From assembly GCF_022879595.1 (NCBI RefSeq), contig NZ_CP084268.1, positions 1-64,000 on the forward strand: 64,000 bases of DNA, read 5' to 3'. Shown here piece after piece: positions 1 to 64,000 of this stretch. The notes under the pieces are model-generated. The model saw nothing but the letters and a program-made list of their open reading frames with translations, made no database searches and was not told the DNA's origin. How positions within the stretch are numbered: position 1 is the stretch's first letter; each line of letters begins with the position of its first letter. Made by a program: the position numbers and the translations under genes. This DNA comes from Caballeronia sp. Lep1P3. Lineage in GTDB: Bacteria > Pseudomonadota > Gammaproteobacteria > Burkholderiales > Burkholderiaceae.

Positions 1-180
1 GAAGCAAGGTTATCTTCTTATGATCTTGATGTAAATAACCGTTTCCGTAATTTCTTCTAGACAATTCGCCGGTCAGAAAAAATTGCCTGACGGTGCTTTG
101 CGTTGATTCGCCTTGCCGTTAGCGATACCCTTAAAACGTTCTTCATCGTCGGATGCTGGTCAACCCGGAGACAACGTTCC

Positions 181-636
181 GTGAAGCGCGCCTGGGCTTT
201 CTCCTGCTTCGTCGTCTTAAGCGCGGTCCTCGCCGGATGCGGCAAGGATGGATCGCGAAACCCAACGCAGGACGCCAGTGCATCGGCGAGTCAGGCGCCG
301 GGGCAGGCGGGATCGGCTGCAAGCGGCGCGCTTGCGGCATCGGGGGCGTTAGGAACTGTCGCCACGGCGCAATTACCGGGGGAAGCGGCGGAAACGCTGC
401 GTCTGATCAAAGCGGGCGGTCCATTCCCTTTCGGCGAGGACGGCGTCCTATTTCGCAACAGCGCCGTGTTGCTTCCGCAGCATCCGCGCGGTTATTACCG
501 CGCATATACGGTCAGAACGCCCGGCTCGACGGATCGCGGCCAGCGGCGCATCGTCTGCGGTGGACCGCGCAGGCAGACAGGCGACTGCTATTACACCGAC
601 GATTACTACGTCACGTTCAAGCGCATCGCGGGGTGA
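181..636 (+). CDS. Barnase-family (microbial ribonuclease N1/T1 fold) lipoprotein, probably catalytically altered
   Basis: A 151-residue protein starting at GTG 181, chosen because GGAG lies at 167-170 and the start is followed directly by a lipoprotein signal peptide with lipobox LAGC (Cys20). A low-complexity Ala/Ser/Gly linker (about 25-65) leads to a C-terminal barnase-like domain (about 65-149), recognised by FPFGEDGVLFRN, LLPQHPRGYYRAYTV and YYTDDYYVTF. The two arginines of the family active site appear kept (R119, R123). The usual Glu in the YYREYTV motif is Ala108, and the usual catalytic His in TDHY is Tyr142. Cys126 and Cys136 may form a disulfide. No barstar-type inhibitor gene follows. 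The fold is a confident call; loss of RNase activity is an inference. Confidence 0.8.
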   Translation: MKRAWAFSCFVVLSAVLAGCGKDGSRNPTQDASASASQAPGQAGSAASGALAASGALGTVATAQLPGEAAETLRLIKAGGPFPFGEDGVLFRNSAVLLPQHPRGYYRAYTVRTPGSTDRGQRRIVCGGPRRQTGDCYYTDDYYVTFKRIAG

Positions 637-747
637 GGAACGCGCGGCATTCTCTCCGCGAAGAATCCGCTATTCGATTTCTGATTAAGCGGTGATCACG
701 CTTGCAGACACCTGAAGAAATTACGCGCTCTAGCCGCTAGCGAACAT

Positions 748-779
748 CGCCCGGTCGCAATGATGCTTGCGATCGGGCG
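748..779. terminator. Hairpin between convergent genes
   Basis: CGCCCGGTCGCAA and TTGCGATCGGGCG form a 13-bp stem with one G-T wobble around the loop TGATGC. It sits between the stop of the barnase-like gene and the stop of the small secreted protein on the other strand, so it could act as a bidirectional terminator. There is no clear T-run on either side. Confidence 0.5.
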
Positions 780-796
780 ATCGAACGCAAGCCGCG

Positions 797-1114
797 TTAT
801 TGACCGGCTGCGGGCGAAACCACGCTAGGCGTTGCGAGCGTGTTGTTGCTCTTCGGAGCGCTCGTTGCCGAGCTGGAAGTGCTATTCGTGCTACTGGGCA
901 GGCCGGTGTTCGGCGATCTTGCGCCCATGCCGCTCTCCGAATTGGTCGTGCCCGGCGTGCCGTAGCCGCCGGTCGCACCGTTCACCTGATTGGCCGGGCT
1001 GGCCGTGCTGCCGGTGGAACCGCCGCCGTTCGAACCGCCGGCCTGTGCATAAGCGCCGCCCGATAGCGTGACTGCGGCAATGGCTGCGATCAATGCCCTA
1101 GTTGCCTTGCTCAT
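797..1114 (-). CDS. Small secreted Gly/Ser/Thr/Asn-rich hypothetical protein
   Basis: A 105-residue protein with a clear Sec signal peptide (MSKATRALIAAIAAVTLSGG, then AYAQA) and a low-complexity mature part rich in Gly, Ser, Thr and Asn. It has no cysteine and no recognisable domain. The start has GAGGGA upstream on the minus strand. Short secreted proteins of this composition are common in Burkholderiaceae and have no assigned role. It is convergent with the upstream barnase-like gene, separated by the hairpin at 748-779. No function can be assigned. Confidence 0.65.
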   Translation of the reverse strand: MSKATRALIAAIAAVTLSGGAYAQAGGSNGGGSTGSTASPANQVNGATGGYGTPGTTNSESGMGARSPNTGLPSSTNSTSSSATSAPKSNNTLATPSVVSPAAGQ

Positions 1115-1508
1115 GACTCGTCCCTCCTTGATCGGAATGGAAGATGGAAGCAGACGGTCGCCGCCTGCTTGGTCATAGCCGTTGCAAACGCCGTGCCGCG
1201 TGTCGATGAAACCATCGCATGTAATTCAATCGGGCAAGCGAATTTGCTGCGGTGTCCTTTCGATTCGTCGATACCTTAGCGTTGGCTTCCTTTATAAGCG
1301 GTGAGTCGATGCTTGAGAATGGCAGCGGCGTCATGTTTCTTGAGCGTCAATTCGAAAAAGCCGCTTCTCCGTCAGCATCACGGGCGAGCGATCTTTGAGG
1401 GTTTCAATGTGGCGACTCACAGAAATAACTTCGCCTTGGTTCGGCTTACGGCGGCGCTATGATCGATCGCATTCAGATAACCCTAGGCGTGTCAGCGACA
1501 GCCACGTA
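1115..1508. other. Intergenic stretch without a recognised gene
   Basis: About 390 bases between the start of the small secreted protein (minus strand) and the 3-prime end of the LysR gene. The short open frames here do not resemble proteins. It presumably holds the promoter of the secreted protein; nothing else was recognised. Confidence 0.5.
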
Positions 1509-2426
1509 TCAGCCCCGGGGTTCGGCGCCGACGAGCTTCACAAACGCTTCTCTGACATCCGCGCAGAAAGTCTCGGCGACCACGGGCATCGGCTGCGCCG
1601 CGTTAGTTACGATGTAGAAGTGGTCCTGCACCGCGGGTGCGAAGCGCTTCACGGCTACGCGCTCGCGTGCATAGGCCGCGGTGACAGGATCGATCAGTGC
1701 GACACCCGCTCCGTTTGCCACGAGCGATACGATTGCCTGCGATAACTGCGCCTCGATCACGAGATCGCGCGAGACGCCCGCCTCGACGAACACGCGGTCG
1801 ATCGCGCTGCGTGCGTCGAAGCTCTGCGGATACGAGACGAAGCGTTCGCCGCGCAAATCGGCGGGACGCAAGGACGCGCGGCGCGCGAGACGATGCTTGC
1901 GCGGCACGATACACCGCATCGCTGCATTCGCGAGCCGTTCGCTCTTCACCGCTGGATGAGGAATCGGCTCGGCGATCAGCCCGACATCGCACTGGCCGGA
2001 TGCGACCTTCTCGACGACCGTCGTCGCGCTATGTGCCAGCAGACTCACGTCGATGCCCTTGTGATGCTCGACGAAGCGTGCGATCACGCTCGGCAACAAG
2101 TCCAGCGCGACGGCAGGCGAACCCGCGACGCGCAGCGAGCCGCGCCGCATCGCGCGAATCTGCTGCGCCGCGAGTGCAATGCGATCCATCCCGACGAACG
2201 CGCGCTCGACTTCCTCGAAAAGTACACGCGCTTCGGCGGTCGGCAGAAGCCTGCCCTGCTGGCGGTCGAACAGCACGAAGTCGACGCGCGCCTCCAGGTC
2301 GGCGATAAGTCTGCTCACGGCGGGTTGTGAAATATGAAGCGATTCGGCGGCGCCCGTCACCGTGTGGCGCAACATCACCGCGCGAAAGGCTTCGATCTGG
2401 CGAATCTTGAGTCCGTTCGTGTCCAT
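1509..2426 (-). CDS. LysR-family transcriptional regulator
   Basis: A 305-residue LysR-type regulator: N-terminal winged HTH (about 8-65; AESLHISQPAVSRLIADLE is the recognition region) and a C-terminal periplasmic-binding-protein-like effector domain (about 95-295). It is divergent from the FAD/2Fe-2S/FAD dehydrogenase operon beginning at 2527, with exactly 100 bases between starts. That is the classical arrangement for a LysR activator of the adjacent catabolic operon. It resembles the LysR at 46107-46991 in the HTH region (both have AFRAVML). The amino acid or opine-like ligand is unknown. Confidence 0.9.
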   Translation of the reverse strand: MDTNGLKIRQIEAFRAVMLRHTVTGAAESLHISQPAVSRLIADLEARVDFVLFDRQQGRLLPTAEARVLFEEVERAFVGMDRIALAAQQIRAMRRGSLRVAGSPAVALDLLPSVIARFVEHHKGIDVSLLAHSATTVVEKVASGQCDVGLIAEPIPHPAVKSERLANAAMRCIVPRKHRLARRASLRPADLRGERFVSYPQSFDARSAIDRVFVEAGVSRDLVIEAQLSQAIVSLVANGAGVALIDPVTAAYARERVAVKRFAPAVQDHFYIVTNAAQPMPVVAETFCADVREAFVKLVGAEPRG

Positions 2427-2526
2427 AACATTGGATTATAGGGGACGCACGATTTGGCATTTGACGCCGAATTTTGCCTTGCGCAAAGTCGCTTATCGAT
2501 CTTCAGAGACGCGGGAAACGCTTTCG
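2427..2526. promoter_or_regulatory. Divergent LysR/oxidoreductase control region
   Basis: A 100-base intergenic region between a LysR gene and the operon it probably controls. It is more AT-rich than its flanks and holds GGCATTTGACGCCGAATTTTGCC (about 2455-2480), an imperfect inverted repeat (GGCA...TGCC) with the T-N11-A form typical of LysR boxes. Promoter hexamers were not assigned. Confidence 0.4.
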
Positions 2527-3672
2527 ATGCAGGCTACTCAGGCCCATAACACGGCGGGCCACTTCGACGTCGTGGTGGCAGGCGGCGGACTCGTCGGCAC
2601 CGCCATCGCCTACGGGATCGCGCGCGCAGGCAAGCGCGTGGCCATGTGCGACGGCGCCGACTCGGCGCATCGCGCTGCACGCGGCAACTTCGGGCTCGTG
2701 TGGGTACAGGGCAAAGGCGGACGCTGCCTGCCTTACGCGCTATGGTCGCGCGAGTCGTCGGAGCGCTGGGGCGCATTCGCGGCGCAGTTGCGGCGCGATA
2801 CCGGTGTCGATGCCGGCTTCGAGAGGCCCGGCGGCGTCGAACTGTGCGAGACCGCGGAACAGCTGGATGCCGGGCGTCGACTGCTCGAATCGATCCGCGC
2901 GCAGGACGCGTCGCTCACCTATGAAGTGCTCGACATGAAGGCGCTCAAGGCGCGCGTGCCGAGCGCATCGGACGCGCTGGCCGGGGCGCTGTATTCGCCG
3001 CATGACGGCCACGCGAGCCCGCTTTACACGCTGCGCGCCATGCAGCAGGCCTTCCAGCTTCACGGCGGCGCGTATCTGCCGAACAACGAAGTCAAGGAGA
3101 TTCGACCGCGTGCGGGCCGCTTCGAGATCGACACCGCGAGCGGCACGCTCGAAGCAGAACGCGTCGTGCTCGCCGCGGGTCTCGACAACGCGCGCCTTGC
3201 GCCGATGGTCGGCATGCACGCGCCCATCACGCCGTTGCGCGGTCAGATCATGGTGACCGAGCGGCTCGCGCCGTTTCTCGACTACCCGACGCTCGTCGTG
3301 CGTCAGACGCCCGAGGGCTCGGTGCTCCTCGGCGATTCGGCGGAACAGGTCGGCTTCGACGACGGCCAGACGCGCGCCGTGATGAGCGATATTGCGCGCC
3401 GCGCCCGCACCGCTTTCCCGCTGCTGGCTCATGCGCGCATCGTGCGGTCGTGGGGCGCGCTGCGCATCATGACGCCCGACGGCCTGCCGGTCTACGAGGA
3501 ATCGTCGGCGCATCCGGGGGCGTTCATCGCAATCTGCCATAGCGGCGTGACCCTCGCCGCGGCTCACGCGGACGTCATCGCGCCGTGGATCGCGGGCGGC
3601 GACAAGCCCGCCATTCTTCATCCTTTCGTCGCGACACGCTTTTCGAATCCGACCGATGCCCACGCTCTTTGA
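2527..3672 (+). CDS. FAD-dependent D-amino-acid/opine-type dehydrogenase subunit (DadA/HcnC/OoxB family)
   Basis: A 381-residue DAO-fold flavoprotein. The start at ATG 2527 has GGGAAA just upstream and puts the Rossmann GGGLVG (19-24) at the normal distance from the N-terminus. The C-terminal GVTLAAAHAD matches the family FAD-contacting end. It is the first gene of a tightly packed trio with a small 2Fe-2S protein and a large pyridine-nucleotide-type flavoprotein. This organisation is known from hydrogen cyanide synthase HcnABC, octopine/nopaline oxidase and heterotrimeric D-hydroxyproline dehydrogenase. The expected reaction is oxidation of an amino acid or N-substituted amino acid to an imine, with electrons passed to the respiratory chain. 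The substrate is not determined by sequence. It overlaps the next gene by 17 bases. Confidence 0.88.
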   Translation: MQATQAHNTAGHFDVVVAGGGLVGTAIAYGIARAGKRVAMCDGADSAHRAARGNFGLVWVQGKGGRCLPYALWSRESSERWGAFAAQLRRDTGVDAGFERPGGVELCETAEQLDAGRRLLESIRAQDASLTYEVLDMKALKARVPSASDALAGALYSPHDGHASPLYTLRAMQQAFQLHGGAYLPNNEVKEIRPRAGRFEIDTASGTLEAERVVLAAGLDNARLAPMVGMHAPITPLRGQIMVTERLAPFLDYPTLVVRQTPEGSVLLGDSAEQVGFDDGQTRAVMSDIARRARTAFPLLAHARIVRSWGALRIMTPDGLPVYEESSAHPGAFIAICHSGVTLAAAHADVIAPWIAGGDKPAILHPFVATRFSNPTDAHAL

Positions 3673-3958
3673 ACCACTTCGCACCTTGCCGGCGCGCACG
3701 ATCCGCATCGACATCGACGGTCGTGAGCGGCAGGTGCCGACGCATTACTCGATCGCCGCCGCGCTGCTCGAAAGCGGCGCAGCCGCGTGCCGCACGACGC
3801 CCGTTAGCAACGCGCCGCGCGGCCCGTTCTGCATGATGGGCGTGTGCTTCGACTGCCTCGTCGAAGTCGATGGCGTGCCGAACGTGCAAGCGTGCATGAC
3901 GCGCGTGCGCGACGGCATGCGCGTTCGCGCGATGGCCGGCAAGGCGAGGCTCGAATGA
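3656..3958 (+). CDS. Small 2Fe-2S ferredoxin-like subunit of the dehydrogenase complex
   Basis: A 100-residue protein with the pattern C59-x4-C64-x2-C67-x12-C80, a plant-type 2Fe-2S cluster motif, in a short Fer2_4 domain. This matches the small subunit of HcnA/OoxC/LhpE-type heterotrimers. Such subunits carry electrons between the two flavoproteins. The ATG at 3656 lies inside the end of the preceding gene, and its stop overlaps the start of the next gene as ATGA, so all three are translationally coupled. Confidence 0.88.
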   Translation: MPTLFEPLRTLPARTIRIDIDGRERQVPTHYSIAAALLESGAAACRTTPVSNAPRGPFCMMGVCFDCLVEVDGVPNVQACMTRVRDGMRVRAMAGKARLE

Positions 3959-5412
3959 CGCACAGCCCGACGCAAGCGAAGTGCGATCTTCTGATCGTCG
4001 GCGCGGGCCCGGCGGGCATGTCGGCGGCCATCGAGGCGCGCGCCGCGGGTCTCGATGTCGTCGTGGCCGACGAAGGCGAAGCGCCCGGCGGCCAGATCTA
4101 TCGCGCGGCTGCGCAATCGCCGCTCACCGATGCGCGCGTCCTCGGTGACGACTATCTCGCGGGGCGCGCGCTCATCGAGCGTTTCAGCGCGAGCGGCGCG
4201 AAGCATCTCGCGCAATCCGTGGTCTGGCAGATCGCGTTCGAAAGCGGCGATATCGTCGCGATGCTGACGCGCCGTCCACAGGACGGCCACGGGGGTACGT
4301 TGCAGGTGACGGCGCGTGCCGTGCTCGTCGCGACCGGCGCGCAGGAACGTCCGTGGCCCGTGCGCGGATGGACGCTGCCGGGCGTGCTGGGCGTCGGTGC
4401 GGCGCAGACGCTGCTCAAGTCCTCGGGGCTCGCGCCGTCTCAGGATGCGGTGCTCGCGGGCAGCGGGCCGTTGTTGTGGCTGTTCGCATCGCAGTTGCTG
4501 CAAGCGGGGCGCCGCGTGGCCGCAATCGTCGACACGACGCCCCGCGACGCGTGGCACGCCGCGATGCCGCACGCGTTGCCCGCGTTAGCCGGCGCGGACT
4601 ATCTGCTGAAAGGCCTGCGCATGATACGCACGGTGAAGGGCGCCGGCATTGCCGTGCATGGCGGCGCGAGCGCGTTCTCGATCGAGGGCGATGGCCGTGC
4701 CGAACGCGTGCGTTTCGTCGATGCGAGCGGCGCACAGCGTGTGATCGAGACGCCGCTCGTGCTGCTTCATCAGGGCGTCATTCCATCGACGCAACTGCCG
4801 CGCTCGCTCGGCTGCGCGCACGAATGGGACAAGTCGTCGGCATGCTGGCGTCCTCGCACGGATGCGCGCGGGCGCGGCAGTGTCGAGCGCGTCTGGATTG
4901 CGGGCGATGGCGCGGGCATCGGCGGCGCGAAGGCCGCGGCGCACGCGGGCACGCTCGCGGCGCTCGATATCGCGCGTGAACTGGGCATGCTGGACGCCCC
5001 ATCGCGCGATGCCCGCAGCCGCCCCGCGTTGCGCGCGATGAAGCGCCACCTCGCCGTGCGTCCGCTGCTCGATGCGCTCTACACGCCGCCCGCCGCGCTG
5101 CGCCGTCCTGATGACGAGGTCGTCGTCTGCCGGTGCGAAGAGATCAGCGCGGGCGAGATTCGCCGGATCGCGGCGCTCGGCTGTCAGGGACCGAATCAGA
5201 TTAAGGCGTTTTCGCGCTGCGGCATGGGCCCGTGTCAGGGCCGATGGTGCGGCACCACGGTGAGCGAGTTGATCGCGCAGGTGCAGGAACGGCCTGTCGG
5301 CGATGTCGGCTATTACCGCATCCGCGCGCCGATCAAGCCTGTCACGGTGGACGAAATCGCCGATTCCATCACGCTCGACGACGACTTCACGCGCGGTGAA
5401 TTCCCGAGCTGA
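3955..5412 (+). CDS. FAD/NAD(P)-dependent oxidoreductase large subunit with BFD-like Fe-S domain (HcnB/OoxA family)
   Basis: A 485-residue flavoprotein. The start is the ATG that overlaps the preceding stop (ATGA). The N-terminal Rossmann motif is GAGPAG (16-21). A second dinucleotide-binding region lies around 165-200, followed by a C-terminal bacterioferritin-ferredoxin-like cluster domain with CRCEE (392-396), Cys422, Cys427 and Cys432. In HcnB, OoxA and D-hydroxyproline dehydrogenase this subunit completes the electron path from substrate to quinone. No hydroxyproline epimerase, proline racemase or other diagnostic pathway gene lies beside it, so the substrate stays open. Confidence 0.88.
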   Translation: MTHSPTQAKCDLLIVGAGPAGMSAAIEARAAGLDVVVADEGEAPGGQIYRAAAQSPLTDARVLGDDYLAGRALIERFSASGAKHLAQSVVWQIAFESGDIVAMLTRRPQDGHGGTLQVTARAVLVATGAQERPWPVRGWTLPGVLGVGAAQTLLKSSGLAPSQDAVLAGSGPLLWLFASQLLQAGRRVAAIVDTTPRDAWHAAMPHALPALAGADYLLKGLRMIRTVKGAGIAVHGGASAFSIEGDGRAERVRFVDASGAQRVIETPLVLLHQGVIPSTQLPRSLGCAHEWDKSSACWRPRTDARGRGSVERVWIAGDGAGIGGAKAAAHAGTLAALDIARELGMLDAPSRDARSRPALRAMKRHLAVRPLLDALYTPPAALRRPDDEVVVCRCEEISAGEIRRIAALGCQGPNQIKAFSRCGMGPCQGRWCGTTVSELIAQVQERPVGDVGYYRIRAPIKPVTVDEIADSITLDDDFTRGEFPS

Positions 5413-5464
5413 CGCCGCACGTCCACGAACGAACGAACGACCTCAACCACACACGGAGCCCAGC

Positions 5465-6259
5465 ATGAAAGTCCCACGCGCGAAGATGATGTTGACCGGT
5501 GCCGCACTCGCCCTGATGGCGGTCAGCACGATGGCGGCGGCCAAGGAGTGGAACACGATCCGCGTAGGCGTCGATCCCACGTATCCGCCGTTCGAATCTG
5601 TCACGAAGGACGGCGCGGTGCAAGGCTTCGACGTCGATCTCGGCAATGCGCTGTGCGCGAAGCTCAACGCGAAGTGCGTGTGGGTGCAAAGCAGTTTCGA
5701 CGGCCTCATTCCCGGCCTGCAGGCGCGCAAGTTCGACGTGATCCTGTCGTCGATGGCCGCAAGCGAAAAGCGTCGCCAGCAGATCGACTTCACGGAGCGG
5801 CTGTATCGTAATCAGACGCGCCTGATCGCGAAGGACAGCGCGCATCTGCTGCCGGATGCATCGAAACTTGCGGGCAAGCGCGTGGCGGTCGAGCAGGGCA
5901 CGGTGCAGGAGACGTATGCACGTGAAAAGTGGGCGGCGTCGGGCGTGGACGTGGTCGCGTATCCGAGCTACGACCAGGCGTATGCGGATCTCACCGCGGG
6001 CCGCGTCGATCCCGTGTTGATGGATGCCGTGCAAGGCAAGCTCGGATTTCTGTCGACGCCGGCGGGCAAGGGCTTCGCGTTCGCGGGCGATGTCGTGTAC
6101 GACGCGAAGATCATGGGCGACGGCGACGCGGCCGGCGTGCGCAAATCGGACCCCGAACTTCGCGATGCGCTCAACGGCGCGATCGCGGACATCCTGCGCG
6201 ATGGAACGTATCGCAAGATCGAGGCGAAGTACTTCGATTTCGATATGTACGGGAAGTAA
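5465..6259 (+). CDS. Polar amino acid/opine ABC transporter substrate-binding protein (family 3)
   Basis: A 264-residue periplasmic binding protein with a signal peptide (1-about 25, ending ALMAVSTMAAA) and the family-3 start of the mature chain, IRVGVDPTYPPFES, followed by GFDVDLGNALC. The start at ATG 5465 has GGAG at 5455-5458. It lies 52 bases after the dehydrogenase trio in the same direction and probably captures the trio's substrate. Permease and ATPase genes are missing next to it, so it must share a transporter encoded elsewhere (possibly the amino-acid permease/ATPase at 30372-31863). It resembles lysine/arginine/ornithine and opine binders, but specificity cannot be called. Confidence 0.9.
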   Translation: MKVPRAKMMLTGAALALMAVSTMAAAKEWNTIRVGVDPTYPPFESVTKDGAVQGFDVDLGNALCAKLNAKCVWVQSSFDGLIPGLQARKFDVILSSMAASEKRRQQIDFTERLYRNQTRLIAKDSAHLLPDASKLAGKRVAVEQGTVQETYAREKWAASGVDVVAYPSYDQAYADLTAGRVDPVLMDAVQGKLGFLSTPAGKGFAFAGDVVYDAKIMGDGDAAGVRKSDPELRDALNGAIADILRDGTYRKIEAKYFDFDMYGK

Positions 6260-6459
6260 GGCGTGCGCGTCATGTCGTGACGAACGCGCTGATCGGGTTG
6301 GGCAAGCGGCGCTGGAATCCGGCGCATCCGCGTCGCGCGAAATCCTGCGGCGGCCGCGAGCGCTTTGCCCGATCGAAACCCGTGCAACCCCCGATTTAGC
6401 AGCGCGCACGCGCTGGCTATGATGCTGGGTCCAATATCGCTTGCGCCGCATTGCCGCAC

Positions 6460-7371
6460 ATGAAGGATGAACGCCTCGTCGAAATGAGGATTTTCAAGGC
6501 CGTCGCGGAAACGGGCGGCTTCACCGCTGCGGCGCTCATGCTCAACCTTCAGCAGCCGTATGTCAGCCGCGCGGTCTCGACGCTCGAAAAGCGCCTCGGC
6601 GTTGCGCTGCTCAGGCGCTCGACGCGCCGTCTTCAGGTGACACAGGAAGGCCATGAGTACCTCGCGCTCTGCAAGCGGATTCTCGACGAGATCGACGCGG
6701 CCGAAGCGCAGCTCTCGCGCGCGGGTCAGCACATGACCGGCAGCATCCGGGTGACGGTGGCCACGTCCTTCGGCATGGATCAGATCGTGCCGCTCATTCC
6801 GGGCTTTCTGGAGCGCTATCCAGGGCTTCGCGTGCGCCTGTCCCTATCGGACACGCTCGCGGACGTCATTGGCGAAGGATTCGATGTCGCGATCCGGATG
6901 GGCAGCCTGCAGGACTCGAATCTCGTCAGCCGCAAACTGTGTCATCTGCAACGCGTCGTGACCGCGTCGCCTTCGTATATCGCACGGCATGGCGTCCCCT
7001 CGGCGCCGGCGGATCTCGTCAACCACAATTGCCTGATGTGGGAGCCGCCGATGGATCATTTGAACCATTGGCCGTTCGTGATCGACGACGAGCTCACGTC
7101 CATGCTCATCAGCGGCAACTTCCAGACGAGCAGCGGTGTGAGTTCCGTGTACATGTGTCTTGCTGGCGTCGGCATCACGCGCATGGCGGAGCACATGGTG
7201 CTGCCGTCGATCCGCAGCAACATGCTGGTGCCGCTTTTGACCGATTTCCAGCCGAAAGACGAAACCGCGATCTATGCGCTCTATCCGCGCGATTCGTCGC
7301 TGCATCCACGCATTCGGGCCTTCATCGATTATGTTGCGGGAAAGCTCACGCGGCCGCCGTGGGCCGCCTGA
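6460..7371 (+). CDS. LysR-family transcriptional regulator
   Basis: A 303-residue LysR-type regulator. ATG 6460 (MKDERLVEM) is preferred over the in-frame TTG at 6451; a further ATG lies at 6484. The HTH occupies about 8-62 (TAAALMLNLQQPYVSRAVSTLEKRLG region) and the effector domain about 90-300. It points away from the amino-acid binding protein and converges on the MFS transporter 9 bases downstream. Its target is not obvious; the convergent MFS/aldolase pair is one possibility. Confidence 0.88.
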   Translation: MKDERLVEMRIFKAVAETGGFTAAALMLNLQQPYVSRAVSTLEKRLGVALLRRSTRRLQVTQEGHEYLALCKRILDEIDAAEAQLSRAGQHMTGSIRVTVATSFGMDQIVPLIPGFLERYPGLRVRLSLSDTLADVIGEGFDVAIRMGSLQDSNLVSRKLCHLQRVVTASPSYIARHGVPSAPADLVNHNCLMWEPPMDHLNHWPFVIDDELTSMLISGNFQTSSGVSSVYMCLAGVGITRMAEHMVLPSIRSNMLVPLLTDFQPKDETAIYALYPRDSSLHPRIRAFIDYVAGKLTRPPWAA

Positions 7372-7373
7372 GC
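7344..7373. terminator. Bidirectional terminator overlapping the LysR stop codon
   Basis: GCTCACGCGGCC and GGCCGCCTGAGC form a 12-bp stem with one mismatch around loop GCCGTG. The right arm includes the LysR stop codon (7369-7371) and is followed by AGTTTCTTTACTT. It serves two genes only 9 bases apart. Confidence 0.6.
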
Positions 7374-7380
7374 AGTTTCT

Positions 7381-8685
7381 TTACTTGTCGTCGAGCGTCT
7401 TCGGCAGGAGCATGGTCATGCCCGCGCCGAGCACAAGGAAGCCGGAGATCACGTACATCCCGACTTGCGCGTGGCCGACCAGCACATTGAGCATGCCGAC
7501 CAGATAGGGTGAAACGAAACCGGCGATATTCCCGACGGAATTGATGAATGCCAGTGCCGCCGCTACCGATGCGCCGACGAAAAGACTCGTCGGCAGCGCC
7601 CAGAAGAGCGCGACGCACGAATAGATGCCCGCCGCCGCAATGGACAGACATACCGTCGTCACGATCGGCCCTGCCGAAAGCCACATGCTCGTGGCAAGTC
7701 CCACCGCGCCGATCAGCATGAACAGCGCGAAGTGCGCGCGGCGTCCCCCGGTCCGGTCGGCGCTGCGATTCGACACGTAAAGCGCGATCGCTGCCACGAT
7801 GTTTGGCACCGCCGAATACAGCCCGATAGAAAGCGGGTCCATCACGCCGCTTCGCTTGATGAGCGAGGGCATCCAGAAGCCGAGCGCGTAGAGGCCCATG
7901 ATGAGACAGAAGAAGATCGCGCAAAACTCCCACAGCTTCCGGTTGGCGAGAAACGCGCGCACGCTCGGATGATCGATCTTGCCTGCGTTCTCCGCGCGGA
8001 TCTCGGCCAATACGTTGTGGCGCTCGTCTTCGTTGATCCATCGCGAGTACGCGGGATCGTCGTCGAGAAACGCAAGCACGACGAACGCGAGCACGACGGC
8101 CGGAATCGCTTCGATCAGAAAGAGCCATTGCCAGGCGGCCAGGTGACCGTTGCCGGAGAACGCATGCAGGATATAGCCGGAGATCGGGCCGCCGACGACG
8201 AAGGCGAGCGGTGCGCCCATCACGTAGATGGACATCGCCCGGCCGCGATAGCGGGCCGGAAACCATAGCGTGAGCAGATACATGATCGCGGGCGCGAAGC
8301 CGGCTTCGGCCGCGCCGAGCAGGAAGCGCGCAACGTAGAACTGCATCGGCGTCTTTACGAAGATCATCGTCGCCGAGATCACGCCCCACGTCAGCATGAT
8401 GCGCGCGATCCATTTACGCGCGCCAACCTTGCGCATGACGAGGTTGCTCGGCACCTCGAAGAAGAAATACCCCGCGAAAAAAATACCCGAGCCGAGACCG
8501 TAGATCGCGTCATCGAAACGCAGTGCGTCCAGCATCTGCAGTTTCGCAAAGCCGACGTTGACACGATCGAGATAGGCGACCAGATAACAGACTAGCAAGA
8601 GCGGCAAAAGTCGCCAGTAGGCTCGGTAGTAAGTGCGGCTCATGTCCGTCTGTCTGACGGCTTCTTCGCCATATAGCGCGTCCAT
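7381..8685 (-). CDS. MFS transporter, anion:cation symporter (ACS) type
   Basis: A 434-residue major facilitator with about 12 predicted transmembrane segments. The start is ATG 8685, because GGAG lies 6 bases upstream; in-frame ATGs further upstream lack such a site. The loop between helices 2 and 3 (family signature area, near NLVMRKVGARKW) and YFFFEVPSN are typical of ACS-family tartrate, galactarate and phthalate carriers. It lies directly downstream of a class II aldolase on the same strand (about 100 bases), so it may import the aldolase-pathway substrate, probably an organic or sugar acid. The C-terminus converges on a LysR gene. Confidence 0.88.
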   Translation of the reverse strand: MDALYGEEAVRQTDMSRTYYRAYWRLLPLLLVCYLVAYLDRVNVGFAKLQMLDALRFDDAIYGLGSGIFFAGYFFFEVPSNLVMRKVGARKWIARIMLTWGVISATMIFVKTPMQFYVARFLLGAAEAGFAPAIMYLLTLWFPARYRGRAMSIYVMGAPLAFVVGGPISGYILHAFSGNGHLAAWQWLFLIEAIPAVVLAFVVLAFLDDDPAYSRWINEDERHNVLAEIRAENAGKIDHPSVRAFLANRKLWEFCAIFFCLIMGLYALGFWMPSLIKRSGVMDPLSIGLYSAVPNIVAAIALYVSNRSADRTGGRRAHFALFMLIGAVGLATSMWLSAGPIVTTVCLSIAAAGIYSCVALFWALPTSLFVGASVAAALAFINSVGNIAGFVSPYLVGMLNVLVGHAQVGMYVISGFLVLGAGMTMLLPKTLDDK

Positions 8686-8784
8686 GCATGTCTCCATATA
8701 GATATTCTCGAGCGCTTTCGTGCGGCATGCGCGGGTTCGTTCCGGTCCGCGCATGCCGCCGCCGTACTTCGGAACTCCGGTGCC

Positions 8785-9594
8785 TCAGTCCAGGTAATCG
8801 GGCTCCTGTTCGTTGATTTCGTAGAGCATGGTCTGAAAATGCAGCCAGCTGATGAACGAGTTGCCCAGATGCCGATGGGAATACTCCGCGAACTCCGGAT
8901 CGATCTCGACCGGGCGCGACTCGGTGGCGTCCATCAGCAGTTGCATCTTGCAGCAATGATCCAGCGCGATGAATGTCCACACGGCATCGTCGATGCTGTG
9001 ACGGCTCGCGGTCAGCAGCCCGTGATTCTGGTGAATGATGGCCTTGTTATCGTTGAAGGCGCGTGCGATCGGATTGCCCGAGTCGTTCGCCACCGGCACC
9101 TTGCCCGCGCCGTCGCGCACGACCGCATGGCTTCCGTAGAACATGCATGCGTCCTGCGTCACGTAATCGAGCGGCTTGCCCATCGCTGCCCAGGCATCGC
9201 CGTTCACGGTATGCGCGTGGCATGAGCCGATGATGTCGGGATTCTCGGCGTGAATCGCCGAATGCAGCACATAGCCCGCGCGATTCACCGCATATTTGCC
9301 TTCGATGACCGTGCCGGAATGATCGACTAGCACCAGTTGCGATGTCTTCGTGCGCGACCACGGCACGCACATCGGATTCGTCCAGAACAGCTCGGGATGC
9401 TCGGGATCGCGCACCGTCAGATGGCCGCCGAAGCCGAAGCTGAAGCCATGACGAGCGAAGATGCGGCACGCGGCTGCCAGATGCTCCTTGCGATAGCGGC
9501 GCTCCTCGGCGGAACTCGAGAACGTCGGTTCTTGCGGAAAGATCAGCTCGTCCTGTGTCGGGCTGTAAATCGAGTCCTTGGCGTCCATCAACAT
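8785..9594 (-). CDS. Class II aldolase/adducin family protein
   Basis: A 269-residue protein. The start at ATG 9594 has GGAG at 9606-9603. Zinc-ligand histidines of the class II aldolase fold are visible: H126 and H128 in GSCHAHT, and H191 in HQNHGLL. Members cleave phosphorylated sugars or decarboxylate/aldol-cleave sugar acids, and many of this subtype are uncharacterised. It is cotranscribed with the MFS carrier downstream. A remnant of a gluconate-type permease lies just upstream on the other strand, again pointing to sugar-acid metabolism. The exact substrate is unknown. Confidence 0.88.
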   Translation of the reverse strand: MLMDAKDSIYSPTQDELIFPQEPTFSSSAEERRYRKEHLAAACRIFARHGFSFGFGGHLTVRDPEHPELFWTNPMCVPWSRTKTSQLVLVDHSGTVIEGKYAVNRAGYVLHSAIHAENPDIIGSCHAHTVNGDAWAAMGKPLDYVTQDACMFYGSHAVVRDGAGKVPVANDSGNPIARAFNDNKAIIHQNHGLLTASRHSIDDAVWTFIALDHCCKMQLLMDATESRPVEIDPEFAEYSHRHLGNSFISWLHFQTMLYEINEQEPDYLD

Positions 9595-9755
9595 CGATGC
9601 GTCTCCTCGTTGAAAGTATGAAGCGCCAGTATAGGAGCGGACTTTCGGGGGATTCAGGGGCGCGCAGGAATAGGTTTTATGCAGGCGGACATACCGCAAC
9701 GCAGGCCCGCAACCTGCATCGAACGGCGGCATCGACCGACCAACCGTCCGTCACG

Positions 9756-10100
9756 ATGAAGCAGCATGCCGACGATTCGCAGGAGCAAGCAAGCTCGCGG
9801 CTCGCGGGCACGATCGGCATGGACCACAGCGCGAAGAGCACGGCGACGTATGTGTTCTTCCAGTCGCTCAAGGATCCGATCCTGTCGCTGCTCGCAACGG
9901 TGATCTTCGCGTTCTTCGCGCCAGGCATTGAAGGGCGTCACCGCCTCGACGATATGCAGAAGATGATCAACAAGGGCATCGCGCCGCTTTCCGCGATCCT
10001 GCTGGTTCTCTGCGCGGGTGGCGGATTCAAGCAGATGCTCACGTCGATTCATCGGGAGACGATCATCGTCTCGCACATGGCGAGCTGGTACGAAAGAGGC
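9756..10100 (+). pseudogene. Remnant of a GntP-family gluconate:H+ symporter
   Basis: In one frame from 9756 to about 10040 the translation matches the C-terminal third of GntP permeases: DPILSLLATVIFAFF, then a loop, then INKGIAPLSAILLVL and CAGGGFKQML (family: DCLAPIAxILLVxGAGGGF). The following SHMAS stretch may still belong to it. After that the frame becomes arginine-rich and non-homologous, and the front two thirds of a permease are absent. About 100 of 440 residues survive, so this is a truncated relic. It lies beside the class II aldolase and MFS pair, suggesting an older sugar-acid transport system that was lost. Confidence 0.6.
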
Positions 10101-10272
10101 GACGTCGATGTCGGTTGCGCGCATGGAAAGCAGTCACAGACATCAGCGCACAACCATCGCGCGACAAAACTGCAACTGCTTGAAGCGACGCGTCGTCTCT
10201 CGGGCGATCATCGCGTCGCCGTCGGAGGTGATCGGAGGGACGTCGAGGCATCCATCAATGGCGCTCGCCGTG

Positions 10273-11388
10273 TCAACTGCTACGACGCGGATGCTCGAGA
10301 AAAAATCGCACCATCTCGGCACTGGCGTCGGGGCCGGATGGATCGGTATAGGTCCCGCTCGATGAACCTCCGGCCCATGCATGAGGCGCGCCGTGAATTA
10401 CCCATAGTTCGGCATCGACTCCGGCTGCCGACGTCATGTATCGGACCGTATGCTTCCTCACCCGGCTATCGCTGCTTGGCGCGCGAACGGGCTTCGCTTC
10501 ACGCGCGTCAAACTCGCGTATCAATTCGTTGGCATTGGCGGGATGCACGGTTGCATCGGCATCGCCGTGAAAGACGATGAGCGGGCATGGCGACGCCTGC
10601 GCGCAGTGAGCATCCGCTCGCATGGATTTCTGCGCTTTGGACCTGACCTTGCCGCCGCGCATGGCCGCCAGCGCGGACGGCAGGTCGTGCGCGCATCCGA
10701 CCGGCAGGCCGGAATGTACACCTGCTGCTGCGTACAGATCGGGATAGGTTTGCGCCATGATTGCCGCCATCGCACCGCCGGCCGAAAGGCCAGCAACGAA
10801 GACGCGTTTGGGATCGACGTTGTAATCCGCCATGACCTCTCTCGTGATGCCCGCGATCAACGACGGCTCGCCCCGGTCGCGCTGCTGATCGGCAGGTCTG
10901 AACCAGTTCCAGCATTTCGAGCTATTCGCGCTCTGCGGCTGGGTCGGATAAGCGACGATGAAGCCTTGCGTTTCGGCAAGCGCGTTCATTCGCGTACCGG
11001 CTGCGAAATCGTCGGCGTTCTGGGTGCAGCCATGCAGCATGACGATCAGAGGCAGGGTTTCACCGCGGTAATGACCGGGAACGTAGACCTTGTAATCACG
11101 CTGACCAGCGGCGTCGACGTAGCGCCGCACGCTGAAGTGCCCGCAATCCTGCACGTCCACTTCGGCTCGCGGCGTAGGGATGTGACGCCGGGGTTGCAGG
11201 AGGTCGGCGAGGCGCGTTGTCGTTGTGTCCGTCGTGTCGTCATGCGAGTGTGCGTGCGCAGTTGTCACGTCCGCCGGTTCGCCACGCATGGCGCGCTTGA
11301 CGATCTCTGCGGCCGCAGCGGGATCGTTCCTGCGAAAGAGTGCGAATGCCTCTTTCATCGAATCCAGAAATCCTTCGTTGAGTTTCAT
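10273..11388 (-). CDS. PHB depolymerase-family esterase
   Basis: A 371-residue alpha/beta hydrolase. The start at ATG 11388 is preceded by GGAAGA. Oxyanion region MLHGCTQNADDF (117-128), lipase box GLSAGG with Ser202, an acid in FHGDADATV (D276 or D278) and His336 in GAPHAWAGG give a complete triad. A Thr/His/Asp-rich segment (about 41-60) precedes the catalytic domain. There is no signal peptide, so it is probably intracellular or exported by an unusual route. It belongs to the esterase_phb family (short-chain ester, feruloyl or acetyl-xylan hydrolases as well as PHB depolymerases). A ribbon-helix-helix protein ends just upstream on the same strand, a recurring pairing in Burkholderia. Confidence 0.9.
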   Translation of the reverse strand: MKLNEGFLDSMKEAFALFRRNDPAAAAEIVKRAMRGEPADVTTAHAHSHDDTTDTTTTRLADLLQPRRHIPTPRAEVDVQDCGHFSVRRYVDAAGQRDYKVYVPGHYRGETLPLIVMLHGCTQNADDFAAGTRMNALAETQGFIVAYPTQPQSANSSKCWNWFRPADQQRDRGEPSLIAGITREVMADYNVDPKRVFVAGLSAGGAMAAIMAQTYPDLYAAAGVHSGLPVGCAHDLPSALAAMRGGKVRSKAQKSMRADAHCAQASPCPLIVFHGDADATVHPANANELIREFDAREAKPVRAPSSDSRVRKHTVRYMTSAAGVDAELWVIHGAPHAWAGGSSSGTYTDPSGPDASAEMVRFFLEHPRRSS

Positions 11389-11422
11389 GTTTCTTCCGTT
11401 AGCGGGAAAGGAGTCAGGCGCA

Positions 11423-11839
11423 TTAGCGAATTCGATCCGCCAATGCGGCCTTGACCGCCGGTGATGCATGGAGCGCGCCCCGGACGACAATCGAGTCGAT
11501 CGCTGCCTGCGCCAGTTCGGGTGAGACGTCCGTGGCGATGCTCGCCAGCCCTAGCACTTGAATCCTTAGACGCTGATTGGCCGCGCACGCCGCCTCGAGG
11601 TCTTGTTTCGAAAAATGCTGAAGGCCCAAGACAAGTTCACGGCGCGTCACTGTGTCTTTGACGGCCGGAGCATGAATCGACAGCTGATTGCGTATGGCCG
11701 TGCGGATGAGGTCCGTCCGATTCGAGTAAAAGCCCTCTTCGACTAGCAGATCAATCTGGCCCAAGTCGATCGGACCAAGATTAATGGTGATTTTTTCGGT
11801 TTCGCTACCTCGTGAGCGATCTGGCACTTCTTTAGCCAT
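11423..11839 (-). CDS. CopG-type ribbon-helix-helix transcriptional regulator
   Basis: A 138-residue protein. Residues about 15-52 (EKITINLGPIDLGQIDLLV onward to RTAIRNQL) form a ribbon-helix-helix DNA-binding unit with a beta strand followed by two helices and the FYSNRTDLIR turn. The C-terminal half (55-138) is helical and unassigned. The start at 11839 has AGGAGG upstream. It lies 34 bases before the PHB-depolymerase-type esterase and probably forms an operon with it, possibly acting as autorepressor. Confidence 0.82.
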   Translation of the reverse strand: MAKEVPDRSRGSETEKITINLGPIDLGQIDLLVEEGFYSNRTDLIRTAIRNQLSIHAPAVKDTVTRRELVLGLQHFSKQDLEAACAANQRLRIQVLGLASIATDVSPELAQAAIDSIVVRGALHASPAVKAALADRIR

Positions 11840-12806
11840 CTGCCTCTATCCTCCTCTTACCATCCAATGGGATGGTTATAGGCTGATTTTTCGACGACGT
11901 CAACGCTAATTCGATGGCGAGCGCGGTTACGAGGCGCTTGCTCGCCGTTCCGATGCCACCGTCCAGAACCGTCACGCGGTCGCTAGTCAATGCGCAGCCA
12001 GCGACGCTATTCGGGGCGCCAGCCTGATCCTTCTGCGAGCTGCAGCGACGCCGCGCCGTTGATAGCGAAGCCCCGCGACCGGCCATCGGCGCCATGTCGC
12101 AACCGGCAAGCGCCACGGGCATTCGCAGGACGCCTGTCCCGTCGGACACGGTTAGCACGCAGCGCCTGTGGTTCGGACAGCGCAGATTCGAAGTCATCCT
12201 GTGACGCCTCAAATGACGTGCCTGTGTTTGCTGAGAATCGCGCAGCACCGGAGCGCGTTAGAGGGCGCTTACGGTACTCGGTATGGATGGCGGTTGCCCC
12301 ACTAATCCAAACGGGACGGCGGTGCGCGTGGAAATGACGCGCAAGCGCGCCATCGATGCGAAGGGCTCGCCCTCCAACGTGTGAGGGCAGACGCGTCGCG
12401 TCACCACGTGTACGACCATGCGGAGCCGGTCGAAGTCGTTCACGTCATGTTCTTCGCGAACTGTCTCGCGAACCACCAACGCTTCTACGAGGCGCGTCTC
12501 CGCTTCCAAATGTCCGACCGGTATCGGGAACGCGGCGCTTTTTCGAGCCAAGTCCGACCGTGTACGCCGAATGGGCGGTGGATGCCGGCGTCGACGGCGT
12601 GACGCGCCATCAGAAGAACGCGAGCGCGCCGGCGAGTATGTTCATGACGGAGCAGAAGCAGGGGTGACTGCGAGCGACTGGCTGCCCGCAAGGGAGGTCG
12701 CATCGGCACGGCACTCAAATTGCGGAGGGTTCGAAGCAGCGCTGTAGCCTCTTCGAAAGACGAGGTTCCCGGCGAAATGCTTTCGAGATCTTCAAGCGGG
12801 GATGCG
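11840..12806. other. Long stretch without a convincing intact gene
   Basis: Almost 1 kb between the ribbon-helix-helix gene and the SH3b gene. Open frames on both strands are short, overlap each other and do not resemble known families. The segment 12283-12667 on the plus strand shows coding-like translation split over three frames (see findings) and may be a decayed small gene. The promoter of the ribbon-helix-helix gene should lie near 11850-11950; no clear hexamers were assigned. Confidence 0.4.
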
Positions 12807-13604
12807 ATGGCCGAACGGTTCTTTCATGCGGCGGTATTGGGCGCGATTGCGGTGTGGGTCGTGCCTGCGACGGCGTTGGCGCAGTCGGTCGCCTATACGA
12901 GCGCGCCACTGGTGGTCTACGCGGGCCCCGGTGACGATTACCCTACCGTCGCGCAACTGCCCGCCGGCGTGACGGTAACGGTGATGGGTTGTGTCGACGG
13001 ATACACCTGGTGCGACGTGGCTGCATCCGATTTGCGCGGCTGGGCCTATGGCGGGAGCCTCGCGTACGCCTATCAGGGCAGCAGCGTCCCGGTCTTGACC
13101 TACGGCACCGTGATCGGCGTGCCCATCGTCACCTTCGCAATCGGCAATTACTGGGGAAGCTACTACCGAAATCGCTCATGGTATCGGGATGAGCCACGCT
13201 GGGCGCAACATCCGCCGCCCCCGCGCGGTGCTCCGCCGCCGGAGGGCGGCCGGCCGCCGCGCGGTGAAATACCGCCTTCCCGAGGCGCAGGCCCGGCGCC
13301 GATGCAGGGCAGGCCGCCGCAGGAGCGCGGTGAACCCCATCCGCACCCCGGCGCCGTGCCGATTTATGGAGGTCCTCCGCCGCAAGCCGGCGGTGCGCCG
13401 ATGCACGCCGGGCCGTCTCCGCAGCCCGGCGCCGTGCCGATGCATGGTGGACCACCGCCGCAAGCCGGCGGTGCGCCGATGCAAGGTAGACCACCGCCGC
13501 AGCGGGAAGAGCCGCCACCGCAGCGTGGCGGCGCACTGCCACAGCGGCAAGGTCCGCCGCCCCAGCATGGCGGTCCGCCGCACGGCGGTGAGTCCGAGCA
13601 CTAG
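12807..13604 (+). CDS. Secreted SH3b-domain protein with proline-rich repetitive tail
   Basis: A 265-residue protein. ATG 12807 was chosen because GGGGA lies 5-6 bases upstream and a signal peptide begins there (AAVLGAIAVWVVPATALA, cleavage near residue 25). Residues about 28-95 form a bacterial SH3 domain (APLVVYAGPGDDYPTVAQL, MGCVDGYTWCDV, LRGWAYGGSL). A short hydrophobic segment follows (about 102-116, GTVIGVPIVTFAIG). The last 140 residues are Pro/Gly/Gln-rich with imperfect repeats such as GGPPPQAGGAPM and RPPPQ. SH3b proteins often bind peptidoglycan or act at the envelope; a specific role cannot be assigned. Confidence 0.8.
   Translation: MAERFFHAAVLGAIAVWVVPATALAQSVAYTSAPLVVYAGPGDDYPTVAQLPAGVTVTVMGCVDGYTWCDVAASDLRGWAYGGSLAYAYQGSSVPVLTYGTVIGVPIVTFAIGNYWGSYYRNRSWYRDEPRWAQHPPPPRGAPPPEGGRPPRGEIPPSRGAGPAPMQGRPPQERGEPHPHPGAVPIYGGPPPQAGGAPMHAGPSPQPGAVPMHGGPPPQAGGAPMQGRPPPQREEPPPQRGGALPQRQGPPPQHGGPPHGGESEH
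13377..13483 (+). repeat. Repeated unit in the proline-rich tail
   Basis: A 29-base unit beginning CCGCCGCAAGCCGGCGG occurs identically at 13377-13405 and 13455-13483, 78 bases apart, with related PxxQ/PGAVPM units in between. It is the DNA basis of the repeated PPQAGGAPM peptide and a likely site of copy-number variation. Confidence 0.75.
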
Positions 13605-13931
13605 ACACCGACTACCGGCCGGACGCGATGACGCCAGGCGAGGGCGCTCATCTAGCTGTCAGCGCGTCTAACGCCACTGCGGATTGTTGGTCCGGTCGGT
13701 CCGCTTATATCGACACTGATTGCAAAGCGCAGCAAAGGTCGCTTTATTCTGGCGACCCGGATTCATGGCACTGAGTTGCACGCTAGGAGGGCCGCGCAAC
13801 CATTTCCGATTCCATTGTTCAGCCAATCTTGTTCAGGCATGGCCCGCACTGTATGCGCTACGCCTGCCAATGCGCTCCCGACAAATTACATCACAATGTG
13901 ATACATTCAAGCTGGTGAGACGGAGGTATCC
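13605..13931. other. Intergenic region upstream of the universal stress gene
   Basis: About 330 bases without a credible gene. The right end holds a perfect palindrome and a possible promoter (described separately). The rest shows no recognisable feature. Confidence 0.5.
13878..13906 (+). promoter_or_regulatory. Promoter with embedded palindromic operator for the universal stress gene
   Basis: ATCACAATGTGAT at 13890-13902 is a perfect inverted repeat (6-bp arms, 1-base centre). CCGACA at 13878-13883 and ATACAT at 13901-13906 could serve as -35 and -10 with a 17-base spacer, so the palindrome would lie between them. The TGTGA/TCACA core recalls Crp/Fnr-type half-sites, but the spacing is too short for a standard site of that family. 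The regulator is unknown. Confidence 0.45.
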
Positions 13932-14384
13932 ATGACCAGCTATCGTCGGATCCTGTTGTGTTACAACGCCACTGCTCAGGGCCGCTGCGCCCTTCGTCTC
14001 GGCGCTCATCTTGCCCGTCAGCTGCATGCAGAGACGCATCTTCTCGCCGTGCTCGACGACACCGAGTGGACGCGAGGCCTCGATGTCGTTGCCGCAGTCT
14101 CCTTTGAGCTCGAGCATGAGACCGCGAAGGAGGTGCTGCGCGAAGGCGTGGACCGGCTCGCGAATCTCGGCGTCGTCGCGCAGGGCCATCTGGCGATCGG
14201 CAACCCGATGATGCAGATTCCTTCGTTTGCAAAAGCGCTCGACATCGATCTCATTGTCGTCGGGCATCACCCGAGCGGTTTTCTCTCCCGTTGGTGGTCC
14301 GGTCAGGACGATGGCCGGTTGCTGGATCGCGTCTCCTGCAGCGTCCTCGTGGCGATGGAACCGCAAGAGCCGAAAACGCGATAA
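13932..14384 (+). CDS. Universal stress protein (UspA fold)
   Basis: A 150-residue single Usp domain beginning YRRILLCYNATAQGRCAL and ending in the nucleotide-binding region VVGHHPSGFLSRWW...GRLLDRVSCSVLVAM. The start ATG 13932 has GGAGG a few bases upstream. Usp proteins are small cytoplasmic, often ATP-binding, stress-survival proteins. The canonical G-x2-G-x9-G(S/T) ATP motif is only partly matched (GHHPSG, then SGQDDGRLL), so ATP binding is uncertain. A DUF1840 gene follows after about 50 bases, probably in the same transcript. Confidence 0.88.
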   Translation: MTSYRRILLCYNATAQGRCALRLGAHLARQLHAETHLLAVLDDTEWTRGLDVVAAVSFELEHETAKEVLREGVDRLANLGVVAQGHLAIGNPMMQIPSFAKALDIDLIVVGHHPSGFLSRWWSGQDDGRLLDRVSCSVLVAMEPQEPKTR

Positions 14385-14436
14385 GAATAGGCCGCGTCGT
14401 TTGCAGGAGCTTAAGCGCGCGTCAAGGAGTACAGAA

Positions 14437-14757
14437 ATGCTAGTCAAATTCCATTCGAACGCCACGCCCGATGTCGTTATGTTGCGCGACCTCGCGGGCT
14501 ATCTTCTGGGCATCATCGGTAAGCGTATCGGGTCCAGAGGCGTCATCGTGCATAGCGAGGTCGACAAGGCGATCGATCGCATCGAGACGGTTCTCAAAGA
14601 AGACGCACGGATCACTTACGAGCACGGTGCGATCTATCATCCGCTCTCGCGTACCGCTGAGCCTGCCAGAATGGGGCTCGAGTCCCGCGCGCTTCCTTTC
14701 CTCGATATGTTGCGGGAAGCCAGGCGCAGAGACGCCGACATCATCTGGAGCGCGTAG
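14437..14757 (+). CDS. DUF1840 family protein
   Basis: A 106-residue protein typical of betaproteobacterial DUF1840: it begins MLVKFHSNATPDVVML and contains a mostly helical middle part. The start at ATG 14437 has AAGGAG 7-8 bases upstream. The family function is unknown. It probably shares the transcript of the universal stress gene and ends just before a strong hairpin. Confidence 0.85.
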   Translation: MLVKFHSNATPDVVMLRDLAGYLLGIIGKRIGSRGVIVHSEVDKAIDRIETVLKEDARITYEHGAIYHPLSRTAEPARMGLESRALPFLDMLREARRRDADIIWSA

Positions 14758-14797
14758 AAGGAAGGGCCAGCGGCGCTCCGTGCGGAACGGCCATGAC

Positions 14798-14823
14798 GCC
14801 CTGGCACGCTCAGGTGCCAGGGC
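14798..14823 (+). terminator. Rho-independent-type terminator after DUF1840 gene
   Basis: GCCCTGGCAC and GTGCCAGGGC form a perfect 10-bp stem around loop GCTCAG, followed by ATCTTTG. It lies 40 bases after the DUF1840 stop. Confidence 0.7.
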
Positions 14824-15018
14824 ATCTTTGCCAAGCGAAACCGCTACAAAACAAGGCGCACCGCTTCGATCGGCGCAAGACCAACCAGTGCGCCCAGCAC
14901 TGCGCTCACCAGCCGGGGATGCCAACGCTCGCGATGCAACGCCGCGAATAGCGTTCCCACGAAGAGCGTTGCGGGACACCGCTGGCCGTTCGGCCTGCAT
15001 CGAACGCAGGGTGTCCGC

Positions 15019-16503
15019 TTACTCCAGTCCGCCCTGGCAGAGGTACTTGAGTGACAGATAGTCGTCGAGTCCATACTTCGAGCCTTCGCGTCCATAGCCC
15101 GATTCCTTCACGCCGCCGAAAGGCGCGGCCTCGCTCGCGAGCGCGCCTTCATTGATGCCGACGATACCTGCTTCGAGCAGACGCGAAACCCGGTCGATAC
15201 GCCGCACATCCCGGCTATAGAAGTACGACGCGAGACCGAACGGCGTGTCGTTGGCGACGCGGATCGCTTCGGCTTCGTCGTTGAATCGGAAGAGCGGCAC
15301 CACGGGGCCGAAGGTTTCCTCGCAACTCAGTTGCATCTCGGGCGTCGCATCGGCGAGCACGGTAGGCGCGTACCAGTTCTGCCCGAGTTCGGCGAGGCGT
15401 TTGCCGCCCGTGAGCACGCGGGCGCCGCGCGCGACGGCGTCATCGACGTGGCGCGCGATCTTCTCGACAGCGCGCGCGTTGATCATCGGACCGATCTGGG
15501 CGGACGGATCGGTGGCGGGCGCGACCTTCAACGCGGCGACGCGCGTCGTCAGGATATCCGCGAACTTCTCGTAGACCGACGACTGCACGTACACGCGGTT
15601 CGGGCACACGCAGGTCTGCCCGCCGTTGCGAAACTTGGCGGCCATCAGACCGGCGGCGGCGGCTTCGAGATCGGCGTCGTCGAACACGATGAAGGGCGCA
15701 TTGCCGCCGAGTTCGAGCGAGAGCTTCTTGAGCGTGCCCGCCGACTCGCGCGCGAGATACTTGCCCACCGGCGTCGATCCCGTGAAGGTGATCTTGCGCA
15801 CGCGGTTGTCGTCGAGCCAGTCCTTCACGGCTTCGACCGCATGCTCGCGCGATGCGCTGACGAGATTCAGCGCGCCCGGCGGCACGCCGGCCTCGTGCGC
15901 GAGCATCGCCAGCGCGAGCGCCGTGAGCGGCGTGTCTTCCGCCGGCTTGCCCACGACCGTGCAGCCGGCCGCGAGCGCGGGCGCGATCTTGCGCGCGATC
16001 ATCGCGAGTGGAAAGTTCCACGGCGTGATCGCGGCCACGATGCCCACCGGTTCCTTGATCGCGCTCATGCGCTTGCCGCGCTGCTGCTGCGGAATGATGT
16101 CGCCGTAGATGCGCGTCGCTTCGTCGGCGAACCATGCGACATACGACGCGCCGTACATGACTTCGCCGCGTCCTTCGGCGAACGGCTTGCCCTGTTCGAG
16201 CGAGATGAGACGGCCAAGCGCGTCCGCGTTCTCGACGATCAGCGCGTGCCAGCGATGCAGCACCGCCGCGCGATCTTTCGGGAGCGTGTCGCGCCAGCCC
16301 GGAAAGGCGCGGGCGGCGGCATCGGTGGCGGCGCGGAAATCGGCCGCGCCGCTGTCGGCCACTTGCGCGATGACCTCGCCCGTCGCCGGATCGGTGACCT
16401 GAAAGCGTTGGCCGCTTGCGGCGGCGGTCCATTTGCCGTCGATGAAATTGTCGGCGCGGATGAGATCGCGTAATTCATAGCGCTGAAGCGTCGGTTGCGT
16501 CAT
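15019..16503 (-). CDS. gabD: NAD(P)-dependent succinate-semialdehyde dehydrogenase
   Basis: A 494-residue aldehyde dehydrogenase of the SSADH/GabD type. The start at ATG 16503 has GGGAGA upstream. Catalytic features: N163 (PWNFP), K186 (GKPAE), E264 (LELGG), nucleophile C298 with the GabD-typical second cysteine C300 in GGQTCVCPN, and FTGST (240-244). It oxidises succinate semialdehyde (or glutarate semialdehyde) to the dicarboxylate. It ends a minus-strand series after the aminotransferase, Lrp and tartrate-type dehydrogenase genes, so the group plausibly converts an omega-amine such as GABA to succinate. Confidence 0.92.
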   Translation of the reverse strand: MTQPTLQRYELRDLIRADNFIDGKWTAAASGQRFQVTDPATGEVIAQVADSGAADFRAATDAAARAFPGWRDTLPKDRAAVLHRWHALIVENADALGRLISLEQGKPFAEGRGEVMYGASYVAWFADEATRIYGDIIPQQQRGKRMSAIKEPVGIVAAITPWNFPLAMIARKIAPALAAGCTVVGKPAEDTPLTALALAMLAHEAGVPPGALNLVSASREHAVEAVKDWLDDNRVRKITFTGSTPVGKYLARESAGTLKKLSLELGGNAPFIVFDDADLEAAAAGLMAAKFRNGGQTCVCPNRVYVQSSVYEKFADILTTRVAALKVAPATDPSAQIGPMINARAVEKIARHVDDAVARGARVLTGGKRLAELGQNWYAPTVLADATPEMQLSCEETFGPVVPLFRFNDEAEAIRVANDTPFGLASYFYSRDVRRIDRVSRLLEAGIVGINEGALASEAAPFGGVKESGYGREGSKYGLDDYLSLKYLCQGGLE

Positions 16504-16528
16504 GCCGGTCTCCCGAGAGTGTCGTTCG

Positions 16529-17593
16529 TCAAGCAATCAGATGCGCGATGGCCGCGCCCACTTCGGCGGTGTTCGCGCGGCCGCCGAGATCGCCGGTATG
16601 CGGGCCGTCCTTCAGGACGGCGGTGATCGCATCCAGAATGGCATCGTGTGCTTCCCGTTCGCCGAGGAAGTCGAGCATCATCGCGGCGGACCAGATCATC
16701 GCCACGGGATTGGCTATGCCCTTGCCCGCGATATCCGGCGCGGAACCGTGCACCGGCTCGAACAGCGACGGGAAATTGCGCTCGGGATTCATATTGGCCG
16801 AAGGCGCAATGCCGATGGTCCCCGTACACGCCGGGCCGAGGTCCGAAAGAATGTCGCCGAAGAGATTGGTCGCGACGACTACATCGAAGCGATCCGGGCT
16901 CAGCACGAAGCGCGCGCTGAGAATGTCGATGTGCTGCTTGTCCCACGTCACGTCCGGATACTGCTCTGCCATTTCCGCGGCGCGGGCGTCCCACCACGGC
17001 ATGCTGATCGAAATGCCGTTGCTCTTGGTCGCGACCGTCAGCTTTTTCTCGCGCCGTTGCGCCAGATCGAACGCGAACCTGAGCACGCGCTCGGCGCCCT
17101 TGCGCGTGAAGATCGACGTTTGCGAGACGAACTCGCGCTCGGTGCCTTCGAACGATACGCCGCCGACCGACGAATACTCGCCTTCGGTGTTCTCGCGCAC
17201 GATCATGAAGTCGATATCACCCGCCTTGCGATTCGCGAGCGGCGAGGGCACGCCCTCGAAAAGACGCGCGGGACGCAGATTGATGTATTGATCGAACTCG
17301 CGACGGAACTTGAGCAGCGAGCCCCACAGCGAGATATGGTCGGGCACCGTCGCGGGCCAGCCGGCCGCGCCGAAAAGAATGGCGTCTGCCTTCTGCACCT
17401 GTTCTTTCCAGTCGTCGGGCATCATCTGGCCGTGTTGCGCGTAGTAGTCGCAACTGGCCCATTCGATAGGATCGTATTCGAGCGCGATGCCGAAGCGCTT
17501 GCTCACGGCGTCGAGCGCACGCAAGGCTTCGGGCATCACTTCCTTGCCGATGCCGTCGCCCGGAATCACCGCGATGCGGTACGGTCTGGACAT
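16529..17593 (-). CDS. Tartrate dehydrogenase/decarboxylase or D-malate dehydrogenase (TtuC/DmlA family)
   Basis: A 354-residue member of the isocitrate/isopropylmalate dehydrogenase superfamily, of the subgroup with NAD(+) and metal-dependent oxidative decarboxylation of D-malate and tartrate. Visible signatures: IPGDGIGKEVMPEALR at the N-terminus, IVRENTEGEYSSVGG, ATKSNGISISMPWWD, ATNLFGDILSDLGP and EPVHGSAPDIAGKGIANP. Length is normal. It starts 98 bases after the Lrp gene and ends 25 bases before gabD, all on the minus strand. Distinguishing tartrate from D-malate preference from sequence is not safe. Confidence 0.88.
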   Translation of the reverse strand: MSRPYRIAVIPGDGIGKEVMPEALRALDAVSKRFGIALEYDPIEWASCDYYAQHGQMMPDDWKEQVQKADAILFGAAGWPATVPDHISLWGSLLKFRREFDQYINLRPARLFEGVPSPLANRKAGDIDFMIVRENTEGEYSSVGGVSFEGTEREFVSQTSIFTRKGAERVLRFAFDLAQRREKKLTVATKSNGISISMPWWDARAAEMAEQYPDVTWDKQHIDILSARFVLSPDRFDVVVATNLFGDILSDLGPACTGTIGIAPSANMNPERNFPSLFEPVHGSAPDIAGKGIANPVAMIWSAAMMLDFLGEREAHDAILDAITAVLKDGPHTGDLGGRANTAEVGAAIAHLIA

Positions 17594-17691
17594 GTCTTGC
17601 TCCGTCTAGCGATTGTGCGATTGAGAAAAAGCGCGCACGCCGGCGCGGGCCGTCCGGCGGCCCACGCGCACTGGCGACCCGCGCCGCGCGC

Positions 17692-18189
17692 TCAGTATTG
17701 GCTCTTGGAGAACAGCGATTCGAGCGGATAGCTCGTCTTGACGAACGCCGTCTTGATGATGATGTAGCTGAAGTACTTCTCGATACCGATATTGCGCTCG
17801 AGCAGCCCCTCGACGATGCTTTGGTAATGGCTGACGCTGCGCGTGACGAACTTGAGCAGATAGTCGTATCCGCCGCTCGCCAGATGACATTCGACGATTT
17901 CGTCGACTTCCTTCACCGCGTCCACGAAGCGGATGAAGTCCTCGCGGCGATGATCCGCGAGCGTGACTTCGGTGAAAACCACTTGCAGGTCGCCGAGCTT
18001 TTCCAGTTGAATCTGCGCCCCGTAGCCGACGATGAAGCCCGCTTTCTCCAGCCGCTTCACGCGAATCAGACAGGGGCTCGGCGAGAGGCCGACCGCTTCC
18101 GCGAGCTCGACGTTCGTGATGCGTCCGCGCTTCTGTAGTTGCGAAAGGATACGCAGATCGATCCGGTCCAGCTTGACGTCGTTGCTCAT
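17692..18189 (-). CDS. Lrp/AsnC-family transcriptional regulator (copy 1)
   Basis: A 165-residue Lrp-type regulator: HTH in residues about 5-55 (KLDRIDLRILSQLQKRGRIT, ELAEAVGLSPSPCLIRVKRLE) and a C-terminal RAM ligand-binding domain (about 72-150, with YDYLLKFVTRSVSHY). It lies 43 bases downstream of the class III aminotransferase on the same strand. It is a close paralog of the Lrp at 32274-32771; both share EIVECHLASG and TRSVSHY. Near-identical palindromes occur at 19845 and 32941, upstream of the two gene sets, and are the likely Lrp operators. Confidence 0.92.
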   Translation of the reverse strand: MSNDVKLDRIDLRILSQLQKRGRITNVELAEAVGLSPSPCLIRVKRLEKAGFIVGYGAQIQLEKLGDLQVVFTEVTLADHRREDFIRFVDAVKEVDEIVECHLASGGYDYLLKFVTRSVSHYQSIVEGLLERNIGIEKYFSYIIIKTAFVKTSYPLESLFSKSQY

Positions 18190-18232
18190 TGCGGAAGGTC
18201 GGGTATTGCATGTCGGCGATCGCCCGATGTTA

Positions 18233-19636
18233 TCACGCAGCCGCGCGGGAATTCGCGCTGGAGGCGCCGAGCGCCGCGCGCACTTCGCGTTCGTCGAGCA
18301 CGTCGTCGAGCGTCTTTTTCAGGCGCTCGAACATCAGCTCGAATTCGGCTTGCGTGTAGCAGAGCGCGGGCGCGAAGCCCAGGATGTTGTCGCCGAACGC
18401 GCGGAACACGAGGCCGTTGCGATACGCCGCCGCCGAGATGCGGTCCGGCAGCTTGAGCGACGCATCGAAGCCGCGCTTGCTGTCCTTGTCGGCGACGAGT
18501 TCGAGCGCCCCGAGCAGGCCGCGATGACGCGAATCGCCGACGAGCGGATGCTCGAGCAGCGCATCGAGGCCCTGCGCGAACTGCGGCGCACGCGCCTCGC
18601 CATTCGCGAGCAGGCCGCCTTCGTGATAGAGCCGCATCACTTCGAGGCCGATCGCCGCGCTCACCGGATGCGCGGAGTACGTGTGGCCATGTCCGACGGG
18701 CGCGGCCGCGTCGCCGTCCGCGATGCCCTGATACACGGCATCGGACATCAGCACCGCGCCCATCGGCGCATAACCGGCGGTCAGGCCCTTCGCGACCGTC
18801 ATCAGATCCGGTTCGACGCCCTCCGCCTGACACGCGAAGAGCGGGCCGGTGCGTCCGAACCCGGTGATGACCTCGTCGGCGACGAACAGGATGTCGAGCT
18901 TGCGGCACGCGTCGCGCATCGCTTTCAGCCACCCGAAGGGCGGCACGATCACGCCGCCGGAACCTTGAATCGGCTCGCAGAAGAACGCGGCGACGTTGTC
19001 CGCGCCCAGCGCCGCGACCTTCGCTTCGAGCGCGGCGACCGACGCGGCGATGAGGGCCGCGTCATCGGCGTGATCGCTGCGGTAGGCGTAAGGCGACGCA
19101 ATGTGATGCTGCGTCGAAAGCGGCAGATCGAAGTTGCGATGGAACGCGGGCAGCGCGGTCATGCCCGCGCCGATCGACGACGATCCGTGATAGCCGCGTT
19201 GCAGCGCGATGAAGTGCTTCTTCGACGGGCGGCCGGTCGCGTTGTAGTAGTGCGTGATGAAGCGCAGCGCGGAATCGACGGCATCGGAACCGCCGAGCGT
19301 GAAGTAGACGTGATCGAGCGTTGCCGGCGCGAGTTCCACGAGCTTCGCCGCGAGTTCGATGGCGGGCGCGGAGCCGAAATGAAAATAGCCGGTGGCGTAG
19401 GGCAGCTTCGCCATCTGCTTCGCGGCGGCTTCGACGATGCTCGCGTGGCCATAGCCCGTGTTGACGCACCACAGCCCGGAGAAGGCATCGAGCAGTTCGT
19501 TCCCTTCGATGTCCTTCAGGTACACGCCATGCGCGGAATCGAGCACGGTCACGCCGCGCGCTTCGTGAGCGCGATAGTTGATGACGGGATGAATCAGATG
19601 CTGACGGTCGGACTCGACCAGCGGGTGGCTCGGCAT
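18233..19636 (-). CDS. Class III (omega) aminotransferase, PLP-dependent
   Basis: A 467-residue fold-type I aminotransferase. PLP features: GSDAVDSAL (117-125), D254 in FVADEV, the Schiff-base lysine K283 in TVAKGLTAGYAPMGAV and the conserved YSAHPV. It belongs to the omega-amino acid:pyruvate/taurine/putrescine aminotransferase group. The likely role is transfer of a terminal amino group from an omega-amine to pyruvate, giving an aldehyde that gabD downstream would oxidise. The Lrp regulator follows at 43 bases. Short tandem repeats and an Lrp-like palindrome lie upstream. The exact amine is unknown. Confidence 0.92.
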   Translation of the reverse strand: MPSHPLVESDRQHLIHPVINYRAHEARGVTVLDSAHGVYLKDIEGNELLDAFSGLWCVNTGYGHASIVEAAAKQMAKLPYATGYFHFGSAPAIELAAKLVELAPATLDHVYFTLGGSDAVDSALRFITHYYNATGRPSKKHFIALQRGYHGSSSIGAGMTALPAFHRNFDLPLSTQHHIASPYAYRSDHADDAALIAASVAALEAKVAALGADNVAAFFCEPIQGSGGVIVPPFGWLKAMRDACRKLDILFVADEVITGFGRTGPLFACQAEGVEPDLMTVAKGLTAGYAPMGAVLMSDAVYQGIADGDAAAPVGHGHTYSAHPVSAAIGLEVMRLYHEGGLLANGEARAPQFAQGLDALLEHPLVGDSRHRGLLGALELVADKDSKRGFDASLKLPDRISAAAYRNGLVFRAFGDNILGFAPALCYTQAEFELMFERLKKTLDDVLDEREVRAALGASSANSRAAA

Positions 19637-19672
19637 GATGCGGCTCTCTCTTGTCCTGGAACGGGATGTGGG

Positions 19673-19735
19673 ATCGGGCTGTGAAATCGGGCTGTGAATC
19701 AGGGCTGTGAATCCAGGGCTGTGAATCGGCTATGA
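19673..19735. repeat. Short tandem repeat upstream of the aminotransferase gene
   Basis: Four near-identical units of ATC(n)GGGCTGTGA (19673-19685, 19686-19697, 19698-19710, 19711-19724) and a degenerate fifth (19725-19735, ATCGGCTATGA). Units differ by 0-2 inserted bases before GGG. The array begins 37 bases before the aminotransferase start, so it lies in its leader or promoter. Confidence 0.8.
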
Positions 19736-19844
19736 AGCGCAACCTCGAGACGGCTCGTGACCGTCCCATACTATCGTCAGCGCCGCGTCCGTTGCATCGT
19801 CAAAAAAAGCCCGAAAAAGCGCGATCGTCGCGTTTTGCAAGGGC

Positions 19845-19867
19845 CGCGCAGCATTTTGTGCTGCGCG
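19845..19867. promoter_or_regulatory. Lrp-type palindromic operator (copy 1)
   Basis: CGCGCAGCA-TTTTG-TGCTGCGCG is a perfect inverted repeat with 9-bp arms. It is located between the divergent aminotransferase (19636, minus) and FAD oxidase (20047, plus) genes. A version conserved over about 47 bases occurs at 32941-32963 beside the second Lrp gene. The shape (GCAGCA...TGCTGC flanking a T-rich centre) fits Lrp/AsnC family sites. Confidence 0.65.
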
Positions 19868-20046
19868 AATCGGGCGGGTCCCTTGCGGCGTGAAACGAAG
19901 CTCGCGCCATGCCGGGCGAGCGCAGAAAGAACGTCCTATTCAACGCGATGGCTGCGTGCCACATTCCTCTCTACATTCGAAACCCATCCCGGCGATACGC
20001 CGCGACCCGATCGCGCCAGAGCCGGGAAACATATGATCGGCCAAAC

Positions 20047-21375
20047 ATGCTCAGGATCGACGAAGTCATCAATAGCGAAGCATTCCCGGATCGATGCGAT
20101 GTCGTGGTCATAGGCGGCGGCATCGTCGGGGTCAGCACGGCTTACGAACTCGCGCGACGCGGCGTATCCGTGGCGCTCGTCGAGAAGGGGATCATCGGCG
20201 GGGAGCAGTCCGGACGGAACTGGGGCTGGGTACGTCAGCAGAATCGCGATCTATACGAACTGCCGCTCGCGATGCAAAGCCTCAAGCGCTGGAACGAACT
20301 GAGCGAAGAACTGGGCGAGGACATCGGCTTTCGCCGCAGCGGGATTCTGTATGGCACGGAGCAGCAGGCCGATGTCGCGCGATGGGAAGCGTGGCTCGCT
20401 CGGGCGCGGGAAGTCGGCTTCAACAGCGAGATTCTGACGGCGCGAGAGCTCGAGGCGCGGATTCCATCGGCGAAGGCGCGCTGGGCCGGCGGGTTGTGGT
20501 CGGTGACGGACGGCCGCGCGGAGCCGTCGAAGGCCGCGCCCGCGATCGCGCGCGGCGCGCAGAAGCTCGGCGCCCGCGTGATTCAGAACTGTGCCGCGCG
20601 CGGTCTCGACATGAGCGGCGGACGGGTGTCCGGCGTGTGGACGGAACGCGGGCGCATCGCCGCGAACACGGTGGTGCTCGCGGGCGGCGCGTGGAGCGCG
20701 CTCTTCTGCCAGCGCCACGGCATCGATCTGCCCGCGATCAACGTGATGGGCACGGCCTTGCGGACCGCCGAAGCGCCCGGCGTCATCGACGGCTGCTTCT
20801 CGGCGCCCAACTTCGCCCTGAGGCGCCGGCTGGACGGCGGCTACACGATCGCGGTTCCCGGCTATGGACGCGTCGAACTCGCGCCGCAGAACCTTCGCCA
20901 TTCGGTGAAATTCCGCACGATGTTCCGCAGCAAGCTGAAGAAAAAGCTGAAGATCCGTGTCGGTTCGAGCTTCTTCCACGGACCGGAGGCGAGCGCCGCA
21001 TGGAACGACGGCGACGTCACGCCGTTCGAGAAAACCCGCATTCTCGATCCCCGGCCGGATACCGAATGGCTCGCGCGCGCCGTTCAGAACGTGGCTCGCG
21101 TGTTTCCCGACCTGGCCGGCATGCGGATCGCCCATGCGTGGGCCGGCGCGATCGACACGACGCCCGATCTGGTCCCGGTCATCTCGAAGGTCGAGACGAA
21201 ACCGGGTCTCGTGATCGCCTCCGGTTTCAGCGGACATGGCTTCGGCCTGGGGCCGGGCGCGGGCATGCTGGTGAGCCAGCTCGTGATGGACGACGCGCCG
21301 CAGTTCGAGCTTCGTCCGTATCGGCTGGAGCGGTTCAGCGACGGCACCGTGCTGAATAGCCCCGACATGATGTAA
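20047..21375 (+). CDS. FAD-dependent amine/amino-acid oxidoreductase (DAO fold, RNWGW subgroup)
   Basis: A 442-residue flavoprotein. ATG 20047 is taken as the start because it places the Rossmann GGGIVG about 20 residues in; the shine-dalgarno is weak. The motif EKGIIGGEQSGRNWGWVRQQNRD region and the C-terminal SGFSGHGFGLGPG define the same subgroup as the proteins at 54585 and 62707. Such DAO enzymes oxidise the C-N bond of amino acids or amines using FAD. A basic KLKKKLKIRV stretch lies near residue 300. It is convergent with a cupin gene, separated by a strong terminator. The substrate is unknown. Confidence 0.88.
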   Translation: MLRIDEVINSEAFPDRCDVVVIGGGIVGVSTAYELARRGVSVALVEKGIIGGEQSGRNWGWVRQQNRDLYELPLAMQSLKRWNELSEELGEDIGFRRSGILYGTEQQADVARWEAWLARAREVGFNSEILTARELEARIPSAKARWAGGLWSVTDGRAEPSKAAPAIARGAQKLGARVIQNCAARGLDMSGGRVSGVWTERGRIAANTVVLAGGAWSALFCQRHGIDLPAINVMGTALRTAEAPGVIDGCFSAPNFALRRRLDGGYTIAVPGYGRVELAPQNLRHSVKFRTMFRSKLKKKLKIRVGSSFFHGPEASAAWNDGDVTPFEKTRILDPRPDTEWLARAVQNVARVFPDLAGMRIAHAWAGAIDTTPDLVPVISKVETKPGLVIASGFSGHGFGLGPGAGMLVSQLVMDDAPQFELRPYRLERFSDGTVLNSPDMM

Positions 21376-21377
21376 GC

Positions 21378-21407
21378 CGATGCCGCGGGTTCCAGCCCGC
21401 GGCATCG
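21378..21407. terminator. Bidirectional terminator between convergent oxidase and cupin genes
   Basis: CGATGCCGCGGG and CCCGCGGCATCG form a perfect 12-bp stem around loop TTCCAG, filling the 36-base gap between two convergent stop codons. No T-run follows on either strand. Confidence 0.65.
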
Positions 21408-21411
21408 CGAT

Positions 21412-21756
21412 TCAGAAGATCACGTAGACCTTGCGCATCGTCTGCGCGACTTGCCACAGTCCTTCGGTGTTGGCCTCGAAGAACAGCGTGTCGCCGCTTT
21501 CGAAGTGGATCGTGTCTTCGCCGTCGGGGGTGAACGTCCCCGCGCCCGCGATGAAGTGCATCACTTCCGCCTGCTTCACCGAGCGCCGGTAGGTGCCGGG
21601 CGAACATTCGAACACGCCGGTGTCGACCGGTTCGCTGCCGGGAATCACCACTTGCCGTCCCGACACCCGCGCGGGCTGCGTGCCCGGCAATCCGGCGGTG
21701 CCCCAGTCTTCGAGTCCGCCGAGCCGCACCGCCTGTTTGATCTGCTGAACTTTCAC
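21412..21756 (-). CDS. Cupin-domain protein (DUF861/EutQ-like)
   Basis: A 114-residue single-cupin protein. The double-stranded beta-helix motifs are seen as VMHFIAGAGTFTPDGEDTIHF and GDTLFFEANTEGLW. Only one clear histidine (in MHFIAG) occupies the usual metal-site region, so it may be a ligand-binding rather than a redox cupin. It ends a minus-strand operon after a GNAT protein, a GhrA-like reductase and an AstE-like hydrolase, with 14 bases to the previous gene. Role in the pathway unknown. Confidence 0.85.
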   Translation of the reverse strand: MKVQQIKQAVRLGGLEDWGTAGLPGTQPARVSGRQVVIPGSEPVDTGVFECSPGTYRRSVKQAEVMHFIAGAGTFTPDGEDTIHFESGDTLFFEANTEGLWQVAQTMRKVYVIF

Positions 21757-21770
21757 GTCGTCTGTTCCTT

Positions 21771-22754
21771 TTATCGTGGTTGGCGTTCCGATGAGTCGAT
21801 GCGGCGCTCGATCCGGCCGAGCCGCACGACGGTGACGCCGGGCCGCAACTGCCGCAGCGACGGCATCACGAGCATGCAGTCGTCGTAGGGCGTCGTGACC
21901 GGCTCGCCTTCGTTCCAGCCGATCACCGCGCCCGCCTTGTCGAACACTTCGAGGCCCGTGTACGGACCCGCGAAGCGGAAATCCGTGCTCTTCGCGACGA
22001 CCGGCTCGGTCACGCTCACGATGCGCATTTCACCGGGCAGCGGACGCAGCCATCCGGCGGGCAGATCGCTTTCGTCCACGATCCCCGCGAGCAGCAGAAA
22101 GCGCGCAGTGCAGTCGCGCGCGACGACGACGGCGTTGGCTTCCCAATGCTGTCCGCACTCCACGAGCAGCGCGTTCTTCCCGCTCGCTTCATCTCCGAAA
22201 CCGGCGTAGTCGCGCATGCGACGGCCTTCCGGATGGCCTTCGTCGCGGATCACCGTGGCCGGCGCGCCCAGTTGCACCGCCAGCTCCGCACCTTTCGCGA
22301 GCGGCCCGGCGACGATCAGCGGCAAGCTCTTTTCGTGCATCGAATGCAGGTCGAGCAGAAGGTCCACCGTGTCGATGACCGGCCGCATCGCGCGGGCGCG
22401 GTCGAGTTCGGACGAGCGCGTGGCGGTGTCGTCGAGCTTTGCGGCGGTCCACACGCGGTTGAAGTCCTGATCGACGAAGCGCGCCTTGTCGGGCGCGGCG
22501 GCGTCGAAACGCGCGTAGGCATCGACGTTGGCGAACGAAAGCGTCAGCGTCCCGCGCGTCGGGCGCAATGGCGCGCGCAGAAGTTCATCGACGACGATCG
22601 CGCCGCACACCTCGTTGCCGTGCGTGAGCGCGTTGATCATCACGTGCGGGCCGGGCGCGCCGGACTCGAACGTATGCACGTAGGCGATGCCCGTGTTGCC
22701 CGGCGCGTGCGCCCGGATATCGGGAAACTCGACTTCGATGGGATAGGCGTCCAT
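21771..22754 (-). CDS. Succinylglutamate desuccinylase/aspartoacylase family hydrolase
   Basis: A 327-residue M14-like zinc hydrolase: ligands H45 and E48 in THGNE and H137 in LLDLHSMH, with a probable catalytic Glu in LLVECGQHW. The family removes acyl groups from N-acylated amino acids (AstE, aspartoacylase) or related amides. Its operon also holds a tandem-GNAT acetyltransferase upstream, which suggests an acylation/deacylation route for an amine or amino acid, by analogy with succinylated or glutamylated intermediates. The substrate is unassigned. Confidence 0.88.
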   Translation of the reverse strand: MDAYPIEVEFPDIRAHAPGNTGIAYVHTFESGAPGPHVMINALTHGNEVCGAIVVDELLRAPLRPTRGTLTLSFANVDAYARFDAAAPDKARFVDQDFNRVWTAAKLDDTATRSSELDRARAMRPVIDTVDLLLDLHSMHEKSLPLIVAGPLAKGAELAVQLGAPATVIRDEGHPEGRRMRDYAGFGDEASGKNALLVECGQHWEANAVVVARDCTARFLLLAGIVDESDLPAGWLRPLPGEMRIVSVTEPVVAKSTDFRFAGPYTGLEVFDKAGAVIGWNEGEPVTTPYDDCMLVMPSLRQLRPGVTVVRLGRIERRIDSSERQPR

Positions 22755-22787
22755 GTTTCCTGCTTGCCTCGTGAGACGGAAGGTCGT

Positions 22788-23711
22788 TCAGTAGCCGCGC
22801 GCGCGGTCGATTTCGCCGATCATCGGTTCGCCCGCGCGCCGCCGCCGCAGGTTGTCCAGCACGGCGTCCGCACCGGATTCGGGTCGCGTCGCGCTTGCGA
22901 TATGCGGCGTGATGCGCACGCGCGGCTGCGTCCAGAGCGGATGATCGGCGGGCAGCGGCTCGGGATCGGTCACGTCGAGCACGGCGCTATGCAGGTGGTC
23001 GCGCTGGAGCGCGTCGAGCAGATCGGCCGCGACGAGTTGCGGTCCGCGCCCGACATGCACGAGCGATGCGCCCGCCGGCAGCTTCGCGAAAAGTTGCGCG
23101 TCGAGCAGGCCGCGCGTGGCGTCGGTGAGCGGCAACAGGCAGACGAGCACGTCGGTGCGCGCGAGGAAGGCATCGAGCGCGTCCCGGCCGGCGAAACAGT
23201 CGACGCCGTCGATCGTGCGCGCCGAGCGGTTCCAGCCCGCGCACGCAAAGCCGAAGAGACGCAGGCGTTCGAGCACCGCCGTGCCCAGCATCCCGAGCCC
23301 GAGCACCCCGATGCGGCGTGACGCCGCAGGCCGCAACGGCATCGCGCGCCAGACCCGCGCCTGTTGCTGCTGCGCGTAATCGAAGAGATCGCGATGGATC
23401 GCGAGCACGGCTTCGGTGACGTATTCGACCATGCCGTCGACGATGCCCGGCTCGATCATCCGCACCACCGGCAAATGCGGGGGAATGCGCGCGAGATCGA
23501 GCTGATCGACGCCTGCGCCCACGGAAAACAGCACGTCGAGATTGGGCAGCGTGGTGACGAGATCGCCCGGCTCCCATGCGACCAGATAGCGGATCGACGC
23601 GGGATCGCCGATGTCCGGCCAGATGCGCAACGGCGTGTCCGGCGCGACTTCGGCGAAGCGCTCGGCCCAGATCGCGCCGCGCGCGGGGTCCGCTTTGTAG
23701 AGGACGGTCAT
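22788..23711 (-). CDS. D-2-hydroxyacid dehydrogenase, glyoxylate/hydroxypyruvate reductase A type
   Basis: A 307-residue NAD(P)-dependent 2-hydroxyacid dehydrogenase. The Rossmann motif is GVLGLGMLG (135-143). The catalytic set is R222 (VGRGP), E251 (DPEPLP) and H270 (TPHIAS). It has the short GhrA-like architecture. It reduces glyoxylate or hydroxypyruvate-like 2-oxoacids. It sits between the GNAT gene (6 bases) and the AstE-like hydrolase (33 bases) in one minus-strand operon. Confidence 0.9.
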   Translation of the reverse strand: MTVLYKADPARGAIWAERFAEVAPDTPLRIWPDIGDPASIRYLVAWEPGDLVTTLPNLDVLFSVGAGVDQLDLARIPPHLPVVRMIEPGIVDGMVEYVTEAVLAIHRDLFDYAQQQQARVWRAMPLRPAASRRIGVLGLGMLGTAVLERLRLFGFACAGWNRSARTIDGVDCFAGRDALDAFLARTDVLVCLLPLTDATRGLLDAQLFAKLPAGASLVHVGRGPQLVAADLLDALQRDHLHSAVLDVTDPEPLPADHPLWTQPRVRITPHIASATRPESGADAVLDNLRRRRAGEPMIGEIDRARGY

Positions 23712-23717
23712 GTGTTC

Positions 23718-24602
23718 TTACGCCATCGCCTGATTGATCATGCCGAACCCGCGATACGTCTCGTCGGGCGGCCCGCTGTGGTCGCTCGCGGGCGCGTTTC
23801 GCACCATCTTCACGACCGAGCTGACATGCTTGAGGCCGGCGCTCGTCAGCCAGTCGTTGATCCCGGTGCCCGCGGGCACGTCCATGCGCACGAAGGCACC
23901 GGTCCGCTTCGCCAGCCAATACGTGATGAGCGATTTCGCGCGCACGGCGTCCGGCGAATCCGTCGCGACCACCGGCCCGATCACGAGGCCCCTGCCGAAG
24001 TCGCGCAGCAGCGAAAAGCCGAGCATGTCGCCGTCGCGCTCCAGCACGACGCCTTGCGCCGATGCGAGCAGCGCGGGCATCAAGTCGCTGCGATCGAAGC
24101 CGCTCGCACGCGATGCCAGTTCGGTGATCTTCGCGGCATCGGCGGCCGTCATCGGGCGAAGTCGCTCCCCGGCGGGCGGCGCGATAGCGGGCACGTCCGC
24201 GACCGGGCCCTGGTGCTGATCGATCGACCCGCAATCCGCGAAGCCGAGCTTTTCGTAAAGCGGCTTGCCCGCTTCCGTCGCATGCAGAAAAGTGATGCGG
24301 CTGCCGAGCTCTTCGAGCACCAGTTCCATCAGCCTGCGCCCGATGCCTCGCCCCTGTTGTTCCGGCGACACGATCACGAGACCGAGCGTGCCGCGATCCG
24401 CGCCGAACTTCCAGCACAACGCGGTGCCGATCACCGCGCCGTCGTCCTGCGCGACGAAGCCGGTGCCGGCGTCGAACATGTCGCGCCAGTCTTCGGCGCG
24501 ATGCGGCCACTGCACGGCCACCGAGAGGCCGTGCGCGGCGGGGATGTCATCGGCGGTGAAAGGGCGATAGATGAGGCTGTCGGCGGCGAATGAGTCTGAC
24601 AC
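23718..24602 (-). CDS. Tandem-GNAT N-acetyltransferase (copy 1)
   Basis: A 294-residue protein from GTG 24602, chosen because GGAG lies 6 bases upstream; longer in-frame starts lack a site. Two GNAT halves: N-terminal about 10-140 with the acetyl-CoA loop QQGRGIGRRLME and FLHATEAGKPLYEKLGF, and a C-terminal half about 150-280 with DMLGFSLLRDFGRGLVIGPVV. It is a clear paralog of the protein at 61427-62323 (shared SWPHR/QWPHR, LGLVIVS, GRGIGR, FLHAT, VKMVRNA). It begins the minus-strand operon and is divergent from an XRE-cupin regulator. It probably acetylates a small amine or amino acid; the acceptor is unknown. Confidence 0.85.
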   Translation of the reverse strand: MSDSFAADSLIYRPFTADDIPAAHGLSVAVQWPHRAEDWRDMFDAGTGFVAQDDGAVIGTALCWKFGADRGTLGLVIVSPEQQGRGIGRRLMELVLEELGSRITFLHATEAGKPLYEKLGFADCGSIDQHQGPVADVPAIAPPAGERLRPMTAADAAKITELASRASGFDRSDLMPALLASAQGVVLERDGDMLGFSLLRDFGRGLVIGPVVATDSPDAVRAKSLITYWLAKRTGAFVRMDVPAGTGINDWLTSAGLKHVSSVVKMVRNAPASDHSGPPDETYRGFGMINQAMA

Positions 24603-24733
24603 TTCGTTCTCCTGCGGGCGGCATGACGAGATATCACTCTCCCACGCGGCTCCATTCGGTTGATAGGACGATCTTATTGTCGGGGTGCGGCGCACGGCTG
24701 CTTCAATTTTTCACTGCTGTCCGCGCCGTTTTA

Positions 24734-24746
24734 TTCAATATAATGA
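24734..24746 (+). promoter_or_regulatory. PuuR-like box overlapping the -10 of the XRE-cupin gene
   Basis: TTCAATATAATGA lies in the intergenic region between the GNAT operon (minus) and the XRE-cupin gene (plus). TATAAT at 24739-24744 is a perfect -10. The same box with one difference, TTCACTATAATGA, is at 25670-25682 before the aldehyde dehydrogenase gene. The core resembles the E. coli PuuR consensus (AAAATATAATGAACA). A regulator bound here would block its own promoter. Confidence 0.6.
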
Positions 24747-24830
24747 TCGAATTGGCGCGGATGTTCAACGCGCGAGATCCCGAAAGCGGGCCGTCGACTG
24801 CCCGCATCGTCACTGGATGGAAAAAAGTCT

Positions 24831-25445
24831 ATGCCGCGCACACAACTCAACAAGCGAGACACGACCGCGTCGAGCCATGCGGATGTCGGGGCGCGACTGA
24901 AGGCGCAGCGCCTCGCGCACGGCTTGTCGGTCAACGAACTGGCGATCCGTGCCGGCGTGTCCGTCGGCACCATCAGTCAGGTGGAGCGCAACAAGGCCAA
25001 TCCATCGGTGCGCATCCTCGAAAAGCTGCGTCAGGCATTGGAAGTGCCGCTCAGCGCCTTGCTGGAGGAAGACGACGCAGTCTCCGATCCCGTCACCGGC
25101 GATTTCGTGCGCAAGGCCGCCGAGCGTCCGCTCTTCGAAGTCGGCAAGAACGGCATGCAAAAGGAGCTGCTGTCGCCGCACGGCGATCACGACTTGCAGA
25201 TGATGATCATCATGCTGCCAGCGGGCTCCGGCTCCGAAGAAGTGCTGGTCGGCATCGGCGAGAAGGCGGGCCTCGTGCTGGAAGGCGCGGTCGTGCTGTA
25301 CGTGGGCGAGCGCCGCTGCGAACTGCGCGCGGGAGACAGTTTTCAGTTCAAGAGCACCGTGCCGCATAGCGTGCACAACGAAAGCAAGAAAGCCGCGCGT
25401 CTCTTGTGGATCATGAACACGCAGCCGCCCGTCATTCATCTCTGA
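24831..25445 (+). CDS. XRE-family regulator with C-terminal cupin domain (PuuR-like)
   Basis: A 204-residue regulator: lambda-repressor-type HTH at about 20-75 (RLKAQRLAHGLSVNELAIRA, GTISQVERNKANPSV) and a small cupin sensor at about 125-200 (GEKAGLVLEGAVVLYVGERR, SFQFKSTVPHSVHN). This is the architecture of PuuR, the repressor of putrescine catabolism. It lies between the GNAT operon and an aldehyde dehydrogenase/oxidase cluster, and PuuR-like boxes lie before both itself and the aldehyde dehydrogenase. A polyamine or glutamylated amine inducer is a reasonable guess only. Confidence 0.9.
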   Translation: MPRTQLNKRDTTASSHADVGARLKAQRLAHGLSVNELAIRAGVSVGTISQVERNKANPSVRILEKLRQALEVPLSALLEEDDAVSDPVTGDFVRKAAERPLFEVGKNGMQKELLSPHGDHDLQMMIIMLPAGSGSEEVLVGIGEKAGLVLEGAVVLYVGERRCELRAGDSFQFKSTVPHSVHNESKKAARLLWIMNTQPPVIHL

Positions 25446-25797
25446 GTCTGCGCGTTTGTCTCTGCGCAGTCCGTCGATGACGGCGGCTGCGCCTCCTCGC
25501 TTCGCTTCCTCGCTTCGTCGGTTCCCCGCTTCCCCGCCTTGCTGAATGCAACGGTCGTTCGTTTCCGACGCCTCCTTCGCGGCGTCTCTTCCACGACGTT
25601 TCCTGACTGACGCACCCTCCGCAGACTTTTTCGGATGATTATTTTTGACCACTAGGAATTCATTTTTTGTTCACTATAATGAATTCCATTCGATGCTGTT
25701 CATTCCGGTGCAAACCGATGAACGGACAGAAGCAACGCCCAGGTGCGCGCCGCGAGGCGCATCCGGAACTCTATTCCGCTAACCGAACAGGCAGAGC
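25446..25797. other. Intergenic control region before the aldehyde dehydrogenase gene
   Basis: About 350 bases. The left half is pyrimidine-rich (several CGCTTC/CCCGCTTCC units) without a gene. The right half is AT-rich and holds the palindromic operator at 25655-25687. Confidence 0.6.
25655..25687. promoter_or_regulatory. Large palindromic operator overlapping a -10 box
   Basis: GGAATTCATT and AATGAATTCC are perfect 10-bp arms separated by 13 bases. The right side contains TATAAT (25675-25680) as part of TTCACTATAATGA, the box shared with the promoter of the XRE-cupin gene. Repression by that regulator of the aldehyde dehydrogenase / HAD / oxidase transcript is the simplest reading. Confidence 0.65.
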
Positions 25798-27291
25798 ATG
25801 TCCACCCCGTCACTCGATTTCGATCCGTCAGCAGTTCAGTTGCCTCAGGGACATTTCATCGGCGGTGCTTACCGCCAGACCGATGAGGCGCAGATCGCGG
25901 TTCTCAGGCCTTCGGACGGCAAGCTGCTCGGCCATGTACCGGACGCATCCGCCGGCACGGTCGACTTCGCGGTGAGCAACGCGCATGAGGCGTGGAAGAC
26001 GAGCGGCTGGGCCACGCGCTCGCCGCGCGAGCGGGCGAAGGTTCTGACGCGCTGGGCGGAGCTCATCGATCACCACGCGGTCAGCCTCGCCCAGCTCGAA
26101 GCCGTCAGCTCGACGCGTCCCGTCGCGCAAGCGTATGCGTCGGATGTGCCGTTCACGGCGGAGGCCATCCGCTTCTTCGCGGAACTCGCCGACAAGCTCG
26201 GCGGCGACATCGCGGCGACGCGGCGCGACAGTCTCGGCTTCGTCGCGTCGGAGCCGTATGGCGTGATCGGCGCAATCACGCCGTGGAATTTCCCCCTGTC
26301 GATGTGTTCGTGGAAGTGCGGCCCCGCGCTCGCGGCGGGTAACGCCGTCGTGCTGAAACCGTCCGAGATGACGCCTTTCTCGACGATGCGTCTCGCCGAA
26401 CTGGCGGTCGAAGCGGGCATGCCGGCGGGCATCTTCAACGTCGTCAACGGCCGGGGCGCAACGACGGGCGCGGCGCTCACGCGTCATCCCGACATTTCCA
26501 AGATCAGCTTCACCGGCTCGACGCGCACGGGCGCCGTCATCATGAGCGACGCCGCGATGCACGGCACCAAGCCGGTCACGCTCGAACTCGGCGGCAAGAG
26601 TCCGCAACTCGTGTTCGAGCGCGTGACGAATCTGGAGCACACCGCGCGATGCATCGCAAGCGGGTTCATCGCGAACGGCGGTCAGGCGTGCGTGGCCGGC
26701 ACGCGGCTCATCGTTCATCGGGGCATCGCGGATGCGCTCGTCGACGCGATCAAGGCTCAGCTTCGCAACGTCGCGGCAGGACCGCTGTGGCGCAGCACGA
26801 CGGCGTATTCGCCGATCATCAGCCGCGCGCAGGCCGAACGGATCGACCGGCTGGTGGAGGAGAGCCGCGCATCGGGCGCCGAAGTGCTCTTCGGCGGCGG
26901 CTATTTCGAAGACACGGACGAGGGCTTCTTTCATCGTCCGGCGCTGCTCGGCAACGTCACCTCCGACACGCCCGCCGTGCGCGAAGAACTGTTCGGCCCG
27001 GTACTCACCGTGCAGACCTTCGATGACGAAGACGAAGGCATCGCGCTCGCGGGACATCCGATCTATGGCCTCGCCGCGGGCATTCATTCGAGCGACATCG
27101 GCCAGGCGTTGCGCGCGATGCGCCGGATTGCGGCGGGCACCGTCTGGATCAATCGATACGGCCGAAGCGGCGACATGATCATCCCGACCGGCGGCTTCAA
27201 GCAGTCGGGCATCGGTAAGGATCTCGGCCGCCAGGCGCTCGAAGCAAGCATGCGCCATAAGAGCGTGCTGATCGACTTCGACGCGATGTAA
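25798..27291 (+). CDS. Aldehyde dehydrogenase (PuuC/betaine-aldehyde type)
   Basis: A 497-residue NAD(P)-dependent aldehyde dehydrogenase: N164 (PWNFP), K187 (LKPSE), FTGST (238-242), E263 (LELGGK) and nucleophile C298 (NGGQACVAG). Length is standard. It stands downstream of PuuR-like boxes and upstream of a HAD hydrolase and a PuuB-like oxidase on the same strand, so it should oxidise the amino-aldehyde released by that oxidase. The aldehyde is not identified; polyamine-derived aminoaldehydes would fit the context. Confidence 0.92.
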   Translation: MSTPSLDFDPSAVQLPQGHFIGGAYRQTDEAQIAVLRPSDGKLLGHVPDASAGTVDFAVSNAHEAWKTSGWATRSPRERAKVLTRWAELIDHHAVSLAQLEAVSSTRPVAQAYASDVPFTAEAIRFFAELADKLGGDIAATRRDSLGFVASEPYGVIGAITPWNFPLSMCSWKCGPALAAGNAVVLKPSEMTPFSTMRLAELAVEAGMPAGIFNVVNGRGATTGAALTRHPDISKISFTGSTRTGAVIMSDAAMHGTKPVTLELGGKSPQLVFERVTNLEHTARCIASGFIANGGQACVAGTRLIVHRGIADALVDAIKAQLRNVAAGPLWRSTTAYSPIISRAQAERIDRLVEESRASGAEVLFGGGYFEDTDEGFFHRPALLGNVTSDTPAVREELFGPVLTVQTFDDEDEGIALAGHPIYGLAAGIHSSDIGQALRAMRRIAAGTVWINRYGRSGDMIIPTGGFKQSGIGKDLGRQALEASMRHKSVLIDFDAM

Positions 27292-27368
27292 GCGCGACAT
27301 CACCGTTCACCCTGAAACACCCCCCGAACCTGAATCCACGGATTCGCCACGACGACAGGATGCTGACC

Positions 27369-28037
27369 ATGATCGATTTCGAGCCGAAGTACATCACGTT
27401 CGACTGCTACGGCACGCTCACCAACTTCCAGATGGGCGAGACGGCACGCCAGCTTTACGGCGACAAGCTCGATCCCGCGAAGATGGACGAATTCGCCGAA
27501 TTCTTCCGCGGCTACCGGCTCGACGAAGTGCTGGGCGCGTGGAAGCCGTATCGCGACGTCGTGGTGAATTCGGTGCGGCGCACCTGCGAGCGCACCGGCG
27601 TGCCGTTCGATATCGCCGCCGCGCAGAAGATCTATGAAGCGGTGCCGAGCTGGGGCCCGCATGCGGACGTCCCGGAAGGGCTGTCGCGTCTCGCGAAGAA
27701 GTACAAGCTCGTGATTCTGTCGAACGCATCCGACGATCAGATCCAGAGCAACGTCGACAAGCTCGGCGCGCCGTTTCACAAGGTCTACACCGCGCAGCAG
27801 GCGCAGGCGTACAAGCCGCTGCAGAAGGCGTTCGAATACATGTTCTCGCAGCTCGATTGCAATCCGGAAGACGTGCTGCATGTGTCGTCGAGCTTCCGTT
27901 ACGACCTGATGACCGCATACGACATGGGCATCAAGAACAAGGCGTTCGTCAATCGTCGCCATGAACCGGTGAATCCGTACTACGGCGTGAACGAAGTCTC
28001 GGACATCGGGCAGCTCGCGTCGCTGCTCGGCCTCTGA
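27369..28037 (+). CDS. HAD-superfamily hydrolase, type II haloacid dehalogenase-like (copy 1)
   Basis: A 222-residue HAD protein with motif I FDCYGTL (nucleophile Asp), motif II LSNAS, a lysine in YKP and motif IV near VSSSFRYDL. It resembles L-2-haloacid dehalogenases. However, the segment that normally reads SSNAWD is SSSFRYD, so the dehalogenase Asn is not retained and dehalogenation is doubtful. ATG 27369 is preferred over 27360 because AGG sits at a better distance. It is followed after 49 bases by a PuuB-like oxidase. The same pair recurs at 47175-49114. Role unknown. Confidence 0.85.
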   Translation: MIDFEPKYITFDCYGTLTNFQMGETARQLYGDKLDPAKMDEFAEFFRGYRLDEVLGAWKPYRDVVVNSVRRTCERTGVPFDIAAAQKIYEAVPSWGPHADVPEGLSRLAKKYKLVILSNASDDQIQSNVDKLGAPFHKVYTAQQAQAYKPLQKAFEYMFSQLDCNPEDVLHVSSSFRYDLMTAYDMGIKNKAFVNRRHEPVNPYYGVNEVSDIGQLASLLGL

Positions 28038-28086
28038 ACGCATCGTTCGTTCGTCTCCGCTAACGCTCGACAGGACACGCAAGCGC

Positions 28087-29364
28087 ATGAAGCTCGATTC
28101 CTACTGGCTCGACACCGCGCCACGCTTTTCGAAGCCCGATCAGGGACCGCTTCCCGCGCGGGTCGACGTGGCGGTGGTGGGCGGCGGCTTCACGGGCCTA
28201 TCGGCGGCGCTCGAACTGGCGAAGCGCGGCGTGTCGGTCGTCGTCCTCGAAGCCGGACGGCTCGCCGCGCAGGCGTCGGGGCGCAACGGCGGACACTGCA
28301 ATACCGGCGTCGCGCAGGACTATGCGTCGTTGTCGGCGCGCATCGGGCGCGAGCGCGCGTCGGAGTTCTACCGCGCATACGCGCTCGCCGTGGAGACGGT
28401 ACGCTCGATCATCGTCGAAGAGGGCATCGACTGCGATCTGCGGGACAGCGGCAAGATCAAGCTGGCCGCGAAGCCGCAGCATTTCGCGTCGCTCGCGAAG
28501 TCCTACGAAGTGCTCAAACGCGAGGTCGATCCCGATGTCGAACTCGTGCCGCCCGAGCGCATGCGCGACGAGATCGCGTCCGACCGCTTCTTCGGTGGCC
28601 TCGTGCAACGCCGCGGCATGCAGATGCACATGGGCAAGTTCGGCGTCGGACTCGCCGAAGCGGCGGCGCGTCGCGGCGCGCGCATCTTCGAGGACACGCC
28701 CGTGACCGGCCTGAAGCCGCTCGGCGGCAGCGCGTTCGAAGTGCAAAGCGCGCGCGGCGCACTGCGCGCGGATCGCGTGCTGATCGCGACGGGCGCATCC
28801 GAAACGGGACCGCTGCAATGGTTTCGCAGACGCATCGCGCCGGTGGGCAGTTTCATCGTCGCGACGGAACCGCTCGGCCGCGCGAAGCTCGACGCGCTCT
28901 TGCCGACGCGCCGTTCCTACGTGACGACGCGTCATATCGGCAACTACTTTCGCGCGACGCCCGACGAGCGTCTTTTGTTCGGCGGCCGTGCGCGTTTCGC
29001 GATGTCCAATCCGCGCTCGGACGAGAAGAGCGGGCGCATTCTGCAGGCGGGCATCGCGCAGTACTTCCCGCAACTGGCCGATGTGTGCATCGACTACTGC
29101 TGGGGCGGTCTCGTCGATATGACCGCAGACCGCCTGCCGCGCGCGGGCGAGCATGAAGGACTGTTCTATTCGATGGGCTATAGCGGCCACGGTGTGCAGA
29201 TGTCGGTGCACATGGGCCGCGTGATGGCCGACGTGATGTTCGGCGCGAACGCCCGCAATCCGTGGCGCACGCTCGACTGGCCCGCGATTCCGGGGCATTT
29301 CGGACGCGCGTGGTTCCTGCCGCTCGTCGGCGCGTATTACCGCTTGCAGGACGTGTTGCACTGA
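28087..29364 (+). CDS. FAD-dependent oxidoreductase, gamma-glutamylputrescine oxidase-like (copy 1)
   Basis: A 425-residue DAO-fold flavoprotein. It begins MKLDSYWLDTAPRF; the Rossmann GGGFTG is at 32-37, the PuuB/OrdL-type ASGRNGGHCNTG follows, and the C-terminal part is CIDYCWGGLVDMTADRLPR with GYSGHGVQMSVHMG. PuuB oxidises gamma-glutamylputrescine to the aminoaldehyde; relatives act on other N-substituted amines. It lies downstream of a PuuR-like regulator, an aldehyde dehydrogenase and a HAD protein. No gamma-glutamylputrescine synthetase (PuuA) or hydrolase (PuuD) is present in the window, so a different substrate is possible. Paralog of 47840-49114. Confidence 0.88.
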   Translation: MKLDSYWLDTAPRFSKPDQGPLPARVDVAVVGGGFTGLSAALELAKRGVSVVVLEAGRLAAQASGRNGGHCNTGVAQDYASLSARIGRERASEFYRAYALAVETVRSIIVEEGIDCDLRDSGKIKLAAKPQHFASLAKSYEVLKREVDPDVELVPPERMRDEIASDRFFGGLVQRRGMQMHMGKFGVGLAEAAARRGARIFEDTPVTGLKPLGGSAFEVQSARGALRADRVLIATGASETGPLQWFRRRIAPVGSFIVATEPLGRAKLDALLPTRRSYVTTRHIGNYFRATPDERLLFGGRARFAMSNPRSDEKSGRILQAGIAQYFPQLADVCIDYCWGGLVDMTADRLPRAGEHEGLFYSMGYSGHGVQMSVHMGRVMADVMFGANARNPWRTLDWPAIPGHFGRAWFLPLVGAYYRLQDVLH

Positions 29365-29456
29365 ACCGAAGTTTGAAGCGTTGAATAGCGAGCCGTGCCG
29401 GTGAACGGCGCGAGCCGCAGACCCGATTCACGACCACTGTCTACCGAGGATCTTCC

Positions 29457-30275
29457 ATGTCGCGTTCCACGTTCGAGATTGCTTCCCCGCTTGCTTCCTT
29501 TTTCGGCCTGCGCGCCGTTCGCCGCATGGCGTTCGGCGCGGGCGTCGCGCTCTCGATGACCCTGGGCGCGGCCGCCCACGCCGCCGATGCCCCGACGCTC
29601 AGCGCGGGCTCGCCGCCGTCGAGCGCGCCGACCACGTATCTCAACGTGAAGACGCAGAAGATCGAGGGCCTCATGCCCGATGTCGTGCGCGAAATCGGCA
29701 AGCGCGAGGGTTTCGCCGTGGACTACAACGCGGTGCCGTTCGCCGCGCTCATTCAGTCGGTGGTGTCGGGCAAGATCGACATCATCGTCGCGGGCATGAC
29801 GCCCACGCCCAAGCGCGCCGAAGTGGTCGATTTCTCGCAGCCGGTCACGGCCTTCGGCGAAGGCATCATCGTGAAGGATTCCGACAAGAACCAGTATCAC
29901 TCGGCGCAGGACTTCAAGGGCATGTCGATCGGCGCGCCGACCGGCACGGACTACGCCGCGCAGCTCCAGGCGCTCGGCATCTTCAAGGAAGTGAAGATGT
30001 ACGACAGTCCCGCCGACATGACGCGCGACGTAGCGCTCGGGCGTATCGTCGCGGGCTTCAACGACTATCCGATCCTGAAGGCGCAGGAAATCGCGGGCGC
30101 GAACTCGGGCACGCGCGTGGACGACAGCTACGTGCCGATGCGCAAGTTCCCGATCGCCATCGCCGTGAAAAAGGGCAACGACGCGCTGCTCGCGAAAATC
30201 AACGAAGCGTTGACCAAGATGAAGGCCGACGGAAGCCTCGACGCGATTCTCAAGAAGTGGCACTTCTCGGGCTGA
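29457..30275 (+). CDS. Amino-acid ABC transporter substrate-binding protein (family 3)
   Basis: A 272-residue periplasmic binding protein. A long n-region precedes the signal-peptide core (MAFGAGVALSMTLGAAAHA, cleavage near residue 43). The family-3 body reads GLMPDVVREIGKREGF, GKIDIIVAGMTPTPKRAEVVDFS and LDAILKKWHF at the end. GAGG precedes the ATG. It is followed by its own permease and ATPase, giving a complete polar amino-acid importer directly after the PuuB-like oxidase, whose substrate it probably supplies. Confidence 0.92.
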   Translation: MSRSTFEIASPLASFFGLRAVRRMAFGAGVALSMTLGAAAHAADAPTLSAGSPPSSAPTTYLNVKTQKIEGLMPDVVREIGKREGFAVDYNAVPFAALIQSVVSGKIDIIVAGMTPTPKRAEVVDFSQPVTAFGEGIIVKDSDKNQYHSAQDFKGMSIGAPTGTDYAAQLQALGIFKEVKMYDSPADMTRDVALGRIVAGFNDYPILKAQEIAGANSGTRVDDSYVPMRKFPIAIAVKKGNDALLAKINEALTKMKADGSLDAILKKWHFSG

Positions 30276-30371
30276 CGCGCCCGACGGACGGGGCGTCCCG
30301 CCTCGACGCGAACAATCGGACAGCGCGGCGGGACGAAGAACTGCAACGAGCGATAAGAAACAAGGCGTGAA

Positions 30372-31028
30372 ATGCATTGGCACGATATAGCCGACTTTGT
30401 ACCGATTCTGCTGGAAGGCGCGGTGATGAGCGTCGTCATCACGCTGGGCGCGCTCGTGATGAGCACGGCGCTCGGTCTCGTATGGGCACTGCTCAAGATG
30501 TCGCGCTATCCGGGCGTGGTGCGCGCGGTGAGCACGCTCATCAACGTGGTGCGCGGCCTGCCGATGATCGTGCTGCTGTTCTACATCTACTTCGTGCTGC
30601 CGGACATTCACGTTCAGGTGACGGCTTTCCAGGCGAGCATCCTGGGTCTGGGCTTCGGCTATTCGACCTACGTCGCCGAGATCATCCGCTCGGGCATCGA
30701 AGCGGTCGATCCCGGCCAGTTCGAAGCGGCGCAATCCATCGGCATGGGCCGCGTCAAGACGATGGTGCGCGTGATCCTGCCGCAGGCCATCAAGGTGGCG
30801 CTGCCGCCCTACAGCAACACGCTCGTGATGATGCTGAAGGACTCCTCGCTCGCATCGACTATCACGGTCGCCGAGATGACGCGCGAAGGCCAGCTCATCG
30901 CGGCATCGACGTTTCAGAACATGACGGTGTACACGCTCGTGGCGCTCGGCTATCTCGCGATGAGCCTGCCGCTCATGAGCATGACGCGTTCGCTCGAGCG
31001 GCGCTTCGGCCGGCACAAGGCGAAATGA
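30372..31028 (+). CDS. Amino-acid ABC transporter permease (HisM/GlnP type)
   Basis: A 218-residue inner-membrane permease with about five transmembrane segments. It carries the family signature around [22 protein letters not shown] (EAA loop, residues about 117-138), which contacts the ATPase. It lies 96 bases after the binding protein and 58 bases before the ATPase. Confidence 0.92.
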
Positions 31029-31086
31029 GCGCGGCGGGCTTGGGCACGCGCGAGAACACGGAATAACGCAGGGCAACGAGGTCGAG

Positions 31087-31863
31087 ATGATCGAAATCAC
31101 GGACGTGCACAAGAGCTTCGGCGCCGTGCCGGTGCTCAAGGGCATCAGCCTGAAGATCGAGCAGGGCGAGGTGGTGTGTCTGATCGGCGCGTCGGGCTCG
31201 GGAAAGTCGACGCTCCTGCGCTGCATCAACGCGCTCGAATCCTATGACGCCGGCGAGATCAGGCTGATGGATCAGCGCGTCGAACAGCGCTCGCGCCACA
31301 TCAACCAGTTGCGCACGCAAGTGGGCATGGTCTTTCAGCGGTTCAATCTGTTTCCGCATCGCACGGCGCTCGAAAACGTCATGGAAGGGCCCGTGCACGT
31401 CAAGCGCGTACCGCTCGCGCAAGCGCGCCGCGAGGCGGGCGAGCTGCTCGCGAAAGTGGGACTCGCAGAGAAGCTGCACGCGTATCCGCATCAACTGTCG
31501 GGCGGGCAGCAACAGCGCGTGGCGATCGCGAGATCGCTGGCGATGAAGCCGAAGGCGATTCTCTTCGATGAACCCACGTCCGCGCTCGATCCCGAACTCG
31601 TCGGCGAAGTGCTGGGCGTGATGCGCACGCTGGCCCGCGAAGGCATGACCATGCTCGTCGTCACGCACGAGATGGGCTTCGCGCGCGAAGTGGCCGACCG
31701 CGTGTGCTTCCTGCATGCGGGAATGATTATCGAAGAGGGGACGGCGCAGCAGGTTCTCGGTTCGCCGCGCGAGGCCCGCACGCGCGAATTCCTGCGCCAT
31801 GTGCTGACGAGCCGCGTCGGGGAGCATCACGCAGAGGACGGCGCGGCGGGAGCGGTCGCATGA
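31087..31863 (+). CDS. Amino-acid ABC transporter ATP-binding protein (GlnQ/HisP type)
   Basis: A 258-residue ATPase: Walker [10 protein letters not shown] (about 38-46), Q-loop [10 protein letters not shown], signature LSGGQQQR, Walker [13 protein letters not shown] and the switch VVTHEMGF. Length and order are standard. It completes the importer of 29457-31863. It ends 13 bases before a small AraC-type gene. Confidence 0.93.
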
Positions 31864-31876
31864 GTGGACGCGCGCC

Positions 31877-32323
31877 ATGCTGAGTCTTATGTCATCGTCC
31901 GCTGCGGGTCCGAACGCGCACACGGCGCGCGCGACGCAGGCTGTTCAGCGCGCACTGGATTTCATCGAAACGTGTTTCGCGGAGCCGATCAGCCTGTCGG
32001 CGCTCGCGGGCATCGCGGGTCTGAGCATTTCGCGTTTCGCCGTGCGATTCAGCGCGGAGGTCGGCATCTCGCCGCAGCAGTACGTGCGGCTCGTGCGGGT
32101 GCGCGAGGCGCAATGCCTGTTGAGCCGCGGCTTGCCGCCGTCGGTCGTCGCGGCGGAAGTCGGCTTCTTCGACCAGAGTCATCTTTGCCGCCACTTCAAG
32201 CGCGTGCTCGGCGCGACGCCCGGCGAATGGCTGAGCGGCGGCGCGGGCGCGCACGTCGCCCAACGCAGGAATGTCACGCGGGCGGCTGCGGAAACAGCGA
32301 TTCGAGCGGATACCCGGTCCTGA
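31877..32323 (+). CDS. AraC-type regulator consisting mainly of the DNA-binding domain
   Basis: A 148-residue protein in which residues about 23-122 form the double-HTH AraC domain (LSALAGIAGLSISRFAVRFS, then VAAEVGFFDQSHLCRHFKRV). There is no N-terminal effector-binding domain, unlike most AraC regulators of about 300 residues, so it resembles short SoxS/MarA-like forms. It follows the ABC ATPase by 13 bases. Its last 50 bases overlap the 3-prime end of the convergent Lrp gene. Targets unknown. Confidence 0.85.
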   Translation: MLSLMSSSAAGPNAHTARATQAVQRALDFIETCFAEPISLSALAGIAGLSISRFAVRFSAEVGISPQQYVRLVRVREAQCLLSRGLPPSVVAAEVGFFDQSHLCRHFKRVLGATPGEWLSGGAGAHVAQRRNVTRAAAETAIRADTRS

Positions 32324-32771
32324 CCAACGGCGTGCGGACGATCACATAGCTGAAGTGCCGGTCGATGCCGATGTCGCGCGCGATCAGCGCTTCGATCACG
32401 CGGTGATAGTGGCTGACGCTGCGGGTAATGAACTTGAGCAAGTAGTCGTACTCGCCGCTCGCGAGATGACATTCGACGATTTCTTCGACCGCGCCGATCG
32501 CCGCCTCGAACTTCGCGAAGTCTTCGCGTCGGCGGTCGGTCAGCGTGATTTCGGCGAAGACGGTCTGCACGTCGTCGAATGCGCGCAGATCCAGGCGCGC
32601 GCCGTAGCCCGCGATGTAGCCCGCCTGCTCCAGCCGCCCGACGCGCGCGAGGCACGACGCAGGCGAAAGACTCACCGCGTTCGCGAGTTCGTCGTTCGTC
32701 ATGCGGCCTTGCTCCTGAAGTTGCGCCAGGATGTGCAGATCGATACGGTCCAGTTTCGCGTTGTCGTTCAT
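32274..32771 (-). CDS. Lrp/AsnC-family transcriptional regulator (copy 2)
   Basis: A 165-residue Lrp regulator with HTH (KLDRIDLHILAQLQEQGRMT, ELANAVSLSPASCLARVGRLE) and RAM domain (YDYLLKFITRSVSHY). It is the same length as the paralog at 17692-18189 and highly similar along its whole length. It is divergent from the dipeptide-type ABC operon starting at 33232; an Lrp-type palindrome lies between. It probably controls that operon and the aminotransferase at its end. Confidence 0.92.
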   Translation of the reverse strand: MNDNAKLDRIDLHILAQLQEQGRMTNDELANAVSLSPASCLARVGRLEQAGYIAGYGARLDLRAFDDVQTVFAEITLTDRRREDFAKFEAAIGAVEEIVECHLASGEYDYLLKFITRSVSHYHRVIEALIARDIGIDRHFSYVIVRTPLVRTGYPLESLFPQPPA

Positions 32772-33231
32772 CGTGGTGTGCGCCTAGAGTGCGTCGCCGC
32801 ATCGGACATGAAGAGACGGCGCCGCGCGGTGTGATCCGATAGTACCGACTACCGACAGTACCGATGGTACCGACTGCGGCCCGCCCGACGCTTCGCCAAA
32901 AGCGCGCCAAAAGAGGGCATGCGCCGCGTTTTTCACCCGCCGCACAGCATTTTGTGCTGCGTGCATCGACGAGCGCCCGGGCGTTGGGAGCGCGCCGCCC
33001 GATGAATGCGCAGGCGCATGCATCAGGGTCTTTCCCGACGACGGCAAAACATGCTGTCCGGACCACGCAAAACCGTGATTTCGAATGGTCGGGTCCAGCG
33101 AAACGCGGTGAACGGCATTTTTTGCGGTGATTAAATCAGCTATCGGATTCATGCAGCAGGATTCACGCAGCAGCACGGCCTTCGTCAGTAATGCAATCCA
33201 ACGTTCCACCCGTCAATGAGGAGCAGGTGTC
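32772..33231. other. Intergenic control region between Lrp (copy 2) and the dipeptide ABC operon
   Basis: 460 bases without a gene. It contains the palindrome at 32941-32963, a GTACCGACnnnCGAC-type short repeat near 32843-32875 (GTACCGACTACCGACAGTACCGATGGTACCGACT), and AT-richer DNA near 33115-33160 that probably carries the operon promoter. Confidence 0.6.
32941..32963. promoter_or_regulatory. Lrp-type palindromic operator (copy 2)
   Basis: CGCACAGCATTTTGTGCTGCGTG. It is identical in its core (CAGCATTTTGTGCTGCG) to the site at 19845-19867. The similarity extends about 24 bases to the left (CGCGTTTT...CA, then CCGC), giving a conserved block of about 47 bases. It lies between lrp copy 2 and the ABC operon. 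Confidence 0.65.
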
Positions 33232-34812
33232 ATGTACGACGACGAAATCAGAAAAGGCGGCATGAGCCGCCGCGACATGCTGCGCGTGCTGGCAGCCGGC
33301 GGCATGGCAATGGCCGGCGCGGGCGGTCTTTTGGCCGGCGCCGCGCCCGCTTTTGCGGCGCCTGCGCCCAAGAAGGGCGGAAAGATCCGCGTCGCGTATG
33401 ACGCGTCATCGACGGCCGACACGCTCGATCCCGCCAAGGGATCGTCGGGCTCGGACTACATCCGCTTTTTCATGTTCTACAGCAGCCTCACGCAGCTCGA
33501 TGGATCGCTCACGCCGCGCATGGATCTCGCCGAATCGATCGACACGAGCGACGGCAAGACCTGGGTCATCAAGCTGCGCCGAGGCGTCACGTTCCACGAC
33601 GGCAAGCCGCTCACCCCCGCCGATGTTGCCTACTCGCTCATGCGTCACAAGAACGCGGCGACGGCGTCGAAGGTGAAGACGCTCGCCGACCAGTTCGCCG
33701 ACGCCAAGCAGACCGGCCCGAACGAAGTGACGCTGACGCTCGTTTCCGCGAACGCCGACTTGCCCGTGATCCTCGCCACGCCGCAGTTCGTGATCGTGAA
33801 GGACGGCACGACGGACTTCAGCACCGGCATCGGCACCGGCCCGTACAAGCTCAAGTCGTTCAAGCCGGGCGTCTCGACCGTCGGCGTGCGCAACGACAAC
33901 TTCTGGAAGACGGGCGGCGGCCCGTACCTCGACCAGATCGAGCTGATCGGCATTGGCGACGACGCGGCTCGTATCAACGCGCTGCTCTCCGGCGACGTCC
34001 ATCTCATCAACTCGGTCGACCCGCGTTCGACGCAGCGCATCGCATCGACGGACGGCTACGAAGTCAGGGAAACGAAATCCGGCCTGTACACCGATCTCAT
34101 CATGCGCCGCGACAACCCGATGTCGGGCAACGCGGACTTCGTGCAGGGCATGAAGTATCTGTTCGACCGCGAGCAGGTGAAGACCGCGGTGTTTCGCGGC
34201 TATGCGGTGATCGGCAACGATCAGCCGATTCCGCCGGAGCATCGCTACTTCAACGCGTCGCTGCCGCAGCGCCCGCACGACCCGGACAAGGCGAAGTTCT
34301 ACTTCCAGAAGGCGGGCGCCATCGGCACGACGCTCCCGCCGATCTACGCCACCACCGACGCGAACGGTTCCGTCGAAATGGGCGTGCTGTTGCAGCAGTC
34401 AGCGGCCAAGATCGGCGTGAATCTGACGATCAACCGCGTCCCGGCCGACGGCTACTGGTCGCAGCACTGGATGAAGCATCCGCTCGGCTTCGGCAGCGTC
34501 AATCCGCGTTCGAGCGCCGATGTGCTGTTCACGCAGTTCTTCAAGTCGGATGCGCCGTGGAACGAGTCCGGCTGGAACAACCCGAAGTTCGACCAGCTGC
34601 TCTCCGCCGCGCGCTCGGAAACCGACGACGCCAAGCGCAAGCAGATGTACGGCGACATGCAGGCGATCGTGTCGGAGCAGGGCGGCATCGGCATCCCCGC
34701 CTTCCTGAGCCTGCTCGACGCGAACGACAAGCGCCTGCAGGGTCTCAAGCCGATTCCGACCGGCGCGATGATGGGCTTTTCGTTCGCCGAGCACGTCTGG
34801 TGGAACGCGTGA
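33232..34812 (+). CDS. Dipeptide/oligopeptide-type ABC transporter substrate-binding protein (family 5), Tat-exported
   Basis: A 526-residue family-5 binding protein with a twin-arginine signal (MSRRDMLRVLAAGGMAM region, cleavage after AAPAFA near residue 42). Mature-domain signatures include LDPAKGSSG, WVIKLRRGVTFHDGKPLTPADVAYSL and GTGPYKLKSF. Family 5 also binds nickel, glutathione, opines and other compounds. It begins a complete importer operon (33232-38740) with two permeases and a fused ATPase. A second such set is at 49142-54268. Confidence 0.92.
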   Translation: MYDDEIRKGGMSRRDMLRVLAAGGMAMAGAGGLLAGAAPAFAAPAPKKGGKIRVAYDASSTADTLDPAKGSSGSDYIRFFMFYSSLTQLDGSLTPRMDLAESIDTSDGKTWVIKLRRGVTFHDGKPLTPADVAYSLMRHKNAATASKVKTLADQFADAKQTGPNEVTLTLVSANADLPVILATPQFVIVKDGTTDFSTGIGTGPYKLKSFKPGVSTVGVRNDNFWKTGGGPYLDQIELIGIGDDAARINALLSGDVHLINSVDPRSTQRIASTDGYEVRETKSGLYTDLIMRRDNPMSGNADFVQGMKYLFDREQVKTAVFRGYAVIGNDQPIPPEHRYFNASLPQRPHDPDKAKFYFQKAGAIGTTLPPIYATTDANGSVEMGVLLQQSAAKIGVNLTINRVPADGYWSQHWMKHPLGFGSVNPRSSADVLFTQFFKSDAPWNESGWNNPKFDQLLSAARSETDDAKRKQMYGDMQAIVSEQGGIGIPAFLSLLDANDKRLQGLKPIPTGAMMGFSFAEHVWWNA

Positions 34813-34878
34813 CGATGTGACACGACTCAAGCGGCGGCCGCGCGCCGCCGCGTTGCCCACTCACAGGAGGGCTGACAG

Positions 34879-35832
34879 ATGAACCGGAACATCGTCGGGC
34901 TGATCGGCCGGCGCATCGCGGTGACCGCGCTGACGCTGGTGATCGTCTCGATCATCATTTTCCTGATCACGAACCTGCTGCCCGGCGACGCCGCGCAAGC
35001 CGCGCTCGGTCAGGAAGCCACGCCGGAGACGGTCGCAGCGCTGCGCCAGCAGTTCGGGCTGGATCAGGCGCCGTGGCTGCGCTATCTGCACTGGCTCGTC
35101 GGGCTCTTCCACGGCGACTTCGGCCAGTCGCTCTCGAGCAGCCTGCCGGTGACGGAAATGATCGCGGGGCGCCTGCCCAAGTCGCTCACGCTCGCCGCGA
35201 TCACGACGGCGGTTTCCGTGCCGGTGGCGGTCTCGGCGGGCATTTTGGCGGCCGTGAACCGCGAGTCGATCATCGACCGCATCGTGAGTCTCGGCACGCT
35301 GTCGCTCGTCGCGACCCCGGAGTTCCTGATCGCGACGATCGCGGTGCTGGTGCTCGCGGTGAAGCTGCACTGGCTGTCGGCGCTTTCGTATGGCGGCGAG
35401 ATCGAGAGCGTGCACGATTTCCTGCGCGCCTACGCGATGCCGGTCGTCACGCTCTGCGCCGTCGTCATTGCGCAGATGGCCCGCATGACGCGCGCGGCGG
35501 TGATCGAGCAGCTCAGTTCGTCCTACGTCGAAATGGCGATGCTCAAGGGTGCGAGCCCCGCGCGCGTGGTGCTGCGTCATGCGCTGCCCAACGCCATCGG
35601 TCCCATCGCGAACGCCATTGCGCTGAGCCTGTCGTATCTGCTGGGCGGCGTGATCGTCGTCGAGACCATCTTCAACTATCCGGGTCTCGCCAAGCTGATG
35701 GTCGACGCCGTCAGTAACCGCGACTTCCCGCTCGTGCAGGCCTGCACGCTGTTGTTCTGTCTCGGTTATCTGGTGCTCGTGCTGCTGGCCGACCTGTGCG
35801 CCATCATCTCCAACCCGAGGCTGCGGACATGA
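34879..35832 (+). CDS. Dipeptide-type ABC transporter permease 1 (DppB family)
   Basis: A 317-residue membrane protein with six predicted transmembrane segments. It starts with the DppB-typical helix then LLPGDAAQAALGQEATPETVAALRQQFGLD and carries the EAA-like loop SSYVEMAMLKGASPARVVLRHALPNA. AGGAGG precedes the start. Its stop overlaps the next start (ATGA). Confidence 0.93.
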   Translation: MNRNIVGLIGRRIAVTALTLVIVSIIIFLITNLLPGDAAQAALGQEATPETVAALRQQFGLDQAPWLRYLHWLVGLFHGDFGQSLSSSLPVTEMIAGRLPKSLTLAAITTAVSVPVAVSAGILAAVNRESIIDRIVSLGTLSLVATPEFLIATIAVLVLAVKLHWLSALSYGGEIESVHDFLRAYAMPVVTLCAVVIAQMARMTRAAVIEQLSSSYVEMAMLKGASPARVVLRHALPNAIGPIANAIALSLSYLLGGVIVVETIFNYPGLAKLMVDAVSNRDFPLVQACTLLFCLGYLVLVLLADLCAIISNPRLRT

Positions 35833-36821
35833 CGACTCATGGAATCCCTTCGAGCCAACTCGATCCCGCCGATCCGCTCAAGCGCAGCACGATGATGCCG
35901 GGCGGCGGCGAACCCATGCGTTCGCCGGGCGGCGGCGCGCCGGCACCCTCCGCGCGGCCGGTCCGCCGCCGCAGCCTCGCGCAGCGCATGGGGCTCTCGA
36001 CGGGCGGCTGGATCGGTCTCGGAATGGTGTCCCTGGCGCTCTTCGTCGCGGTGTTCGCGCCGTGGCTCGCGCCGCATCAGGTCGGCAGCATCGTGACGAC
36101 CGACGTGTTCGCCGGCATGAGCGCGAAGCTGCCGCTCGGCTCCGACTATCTCGGCCGCGACATGCTCACGCGCATCATCTACGGCACGCGGCTGACCGTC
36201 GTGCTCGCGCTTGCCGCGGCATTGCTGGCCGCACTCGCCGGCACGACGCTCGGCTTGCTCGCAGCCGTGGCGGGCCGGCGCGTCGACGAGACCATGAGCC
36301 GCCTGCTCGACGCGATCACGTCGATTCCGTCGAAAATGTTCGCGCTGATGATCGTGGCCGCGTTCGGCTCGTCGCTCACGCTGCTGATCCTGACAGCGGC
36401 GTTCGCTTACATGCCCGGCTCGTACCGCATCGCGCGTTCGCTCGCCGTCAACATCGGCACGCTCGAATACGTGCAGGTGGCGCGGGCACGCGGCGAAAGC
36501 GCGCTCTATATCGCGTGCTTCGAGATGCTGCCGAACATGCTGCATCCGATGCTCGCCGACACGGGCCTGCGCTTCACGTTCGTCGTGCTGCTGTTGAGCA
36601 GCCTGAGCTTCCTCGGACTCGGCGTGCAGCCGCCTTACGCGGACTTGGGCTCGCTCGTGCGCGAGAACATCGCGGGCCTCGGCGAAGGCACGCCGGTGGT
36701 GATCCTGCCTGCCATCGCCATCGCGGTGCTGACCGTCGGCGTGAATTTGCTGATCGACGGCTTGCCGCATCGGGGCCGCCGACGCAAGCAGGCGGCCGCT
36801 GTTGACGACGGAGGACACTAA
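35829..36821 (+). CDS. Dipeptide-type ABC transporter permease 2 (DppC family)
   Basis: A 330-residue permease. ATG 35829 overlaps the previous stop. A hydrophilic Pro/Arg-rich N-terminus of about 50 residues precedes the first membrane segment (WIGLGMVSLALFVAVFAPWL). The DppC signatures LPLGSDYLGRDMLTRIIYGTR and SLSFLGLGVQPPYADLGSLV are present. It overlaps the ATPase start as TAATG. Confidence 0.93.
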   Translation: MTTHGIPSSQLDPADPLKRSTMMPGGGEPMRSPGGGAPAPSARPVRRRSLAQRMGLSTGGWIGLGMVSLALFVAVFAPWLAPHQVGSIVTTDVFAGMSAKLPLGSDYLGRDMLTRIIYGTRLTVVLALAAALLAALAGTTLGLLAAVAGRRVDETMSRLLDAITSIPSKMFALMIVAAFGSSLTLLILTAAFAYMPGSYRIARSLAVNIGTLEYVQVARARGESALYIACFEMLPNMLHPMLADTGLRFTFVVLLLSSLSFLGLGVQPPYADLGSLVRENIAGLGEGTPVVILPAIAIAVLTVGVNLLIDGLPHRGRRRKQAAAVDDGGH

Positions 36822-38740
36822 TGGGCGCCGAACTTTTTCATCGCGCGGCGGATGCCGCCAACGACGCATCGAGCCGTCTTGTCGAAGTGCGCGGCCTGCG
36901 CGTGGTCGGCAGCCGGCCGGGGGAGCCGGACACGACCATCGTTCACGATGTCGACTTCGAGATCGCGCGCGGCGAAGTGCTCGCGCTCATCGGCGAGTCG
37001 GGATCGGGCAAGACGACGATCGCGCTGTCGCTGATGGGCCACGCGCGCAGCGGCTGCCGCATCACCGGCGGCTCGATCCGCATCGGCGACACGGACGTGC
37101 GCGCGCTCTCCGCTAAGGGCCTGGCCGCGCTGCGCGGACGCCGCGTCGCGTACATCGCGCAGAGCGCGGCGGCGGCGTTCAATCCGGCGCGCGCGATCAT
37201 GGATCAGGTGATCGAAAGCGCGATGATCCACGGCTCGCTCGGCAAGCGCGAAGCGCAGGCGAAGGCGGTCGAACTGTTTCGCGCGCTCGCGCTGCCGGAG
37301 CCGGAGACGATCGGGCGGCGTTATCCGCATCAGGTCTCGGGCGGGCAACTGCAACGTCTGATGGCGGCCATGGCGCTCATCACCGATCCCGAACTCGTGA
37401 TTCTCGACGAGCCGACCACCGCGCTCGACGTCACGACGCAGATCGACGTGTTGCAGGCGTTCAAGCGCGTGATCCGCCAGTACGGGATGACCGCGGTCTA
37501 CGTGTCGCACGATCTGGCCGTGGTCGCGCAAATGGCGGACCGCATCGTCGTGTTGAGCGACGGCCAGATTCGCGAAGTCGGCGCGACCGAACAGATCCTG
37601 CATGCGCCGGCGCATCCTTATACGCAAAGCCTCGTGGCGGCGGTGCAGCCCGTCTTGCCGACGCATCCGGCGCCGCCGGCGTCCAGCGAGACGCCGCTGC
37701 TCGAAGTGCGGCGCATGACGGCCGGCTACGGACGCAAGGACGCGAAAGGCGCGCCCGCGAAGATCATCCTCGACGACGTCGATCTGACGATCCGGCGCGG
37801 CCAGACGGTCGGCGTGATCGGCGAATCGGGCTCGGGCAAGACGACGCTCGCGAAGGTCATCGCGGGGCTGATGCCGATGGCGGGCGGCGAGTTGCTGCTC
37901 GACGGCGCACCGCTTTCCGGCAATCTGCGCCGCCGCACGCGCGAGCAGTTCCGGCGCATCCAGATCGTGTTCCAGAACGCCGATACCGCGCTGAACCCGA
38001 TGCATACCGTGGAGCGCACGCTTGCACGGCCGCTCAAGTTCTATCACGGCATGAAAGGCGACAAGGCGCGCCGCCGCGTCGCCGAACTGCTCGAACTCGT
38101 GCGGCTGCCCGCGTCGTGCGCGCAACGCAGCACGGGCGAGCTGTCGGGCGGGCAGAAGCAGCGCGTCAATCTCGCGCGGGCGCTCGCCGCCGAACCGGAC
38201 CTGATTCTTTGCGACGAAGTGACGTCCGCGCTCGATACGGTCGTGGGCGCCGCGATTCTCGACTTGCTGCGCGAACTGCAGCAGAAGCTCGGCGTGTCGT
38301 ATCTCTTCATCACGCACGACATCGCGAAGGTGCGCGCGATCAGCGACGACATCGTCGTGATGTATGCGGGGCATCGCGTGGAAACGGGCGATCGGGCGGC
38401 GCTTTGCGCACCGCCGTTCCATCCGTATTCGCATCTGCTCGTGTCGTCCGCGCCGGAGTTGCGCGCGGGCTGGCTCGACGAAGCCAGCGAGCGATGTCAT
38501 CAGACGCTGGAGCCGATCGGAGCCGCCGACGGCAACGCCGCACTCTGCACGTTCCTTTCGCGCTGTCCGATGCGTATCGACGGCGTGTGCAATCGCACGG
38601 CGCCCGCGTTGCGCACGCTCGGCAACGGCGCGCGGGTGCTGTGTCATCGCAGTGAGGAAGAACTCGAGCGCTTTCAGACGCTGCCGCCGGAAGCCGACGC
38701 GTCCGCACGCGCCGCTGCCGCGCGCGCGCCCGTCATCTAG
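36821..38740 (+). CDS. Fused dipeptide-type ABC transporter ATPase (DppD-DppF in one chain)
   Basis: A 639-residue protein with two complete ABC domains. First: Walker A GESGSGKTT 58-66, signature VSGGQ 172-176, Walker B ILDEP. Second: Walker A 334-342, signature LSGGQ 441-445, Walker B LILCDE. Each half also has the oligopeptide C-terminal extension with HPYTQSL or CP/C motifs; the second half has CTFLSRCPM...CNRTAP, resembling the OppF Fe-S-type tail. DppD and DppF are usually separate, so this is a natural fusion powering the importer of 33232-36821. Confidence 0.92.
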   Translation: MGAELFHRAADAANDASSRLVEVRGLRVVGSRPGEPDTTIVHDVDFEIARGEVLALIGESGSGKTTIALSLMGHARSGCRITGGSIRIGDTDVRALSAKGLAALRGRRVAYIAQSAAAAFNPARAIMDQVIESAMIHGSLGKREAQAKAVELFRALALPEPETIGRRYPHQVSGGQLQRLMAAMALITDPELVILDEPTTALDVTTQIDVLQAFKRVIRQYGMTAVYVSHDLAVVAQMADRIVVLSDGQIREVGATEQILHAPAHPYTQSLVAAVQPVLPTHPAPPASSETPLLEVRRMTAGYGRKDAKGAPAKIILDDVDLTIRRGQTVGVIGESGSGKTTLAKVIAGLMPMAGGELLLDGAPLSGNLRRRTREQFRRIQIVFQNADTALNPMHTVERTLARPLKFYHGMKGDKARRRVAELLELVRLPASCAQRSTGELSGGQKQRVNLARALAAEPDLILCDEVTSALDTVVGAAILDLLRELQQKLGVSYLFITHDIAKVRAISDDIVVMYAGHRVETGDRAALCAPPFHPYSHLLVSSAPELRAGWLDEASERCHQTLEPIGAADGNAALCTFLSRCPMRIDGVCNRTAPALRTLGNGARVLCHRSEEELERFQTLPPEADASARAAAARAPVI

Positions 38741-38776
38741 ACCCTCATCGACCTCGATATTCAGCCAGGACCTTCG

Positions 38777-40144
38777 ATGGAATCATTGGAGCAGGCCGAC
38801 CGGCGTCACTTCTTTCATCCGGGCACGCACGCCTTCGACCACGCGACCGGTTCGCTCGAAGGCTTTATCGTCAGCGAGGGGCACGGCATCCATCTGACGG
38901 ACGTGGCCGGGCGCGAGTACATCGACGGCTTCTCGGGGCTTTACTGCGTGAACGTCGGCTATGGCCGCGACGAGATCGCGGATCGCATGGCCGAGCAATG
39001 CCGGCGGCTGTCCTACTACCACACGTATGTCGGCAGCGGCAACGCGCCGGCCATCGAACTGTCGCAGCGGCTCATCGAGCAATGGGCGCCGCCGGGCATG
39101 ATGAAGGTGTTCTACGGCATGTCCGGCTCGGACGCCAACGAGACGCAGATCAAGCTCGTCTGGTACTACAACAACGTTCTCGGCCGCAAGGATAAGAAGA
39201 AGATCATCGCGCGCGACCGGGCGTATCACGGCTCGGGCATCGTCACGGGCGCGCTCACCGGTCTGCCGGTCTATCACGCGAACTTCGATTCGCCGTTCGA
39301 CCGCGTGTTGCGCACGCTGTGTCCCGACTACTATCGCAACGCCGCGCCCGGCATGAGCGAGGCCGCGTTCACGGCGCATTGCGTCGCCGAACTCGAGGCG
39401 CTCATCGAGCGCGAAGGCGCCGAGACGATCGCCGCGTTCATCGCCGAGCCGATGAACGGCACCGGCGGCATCGTCCCGCCGCCGGACGGCTACTGGCCCG
39501 CGATACAGGCCGTGCTCCGCCGTCACGACATCCTGCTGATCGCGGACGAAGTCGTCTGCGGCTTCGGCCGTCTCGGTGCGCGAACCGGTTGCGAGCGCTT
39601 CGACATCCGTCCGGACCTCGTGACGTTCGCGAAGGGCCTGACGAGCGCCTACGCGCCGCTGTCGGCGGTCGTGGTCGGCGAGGCGTTCTGGGATGTGCTG
39701 ATGAGCGGGTCGCGCGAGCACGGCATGATGGGGCACGGCTGGACCTACTCGGGGCATCCGCTGGGCGCGGTGGCGGCGCTGGCGAATCTCGACATCATGG
39801 AGCGCGAGAATCTCGTCGGCAATGCGGAGCGCGTCGGCGGCTATCTGCTCGCGTGCCTGCGCGCGGCTTTCGGCGCGCATCCGCATGTCGGCGACATTCG
39901 CGGCATCGGCATGCTGATGGCGATCCAACTGATGCTCGACCCCGCGACGCGCACGCCTTTCCCGGCGCAGCATCGCATCAACGCGAAGGTCGTGGCCGCC
40001 GCGCGCGAACACGGACTGCTGGTTCGCGCGCTCGGTACGGATATCGTCGGCTTCGCGCCGCCCTTGATTACGACGCGGGAAGACGCCGACGAAATCGTGC
40101 GGCGCATTCGAGCCGCTTTCGACGACACGCTGAGGACCGCATGA
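38777..40144 (+). CDS. Class III aminotransferase, PLP-dependent
   Basis: A 455-residue omega-aminotransferase: GSDANETQIKLVWYYNNVLGR (117-137), D257 in LIADEV, Schiff-base lysine K286 in TFAKGLTSAYAPLSA, and YSGHPL. This form (YYNNVLGR motif) is common among amine/pyruvate aminotransferases in catabolic clusters. It is 36 bases after the dipeptide ABC operon and is coupled by ATGA to an aldo/keto reductase. It probably transaminates the imported amine. Substrate unknown. Confidence 0.92.
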   Translation: MESLEQADRRHFFHPGTHAFDHATGSLEGFIVSEGHGIHLTDVAGREYIDGFSGLYCVNVGYGRDEIADRMAEQCRRLSYYHTYVGSGNAPAIELSQRLIEQWAPPGMMKVFYGMSGSDANETQIKLVWYYNNVLGRKDKKKIIARDRAYHGSGIVTGALTGLPVYHANFDSPFDRVLRTLCPDYYRNAAPGMSEAAFTAHCVAELEALIEREGAETIAAFIAEPMNGTGGIVPPPDGYWPAIQAVLRRHDILLIADEVVCGFGRLGARTGCERFDIRPDLVTFAKGLTSAYAPLSAVVVGEAFWDVLMSGSREHGMMGHGWTYSGHPLGAVAALANLDIMERENLVGNAERVGGYLLACLRAAFGAHPHVGDIRGIGMLMAIQLMLDPATRTPFPAQHRINAKVVAAAREHGLLVRALGTDIVGFAPPLITTREDADEIVRRIRAAFDDTLRTA

Positions 40145-40968
40145 CGGCGACGGACATCGCGGCGCTGCATCTGCCCGCCATCGGCCTCGGGACGTGGCAG
40201 TCGCAGCACGACGAAGGCGTGCGAGCCGTGCGCACGGCGATCGAGAAGGGGTATCGCCATATCGACACGGCAGCGCGTTACCAGAACGAAGCGGCGGTCG
40301 GCGAGGGCATCCGCGAAAGCGGCATTGCGCGCGACGACGTGTTCGTCACGACGAAGGTCTGGTGGACCGAACTGCACGCGAGCGCGTTTCGCCGCTCGGT
40401 CGAACGCAGTCTCTCGGAACTGAAGTTCGACTACGTCGATTTGCTGCTGATCCATTGGCCCAATCCCGACGTGCCGCTCGAAGAAACGCTCGGCGCATTG
40501 GCCGACGCGCACCGGCAAGGCCTCGCGCGCAAGATCGGCGTCTCGAATTTTCCGGTGGCGTGGCTGGAGCGCGCGGTGGCGTTGTCGCCGGTGCCGCTGT
40601 CGGTGAATCAGTGCGAGTATCACCCGTACCTGAATCAGCGCAAGGTGCTCGACGCCTGCGCGAAACACGGCCTGAGCTTCGTCGCGCACACGCCGCTCGG
40701 CAGCGGCCGGCTGATCGGCGATCCGATGATCGCGGGTATCGCCGCACGCCACGGCAAGACGAGCGCGCAAGTGCTGCTGCGCTGGCTCGTGCAGCAGCCG
40801 GGCGTCGCCGCGCTGCCGAAGTCCACGCATGCACGGCGCATCGGCGAGAACATCGACGTGTTCGACTTCGCGCTCGATGACGGCGAAATGCGCCGCATCG
40901 CCGCGCTCGCGACGCCCGGCGGACGCATCAGCAAGGTTGCCTGGGCGCCCGAGTGGGATACGGCGTAG
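40141..40968 (+). CDS. Aldo/keto reductase (AKR3/5-like)
   Basis: A 275-residue NADPH-dependent TIM-barrel reductase: GLGTWQ near residue 16, catalytic D/Y/K/H in DTAARYQNE, TKVWW and LLIHWPNPD, and the C-terminal cofactor loop LPKSTHARRIGENI. The start overlaps the aminotransferase stop. It would reduce the aldehyde or ketone made by the aminotransferase to an alcohol, or take part in a reversible detoxification. Confidence 0.9.
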   Translation: MTATDIAALHLPAIGLGTWQSQHDEGVRAVRTAIEKGYRHIDTAARYQNEAAVGEGIRESGIARDDVFVTTKVWWTELHASAFRRSVERSLSELKFDYVDLLLIHWPNPDVPLEETLGALADAHRQGLARKIGVSNFPVAWLERAVALSPVPLSVNQCEYHPYLNQRKVLDACAKHGLSFVAHTPLGSGRLIGDPMIAGIAARHGKTSAQVLLRWLVQQPGVAALPKSTHARRIGENIDVFDFALDDGEMRRIAALATPGGRISKVAWAPEWDTA

Positions 40969-40989
40969 TCCAGCGTGCCCGACGTCGCG

Positions 40990-41011
40990 AAGGCGCCCGA
41001 TCGGGCGCCTT
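40990..41011. terminator. Bidirectional terminator between aldo/keto reductase and HyuB genes
   Basis: AAGGCGCCCGA and TCGGGCGCCTT form a perfect 22-base palindrome, followed on the plus strand by CTTCT and preceded by TCGCG. It lies in the 55-base gap between convergent stop codons. Confidence 0.75.
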
Positions 41012-41023
41012 CTTCTGCACTGC

Positions 41024-43033
41024 TCAAGCCGCGCGCCGGTTCTCCAGCATCTGCGGATACTGCTTCGACACTTCCGCGAAAATCTCGCGCACGGCGCCCG
41101 CGCCTTCCGTGAGCTTGCCCGCGGTCTCCCATGCGTCGAGTGCGTCGAAGATCTTGTGCTTCAGGAAGTGACGCCAGATGACCGGCGCCGACGCGAGAAT
41201 CTCCGTGAGCACGGCATAGCGCGCAGGCGTCCAGCGCGCTTCGTAGGCCGTGCGCGCCTCGCCGTAGTCGAAATGCGCGTGCGGCGTGCGTGGCGCGTCG
41301 ACGGCGAGTTCGGCGCGGCGCCGCGCGGTCGCGTGTTCGTCGGCTTCGCCGGAGCGCACGACGACGCCGTAGAGCGCGAGCGCCTCCGCTTCGGTCAGAT
41401 AGCCGCGCTTCACATCGGTGGCGACGTGCTGCGGATCGCGCTCGCAGGGGTCGCCGTAGCCGCCGCCGCCGCAACCTTCGAGGCGGATCACATCGCCGGG
41501 GCCGCACACGACGAGATCGGAGACGCCGAGGTTTTCTTCGCCCGCCGTGCCCGGATTACGTGTGAAGCGCGAATTCGCGCCCGCCTTGCCGCCCAGCACG
41601 CCCCACGACGCGAAGCGCGAGCGGTCGCGGTTGCGCGCCGTCACGAGCGTGCCCGGCGAGAACACGCGGAATTCCATGACGGTCCCGAGGCCGCCGCGAT
41701 ACCGTCCCGCCCCCGCGCTGCCCGGCACGAGTCCGTATTTGAGGATGCGGATGGGCACTTCCGCCTCGTTGATCTCGACCGGCGTGTTGCGCAGGAACGC
41801 GTTGTTCGCGCCCGATGCGTCCGAGCCGTCGCCGCTCGCCATGCCGCCCGCGCCGCCGCCGACCGGACCGATCGCCGCGATGACGGTCTGCCCGTCGCTG
41901 CCCACGGTGCGCACGTTGAGAATCGACATGCCGCCGGCGGGGCAGGCGGGCAAACGGTCCGGACACACCATCGAAAACGCGCCGAAGGTGACCATCTGCG
42001 CGACCTTGCAGGTGAGACTGCGCATGCCGACGGCGGCGGGCGGCACGCAATTCATGATCGTGCCTTCGGGCAGGATGCAGCGCGCGACCTTCAGCATCCC
42101 CGCGTTCAACAGCAGATCGGGATGCAGCGAGTACAGCACGTAGTTCAGGCCGACGAGCGCGAGGACGTGACGCTCCTTGCCGCCGGTCGGCATGTTGAGC
42201 GACGAGTTCAGTTGCGGATCGCTGCCCGTGAAGTCGAGCACGAGGGAGTCGCCCTGCACCTTCAGGTTCAACGCAACGCGAAGCGGCTTGCCGTTGGGCG
42301 AATCTTCATCGGCGAACTCGCAGAAGAAGTATTCGCCGTCGGGCATCGCAGAGACGAGCGCGCGCGCCTGTTCTTCCGAATAGTCGATCATCGCGTGCAT
42401 GCCGGCCTTGAATTCGTCGATGCCGAAGCGCTCGATGATCTCCAGCACGCGCCGCTCGCCGGTCATCAGCATGGCGATCTGCGCCTTCAGATCGCCGCGA
42501 TTCTGCTCGGGCGCGCGCACGTTGATGGCCATGTGGTCGAGCAGCGTTTCGTCCAGCACGCCGGCGCGCACGATTTTCGTGGGCGACCAGCGGATGCCTT
42601 CCTGATAGATCTCGGTGAGCGTGCGCGACAGCGAAGCGGGCACCGCGCCGCCCATGTCCGTGTTGTGGATGTGGCCGCCCACGTAGCAGACGATCTCGCC
42701 TTCGTGGAAGACCGGCTTCCACATCATCACGTCCGGCGTGTGCGTGGCGACGTAGCCGCTGTACGCGTCGTTGGTCATGCCGATATCGCCGGGCTCGTAA
42801 TGATCGATCGCATCGATCACGGAACGGAAGTCGAGCCCCGGATACCACGTCGCGCCGAGCGTTTTCGGCGACGCGAACGTGAGACCCTCGGGCGTCATGA
42901 TGGTGCAGGAGAAGTCCTCGGTTTCCTTCACGAAGGCCGAATGGGCGGTGCGCATGAGCGTATGAGCCATGCTTTCGGCCGCCGCCACGCAGTAGTTCGA
43001 GAAAATCTGAAGGACGGATCGGTTGAACGTCAT
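41024..43033 (-). CDS. hyuB: Hydantoinase/oxoprolinase beta subunit (HyuB family)
   Basis: A 669-residue HyuB protein from ATG 43033, with GAGGAA upstream on the minus strand. Family features: KETEDFSCTIMTPEG, DIGMTNDAYSGYVATHTPDV, GHIHNTDMGG, then NMPTGGKERHVLAL and the C-terminal GGGGYGDP. HyuA/HyuB pairs hydrolyse N-carbamyl or cyclic amides (N-methylhydantoin, 5-oxoproline) or carboxylate ketones, with ATP. It follows HyuA by 20 bases on the same strand. The specific substrate is unknown. Confidence 0.9.
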   Translation of the reverse strand: MTFNRSVLQIFSNYCVAAAESMAHTLMRTAHSAFVKETEDFSCTIMTPEGLTFASPKTLGATWYPGLDFRSVIDAIDHYEPGDIGMTNDAYSGYVATHTPDVMMWKPVFHEGEIVCYVGGHIHNTDMGGAVPASLSRTLTEIYQEGIRWSPTKIVRAGVLDETLLDHMAINVRAPEQNRGDLKAQIAMLMTGERRVLEIIERFGIDEFKAGMHAMIDYSEEQARALVSAMPDGEYFFCEFADEDSPNGKPLRVALNLKVQGDSLVLDFTGSDPQLNSSLNMPTGGKERHVLALVGLNYVLYSLHPDLLLNAGMLKVARCILPEGTIMNCVPPAAVGMRSLTCKVAQMVTFGAFSMVCPDRLPACPAGGMSILNVRTVGSDGQTVIAAIGPVGGGAGGMASGDGSDASGANNAFLRNTPVEINEAEVPIRILKYGLVPGSAGAGRYRGGLGTVMEFRVFSPGTLVTARNRDRSRFASWGVLGGKAGANSRFTRNPGTAGEENLGVSDLVVCGPGDVIRLEGCGGGGYGDPCERDPQHVATDVKRGYLTEAEALALYGVVVRSGEADEHATARRRAELAVDAPRTPHAHFDYGEARTAYEARWTPARYAVLTEILASAPVIWRHFLKHKIFDALDAWETAGKLTEGAGAVREIFAEVSKQYPQMLENRRAA

Positions 43034-43053
43034 GTCGGGTTCCTCGTGTGTTT

Positions 43054-45093
43054 TCACTGCGCGCTGAGCAGCAGATTGCCGTATTCGTCGACGACGCAGG
43101 CGAAGCCCGGCAGCACGCACGTCGTCGTGTCGTCCTGCGTGACGATTGCCGGACCCTCGAAACGATGCCCTGCGAGCAGCGACGTGCGCCGGTACATCGG
43201 CACCGTGCGCCATGCGTCGTCCAGATAGACGTCGATCATCGCTTCCACTCGCGGCTCGCCTTCGCCGCGCGCGATCTTCGGCATCTCGGGCTTGGGCGTC
43301 GGCAGGCTGATGACCAGCCGCAGCGCCACGACCTGCACCGCCGATCCCGCATCGCTGTGGCCGTAGAGACGCTGATGCTCGCGATGGAACGCATCGGCGA
43401 TGCGCGCCATGTCCCGCTCGCGGATGGCTCGCGCGTCGAGCGGCGTATCGACCTCGAACGACTGCCCGCGATAACGCATGTCCGCCGAAATCGTCATTTC
43501 AGCGCCCGCATCCGTTCCGGTCTCGCCGACGATCCACTCCCGCGCCTGGCGCTCCAGCATCGCGAGATCGCCGGCCAGCTTGCCAAGGGACTCGGCGTCG
43601 AGCGGGTAGTAGGTCGTGCGCACGAAGTCGTTCTTGGTGTCCGCGATGAGGCCGCCCAGCGCGCTCAGCACGCCCGGCGTCGTCGGCACGACGATATGGC
43701 GCATGTTCAGCGCGCGCGCGAGAAAGCCGCCGAGCATCGGGCCGGCGCCGCCGAACGGCATGAGCCAGAACGCGCGCGGATCGATGCCGAAGCGCGACAC
43801 GATGCGGCTCACGCCGCCGTACATGCCCGACACCGATACGTCGATGATCGCCGCCGCCGTCCGATGCACGTCCATGCCGAGACGTTGCGCGAGCGGCTCG
43901 ATGGCGCGGCGGCTCGCGTCGACATCGACCTGGACCGCGTTGTAGCCGAGCGATGCGCGCCCGAGCACGCCGATGACCGCGAACGCATCGGTGATGGTCG
44001 GGCGGGTGCCGCCGCGTCCGTAGCAGACCGGTCCCGGATTGGAGCCGGCGCTTTCGGGGCCGACCTTCAGCACGCCGAAATCGTCGACCCAGGCGATGGA
44101 GCCGCCGCCGTCGCCGATCGACGATACGGAGACCGACGGGATATGAATCTGGAAGTCGCCGATATATTCGCCGGTCGCGTATTGCGGCTTGCCGTCGACG
44201 ATCAGCGCGACATCCGCCGTGGTGCCGCCGATGTCGAGGCTCATGCAGTCCTTGATGCTGCACATGTTCGCAAGGTACGACGCGCCGATCACGCCCGCCG
44301 CCGTGCCCGAGAGGATCATCTGCACGCAATTGCTCTTGCCGTTCTCGGCGCTCATCACGCCGCCGTTCGACTTCGTGACCTTCAGGTCCGCGCCGACGCC
44401 GCTCTCGGCGAGCGCGGCCTGCAGGCGTGTCAGATATTGCGACACGCGCGGCTGCACGTATCCGCCGATGGCCGCCGTCACCGTGCGCTCGTATTCGCGG
44501 ATGATCGGCCACACTTCATGCGAGCACGACACGAAAAAGCCCGGCGCCGCCTTTTCGATGATCGCCTTCACCTGCAATTCGTGCGCAGGATTGCGGTATG
44601 CATGCAGCAGCGAAACCACCACGCCTTGGCACTGCGCGGCCTTGAGCGCATCGAGCGCGGCGAGGACGCTGGATTCATCGATTGGCGCTTCCTCGATGCC
44701 GTCGGGGCGCATGCGGCCATCGACGCCGAACACGCGATCGCGCGTGATGAGCGGCTCCGGACGGCGCGACATCAGGTGGTACATGTCGGGGATCTTCAAC
44801 CGCGCGATGTCGAGCACGTCCTCGAAGTTGCGCGTAGTGATGAGCGCGAGCCGCAGGCCCTTGCGCTGCACGACCGCGTTCACGCCGACCGTCGTGCCGT
44901 GCGTGAAATACACGACGTCGCGCGGATCGATGCCGAAGCGTTCGCGCAAGCCCTGCATGCCGTCGATGACTTCGCTGCCGGGGCTATCCGGCCGCGAAAA
45001 CACCTTGAGCGTGCGGGTGGTCCGCGTCTCGTCGTCCAGCACCGCGAAGTCGGCGAACGATCCGCCGATGTCCACTCCGATTCTCAGCCCCAT
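43054..45093 (-). CDS. hyuA: Hydantoinase/oxoprolinase alpha subunit (HyuA family)
   Basis: A 679-residue HyuA protein from ATG 45093, with AGGGA upstream. The N-terminal phosphate-binding segment reads GLRIGVDIGGSFADFAVLDD (usual form DVGGTFTD), followed by HGTTVGVNAVVQRKG, SLDIGGTTADVALIVDG and PFGGAGPMLGGFLA. It carries the ATP-binding fold of the pair. It is divergent from an IclR regulator, with a palindrome between. The group is probably induced by a cyclic amide or a related amino-acid derivative. Confidence 0.9.
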   Translation of the reverse strand: MGLRIGVDIGGSFADFAVLDDETRTTRTLKVFSRPDSPGSEVIDGMQGLRERFGIDPRDVVYFTHGTTVGVNAVVQRKGLRLALITTRNFEDVLDIARLKIPDMYHLMSRRPEPLITRDRVFGVDGRMRPDGIEEAPIDESSVLAALDALKAAQCQGVVVSLLHAYRNPAHELQVKAIIEKAAPGFFVSCSHEVWPIIREYERTVTAAIGGYVQPRVSQYLTRLQAALAESGVGADLKVTKSNGGVMSAENGKSNCVQMILSGTAAGVIGASYLANMCSIKDCMSLDIGGTTADVALIVDGKPQYATGEYIGDFQIHIPSVSVSSIGDGGGSIAWVDDFGVLKVGPESAGSNPGPVCYGRGGTRPTITDAFAVIGVLGRASLGYNAVQVDVDASRRAIEPLAQRLGMDVHRTAAAIIDVSVSGMYGGVSRIVSRFGIDPRAFWLMPFGGAGPMLGGFLARALNMRHIVVPTTPGVLSALGGLIADTKNDFVRTTYYPLDAESLGKLAGDLAMLERQAREWIVGETGTDAGAEMTISADMRYRGQSFEVDTPLDARAIRERDMARIADAFHREHQRLYGHSDAGSAVQVVALRLVISLPTPKPEMPKIARGEGEPRVEAMIDVYLDDAWRTVPMYRRTSLLAGHRFEGPAIVTQDDTTTCVLPGFACVVDEYGNLLLSAQ

Positions 45094-45160
45094 TGCAATG
45101 TCCCTGTCTGGTTTGTAGCCCGTGTGTTGCCCGTTGCCCTTGATGTGTGCCACAATACGG

Positions 45161-45179
45161 CACGACGTTTAACATCGTG
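45161..45179. promoter_or_regulatory. Palindromic operator between hyuA and the IclR gene
   Basis: CACGACGTTTAACATCGTG: arms CACGA/TCGTG and GTT/AAC are symmetric about one central base, with two non-matching positions. It sits in the 129-base divergent region 45094-45222, as expected for an autoregulating IclR repressor or activator of hyuAB. Confidence 0.6.
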
Positions 45180-45222
45180 GTACAACTTAGCATGCCGGTC
45201 CGCCGGCGTGCAAGACATCAAA

Positions 45223-45969
45223 ATGAACAGTCTTCTGAAAAGCATCGAAATCATCGAGGCGGTGTCGGAGAATCAGCCGGTCGGCGTGGGCGAACTTGCG
45301 AAGCTGCTCGACATGCCGAAATCCAGCGTGCAGCGCGTGCTCATGACGTTTCAGGAAGCGGGCTGGCTGCGTCAGGCGGGCGGCGAACTCACGCGCTGGG
45401 AGATCAGCCCGCGTGTCATCGGCGTGCGTCCCAATGCGTTGAAGGGCGGCGCGCTGCAGAAAGCCGCGCGCGAACCGATGCAGGCGCTCTGCAACGCCGT
45501 GAACGAAACTGCGCATCTGTCGATTCCCGATGGCACGAACGCGATGGTTCTCGTCGAAGAAGTCGAGTGCAAGCAGTTCGTGCGCACCGCGTACAAGATC
45601 GGCGACGTATCGCCGTTCCACGCGACGGCCAACGGTCTCGCGTTGCTCGCGTTCATGAACGCGAGCCAGGTGGCGACCATCCTCAATCGCGATCTGAAGA
45701 AGTACGGCGACAAGACCATCAACGATCCCGCGCTGATCCGCGAGGAACTCGCGCGCATCCGCGAGCGCGGCTATTCGGTCAATTTCGGGCAATATCGTCA
45801 CGCCATTTACGCCATCGGCGCGCCGATTTTCGACAGCAGCGGCATTGCGGTGGCGAGCGTGTGCATCTCGATGCCGGAATCGCGTTTCGACGAAGGCCGC
45901 ATCGAGGAATGGGCGCGCGCGGTGACGGGCGCGGCGTCGCAGATCAGCCGCGGGCGCGCCGGCGCGTGA
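45223..45969 (+). CDS. IclR-family transcriptional regulator
   Basis: A 248-residue regulator starting MNSLLKSIEIIEAVSENQPV. The winged HTH spans about 1-62 (VGELAKLLDMPKSSVQRVLMT) and the IclR effector domain about 75-245 (HATANGLALLAFM, GAPIFDSSGIAVASVCISMP). It is divergent from hyuAB and is its probable regulator through the palindrome at 45161-45179. It converges on a LysR gene. Confidence 0.9.
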   Translation: MNSLLKSIEIIEAVSENQPVGVGELAKLLDMPKSSVQRVLMTFQEAGWLRQAGGELTRWEISPRVIGVRPNALKGGALQKAAREPMQALCNAVNETAHLSIPDGTNAMVLVEEVECKQFVRTAYKIGDVSPFHATANGLALLAFMNASQVATILNRDLKKYGDKTINDPALIREELARIRERGYSVNFGQYRHAIYAIGAPIFDSSGIAVASVCISMPESRFDEGRIEEWARAVTGAASQISRGRAGA

Positions 45970-46106
45970 GGCTCACTGCGCCGATACGGGGCGCTCGGCA
46001 AGGATCGACATGAATCTCCGGCGCAGAAGAGCGTCACGTTTTCGGCCGGATGCCGATGTGCGCCGTCGAATACGCATTGAATCGACGGCAATGCCGTTTC
46101 GAAGCG

Positions 46107-46991
46107 TCAGTCTGTGCTTTCGCGGAACGCCTCGCCGAACGCCTTCGCGAGCATGTTCATCGGGAGATTCAGCGGATAGACGAGGTAGGTCGAAAACTCG
46201 ATGCGCGGCGCGAACGGCAAGATCGCGAGCTGCCCGGCGTATTCGCGCGCGACGAGCGGATTCGATACGCTCACGCCCATGCCGCGCGACACCATCCGGC
46301 AGATGGCCGCCGCGAAGTGCGATTCATACGCGAGAATGCGCTTCTCCTCGCCGTCGATCTGGCACGCATCGTCGATGCGTTTTCTCATGACGTCGCTCGA
46401 TTTCAGCGAGAGGAAGCGCTCGCCCGCGAGGTCTTGCGGCGTGATGGCGTCGCGGCGGCTCGCGAGCCGGTGATCCGGCGGCGTGATGCACACGCCTCGG
46501 CTTCTGCATGCTTCTTCGTGCGCGACGCTCGTGGCATTGAAAATCTCCGACGCGATTCCGATGTCCGCGTAGCCCGTGGCGAGCCATTGGCAGACCGTCA
46601 GCGAATCCGCGACGTGGAGCGTCACATCGACGTCCGGATAACGCTGCGCGAAGAAATGAATGGCGTCCGGCACCGCGACGATCGCCATGGACGGCACCGC
46701 CGCCACGCGCAACCGCCCGCTGCCGCGCTTGCGGATGACCTCCGCCTTTTCCTCCAGACCTCGCAGGCTTGCGAACGTGTGTTCGACATCGCGAAAGAAG
46801 ACCTGACCTTCGAGCGTCGGCATGAGCTTTCCGATCTGACGCTCGAACAGCTTGATGCCGATGCGCCGCTCGAGTTGTCCGATCACCCGGCTGATGTTCG
46901 ACTGCGACGTATGCAGGTCCTTGGCCGCCTGCGTCATCGAACCCGACAGCATCACCGCGCGGAACGCCTGCACTTCGCGAAAATTGAGCAT
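46107..46991 (-). CDS. LysR-family transcriptional regulator
   Basis: A 294-residue LysR from ATG 46991 (MLNFREVQAFRAVML); longer in-frame starts would add an untypical N-terminus. HTH about 1-62 (MTQAAKDLHTSQSNISRVIGQLE), effector domain about 88-290. It is divergent from the HAD/oxidase/ABC module at 47175. The promoter element beginning 47003 lies immediately upstream and recurs at 54484 before another oxidase gene, so this regulator probably serves both. Confidence 0.9.
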   Translation of the reverse strand: MLNFREVQAFRAVMLSGSMTQAAKDLHTSQSNISRVIGQLERRIGIKLFERQIGKLMPTLEGQVFFRDVEHTFASLRGLEEKAEVIRKRGSGRLRVAAVPSMAIVAVPDAIHFFAQRYPDVDVTLHVADSLTVCQWLATGYADIGIASEIFNATSVAHEEACRSRGVCITPPDHRLASRRDAITPQDLAGERFLSLKSSDVMRKRIDDACQIDGEEKRILAYESHFAAAICRMVSRGMGVSVSNPLVAREYAGQLAILPFAPRIEFSTYLVYPLNLPMNMLAKAFGEAFRESTD

Positions 46992-47002
46992 CGGAAGGGG
47001 GT

Positions 47003-47068
47003 ATATCAAAAAGGCATGGCCCCTGATTATATGCGCATTTGTCAAAGAAAAATGACGTTCATACACTC
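47003..47068 (+). promoter_or_regulatory. Conserved LysR-type promoter element (copy 1)
   Basis: ATATCA (47003-47008), GCATG (47014-47018), CGCATTTGTCAA (47034-47045) and TACACTC (47062-47068) occur in the same order and with identical spacing at 54484-54549. TTGTCA and TACACT give a sigma70-like -35/-10 pair with an 18-base spacer; ATATCA...GCATG lies upstream, where a LysR protein would bind. Here it drives the HAD/oxidase/ABC module. Confidence 0.65.
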
Positions 47069-47174
47069 GTCTCAAGCTGATCCATCGCTGCGGCGAAGCC
47101 CATGAGAGAGTCTTCTCCGGCGCCTGCGCAAGCGGCTTTCACCCATCATGCTGCGCCACTCACGAGGAGACTCG

Positions 47175-47843
47175 ATGCCGCTGTTCAGACCCAAATTCAT
47201 TACCTTCGATTGCTACGGCACGCTCATCTACTTCGAAATGGCGAACGCGGCGCGCGCGCTCTATGAGGACCGCGTGAATGCGGAGCAGATGCGCGCGTTC
47301 ACCGATGCATTCGCGGCGTACCGGCTCGACGAAGTGCTGGGCGCATGGAAGCCTTACGAGCAAGTCGTCGATAGCGCGATCCGCCGCACCTGCAAGCGCT
47401 TCGGCACGCCGTATCGCGAAGGCGATGGCCGCGCCATCTACGATCAGGTTCCGACCTGGGGCCCGCATCCCGATACGACCGCCGGCCTCGCGAAGGTTGC
47501 GAAGGAATTCCCGCTCGTCGCGCTGACCAATGCGTCGAACGCGCAGATTCCGCACAACATCGAAAGGATCGGCGTGCCGTTCCATGCCGTCTTCACGGCG
47601 GAAGAGGCGCAGGCCTACAAGCCGCAGATGAAGGCGTTCGAGTTCATGCTCGATCAATTGAACTGCGGCCCGGAAGACATCCTGCACGTATCGTCGAGCT
47701 TTCGTTACGACCTGATGACGGCGCACGATCTCGGCATCAGGAACAAGGTGTTCGTCGCGCGCGGGCACGAGCCGGCGAACCCGTATTACGGCTACACGGA
47801 AATCAGGGATATCGGCGGCCTCGCGGCCGTCGTCGGACTATGA
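47175..47843 (+). CDS. HAD-superfamily hydrolase, type II haloacid dehalogenase-like (copy 2)
   Basis: A 222-residue HAD protein from ATG 47175 with GAGGAGA upstream: FDCYGTL nucleophile motif, LTNAS motif II, YKP lysine and VSSSFRYDLMTA at motif IV. It is the same length as the copy at 27369 and similar throughout (shared YRLDEVLGAWKPY, HVSSSFRYDLMTA, HEPxNPYYG). It lacks the classical dehalogenase SSNAWD segment. It is coupled by ATGA to the PuuB-like oxidase. Confidence 0.87.
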   Translation: MPLFRPKFITFDCYGTLIYFEMANAARALYEDRVNAEQMRAFTDAFAAYRLDEVLGAWKPYEQVVDSAIRRTCKRFGTPYREGDGRAIYDQVPTWGPHPDTTAGLAKVAKEFPLVALTNASNAQIPHNIERIGVPFHAVFTAEEAQAYKPQMKAFEFMLDQLNCGPEDILHVSSSFRYDLMTAHDLGIRNKVFVARGHEPANPYYGYTEIRDIGGLAAVVGL

Positions 47844-49114
47844 AACTCGAACCGTACTGGCTCGGCACTGCGCCCGCTTTCACGGCCGGCGCGACCGGAC
47901 CGCTGCCCGCACGCGCCGATGTGGTCGTCGTCGGTGGCGGATTCACGGGGCTGTCGGCCGCGTTGTCGCTCGCGCGCAAGGGCGTGGACGTGGTGCTGCT
48001 CGAAGCGGGGCGCATTCACGGCGAAGCGTCGGGCCGCAACGGGGGGCATTGCAGTCCGGGCACCGCGCAAGGACTCGCGGATCTGATCGACCGATACGGC
48101 CTCGACACGGCGAAGCATCACTATCAGGTCTATACCGATGCGGTCGATTACGTCGAGCGTCTCATCGCCGATGAAAAGATCGATCGCGATTTCACGCGGC
48201 GCGGCAAGATCAAGCTCGCGAGCAAGCCGACGCACCTCGCCGGCATGCAGCGCAGCTACGACGCATTGCGCAGGCATCTCGATGCACCCGTCGAATGGCT
48301 CTCGGCATTGGATGTGAAGCGTGAGATCGCATCGGACGCGTTTCACGGCGGCCTGTTCGATCCACGCGGCGGCCAGATGCACATGGGCAAGTTCGGCACC
48401 GGTCTCGCGACGACGGCGGCGCGCTACGGCGCGCGCATCTTCGAACACGCGGCCGTGACGCAACTGACGAACATCGGCGGCGACCGTCACCGCGTGGCGA
48501 CGGCGAAGGGCACGATCGAAGCAGGACGCGTGCTGCTCGCGACGGGATGCTCGAATCACGGTCCGTTTCGCTGGTGGCAGCGGCGCATCGTGCCGGTGGG
48601 CAGCTTCGTCATCGTCACCGAGCCGATAGGCGCGTTGCTGGACCGCGCGTTGCCGCAGCGTCGCAATTACGTGACGAGCCTCAACTTCGGGAACTACTTT
48701 CGCGTGACGGCGGACGATCGCCTCGTCTGGGGCGGCCGGGCGCGGTTCGCGCGCAGCAATCCCGCGTCGGATCGGAAGAGCGGGAGGATCCTGAAGGCAT
48801 CGCTCGACGCGCTGCTGCCGAGCCTGAAAGACGCGCGCATCGACTATTGCTGGGGCGGGCTCGTCGAGGCGACCGCGGACCGGCTGCCCTCGGCGGGCAA
48901 GCACGAAGGGCTGTATTACTCGATGGCCTACAGCGGACACGGCACGCAGATGTCCACCTATATGGGCGATGTGATGGCCGACATCGTGATGGGCGGCGCG
49001 CGCGCCAATCCGTGGGCGCGCACGCAATGGAAAGCACTGCCGGGCTATGCCGGACGCGAATGGTTTCTGCCGCTCGTGGGCGCGTATTTCCGGTTCAAGG
49101 ACGCGGTGTCCTGA
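47840..49114 (+). CDS. FAD-dependent oxidoreductase, gamma-glutamylputrescine oxidase-like (copy 2)
   Basis: A 424-residue DAO-fold flavoprotein: MKLEPYWLGTAPAF start, Rossmann GGGFTG, ASGRNGGHCSPGTAQ, IDYCWGGLVEATADRLPS and YSGHGTQMSTYMG. It is a full-length paralog of 28087-29364. The start overlaps the HAD stop, so HAD and oxidase are translationally coupled, which argues for a shared pathway step. Two dipeptide-type permeases follow at 27 bases. Confidence 0.9.
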   Translation: MKLEPYWLGTAPAFTAGATGPLPARADVVVVGGGFTGLSAALSLARKGVDVVLLEAGRIHGEASGRNGGHCSPGTAQGLADLIDRYGLDTAKHHYQVYTDAVDYVERLIADEKIDRDFTRRGKIKLASKPTHLAGMQRSYDALRRHLDAPVEWLSALDVKREIASDAFHGGLFDPRGGQMHMGKFGTGLATTAARYGARIFEHAAVTQLTNIGGDRHRVATAKGTIEAGRVLLATGCSNHGPFRWWQRRIVPVGSFVIVTEPIGALLDRALPQRRNYVTSLNFGNYFRVTADDRLVWGGRARFARSNPASDRKSGRILKASLDALLPSLKDARIDYCWGGLVEATADRLPSAGKHEGLYYSMAYSGHGTQMSTYMGDVMADIVMGGARANPWARTQWKALPGYAGREWFLPLVGAYFRFKDAVS

Positions 49115-49141
49115 GCGCAGGGTGACAGGCGAGGAAAGCTC

Positions 49142-50092
49142 ATGAATCATGTCGTGATGCGCATGGTGGCCCGGCGCTTCGCCATCGGCGCGCTGACGCT
49201 CTTGCTCGTATCGGCGCTCGTGTTTTTCATGGCGAGCCTGCTGCCGGGCGATGCGGCGCAAATGGCGCTCGGGCAATACGCGACGCCCGAAACCGTCGCG
49301 ATGCTGCGCAAGCAGTTGGGCCTCGACGAACCGCTCGTGCTGCGCTTCTTCACATGGCTCGGCGGCCTGCTGAGCGGCAACTTCGGCCTCTCGTATGCCG
49401 CGAACGTGCCGGTCAGGAGCATCGTGATGACGCGCATTCCCAACACGATGATGCTCGCGGGCGCGGCGACGGCGGCATCGGTGCCGATCGCGCTCGTGCT
49501 CGGCATCGTCGCGGCGATGGCGCGCGGCTCGCTGCTCGATCGCGTGATCGGCGTGCTGACGATGTCGGTCGTCGCGGTGCCGGAGTTCCTGCTCGCCACG
49601 CTCGCCGTGCTGCTCTTCGCGGTGAAGCTGCACTGGGTGTCGGCGGTATCGGTGAATGCGGACACGTCGAGCTTCGGCGCGTTCCTCAAGTCGTATAGCC
49701 TGCCGGTGCTCGTGCTGTGCTGCGTCGTCGTCGCGCAGATGGCGCGCATGACGCGCGCGGCGCTGATTAACCAGCTCGACGCGCCTTACGCCGAAATGAC
49801 CGTGCTCAAAGGCCTGCATCCGGCGCGCACGGTGCTGCGTCATGCGCTGCCCAACGCGGTGGGGCCGATCGTCAACGCAATGGCGCTCAGTCTTTCGTAT
49901 TTGCTGGGCGGCGTCATCATCGTCGAGGCGATCTTCTCGTATCCGGGCCTCGCGAGCACGCTCGTCGACGCCGTGAGCAATCGCGATCTGCCCATCGTGC
50001 AGTTTTGCGTGCTCTTCTTCAGCACCTGCTATCTGCTTCTTCTTCTCGTCGCCGATGTCGTGACGATCGTCTTCAATCCCAGGCTGCGCTGA
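49142..50092 (+). CDS. Dipeptide-type ABC transporter permease 1 (DppB family, second system)
   Basis: A 316-residue permease with six transmembrane segments, LLPGDAAQMALGQYATPETVA and the EAA-like loop MTVLKGLHPARTVLRHALPNAV. It is a paralog of 34879-35832. It follows the oxidase directly and is followed by permease 2 after two bases. Confidence 0.93.
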   Translation: MNHVVMRMVARRFAIGALTLLLVSALVFFMASLLPGDAAQMALGQYATPETVAMLRKQLGLDEPLVLRFFTWLGGLLSGNFGLSYAANVPVRSIVMTRIPNTMMLAGAATAASVPIALVLGIVAAMARGSLLDRVIGVLTMSVVAVPEFLLATLAVLLFAVKLHWVSAVSVNADTSSFGAFLKSYSLPVLVLCCVVVAQMARMTRAALINQLDAPYAEMTVLKGLHPARTVLRHALPNAVGPIVNAMALSLSYLLGGVIIVEAIFSYPGLASTLVDAVSNRDLPIVQFCVLFFSTCYLLLLLVADVVTIVFNPRLR

Positions 50093-50094
50093 CC

Positions 50095-50949
50095 ATGAAA
50101 CACGTCCTCTCTTCGCCGCGCGCAGTGGGGCGCTTCTTCGTCTCGCTGCCGGTGCTCGGGCGCATCGGGCTATGCGTGTCGATCGTCTGGGTCTTCGTCG
50201 CGATGTTCGGGTCGCTGATCGCGCCTTACGGCATGATGGACATGAGCGGCGGCAAGGTCTTCGCGTCGAGCAGTCTCGCGTATCCGCTCGGCACGGATTT
50301 TCTCGGTCGCGATCTGTTGAGCCGCATTCTCTTCGGCGCACGCTATTCGATCGGCCTCGCGCTCGCGGCCACGCTGATTGCGAGCGTGAGCGGCACGTTC
50401 CTCGCGCTCGTGTCGACTGTCATCGGCGGCTGGTTCGACGAAATCGTCTGCCGCATCGTGGATGCGCTGCTCGTCACGCCGAGCAAGATTCTCGCGCTGC
50501 TGGTGATTGCGATCTTCGGCTCGGACCTGAACGTGCTCGTGCTGATGGCGGGCGTCATCTACATGCCCGGCGCGTTTCGCATCGCGCATTCGCAGGCCGT
50601 CGGACTGAACGCGATGGAATACGTCACCGTCGCGCGTCTGAACGGCGAAAGCACGTTGCATATCGCCTGCCGCGAGATATTGCCGAACATGATCCATCCG
50701 ATGATGGCCGATTTCGGCCTGCGCTTCGTCTATAACGTGCTGATGCTGAGCGGCCTCAGTTTTCTCGGCCTCGGCGTGCAGCCGCCGTATGCGGACTGGG
50801 GTTCGCTCGTGCGCGAGAACCTGTCGGGCTTGTCCTCGGGCGCGGCGGCGGTCATCATGCCCGCGCTCGCCATCGCGACGCTGACCATCGGCGTGAATCT
50901 GCTGATCGACAGTCTCGCCGCGCGCGGGCATACGCATGCGAAGGGGTGA
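50095..50949 (+). CDS. Dipeptide-type ABC transporter permease 2 (DppC family, second system)
   Basis: A 284-residue permease starting MKHVLSSPRAVGRFF, with YPLGTDFLGRDLLSRILFGAR and SGLSFLGLGVQPPYADWGSLV. It is shorter than its paralog at 35829 because it lacks the Pro/Arg-rich N-terminal extension. The ATPase starts 3 bases later. Confidence 0.93.
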   Translation: MKHVLSSPRAVGRFFVSLPVLGRIGLCVSIVWVFVAMFGSLIAPYGMMDMSGGKVFASSSLAYPLGTDFLGRDLLSRILFGARYSIGLALAATLIASVSGTFLALVSTVIGGWFDEIVCRIVDALLVTPSKILALLVIAIFGSDLNVLVLMAGVIYMPGAFRIAHSQAVGLNAMEYVTVARLNGESTLHIACREILPNMIHPMMADFGLRFVYNVLMLSGLSFLGLGVQPPYADWGSLVRENLSGLSSGAAAVIMPALAIATLTIGVNLLIDSLAARGHTHAKG

Positions 50950-50952
50950 AAC

Positions 50953-52599
50953 ATGAGCCGCACTCTCGTGAACGTGTCGGACCTGCGTATCGTCGCGCAG
51001 GGCGACGGCGGCAAGGAAACGCCCATCGTCGAGAACGTGAGCTTTTCGATCGCGCGAGGCGAAGTGCTTGCGCTGATCGGCGAATCCGGCTCGGGCAAGA
51101 CGACCATCGCGCTCTCGTTGCTCGGCTACGCGCGGCGCGGTTGCCGCATCGCCGGCGGACGCGTCGAGGTCGGCGGCACCGATGTCCTCGCCGCGTCGCC
51201 GTCGGAACTGCGCGGCTTGCGCGGAAGACGCGTCGCCTATGTCGCGCAGAGCGCGTCGGCGTCGTTCAATCCGGCGCTGCGCATCCTCGATCAGGTGATC
51301 GAAGGCGTGTGCGTGCGCCGGATCATGAGCCGCAAGGCGGCGCGCGCCAAGGCCGTCGCGCTGTTTCGCGCGCTCGCGCTGCCGTCGCCGGAGAGCATCG
51401 GCGAGCGTTATCCGCATCAGGTGTCGGGCGGCCAGTTGCAGCGTCTGATGGCGGCGATGGCATTGATGTCCGATCCCGAAGTCGTCGTGTTCGACGAACC
51501 GACCACGGCCCTCGACGTGACGACGCAAATCGAAGTGCTGCGTGCGTTCAAGCGGGCGATCGCGCAGTTCCAGATCAGCGCGGTCTACGTGTCGCACGAT
51601 CTAGCGGTCGTCGCGCAGATTGCCGATCGCGTGCTCGTCTTGCGTCATGGAACGGTTCAGGAGGAGGGCGCGCTCGGACAGATCATCGGCGCGCCGTCGC
51701 ATCCCTATACGCAGAGCCTGATCGCGGCTGCCGCGCCCGTGCCGCGCCTCACGCAACGCGACGCCGAGCACGCCTGCACGCGGCCTGCCCTGCTCGAGAT
51801 CGACAATCTCACCGCGGGTTACGGCGAACGCGATCGTGCGGGCATGCCGGCAGTGCGCGTGCTCGACGGCGTGAATCTGATCCTGCGGCGCGGTACGACG
51901 CTCGGCGTGATCGGCGAATCGGGATCGGGCAAGTCGACGCTGGCCCACGTGATCGCCGGATTGCTCGCGCCCGCGAAGGGCAGCATCCGCTTCATGGGCA
52001 AGCCGCTCGCGGGCCTGCATGCCGATCGCGACCGCGATCTTTACCGGCGCATCCAGTTGGTGTTCCAGAACGCGGACAAGGTGCTGAATCCGTCGCAGGA
52101 CGTGGGCGCGATTCTCGCGCGGCCGCTGAAGCTGTTCGACCGATGCGCGTCGAGCGAGATTCCGGCGCGCGTCGCACGTCTGCTCGATCTCGTGAAGCTG
52201 CCGGCGTCCGTCGCGAGGCGCCGTCCGGGCGAATTGTCGGGCGGGCAAAAGCAGCGCATCAATTTGGCGCGCGCGCTCGCGGCCGAACCCGAATTGATCA
52301 TCTGCGACGAGGTCACGTCCGCGCTCGATACCGTGGTGGGCGCGGCCATTCTCGATCTGCTCGTCGAACTGCGCCGCGAGCTGGACATGTCGTACCTGTT
52401 CATCAGCCACGACCTGTCGACGGTGCGCACGACTTGCGACGATATCGCCGTGCTCTTCAAGGGCCAAAAGGTCGATGCATGCGACCGCGATGCGTTGCTG
52501 AGCCAGCCGCGTCATCCCTATACGGAGAAGCTGATCGGATCGGTGCCGGAAATGCGCGTCGACTGGCTGGAGGAGACGGCGCTGCGCATGAAGGCTTGA
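50953..52599 (+). CDS. Fused dipeptide-type ABC transporter ATPase (DppD-DppF, second system)
   Basis: A 548-residue two-domain ATPase: Walker A GESGSGKTT 43-51 and GESGSGKST 321-329; signatures VSGGQLQR and LSGGQKQR; Walker B VVFDEP and LIICDE. It is about 90 residues shorter than the paralog at 36821, mainly because it lacks the Cys-containing C-terminal tail. The substrate-binding protein of the system is not next in line but is encoded convergently at 52742-54268. Confidence 0.92.
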   Translation: MSRTLVNVSDLRIVAQGDGGKETPIVENVSFSIARGEVLALIGESGSGKTTIALSLLGYARRGCRIAGGRVEVGGTDVLAASPSELRGLRGRRVAYVAQSASASFNPALRILDQVIEGVCVRRIMSRKAARAKAVALFRALALPSPESIGERYPHQVSGGQLQRLMAAMALMSDPEVVVFDEPTTALDVTTQIEVLRAFKRAIAQFQISAVYVSHDLAVVAQIADRVLVLRHGTVQEEGALGQIIGAPSHPYTQSLIAAAAPVPRLTQRDAEHACTRPALLEIDNLTAGYGERDRAGMPAVRVLDGVNLILRRGTTLGVIGESGSGKSTLAHVIAGLLAPAKGSIRFMGKPLAGLHADRDRDLYRRIQLVFQNADKVLNPSQDVGAILARPLKLFDRCASSEIPARVARLLDLVKLPASVARRRPGELSGGQKQRINLARALAAEPELIICDEVTSALDTVVGAAILDLLVELRRELDMSYLFISHDLSTVRTTCDDIAVLFKGQKVDACDRDALLSQPRHPYTEKLIGSVPEMRVDWLEETALRMKA

Positions 52600-52692
52600 C
52601 GATACGATGCAACGCTTGCCGGCGATTCGTTGCGTCGCGATTGGCAGGCCGCCTTGCTTCTTTCGCCGGTCCGCGCGATGTTCGACGGCGAA

Positions 52693-52715
52693 AACCCACG
52701 TTTGGAGCGTGGGTT
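52693..52715. terminator. Hairpin between convergent ATPase and binding-protein genes
   Basis: AACCCACG and CGTGGGTT form a perfect 8-bp stem around loop TTTGGAG in the 142-base gap between convergent stops. Confidence 0.6.
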
Positions 52716-52741
52716 GGGCCGCACCGATGGATCGCCTGGAT

Positions 52742-54268
52742 TCAAGTCCGCCACACCGCCTCGGCGAACCGGTATCCCATGTTCATGCCCGACGGATTCG
52801 ACTTGTAGCCGCGCACCTTCTTCGACACACCGTCGAGGATCACGTCGAACACGGGAATGACCGTGCCCGCGTTGTCATGCACGAGCGTCTGCATGTCGCC
52901 GTAAATGGCCTTGCGCTTTTTGAAGTCGCCTTCCGCGCGCGCGGCGTCCAGCAACTGATCGAGCTTCGGGTCTTTCCAGCGCGCCTCGTTCGTCGGCGAC
53001 TTCGAGGTATAGAACAGCTCGAAGATCATGCCCACGTTCGGACGGTTCGATATCGAGCCATACGTGATAGGGCGCTTGGTCCAGTAGTTCGACCAGTAGC
53101 CGTCGGTAGGAACCTGCTTGACGACGAAGTTGAAGCCCGCCTGCGCGCCGAAACTCTGCATGAACTGCGCGCCTTCCACCGACGACGCAATGCCCGGCTG
53201 ACAAAAGATCTCGATCGACTGACCCGCGAGGCCGCTCTTCTTGAGATGGAACTTCGCCTTGTCGATATCGAAGGAGCGTTGCGGCAGCCCTTCGAGATAG
53301 TAAGGGTCCCACGGCGCCACGGGATGATCGTTCGCGACGACGCCGTAGGTCTGCATGACGTCGTCGACCATGCGCTTGCGATCCTGCAGATAGCGCACCG
53401 CCGACACGAAATCGGCGTTGCCGGCAATCGGGCTGTCCTGCCGCAAGATCAGGTCCGTGTAGATGCCGAGCTTGTTGAGCACGAGCTGCACGTTCTGATT
53501 GCCCTTCACCTGCGCGGCATAACGATGATCGACCAGCGAGCAGATATCGACGTCGCCCGCGAGCACCGCATTCACGCGCGCGGCGTTGTCCGGCACGCCG
53601 ATGATCTCCACCGTGTCGAGGTAGGGCAGGCCGGGCTTCCAGTAGTTCGGGTTTCGCTTCGCCGCGAACTTGGCTCCAGGCGTGAACGTGTCGATGACGA
53701 ACGGACCGGTACCGACGGGCTTCGAGAAGTCCTTCGCGCCGTTACGCACGATCAGGAAGTAGCTGCTGCCGAGCACCGACGGAAGATCGAAGTTCGGCTT
53801 GTCGATGACGAGCGTCGCTTCGTACTTGCCGACGGCCTTGATTTCTTTGAAGCCGCTTGCAATCGCGAAGGCTTTCGACGTCGTCGCCGGGTCCTTGTGC
53901 CGTGCGAGCGAGTAGACGACGTCATCAGCCGTGAGTTCGGCGCCGTCGTGGAAATGCACGCCTTTCCTGATCGCGATGCGCCATGTGAGGCCATCGGCGC
54001 TTTCGAGCTTGTCGGCGAGCGCGAGCGAAGGCGTCAGCGAATCGTTGAACTCCATCAGCGCGTTGAAGACGCAGAACTGCTTGGTCCAGTCGCCCGAATG
54101 CGCGCCTTTGGCCGGGTCGAGCGTGTCGGATACCGAGCCGTTCTGAACCGCCATGCGGACGTTGCCGCCGCGCCTGGGCGCTTCGTCGGCCATCGCGTAA
54201 GTGGACAGGCCGCTCGCCATGCCCGCCGCGGCGCATATCGAGAGGAAATCTCTTCGGCTAGTTTTCAT
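52742..54268 (-). CDS. Dipeptide-type ABC transporter substrate-binding protein (family 5), Tat-exported
   Basis: A 508-residue family-5 binding protein from ATG 54268, with AGGGGA upstream. Tat signal MKTSRRDFLSICAAAGMASG, cleavage after TYAMA near 26. Mature signatures: LDPAKGAHSG, WRIAIRKGVHFHDGAELTADDVVYSL and GTGPFVIDTF. It is a paralog of 33232-34812. It is transcribed toward its permease/ATPase genes, whereas in the other system it leads the operon, so the module was rearranged. It is divergent from the oxidase at 54585. Confidence 0.92.
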   Translation of the reverse strand: MKTSRRDFLSICAAAGMASGLSTYAMADEAPRRGGNVRMAVQNGSVSDTLDPAKGAHSGDWTKQFCVFNALMEFNDSLTPSLALADKLESADGLTWRIAIRKGVHFHDGAELTADDVVYSLARHKDPATTSKAFAIASGFKEIKAVGKYEATLVIDKPNFDLPSVLGSSYFLIVRNGAKDFSKPVGTGPFVIDTFTPGAKFAAKRNPNYWKPGLPYLDTVEIIGVPDNAARVNAVLAGDVDICSLVDHRYAAQVKGNQNVQLVLNKLGIYTDLILRQDSPIAGNADFVSAVRYLQDRKRMVDDVMQTYGVVANDHPVAPWDPYYLEGLPQRSFDIDKAKFHLKKSGLAGQSIEIFCQPGIASSVEGAQFMQSFGAQAGFNFVVKQVPTDGYWSNYWTKRPITYGSISNRPNVGMIFELFYTSKSPTNEARWKDPKLDQLLDAARAEGDFKKRKAIYGDMQTLVHDNAGTVIPVFDVILDGVSKKVRGYKSNPSGMNMGYRFAEAVWRT

Positions 54269-54584
54269 CGGTGTCCCCTGGTGTTGGAGTGATCGGCGTG
54301 GCAAGAGCGGATGCGGCGTTCACGTTCATCGAAACGCGGACATGCCCGCCTGACGGACCATTCTAGGAACGGATGCGCCGCATGTTCAAATTCGCCATTT
54401 TTGACCCCCCATCCGTTTTTGATATGCGGACGCGATGGACGGCCCGCCGTTTGGTCGAGGCTTGCGCGATGTATCGCGGGTCCATATCAGGAAAGCATGC
54501 CCTCCCAATACCTTCGCATTTGTCAACGCGGGGATCGCTTCTTACACTCCGGCTCACCTGGCTCCTCTCTGGAACGACGCGAAC
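54269..54584. other. Divergent control region between binding protein and oxidase genes
   Basis: 316 bases. The right part is the conserved promoter element (54484-54549). The middle (54388-54425) is AT-rich (CCATTTTTGACCCCCCATCCGTTTTTGATATG) and could carry the minus-strand promoter of the binding protein. Confidence 0.55.
54484..54549 (+). promoter_or_regulatory. Conserved LysR-type promoter element (copy 2)
   Basis: ATATCA (54484), GCATG (54495), CGCATTTGTCAA (54515) and TACACTC (54543) occur with the same offsets (0, 11, 31, 59) as the element at 47003. TTGTCA/TACACT with an 18-base spacer would start transcription about 54555, 30 bases before the GTG start of the oxidase. Confidence 0.65.
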
Positions 54585-55916
54585 GTGAGACATCCACTGC
54601 TGCACATCGAGACCGATGCGACCTTGCCCACGCATGTGGATGTCGCGGTGATCGGCGGCGGCGCCGCTGGCGTCGCGACGGCGTATGAACTCAATCGGCT
54701 GGGCAAGCGTGTCGCCGTGTTCGAGAAGGGACGCATTGCCGCCGAACAAAGCAGCAGAAACTGGGGCTGGTGCCGCACGCTGGGCCGCGATCTGCGCGAA
54801 CTCGGCATGGCGAAGCTGAGCGTGCAGCGCTGGTCGGAGTTGTCCTCCGAGATCGGCGCCGATGTGGGATTCCGCGAGACCGGCATCACCTTCGTCACGC
54901 GCAGCGAGGAGGAGCTTGCGGGCTGGCAGGACTGGTTTGCCTTCGCGAGGCGTTCGGGCGTCGCGGCGCAAATGCTTTCGCGAGAACAGGCGAACGCGCT
55001 CTATTCGGGCCACGGCGCGCCGTGGATCGGTGGCGTGCGCACGTTCCACGACGGCTACGCCGATCCCGCCTGCGCCATTCCGCTGCTCGCTCGTCATGCG
55101 CGCGCGCAAGGCGTGACGATTCTTCAGCGCTGCGCGGTCAACGATCTGTACATCGAAGCAGGGCGGCTGGCGGGGATCGAGACCGAACGTGGACGGGTAC
55201 GCGCCGATGCGGTCGTCATCGCGGCCGGAGCGTGGTCGTCGCTCTTCTGTCTCAAGCAGAAAGTGGTGCTGCCGGTGTTGAACGTGCATTCGTCAGCATC
55301 GAAGTCGAAGGGCGACATCCGGCTCTCCTTCGAAGGGCCGCTCAAAGCGCCTGAGTTTTCATTGCGCGAACGGGCGGACGGCGGCTACACGCTCGCGAAG
55401 AGCGGGCGCGGCACTGTCCATGTCGTGCCGAACAGCCTGCGCTACGCGAACCGCTTCAAGGGACTCTATGCGAGCCGCCGGGCGAGCATCAAGGTCAAGT
55501 TCGGCGCAGAGTTCTTCCGCCAGCTCTGGGACGAGTTCGGCTACTTGCATCTGGGCCGCTCGCCGTTCGAACGCACGCGCATCCTCGATCCCGAGCCGGA
55601 CATTTCGCTTGTCCACTCGGCTTACGATGCCGCGGGCAAGATCTTTCCGCAGTTCGACCCCTCCGCCGTCGATCTCGCGTGGGGCGGTGCGATCGACAAC
55701 ACGCCGGATGGCATTCCCGTCGTATCCGAATGCAGCGGACAGCCTGGGCTCTACTTGTGCACCGGATTCAGCGGACACGGCTTCAGCAGTGCGCTCGGAG
55801 CAGGACGGATGCTTGCCGGACTGATCGCGACCGGGCGCATGACGCAGGAGTTGGAGCATTTGTCGCATAGCCGATTCCTGAACGGGCAGGCACTCGCGCC
55901 GAACATCATTTATTAG
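54585..55916 (+). CDS. FAD-dependent amine/amino-acid oxidoreductase (DAO fold, RNWGW subgroup)
   Basis: A 443-residue flavoprotein from GTG 54585 (VRHPLLHIETDATLP), with GGAACGA upstream. No ATG lies at a sensible position: the in-frame ATG at 54435 is upstream of the predicted promoter. Rossmann GGGAAG, the motif EQSSRNWGWCRTLGRD, and TGFSGHGFSSALGAG at the end place it with 20047 and 62707. The usual WVRQQNRD is WCRTLGRD here, so it is the divergent member. It shares a promoter element with the HAD/oxidase module at 47175, suggesting the same regulon. Confidence 0.87.
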   Translation: MRHPLLHIETDATLPTHVDVAVIGGGAAGVATAYELNRLGKRVAVFEKGRIAAEQSSRNWGWCRTLGRDLRELGMAKLSVQRWSELSSEIGADVGFRETGITFVTRSEEELAGWQDWFAFARRSGVAAQMLSREQANALYSGHGAPWIGGVRTFHDGYADPACAIPLLARHARAQGVTILQRCAVNDLYIEAGRLAGIETERGRVRADAVVIAAGAWSSLFCLKQKVVLPVLNVHSSASKSKGDIRLSFEGPLKAPEFSLRERADGGYTLAKSGRGTVHVVPNSLRYANRFKGLYASRRASIKVKFGAEFFRQLWDEFGYLHLGRSPFERTRILDPEPDISLVHSAYDAAGKIFPQFDPSAVDLAWGGAIDNTPDGIPVVSECSGQPGLYLCTGFSGHGFSSALGAGRMLAGLIATGRMTQELEHLSHSRFLNGQALAPNIIY

Positions 55917-55917
55917 G

Positions 55918-56216
55918 TCTTTAAGCTCGCGTCCGATGTTGTCCGGCGCGATGGTTGTCGAATATCGGACTCGCCTTGCTCTTCGACCCTCGCGAGCCGC
56001 GGTCAGGCGTTTCGCGTCGCTCGGCTTGGTCGATCAGCCAGTCCTCGAAGGCGCGCAGCAAGCGCGTGTTCTGCTTGCGCTCCGGCGGGAGATCGAAGGG
56101 CTTGACCAGTTCGCCCGCGCCACGTTCAGCTCGCCTGCCGCTTTCGTGAAGCTCAACATCCGCGCCGACGTTTCGAATGCGAGCAGCGCCCGTAGCGAGG
56201 AAAGTGGAAGACGCAT
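55918..56216 (-). pseudogene. Internally deleted LysR (GcvA-type) regulator remnant
   Basis: From ATG 56216 on the minus strand the first about 36 codons encode a GcvA-like N-terminus (MRLPLSSLRALLAFETSARM, then SFTKAAGELNVA). The homology then jumps, in another frame, to a LysR C-terminus (ELVKPFDLPPERKQ, then RLLRAFEDWLIDQA). About 200 or more internal codons, including most of the HTH and effector domain, are missing. The junction is near 56110-56125. It is divergent from the Old Yellow Enzyme-type gene, whose regulator it probably was. Confidence 0.75.
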
Positions 56217-56311
56217 ACGACCCCATGTTATGGGGGATGCATCGATTTGTAATTTGACGGCGGGAATTGGCCTCGTTACCTTGAACCCGACGTCCACTTC
56301 ATTCTCCGGCC

Positions 56312-58336
56312 ATGACCACTGCTTCGTCGGATCCATTGCTTCGGCCGTTCACCCTCAAGCACCTCGTGCTCAGGAACCGCGTGATGAGCACGAGCCACGC
56401 AAGCCGCCTGACGCGCGATGAATTCCCGCAAGAGGTGTATCAGCGGTATCACGAGGAGAAGGCGAAAGGGGGGATCGCGCTGACGATGTTCGGCGGCTCG
56501 TCGAACGTCAGCCTCGACAGTCCCAACACGTTCCAGCAAATCAACGTATCGACGGATGCGGTCGTGCCGCATCTGCGCCGTTTTTCCGACCGTATTCACG
56601 CGCACGGCGCGGCGCTGATGTGCCAGATCACGCACCTCGGGCGGCGCGGCGATGCCTATACGGAGCCGTGGCTGCCGATGATCGCGCCGTCTGCCGTGCG
56701 CGAAACATTGCATCGGGCGATTCCACAGGCTATCCACGATGCCGACATCGAGCGCGTGATCCGCGATTTCGGCCTTGCGGCGAAGCGTTGCCGTGATGGT
56801 GGACTCGACGGCATCGAAACGCATGCGGGCGGGCATCTCATCGGTCAGTTCATGGACCCGACCGTGAACCTGCGCACCGACAAATACGGCGGCTCGACGG
56901 CCAATCGCGTGCGCTTCGCGATCGAGATTCACGAAGAGATACGCAAGCAGGCCGGCGACGAGTTCATCGTGGGCTTTCGCTTCTCGCTCGAAGATGGATG
57001 CAGCTTCGAGGAAGGCCTGGCGATGTCGCGCATTCTGCAGGACACCGGCCTCTTCGATTTCTTCAATGTCACGTTCGGCCGCATGGACACGAAGATGGCG
57101 CTTGCGGTCAATTCGATGCCCGCCATGTTCATGCCGTCCGCGCCGTGGCTGCCGAAAGCCGCTGCATTCAAGCGCGCGGTCGATCTGCCCGTGTTTCATG
57201 CGGCGAAGATCGCCGATCTCGCCACCGCGCGTTACGCAATCCGCGAAGGCCTGCTCGACATGGTCGGCATGACGCGCGCGCATATCGCCGAGCCGCATCT
57301 CGTGAAGCTCGTCGAAGCGGGCAAGGAAGACGAGGCGCGGCCGTGCGTCGGCGCATCGTTCTGCCGCAATTTCCGCGCGACGTGCATCCATAACCCGGCG
57401 ACATCGCGCGAAACGTACCTCACGCACGACATACCGGAAGCCGCGCAGAAGAAGCGCGTGCTGATCGTCGGCGCGGGACCGGCGGGCCTCGAAGCGGCAC
57501 GCGTTTGCGCGACGCGCGGCCATGACGTCACCGTGCTCGAGGCGAACTCGACGGCGGGCGGGCAGATGCTGCTCGCGGCGACCGGAAGCTGGCGGCGCGA
57601 TCTCATCGGCATCGTCGATTGGCGCGTGTCCGCGCTCGAACGGCTGAATGTCGATGTGCGTTACAACCACTACGCCGAAGTGAGCGACGTGCTCGATCAT
57701 GGCGCGGACGTCGTCATCATCGCGACGGGCGGCTTGCCGGATCTCGATGCGCTGCCGGGCGCGCGGTACTGCAAGACCGTGTTCGATGCGCTCACGGAAA
57801 CGCCGCCGCGCCAAGGCAGCGCGATCGTCTACGACGGCACCGGCCGCCACAACGCCTATCTGTGCGCGGAACGTTATGTGGATGCGGGCCTCGACGTATC
57901 GCTTGCGCTCATCGACAGCACGCCCGCGCAGGAAACCGGCGGACGCGGCGACGATCAGGTCTGGATGCGCAACATCGCGCGCTGGGACGTGCCCGTGCGG
58001 ACGAACATCGAACTGATCGAAGTGAACGCGCTCGCGAACGGCAAGCGCCGCGCCGTGTTCCGTCATCTTCTGACGGATGATCTCGTCGAAGTGGAAGCGG
58101 ATCATGTAGTCGTCGAGCGCGGCATGCTCGCGGTGGACGATCTTTACGAAGCGGCGCGCATGTATTCGGCCAACGACGGCTATACCGATCTCGAAGCGTT
58201 CGCAACGGGTAAGCCGCAACCCGCGACGCCCGCGGAAGAAGGGCGATTCCGGCTATACCGCATCGGCGACGCGAGCGCGTCGCGCGACATCCACACGGCC
58301 ATATACGACGCATACAGGCTTTGCCTTGCGCTCTAG
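56312..58336 (+). CDS. NADH:flavin oxidoreductase (OYE/trimethylamine-dehydrogenase class; N-methylproline demethylase-like)
   Basis: A 674-residue flavoenzyme: N-terminal FMN-binding TIM barrel (about 8-365; FTLKHLVLRNRVMSTSH, HLGRRG, THAGGHLIGQFMDP, NLRTDKYGGS) and C-terminal ADP/NAD-binding region with GAGPAG (387-392) and VVIIATGG. The family includes dimethylglycine, trimethylamine and N-methylproline (stachydrine) demethylating enzymes. The Fe-S motif normally C-x2-C-x2-C-x12-C reads C345, Ala348, C351 and then C358, so one ligand is replaced and the last loop is about six residues shorter. The likely role is demethylation of an N-methylated amino acid; substrate unknown. Confidence 0.87.
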   Translation: MTTASSDPLLRPFTLKHLVLRNRVMSTSHASRLTRDEFPQEVYQRYHEEKAKGGIALTMFGGSSNVSLDSPNTFQQINVSTDAVVPHLRRFSDRIHAHGAALMCQITHLGRRGDAYTEPWLPMIAPSAVRETLHRAIPQAIHDADIERVIRDFGLAAKRCRDGGLDGIETHAGGHLIGQFMDPTVNLRTDKYGGSTANRVRFAIEIHEEIRKQAGDEFIVGFRFSLEDGCSFEEGLAMSRILQDTGLFDFFNVTFGRMDTKMALAVNSMPAMFMPSAPWLPKAAAFKRAVDLPVFHAAKIADLATARYAIREGLLDMVGMTRAHIAEPHLVKLVEAGKEDEARPCVGASFCRNFRATCIHNPATSRETYLTHDIPEAAQKKRVLIVGAGPAGLEAARVCATRGHDVTVLEANSTAGGQMLLAATGSWRRDLIGIVDWRVSALERLNVDVRYNHYAEVSDVLDHGADVVIIATGGLPDLDALPGARYCKTVFDALTETPPRQGSAIVYDGTGRHNAYLCAERYVDAGLDVSLALIDSTPAQETGGRGDDQVWMRNIARWDVPVRTNIELIEVNALANGKRRAVFRHLLTDDLVEVEADHVVVERGMLAVDDLYEAARMYSANDGYTDLEAFATGKPQPATPAEEGRFRLYRIGDASASRDIHTAIYDAYRLCLAL

Positions 58337-58364
58337 AAGGCAAGTCAGAAAGCAGAGGCCCTGA

Positions 58365-58871
58365 ATGAACATACCGACCGTTGCTATCAGGCGACTGCGA
58401 GCAGATGAATGGCGACTGCTTAGAGATCTGCGCCTGCAAGCACTCAGAAGCGACCCGGCTTCATTCTGGGAAACGGAAACCGAGGCGCGAGCCTACGACG
58501 ATTCGTATTGGAGCGCATTCGCCGAGCGGCTCGCGACCCCTGATGGTTCTCGTTTTTTTATGCTCGAGGTGGATGGCACCATCATCGGCACGGTCTTCGG
58601 CACCAGGAAAGGCGAGCACGAGTACCGCGTCGGCGGGCTTTGGATCGCACCGCCTTCGAGACGCAAAGGATATGGCTCGCTTCTGGTTCAGCGCGTCGTG
58701 AATTGGGCGAACGATGACCCTTCGGCAGCTATTCGACTCTGGTGCCATGTCGGGCCGCAGACCGCGTTCTATAGCAAGAACGGCTTCCACTCATTAGGCA
58801 CGTTAAGACAGCATGAGTCGGATGGACGACAGATTGTCGAGATGCAGTGGTCTTGCGCGCAGGCAGGTTAG
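58365..58871 (+). CDS. GNAT-family N-acetyltransferase
   Basis: A 168-residue single-domain GNAT: VAIRRLRADEWRLLRDLRLQ N-terminus, acetyl-CoA loop PPSRRKGYGSLLV (about 94-106) and AFYSKNGFHSLG near the C-terminus. It follows the OYE-type gene by 28 bases and may be cotranscribed with it. It is convergent with the D-serine dehydratase-like gene. It is not related to the tandem-GNAT pair in this window. Acceptor unknown. Confidence 0.88.
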   Translation: MNIPTVAIRRLRADEWRLLRDLRLQALRSDPASFWETETEARAYDDSYWSAFAERLATPDGSRFFMLEVDGTIIGTVFGTRKGEHEYRVGGLWIAPPSRRKGYGSLLVQRVVNWANDDPSAAIRLWCHVGPQTAFYSKNGFHSLGTLRQHESDGRQIVEMQWSCAQAG

Positions 58872-58940
58872 TGCGTTTCAGATGACGCGCCCGCTTGCTG
58901 GATGGAATGGACACCGCACTGCCTTCCGGCAAGACGCCGT

Positions 58941-60071
58941 TCACCAACCCGAAAAGCGAGGCCAAGTCGAGATTTCCCCGTCGGGGCCGAGTGCCACATA
59001 CTCGGGATATTGCGCGCCGGTTGCACACGCATGATTGGGAAGGATGCGCAGCCTCGTGCCGATGGGAAATTTCTTCGCGATGTCCGCGTCCGGCGAATCG
59101 TCGCGCGCAATCACGCCGTGTTCCTGATTTGCGGTGACCATCCGGTAGTCACCGAGTTCGTTGCCGTCCTCTGCACAAACGAGCCCATAACCGAAGTCGC
59201 GTTTTTGCCGTTGTGTGCCCCGATCCCGGCTCATTGCCATCCAGCCGGCATCGACGATCGCCCATCCTTTATCCGGTTGATGGCCGATAACGGTAGTAAG
59301 GACGCTCAAAGCGATCTCGTTCGTCGCGTTCACACCGACGTTATGCATCACCAGGTCGAAGAAAACGTAGACGCCTGCGCGAACCTCCGTGACACCTTCG
59401 AGGTGTTCCGCAGCAAGAGCGGTGGGCGTGGACCCGATGCTCACGACGTCACAGGCGATGCCCGCGGCACGCAGACGTTCCGCGGCGCGAACAGTGCCCG
59501 CACGCTCCTGTTCGGCGATGCGCATCAGTGCGTCCGGTGTGTCGTATTCGTAGCTGGACCCCGCGTGCGCAATGACGCCGCCGAGTCGCATACCGCCGTC
59601 GACCAGAGCCCTGGCGACCGGTAGCAAAGCGGGGTCTTCCGGAGCAATACCGGAGCGGTGACCGTCGACATCGATCTCGATCCAGATTTCGAAGGCCTCG
59701 CCATGCGCGCGTCCGAAGGCAACGATTTCTTCGACGCCCGCGAGGCTGTCGGCAAGGAGCTTCAGATCGCATCCAGCGCGTCGAAGAGCGAGCGCCTGCG
59801 ACAACTTGCCCGGTGCGATACCAACCGCGTAGACGATGTCGCGCACGCCCGCGGCAAAGAACTGCTCTGCCTCCTTCAGGGTCGAGACGGTAATGCCGCG
59901 TGCTCCCGCGGCGATCTGCGCTTGCACGACGGGCTTGCACTTACTGGTCTTCACGTGCGGCCGGAACGCAACGCCAAGCGCATTGAGGCGTTCTTGCATT
60001 CGCGTGATGTTGCGGTTCATGCGCGCGACGTCGATCAGAGCGGCCGGTGTGTTCAACGACTGCAGGTTCAA
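58941..60071 (-). CDS. PLP-dependent D-serine dehydratase / D-threonine aldolase family protein (DSD1 type)
   Basis: A 376-residue fold-type III PLP enzyme (alanine-racemase-like N-terminal barrel plus C-terminal domain). TTG 60071 is proposed as the start because GAGGGG lies 7 bases upstream and the domain begins right after (LNTPAALIDVARMN). PLP lysine K41 in RPHVKTSK; metal-site motif PNHACAT with H347 and C349. The H-x-C pair is like zinc-dependent D-serine dehydratase, while D-threonine aldolases usually have H-x-D. It probably removes D-serine-like 3-hydroxy amino acids. The LysR just upstream is the likely regulator. Confidence 0.87.
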   Translation of the reverse strand: MNLQSLNTPAALIDVARMNRNITRMQERLNALGVAFRPHVKTSKCKPVVQAQIAAGARGITVSTLKEAEQFFAAGVRDIVYAVGIAPGKLSQALALRRAGCDLKLLADSLAGVEEIVAFGRAHGEAFEIWIEIDVDGHRSGIAPEDPALLPVARALVDGGMRLGGVIAHAGSSYEYDTPDALMRIAEQERAGTVRAAERLRAAGIACDVVSIGSTPTALAAEHLEGVTEVRAGVYVFFDLVMHNVGVNATNEIALSVLTTVIGHQPDKGWAIVDAGWMAMSRDRGTQRQKRDFGYGLVCAEDGNELGDYRMVTANQEHGVIARDDSPDADIAKKFPIGTRLRILPNHACATGAQYPEYVALGPDGEISTWPRFSGW

Positions 60072-60170
60072 AGCGGGACCCCTCACTAAGTTACCGGCGC
60101 GAATCGTCGAGTGTCGAACGCAACGCAGCCCGGATTGAACCCGCACTATAGAAGTCGAACCTGTGCCCGT

Positions 60171-60200
60171 GTTTAACGGAAGATAAACGGACAGTTAAAC
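60171..60200. promoter_or_regulatory. GTTTAAC/GTTAAAC inverted repeat upstream of the D-serine dehydratase-like gene
   Basis: GTTTAAC (60171-60177) and GTTAAAC (60194-60200) are inverted copies 16 bases apart, framed by CCCG...CGGG. A minus-strand -10 TATAGT lies at 60150-60145. The right half overlaps the 3-prime end of the LysR gene. The same half-site type occurs at 61277-61297 before the tandem-GNAT gene. Confidence 0.55.
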
Positions 60201-61136
60201 GGGACTGAATCTCTGCGGGTGCCTCCACGGTGCCGGATCGAATGCGCGCTTCGCAGCTTCAAGGAAGATTCGTTGACGGTTCGTGATGGCATGCCGGGAT
60301 GGCAAGAGCGCCATGATCGGCGCGGGCTCCAGTCGCCACTCGGGGAGAAGCCGCACCAGCTTGCCTGCCGCAATGAGTCCCGCGGCGCTCCACTCAGAAC
60401 GCTCGATGATGCCCAAGCCGTCCGCGGCCCAGTCGCTTATAACGGTGCCGTCGTTCGAGGATAGCGACCCGGACAGCCTCACAGTGATGCCTTTGACGCC
60501 GGGTCTGCGGGCTTTTCCGTCCGGCATGAACCGTAGGCGGGTGACATCTTCGTCGTTCTCGCGCAGCGTCAGGCACTCGTAGCGCTGAAGATCGGTCGGA
60601 TGATCGAGTCGGTCCATCCGTCGCGCGAATTCAGGGCTTGCGCATAGAAAGCGCTCGTTTGGCGCCAGGAAATGGCCGACCCAGGACGACGATTTGGCTG
60701 TACCGATCGACAACACGACGTCAGCGCCCGACGCGGCTGAGAGAGGGCTCTCGGCCAGAACGAGCGACACCCCAAGGTTCGGATGCTGGAGATGCAGTTC
60801 TCGAACCAAGGGCGCTATGTGTGCCCGGCCAAAGCCGAACGGCGCGACGATACGCAAGTGGCCGCTTACGCTGCCTGACTGCTCCGCGACTCGAGTCGCA
60901 ATTGATTCGATCCTCTCGAGTATCTCGATCGATTCTTGCAGGAGCTTCACGCCCTCGTCGGTAAGTGTCACGCCACGCGCTTCACGAACGGCAAGTTGCA
61001 GCCCGAGTCGCTCTTCCAGTCGCTGCAGACGAACCGAGACGGCTGGAGGCGTCAGGTTCAGCACGCGTGCTGCGGCGGCGAGCGAGCGCGACCCGCCCAG
61101 CGCGCGAAACAACCGCATGTCCTCGAGTTCGATCAT
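60195..61136 (-). CDS. LysR-family transcriptional regulator
   Basis: A 313-residue LysR from ATG 61136 (MIELEDMRLFRALGG), with AAGGGCCC upstream. HTH about 3-62 (LAAAARVLNLTPPAVSVRLQRLEERLG), effector domain about 90-300. It is divergent from the tandem-GNAT/oxidase genes and tandem with the D-serine dehydratase-like gene. Related GTTTAAC-type inverted repeats flank the gene on both sides, so it probably controls both neighbours. Confidence 0.9.
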   Translation of the reverse strand: MIELEDMRLFRALGGSRSLAAAARVLNLTPPAVSVRLQRLEERLGLQLAVREARGVTLTDEGVKLLQESIEILERIESIATRVAEQSGSVSGHLRIVAPFGFGRAHIAPLVRELHLQHPNLGVSLVLAESPLSAASGADVVLSIGTAKSSSWVGHFLAPNERFLCASPEFARRMDRLDHPTDLQRYECLTLRENDEDVTRLRFMPDGKARRPGVKGITVRLSGSLSSNDGTVISDWAADGLGIIERSEWSAAGLIAAGKLVRLLPEWRLEPAPIMALLPSRHAITNRQRIFLEAAKRAFDPAPWRHPQRFSPV

Positions 61137-61276
61137 TAAAGGGCCCTTAAGCACATGTTCAGTCGTTATTAAACACGCCAGAATTCCTGGCCCTTATCGT
61201 ATTGCGATCCAGACAAGGTTGCCGTTACGCGGTCTCAGACGAGGCACGTCGATGATGCGGGCAAACGACGACTCAC

Positions 61277-61297
61277 TCGTTAAATTCGATTTAACGA
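61277..61297. promoter_or_regulatory. Perfect palindrome in the LysR/tandem-GNAT divergent region
   Basis: TCGTTAAAT-TCG-ATTTAACGA has perfect 9-bp arms and a 3-base centre, with the T-N11-A form of a LysR box. It lies in the AT-rich 290-base divergent region 61137-61426, which also holds further GTTAATT/GTTTATT runs to its right. Confidence 0.65.
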
Positions 61298-61426
61298 ACA
61301 ATTAGTCTAGCGTTAATTGTCGTTTATTTTGTTCGAAAGATAATGAATACACGCGACACCGCCTTCGAGGTCCGCACTCCGGGCCGCCTCGCGGTGCATG
61401 CGACAACACAAGGAAAAGGTAGGACC

Positions 61427-62323
61427 ATGGACTCGAAAGCACATACCGATTTCGGCGTTTCCAAGGCAGTCTATAGGCCGATGACCTCGGCAGACATTGC
61501 GACCGCGCACGAAATGTCGCTTGCGGTTTCATGGCCGCACCGTCCGGAGGACTGGGAACTCGCGCTGATCACGGGCACCGGATTCGTAGCGGAATTGAAT
61601 GGCAGCGTCATCGGAACGGCGATCTGCTGGAAGCACGGACCGGAGCGAGCGTCGCTGGGCCTCGTGATTGTGTCGGACGCGTATCAAGGGCGCGGAATTG
61701 GCCGCAAGCTCATGCAGATGATGCTCGAGGAACTCGGTTCGCGCGTCACGTTTCTACACGCGACGCCGGCCGGCCAGCCTCTGTACGAGACGCTCGGCTT
61801 CGACGTCTGCGGGATGCTCAACCAGCACCAGGGACGAGTGACGACGACTATCGCCGTCAAGCTGCCTGTTGGCCTTGAATTGCGCGAAGCGCAAACGGAA
61901 GACTTTGACCGGCTGAATGCCATGGCGACGCGTGCTACGGGTCTCGAGCGTGAAGGCATGCTTCGAGAACTGTTTCGGGTAGCACACGCCGTTGTGCTCG
62001 AACGTGACGGCGCCATCATGGGCTTCTCCGTGTTCCGTCGCTTCGGTCGTGGTTACGTGGTCGGCCCGGTCATCGCGTCGGAATCGGTGGACGATATCTA
62101 CGCCAAGGCTTTGATCGGATTCTGGCTCGAGGGTCGCGAGAACGAATATATCCGTGTCGATGTGCCCGATGGCTCGAGCCTCGACGACTGGCTCAACGCG
62201 CAGGGGCTGCCTTGCGTGGACTCGACCGTCAAGATGGTGCGCAACGCTTCGGCCAACACGCATCGTGATTCTCCCGATCCCGACCTGAGATGGTACGGCC
62301 TGATCAGCCAGGCCATGTTCTGA
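61427..62323 (+). CDS. Tandem-GNAT N-acetyltransferase (copy 2)
   Basis: A 298-residue protein from ATG 61427, with AAAGGTAGGA upstream; the longer frame begins in the promoter region. Two GNAT halves with YQGRGIGRKLMQMML and FLHATPAGQPLYETLGF in the first and IMGFSVFRRFGRGYVVGPVI in the second. It is a paralog of 23718-24602 along the full length. It is followed by an RNWGW-type oxidase (62707), as copy 1 is also found near such an oxidase (20047). Acceptor unknown. Confidence 0.86.
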   Translation: MDSKAHTDFGVSKAVYRPMTSADIATAHEMSLAVSWPHRPEDWELALITGTGFVAELNGSVIGTAICWKHGPERASLGLVIVSDAYQGRGIGRKLMQMMLEELGSRVTFLHATPAGQPLYETLGFDVCGMLNQHQGRVTTTIAVKLPVGLELREAQTEDFDRLNAMATRATGLEREGMLRELFRVAHAVVLERDGAIMGFSVFRRFGRGYVVGPVIASESVDDIYAKALIGFWLEGRENEYIRVDVPDGSSLDDWLNAQGLPCVDSTVKMVRNASANTHRDSPDPDLRWYGLISQAMF

Positions 62324-62706
62324 TCGAGTGCCGGCATTTCTCAAACAATCGGCGTCGAAGCAAGGGCGGTCGCTAGGCGACGTGCAGGCCACGTCTCTCC
62401 GAGTACTGAGGGTCTGGTGCTTCTCAAGACTGTGGGCGGCCGGAAGCTGTCGAGATCGGTGGTGAGTGAACGATTGCCTTGTTCACTTCTGGGCTTTTAC
62501 GAACGCGCTTACAGATGTCTCACTCGCGGACCATTTTGAGTCGCTCGGTATTCGAGGGTCTCGCGGCTGTCATCGTGCACTTCGGGTCGGTCAGCGTTAA
62601 GCTCATCTTAATGCCGCCTTAATTGACCATTCAACAACGCTGGCGGCCCCTGTCCAATAATCTGCATGTCGGTTTCACCTTCTTGCTTCTCGGGAGTTCA
62701 TCGTTC
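62324..62706. other. Intergenic region before the terminal oxidase gene
   Basis: 383 bases without a recognisable gene. TTAAG-CTCAT-CTTAA (62597-62611) is a small inverted repeat and TTGACC (62623-62628) a possible -35. No convincing -10 at the right distance was found. The gene downstream may instead be read from the GNAT promoter. Confidence 0.45.
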
Positions 62707-64000
62707 ATGCGTGTACCGTTGACCAGCCTACTCGGCACCGACCCGTTGCCTGCCAGCGCCGATGTGGTTGTCATTGGTGCAGGCATTGTCGGAACGTTTA
62801 CGGCTTGGTTCCTGGCGAAGCGTGGGGTGAAGGTCGCCGTTGTCGAGAAAGGACTTGTCGGATGTGAGCAGTCGAGCCGCAATTGGGGCTGGGTGCGCCA
62901 GCAAAATCGCGACGCGCGTGAGTTGCCAATCGCAACAGAAAGTCTTCGACTGTGGGAGCAGTTCGAGGCGGAATCGGGAGAGACCACCGGATTCAGGCGC
63001 AGCGGGCTACTGTACTTCAGCAACGATGAAGCCGAGATCGCTCGTTGGGCACGCTGGTGCGACTTTGCCCGTACTGCTGGCGTGAAGACCGAAGTATTCG
63101 GTAGCAGTGAAGCCAAGAAGCGCGGCGGGGCGACCGGGCGGCAGTGGAAGGGCGGCGTTTTCGCTCCTACGGACGGTACCGCTGATCCCGGCCTTGCCGC
63201 CACCGCCGTCGCACGCGCGGTTCGCAAGCTGGGCGGCACCGTCCACCAGAACTGCGCGGCACGCGGCATCGAAACAATGGGCGGCCGAGTAAGCGGCGTG
63301 GTGACGGAGCGAGGCACTATCCGCACGCCGGTTGCAGTTCTGTCGGGTGGCGCCTGGGCATCGACATTCTGTCGGCAACTCGGGATTCGCTTCCCGCAGG
63401 CGACAATCCGTGCATCTGTCGCAGCGGTCTCTCTTCCTAGCGGGACCTTGCCCGACGCCCTGCATACGAAGGACGTCACGATCACGCGCCGCGGCGAAAA
63501 TCTCTACACACTCGCAATCAGCGGACTCGGACGGTTCGATCCTACCTGGCAAAAGGCGCGGTTCGCCCGCGACTTTCTACCTATGTTTTCGAGCCGTTGG
63601 CGCAGCCTGAGCCTTGGAACCTTGGAGGGGATGCGCTCAGGCCATGAAAGCATGGCACGTTGGGCGCTGGACCAGCCCACTCCGATGGAACGCATGCGGG
63701 TGCTCGACCCGACTCCAGACGAACAAACGATAGCGGAAACCCGTCGGCGGGCAGCCGCGCTATGCCCGGCGATCGCGACCGCCCAGTCGGCCGGCTCCTG
63801 GGCGGGTTATATCGACATGACGCCCGACGGCGTGCCCGTGATCGGCGAATCCGCGAAGCTTCCTGGCTTTTTGATGGCGGCGGGGTTGAGCGGTCATGGC
63901 TTCGGCATCGGCCCTGGCGTCGGTCATCTCGCGGCAGATCTCGTTACAGGCGCGACGCCGATTGTCGATCCACTGCCGTATACGCATGGGCGCTTCGAGC
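62707..64000 (+). CDS. FAD-dependent amine/amino-acid oxidoreductase (DAO fold, RNWGW subgroup), cut by window end
   Basis: Open from ATG 62707 (CGGGAG upstream) to the last base without a stop; 431 codons are visible, so only a few residues are missing. Rossmann GAGIVG (about 24-29), EQSSRNWGWVRQQNRD, SGAWAS-like GGAWASTFCRQLGI, YIDMTPDGVPVIGES and LSGHGFGIGPGVG. It is closest in the window to 20047-21375, sharing RNWGWVRQQNRD, GFRRSG and NCAARG. It lies 383 bases after the tandem-GNAT gene on the same strand. Confidence 0.88.
   Translation, partial: MRVPLTSLLGTDPLPASADVVVIGAGIVGTFTAWFLAKRGVKVAVVEKGLVGCEQSSRNWGWVRQQNRDARELPIATESLRLWEQFEAESGETTGFRRSGLLYFSNDEAEIARWARWCDFARTAGVKTEVFGSSEAKKRGGATGRQWKGGVFAPTDGTADPGLAATAVARAVRKLGGTVHQNCAARGIETMGGRVSGVVTERGTIRTPVAVLSGGAWASTFCRQLGIRFPQATIRASVAAVSLPSGTLPDALHTKDVTITRRGENLYTLAISGLGRFDPTWQKARFARDFLPMFSSRWRSLSLGTLEGMRSGHESMARWALDQPTPMERMRVLDPTPDEQTIAETRRRAAALCPAIATAQSAGSWAGYIDMTPDGVPVIGESAKLPGFLMAAGLSGHGFGIGPGVGHLAADLVTGATPIVDPLPYTHGRFE

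Follow-up and report, generated by a model that had tools for sequence, protein, structure and literature searches.

Two different oxidase units in Caballeronia sp. Lep1P3 are preceded by stretches of promoter DNA in which the same short words stand at the same distances. This raises the question of whether the two units, and possibly further genes, answer to one regulator, and to which of those encoded nearby. The window referred to throughout is the whole stretch of DNA that was analysed, 64,000 nucleotides long (positions 1 to 64,000 of contig NZ_CP084268.1). We consider it very probable that the LysR-type regulator encoded at 46107–46991 controls three promoters, P1, P2 and P3, and that the repeated block is a LysR-type operator-promoter module, since the same predicted landing pad stands at nearly fixed spacing before all three promoters and has been kept in relatives. 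Judged by sequence comparison, the LysR regulon appears to be real and conserved and to include at least three promoters.

The uptake-and-oxidase cluster

The proposed regulator of P1–P3 (minus strand, 294 aa) carries both LysR-type domains, PF00126 (HTH_1) at 62 bits and PF03466 (LysR_substrate) at 135 bits, each above its cut-off; its start was placed at 46991 (MLNFREVQ), replacing the TTG start at 47075 of the mechanical ORF. Behind P1, on the plus strand, follow genes for a HAD type II hydrolase (47175–47843; TIGR01428 above cut-off), a DAO-family FAD oxidase (47840–49114; PF01266), an ABC permease of the Opp/Dpp type (49142–50092; PF00528, PF19300), a further ABC permease (50095–50949; PF00528) and a double ABC ATPase (50953–52599; PF00005 twice). 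This unit holds two permeases and a double ATPase without a binding-protein gene, so that a switch shared with P3, which faces the gene for an ABC solute-binding protein (52742–54268, minus strand; PF00496), would make sense. P2 precedes a second DAO-family FAD oxidase (RNWGW; 54585–55916, plus strand; PF01266), with a probable GTG start read from the sequence. The oxidases match several DAO families, all below cut-off, and the substrate could not be fixed from these matches.

Three promoter blocks with one layout

ATATCA, GCATG, CGCATTTGTCAA and TACACTC occur at offsets 0, 11, 31 and 59 alike in 47003–47068 (copy 1, P1) and 54484–54549 (copy 2, P2). An earlier note on this DNA had described these words and held that the bases between them differ, and both statements are borne out: all 30 motif positions agree, compared with 13 of 36 spacer positions, giving 43 identical positions of 66. 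The weight which that note put on the pair alone does not hold up, since the best 12-mer-seeded pair had 39–45 identical positions in 20 dinucleotide-shuffled windows and reached 43 in four of them. Within the window the likeness of copies 1 and 2 is therefore not significant by itself, and significance drawn from the pair alone was dropped. The two blocks do lie where they had been placed, but a third promoter before the binding-protein gene had been overlooked: a third copy runs on the minus strand from 54426 to 54360, back to back with copy 2 (the C of its CATATCA is 54426), and matches at 18 of 30 motif positions and 18 of 20 core positions.

ATATCA and GCATG, present as the note had said but read apart there, are on our reading the two arms of one putative LysR site, (C/T)AT-N11-ATG. 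It fits the T-N11-A form of LysR operators, as CAT-N11-ATG or, in P1, with TAT. Recognition sites are predicted at 47002–47018 (plus strand, TAT-N11-ATG; TATATCAAAAAGGCATG) for P1, at 54483–54499 (plus strand, CAT-N11-ATG; CATATCAGGAAAGCATG) for P2 and at 54410–54426 (minus strand, CAT-N11-ATG; CATATCAAAAACGGATG) for P3. Downstream lies a CGCATTTG element, fused to the -35 in P1 (47034–47067 from the element through the -10, plus strand) and found again in P2 (54515–54548, likewise, plus strand), with a CGAATTTG element in P3 (54360–54394, likewise, minus strand). The CGNATTTG element starts at offset 31, includes the first letters of the -35 hexamer and is kept at a conserved fixed distance, its CAT-like letters standing 21 bases, or two helical turns, from those of the second arm. 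No clear dyad is visible by eye in this element, which overlaps the -35, and the alignment, likewise judged by eye, gave no clear inverted repeat at the -35 element or at -33.

The sigma70-type hexamers that had been proposed are present, but their spacer is 17 bases (offsets 36–41 and 59–64) rather than 18: TTGTCA at 47039–47044 and TACACT at 47062–47067 in P1, TTGTCA at 54520–54525 and TACACT at 54543–54548 in P2. P3 has TTGAAC (54389–54384) and TAGAAT (54365–54360) with an 18-base spacer. A sigma70 scan (hexamers 16–18 bases apart) recovered exactly these hexamers together with one overlapping P3 variant, with 9 of 12 at each of the three predicted promoters, against shuffle means of 0.2 and 0.0 sites. 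Transcription would start near 47074, 54555 and 54353, respectively, which puts the centre of the recognition site 64 bases before the predicted TACACT-based start, and 65 at P3. The -10 stands at offset 59 in P1 and P2, as in the boxes P4 and P5 of relatives described below, and one base later in P3.

Uniqueness of the box

When the genome was scanned with the spaced motif, as the earlier note had proposed, the 20-base spaced core had three matches at no more than 3 mismatches in the 6.18 Mb, all in the cluster, and a backward control had none. Four sites in the window reach at least 15/20, compared with one in ten base shuffles together. Across six genomes (the own genome, G179, G254, G055, G195 and G797) the same threshold gave 20 matches and no control match; 18 lie in the cluster and two adjoin LysR paralogues of 47–49% identity (G179:C48 and G797:C2:379472). 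Of 398 family genomes, 139 had at least one match and 14 a control match. Among the matches listed, 30 loci (L006–L035) were fetched; a LysR of this branch adjoins 14 and is missing beside 16, one of which (L026) ends at a contig edge, so the 3-mismatch pattern also picks unrelated sites.

Only background scores (10–12/20) were found in the window before the paralogous HAD/DAO/ABC unit (three stretches within 25500–33240), DAO 19909, aminotransferase 38777 and FMN oxidoreductase 56312. The paralogous ALDH/HAD/DAO/transporter unit at 25798–38740 showed no box at the places tested.

Conservation in related species

Orthologues of the LysR (87–94% identical) were found in seven relatives, and a box adjoins the gene in all of them: Ca. 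Burkholderia verschuerenii (L036), P. heleia (L037), P. silvatlantica (L038), Burkholderia sp. H160 (L039), P. sp. UYCP14C (L040), P. nodosa (L041) and L086. The first six thus have the LysR-linked box in 6/6 and the back-to-back P2/P3 pair in 3/6 (L037, L038, L041), with the L036 contig ending before the expected place of the pair; the count for the pair is four of all seven, including one relative found after the consensus was built. Sites orthologous to that of P3 are present in L037, L038, L041 and L086. No phasing rule was seen for P2 and P3, whose distances are 57, 64, 78, 78 and 58 bases in the window, L041, L037, L038 and L086, respectively. The alignment comprised 20 sites, with the consensus taken from 16 after four L038 rows near-identical to L037 had been dropped; constancy is highest across most letters of CATATCA and ATTTG and in the second-arm AT.

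Relatives also carry boxes at further promoters. A fourth, P4, precedes an MmgE/PrpD gene in L036, L037, L038 and L041 (2, 5, 4 and 4 mismatches), the gene being typed in L041 only, with broken or short ORFs in L036 and L037, and a fifth, P5, precedes an SBP_3 gene in P. nodosa (L078). Six 5-mismatch matches within hyuA of L036–L041 were set aside as coding sequence; the true-looking P4 of L037 likewise stands at 5 mismatches. The held-out genome G797 (LysR 92% identical), found after the consensus was made, has P1, P2 and P3 at 0, 1 and 4 mismatches before the expected genes and a P4 box at 3 mismatches just downstream of LysR. Downstream of the LysR stop in the window, at about 46063–46092 (minus strand), CGTATTCGACGG resembles the P4 of relatives and could be a decayed fourth box; this candidate is weak, its alignment score being 26 where shuffles reached up to 24, and no PrpD gene is present there.

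Gene order varies around these boxes. Burkholderia sp. H160 is rearranged: the HAD, first oxidase and transporter genes are absent, and LysR is directly divergent from the copy-2 oxidase gene, with the LysR-linked box between them. P. sp. UYCP14C has the HAD, both oxidases, aminotransferase and AKR in one run behind the LysR-linked box. Behind P1, an ALDH gene comes first in L036, L037, L038, L041 and L086, and HAD comes first in L040 and in the window (where 47075–47174 precedes it). The aminotransferase and AKR genes (38777–40968) lie apart from the copy-2 oxidase in the window and downstream of that oxidase in L039, L040, L078 and L086. The hydantoinase A/B and IclR genes (41024–45969) are near LysR in all seven relative loci.

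Co-occurrence follows the same lines. Among 144 genomes (the genus of G254), LysR orthologues are present in four and orthologues of the binding protein in the same four, and among the 398 family genomes the copy-2 oxidase (DAO 54588) has orthologues in four, all with LysR, and LysR (at least 87%) is found in five, the fifth (G179) being without a DAO match. The cluster moves as a unit, and these figures therefore reflect linkage as much as function. The earlier suggestion that LysR would control copy 2 in trans gains support by comparison, from the arrangements in L039 and L040 and from this co-occurrence of the SBP and DAO genes. An order-wide search at E ≤ 1e-85 returned the window's own LysR alone (1 of 399 genomes), and a plasmid collection gave four records, all below 60% identity. 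One LysR (P0036), 70% identical, whose label names the fungus Colletotrichum chrysophilum as its source, is probably bacterial contamination.

Which regulator, and how the boxes arose

Could another regulator of the neighborhood bind the boxes, for example the IclR encoded at 45202–45969 or the LysR at 60195–61154? Several regulators are encoded in the window, and the IclR gene is linked to LysR in all seven relatives (51–70% identical). The box, however, has a LysR-type form and position, and its distribution among LysR relatives, which occur in 117 of 398 family genomes, points the same way. Of the best 30 loci of these relatives, five, counting the window, belong to the orthologous clade and 25 show 46–49% identity; in 25/25 of the latter the end of the LysR match and the best-scoring site (14–18/20) are 11–54 bases apart. 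A further LysR in the window (1509–2426), 36% identical to LysR 46107, has a 15/20 site at 2424, before a DAO gene, and in its clade a 14–16/20 site stands just upstream of LysR in 15/15 loci, window included. Similar sites are thus found just upstream of all 40 LysR genes scanned (25 + 15), and no homologue of this IclR was found in those loci, which reach 1.5 kb or the contig end. LysR 60195 is only 20% identical, and upstream of LysR 6451 and LysR 60195 the scores stay at background (12/20 and 11/20, respectively). The presence of the box beside LysR genes of this branch, with background beside those two, argues that it goes with the branch and not with the linked IclR, and we regard control by another regulator as improbable.

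The blocks might instead be recent copies of one promoter that are starting to diverge. Some boxes may have arisen from others, given that P2 and the SBP_3 box of P. nodosa have spacer letters in common (CCC.CCCAATACCTT), and downstream of copies 1 and 2 the flanks match at 24 of 60 positions, slightly above chance. Against this stand the dissimilar spacers and upstream flanks (13 of 60 identical), and the recurrence of the same positions at up to five promoters in eight genomes (the window, L036–L041 and L086) with spacers differing between promoters. This makes recent copying very unlikely and agrees with the earlier note, which had read the pattern as selection; an old duplication followed by selection is possible. 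A chance likeness of two unrelated promoters, for which the equally alike pairs in shuffled windows might speak, is scarcely credible given the third copy, the genome-wide uniqueness, the conservation and the held-out genome.

Proposed mechanism

From the sites, their geometry, conservation and co-occurrence we infer how control by LysR 46107–46991 might work. One LysR dimer would hold the CAT-N11-ATG site, centred at about -64, and the second dimer of a tetramer may contact the CGNATTTG element, which is fused to the -35 and lies two helical turns further downstream. Once a small effector is bound, presumably an imported amine or amino-acid-like compound, LysR would help RNA polymerase onto the sigma70-type promoter. 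It would act from beside P1 on the HAD, oxidase, permease and ATPase genes; the binding-protein gene behind P3 and the second oxidase gene behind P2, whose promoters stand back to back, would be reached in trans. A single signal would then complete the ABC transporter, with membrane and ATPase parts from P1 and the binding protein from P3, and supply both oxidases. Autorepression also seems likely, as 10 bases separate the beginning of P1 from the start codon of LysR.

A wider operator code

Three other LysR clades, at 36–49% identity, have sites of similar geometry, and the whole branch, this clade included, may have kept one operator-promoter code, approximately CATANCA-N5-nnATR-N15-CGNATTKG, in which the second element contains the -35 and a -10-like element stands at a nearly fixed distance. 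This suggestion is tentative, and we hold it with somewhat less than even confidence, for two reasons: in at least 11 of the 15 loci of the LysR 1509 clade, the apparent start codon of LysR coincides with the CAT arm, and those three letters may be conserved for that reason; and in a fourth clade (L030, L033, L034 and L035; about 37%), which adjoins DAO genes, the four loci were chosen by the box itself. The targets of the branch resemble genes for uptake and for DAO oxidases; in the four loci of the 46–49% clade that were inspected (L020, L047, L052 and L070) the divergent gene has the appearance of one for a periplasmic binding protein. A box of similar geometry, CATAACATTGGATTATAG...GGCATTTG, occupies 2424–2463 (plus strand) between LysR 1509–2426 and the DAO gene at 2542, and its CAT, too, falls on the apparent start codon of that LysR. 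Within the 46–49% clade, L047–L071 carry an element close to CGTATTGGACGATATG, with an inverted CATATC, which the present clade is without.

If the code is indeed shared, targets of the branch could be read from DNA alone, which would allow target prediction for related regulators across the Burkholderiaceae, and paralogues within one genome would either cross-talk or have to avoid it. For the cluster itself, unannotated genes are brought into one predicted response comprising two oxidases and a transporter whose binding protein is encoded apart from it; some relatives would add ALDH, PrpD, aminotransferase and AKR as well as a further binding protein. The regulon also offers a direct route to the substrate, as the compound that switches on P1–P3.

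Comparison with known systems

The best NCBIfam match of the regulator is PRK11013 (210 bits, below the 288-bit cut-off), which we take to be the LysR of E. coli, a protein whose target genes differ from those found here. The occQ operon of Agrobacterium, the target of OccR, serves to take up and oxidise a derivative of an amino acid. Among PDB entries OccR ranks second for our LysR, matching over the effector domain (5vvh, E 2.1e-15), although the two are only distantly related by sequence and three promoters are proposed here. The published account places a high-affinity inverted repeat of OccR at -64 from the target-gene start and another at -33 (PMC5002191); the site at -64 is the point of likeness, whereas at -33 we see no clear dyad by eye. 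ThnR is a single protein of the LysR type that serves several promoters, among them PB and PC, which are close and divergent, as proposed here; it differs in needing ThnY and in having site C at -75, compared with about -64 and -65 for the two sites of our pair (PMC4834489). A literature search turned up nothing that we recognised as this regulon or box. The principle is already known from such systems, and the gene set of the uptake-and-oxidase cluster is newly described here.
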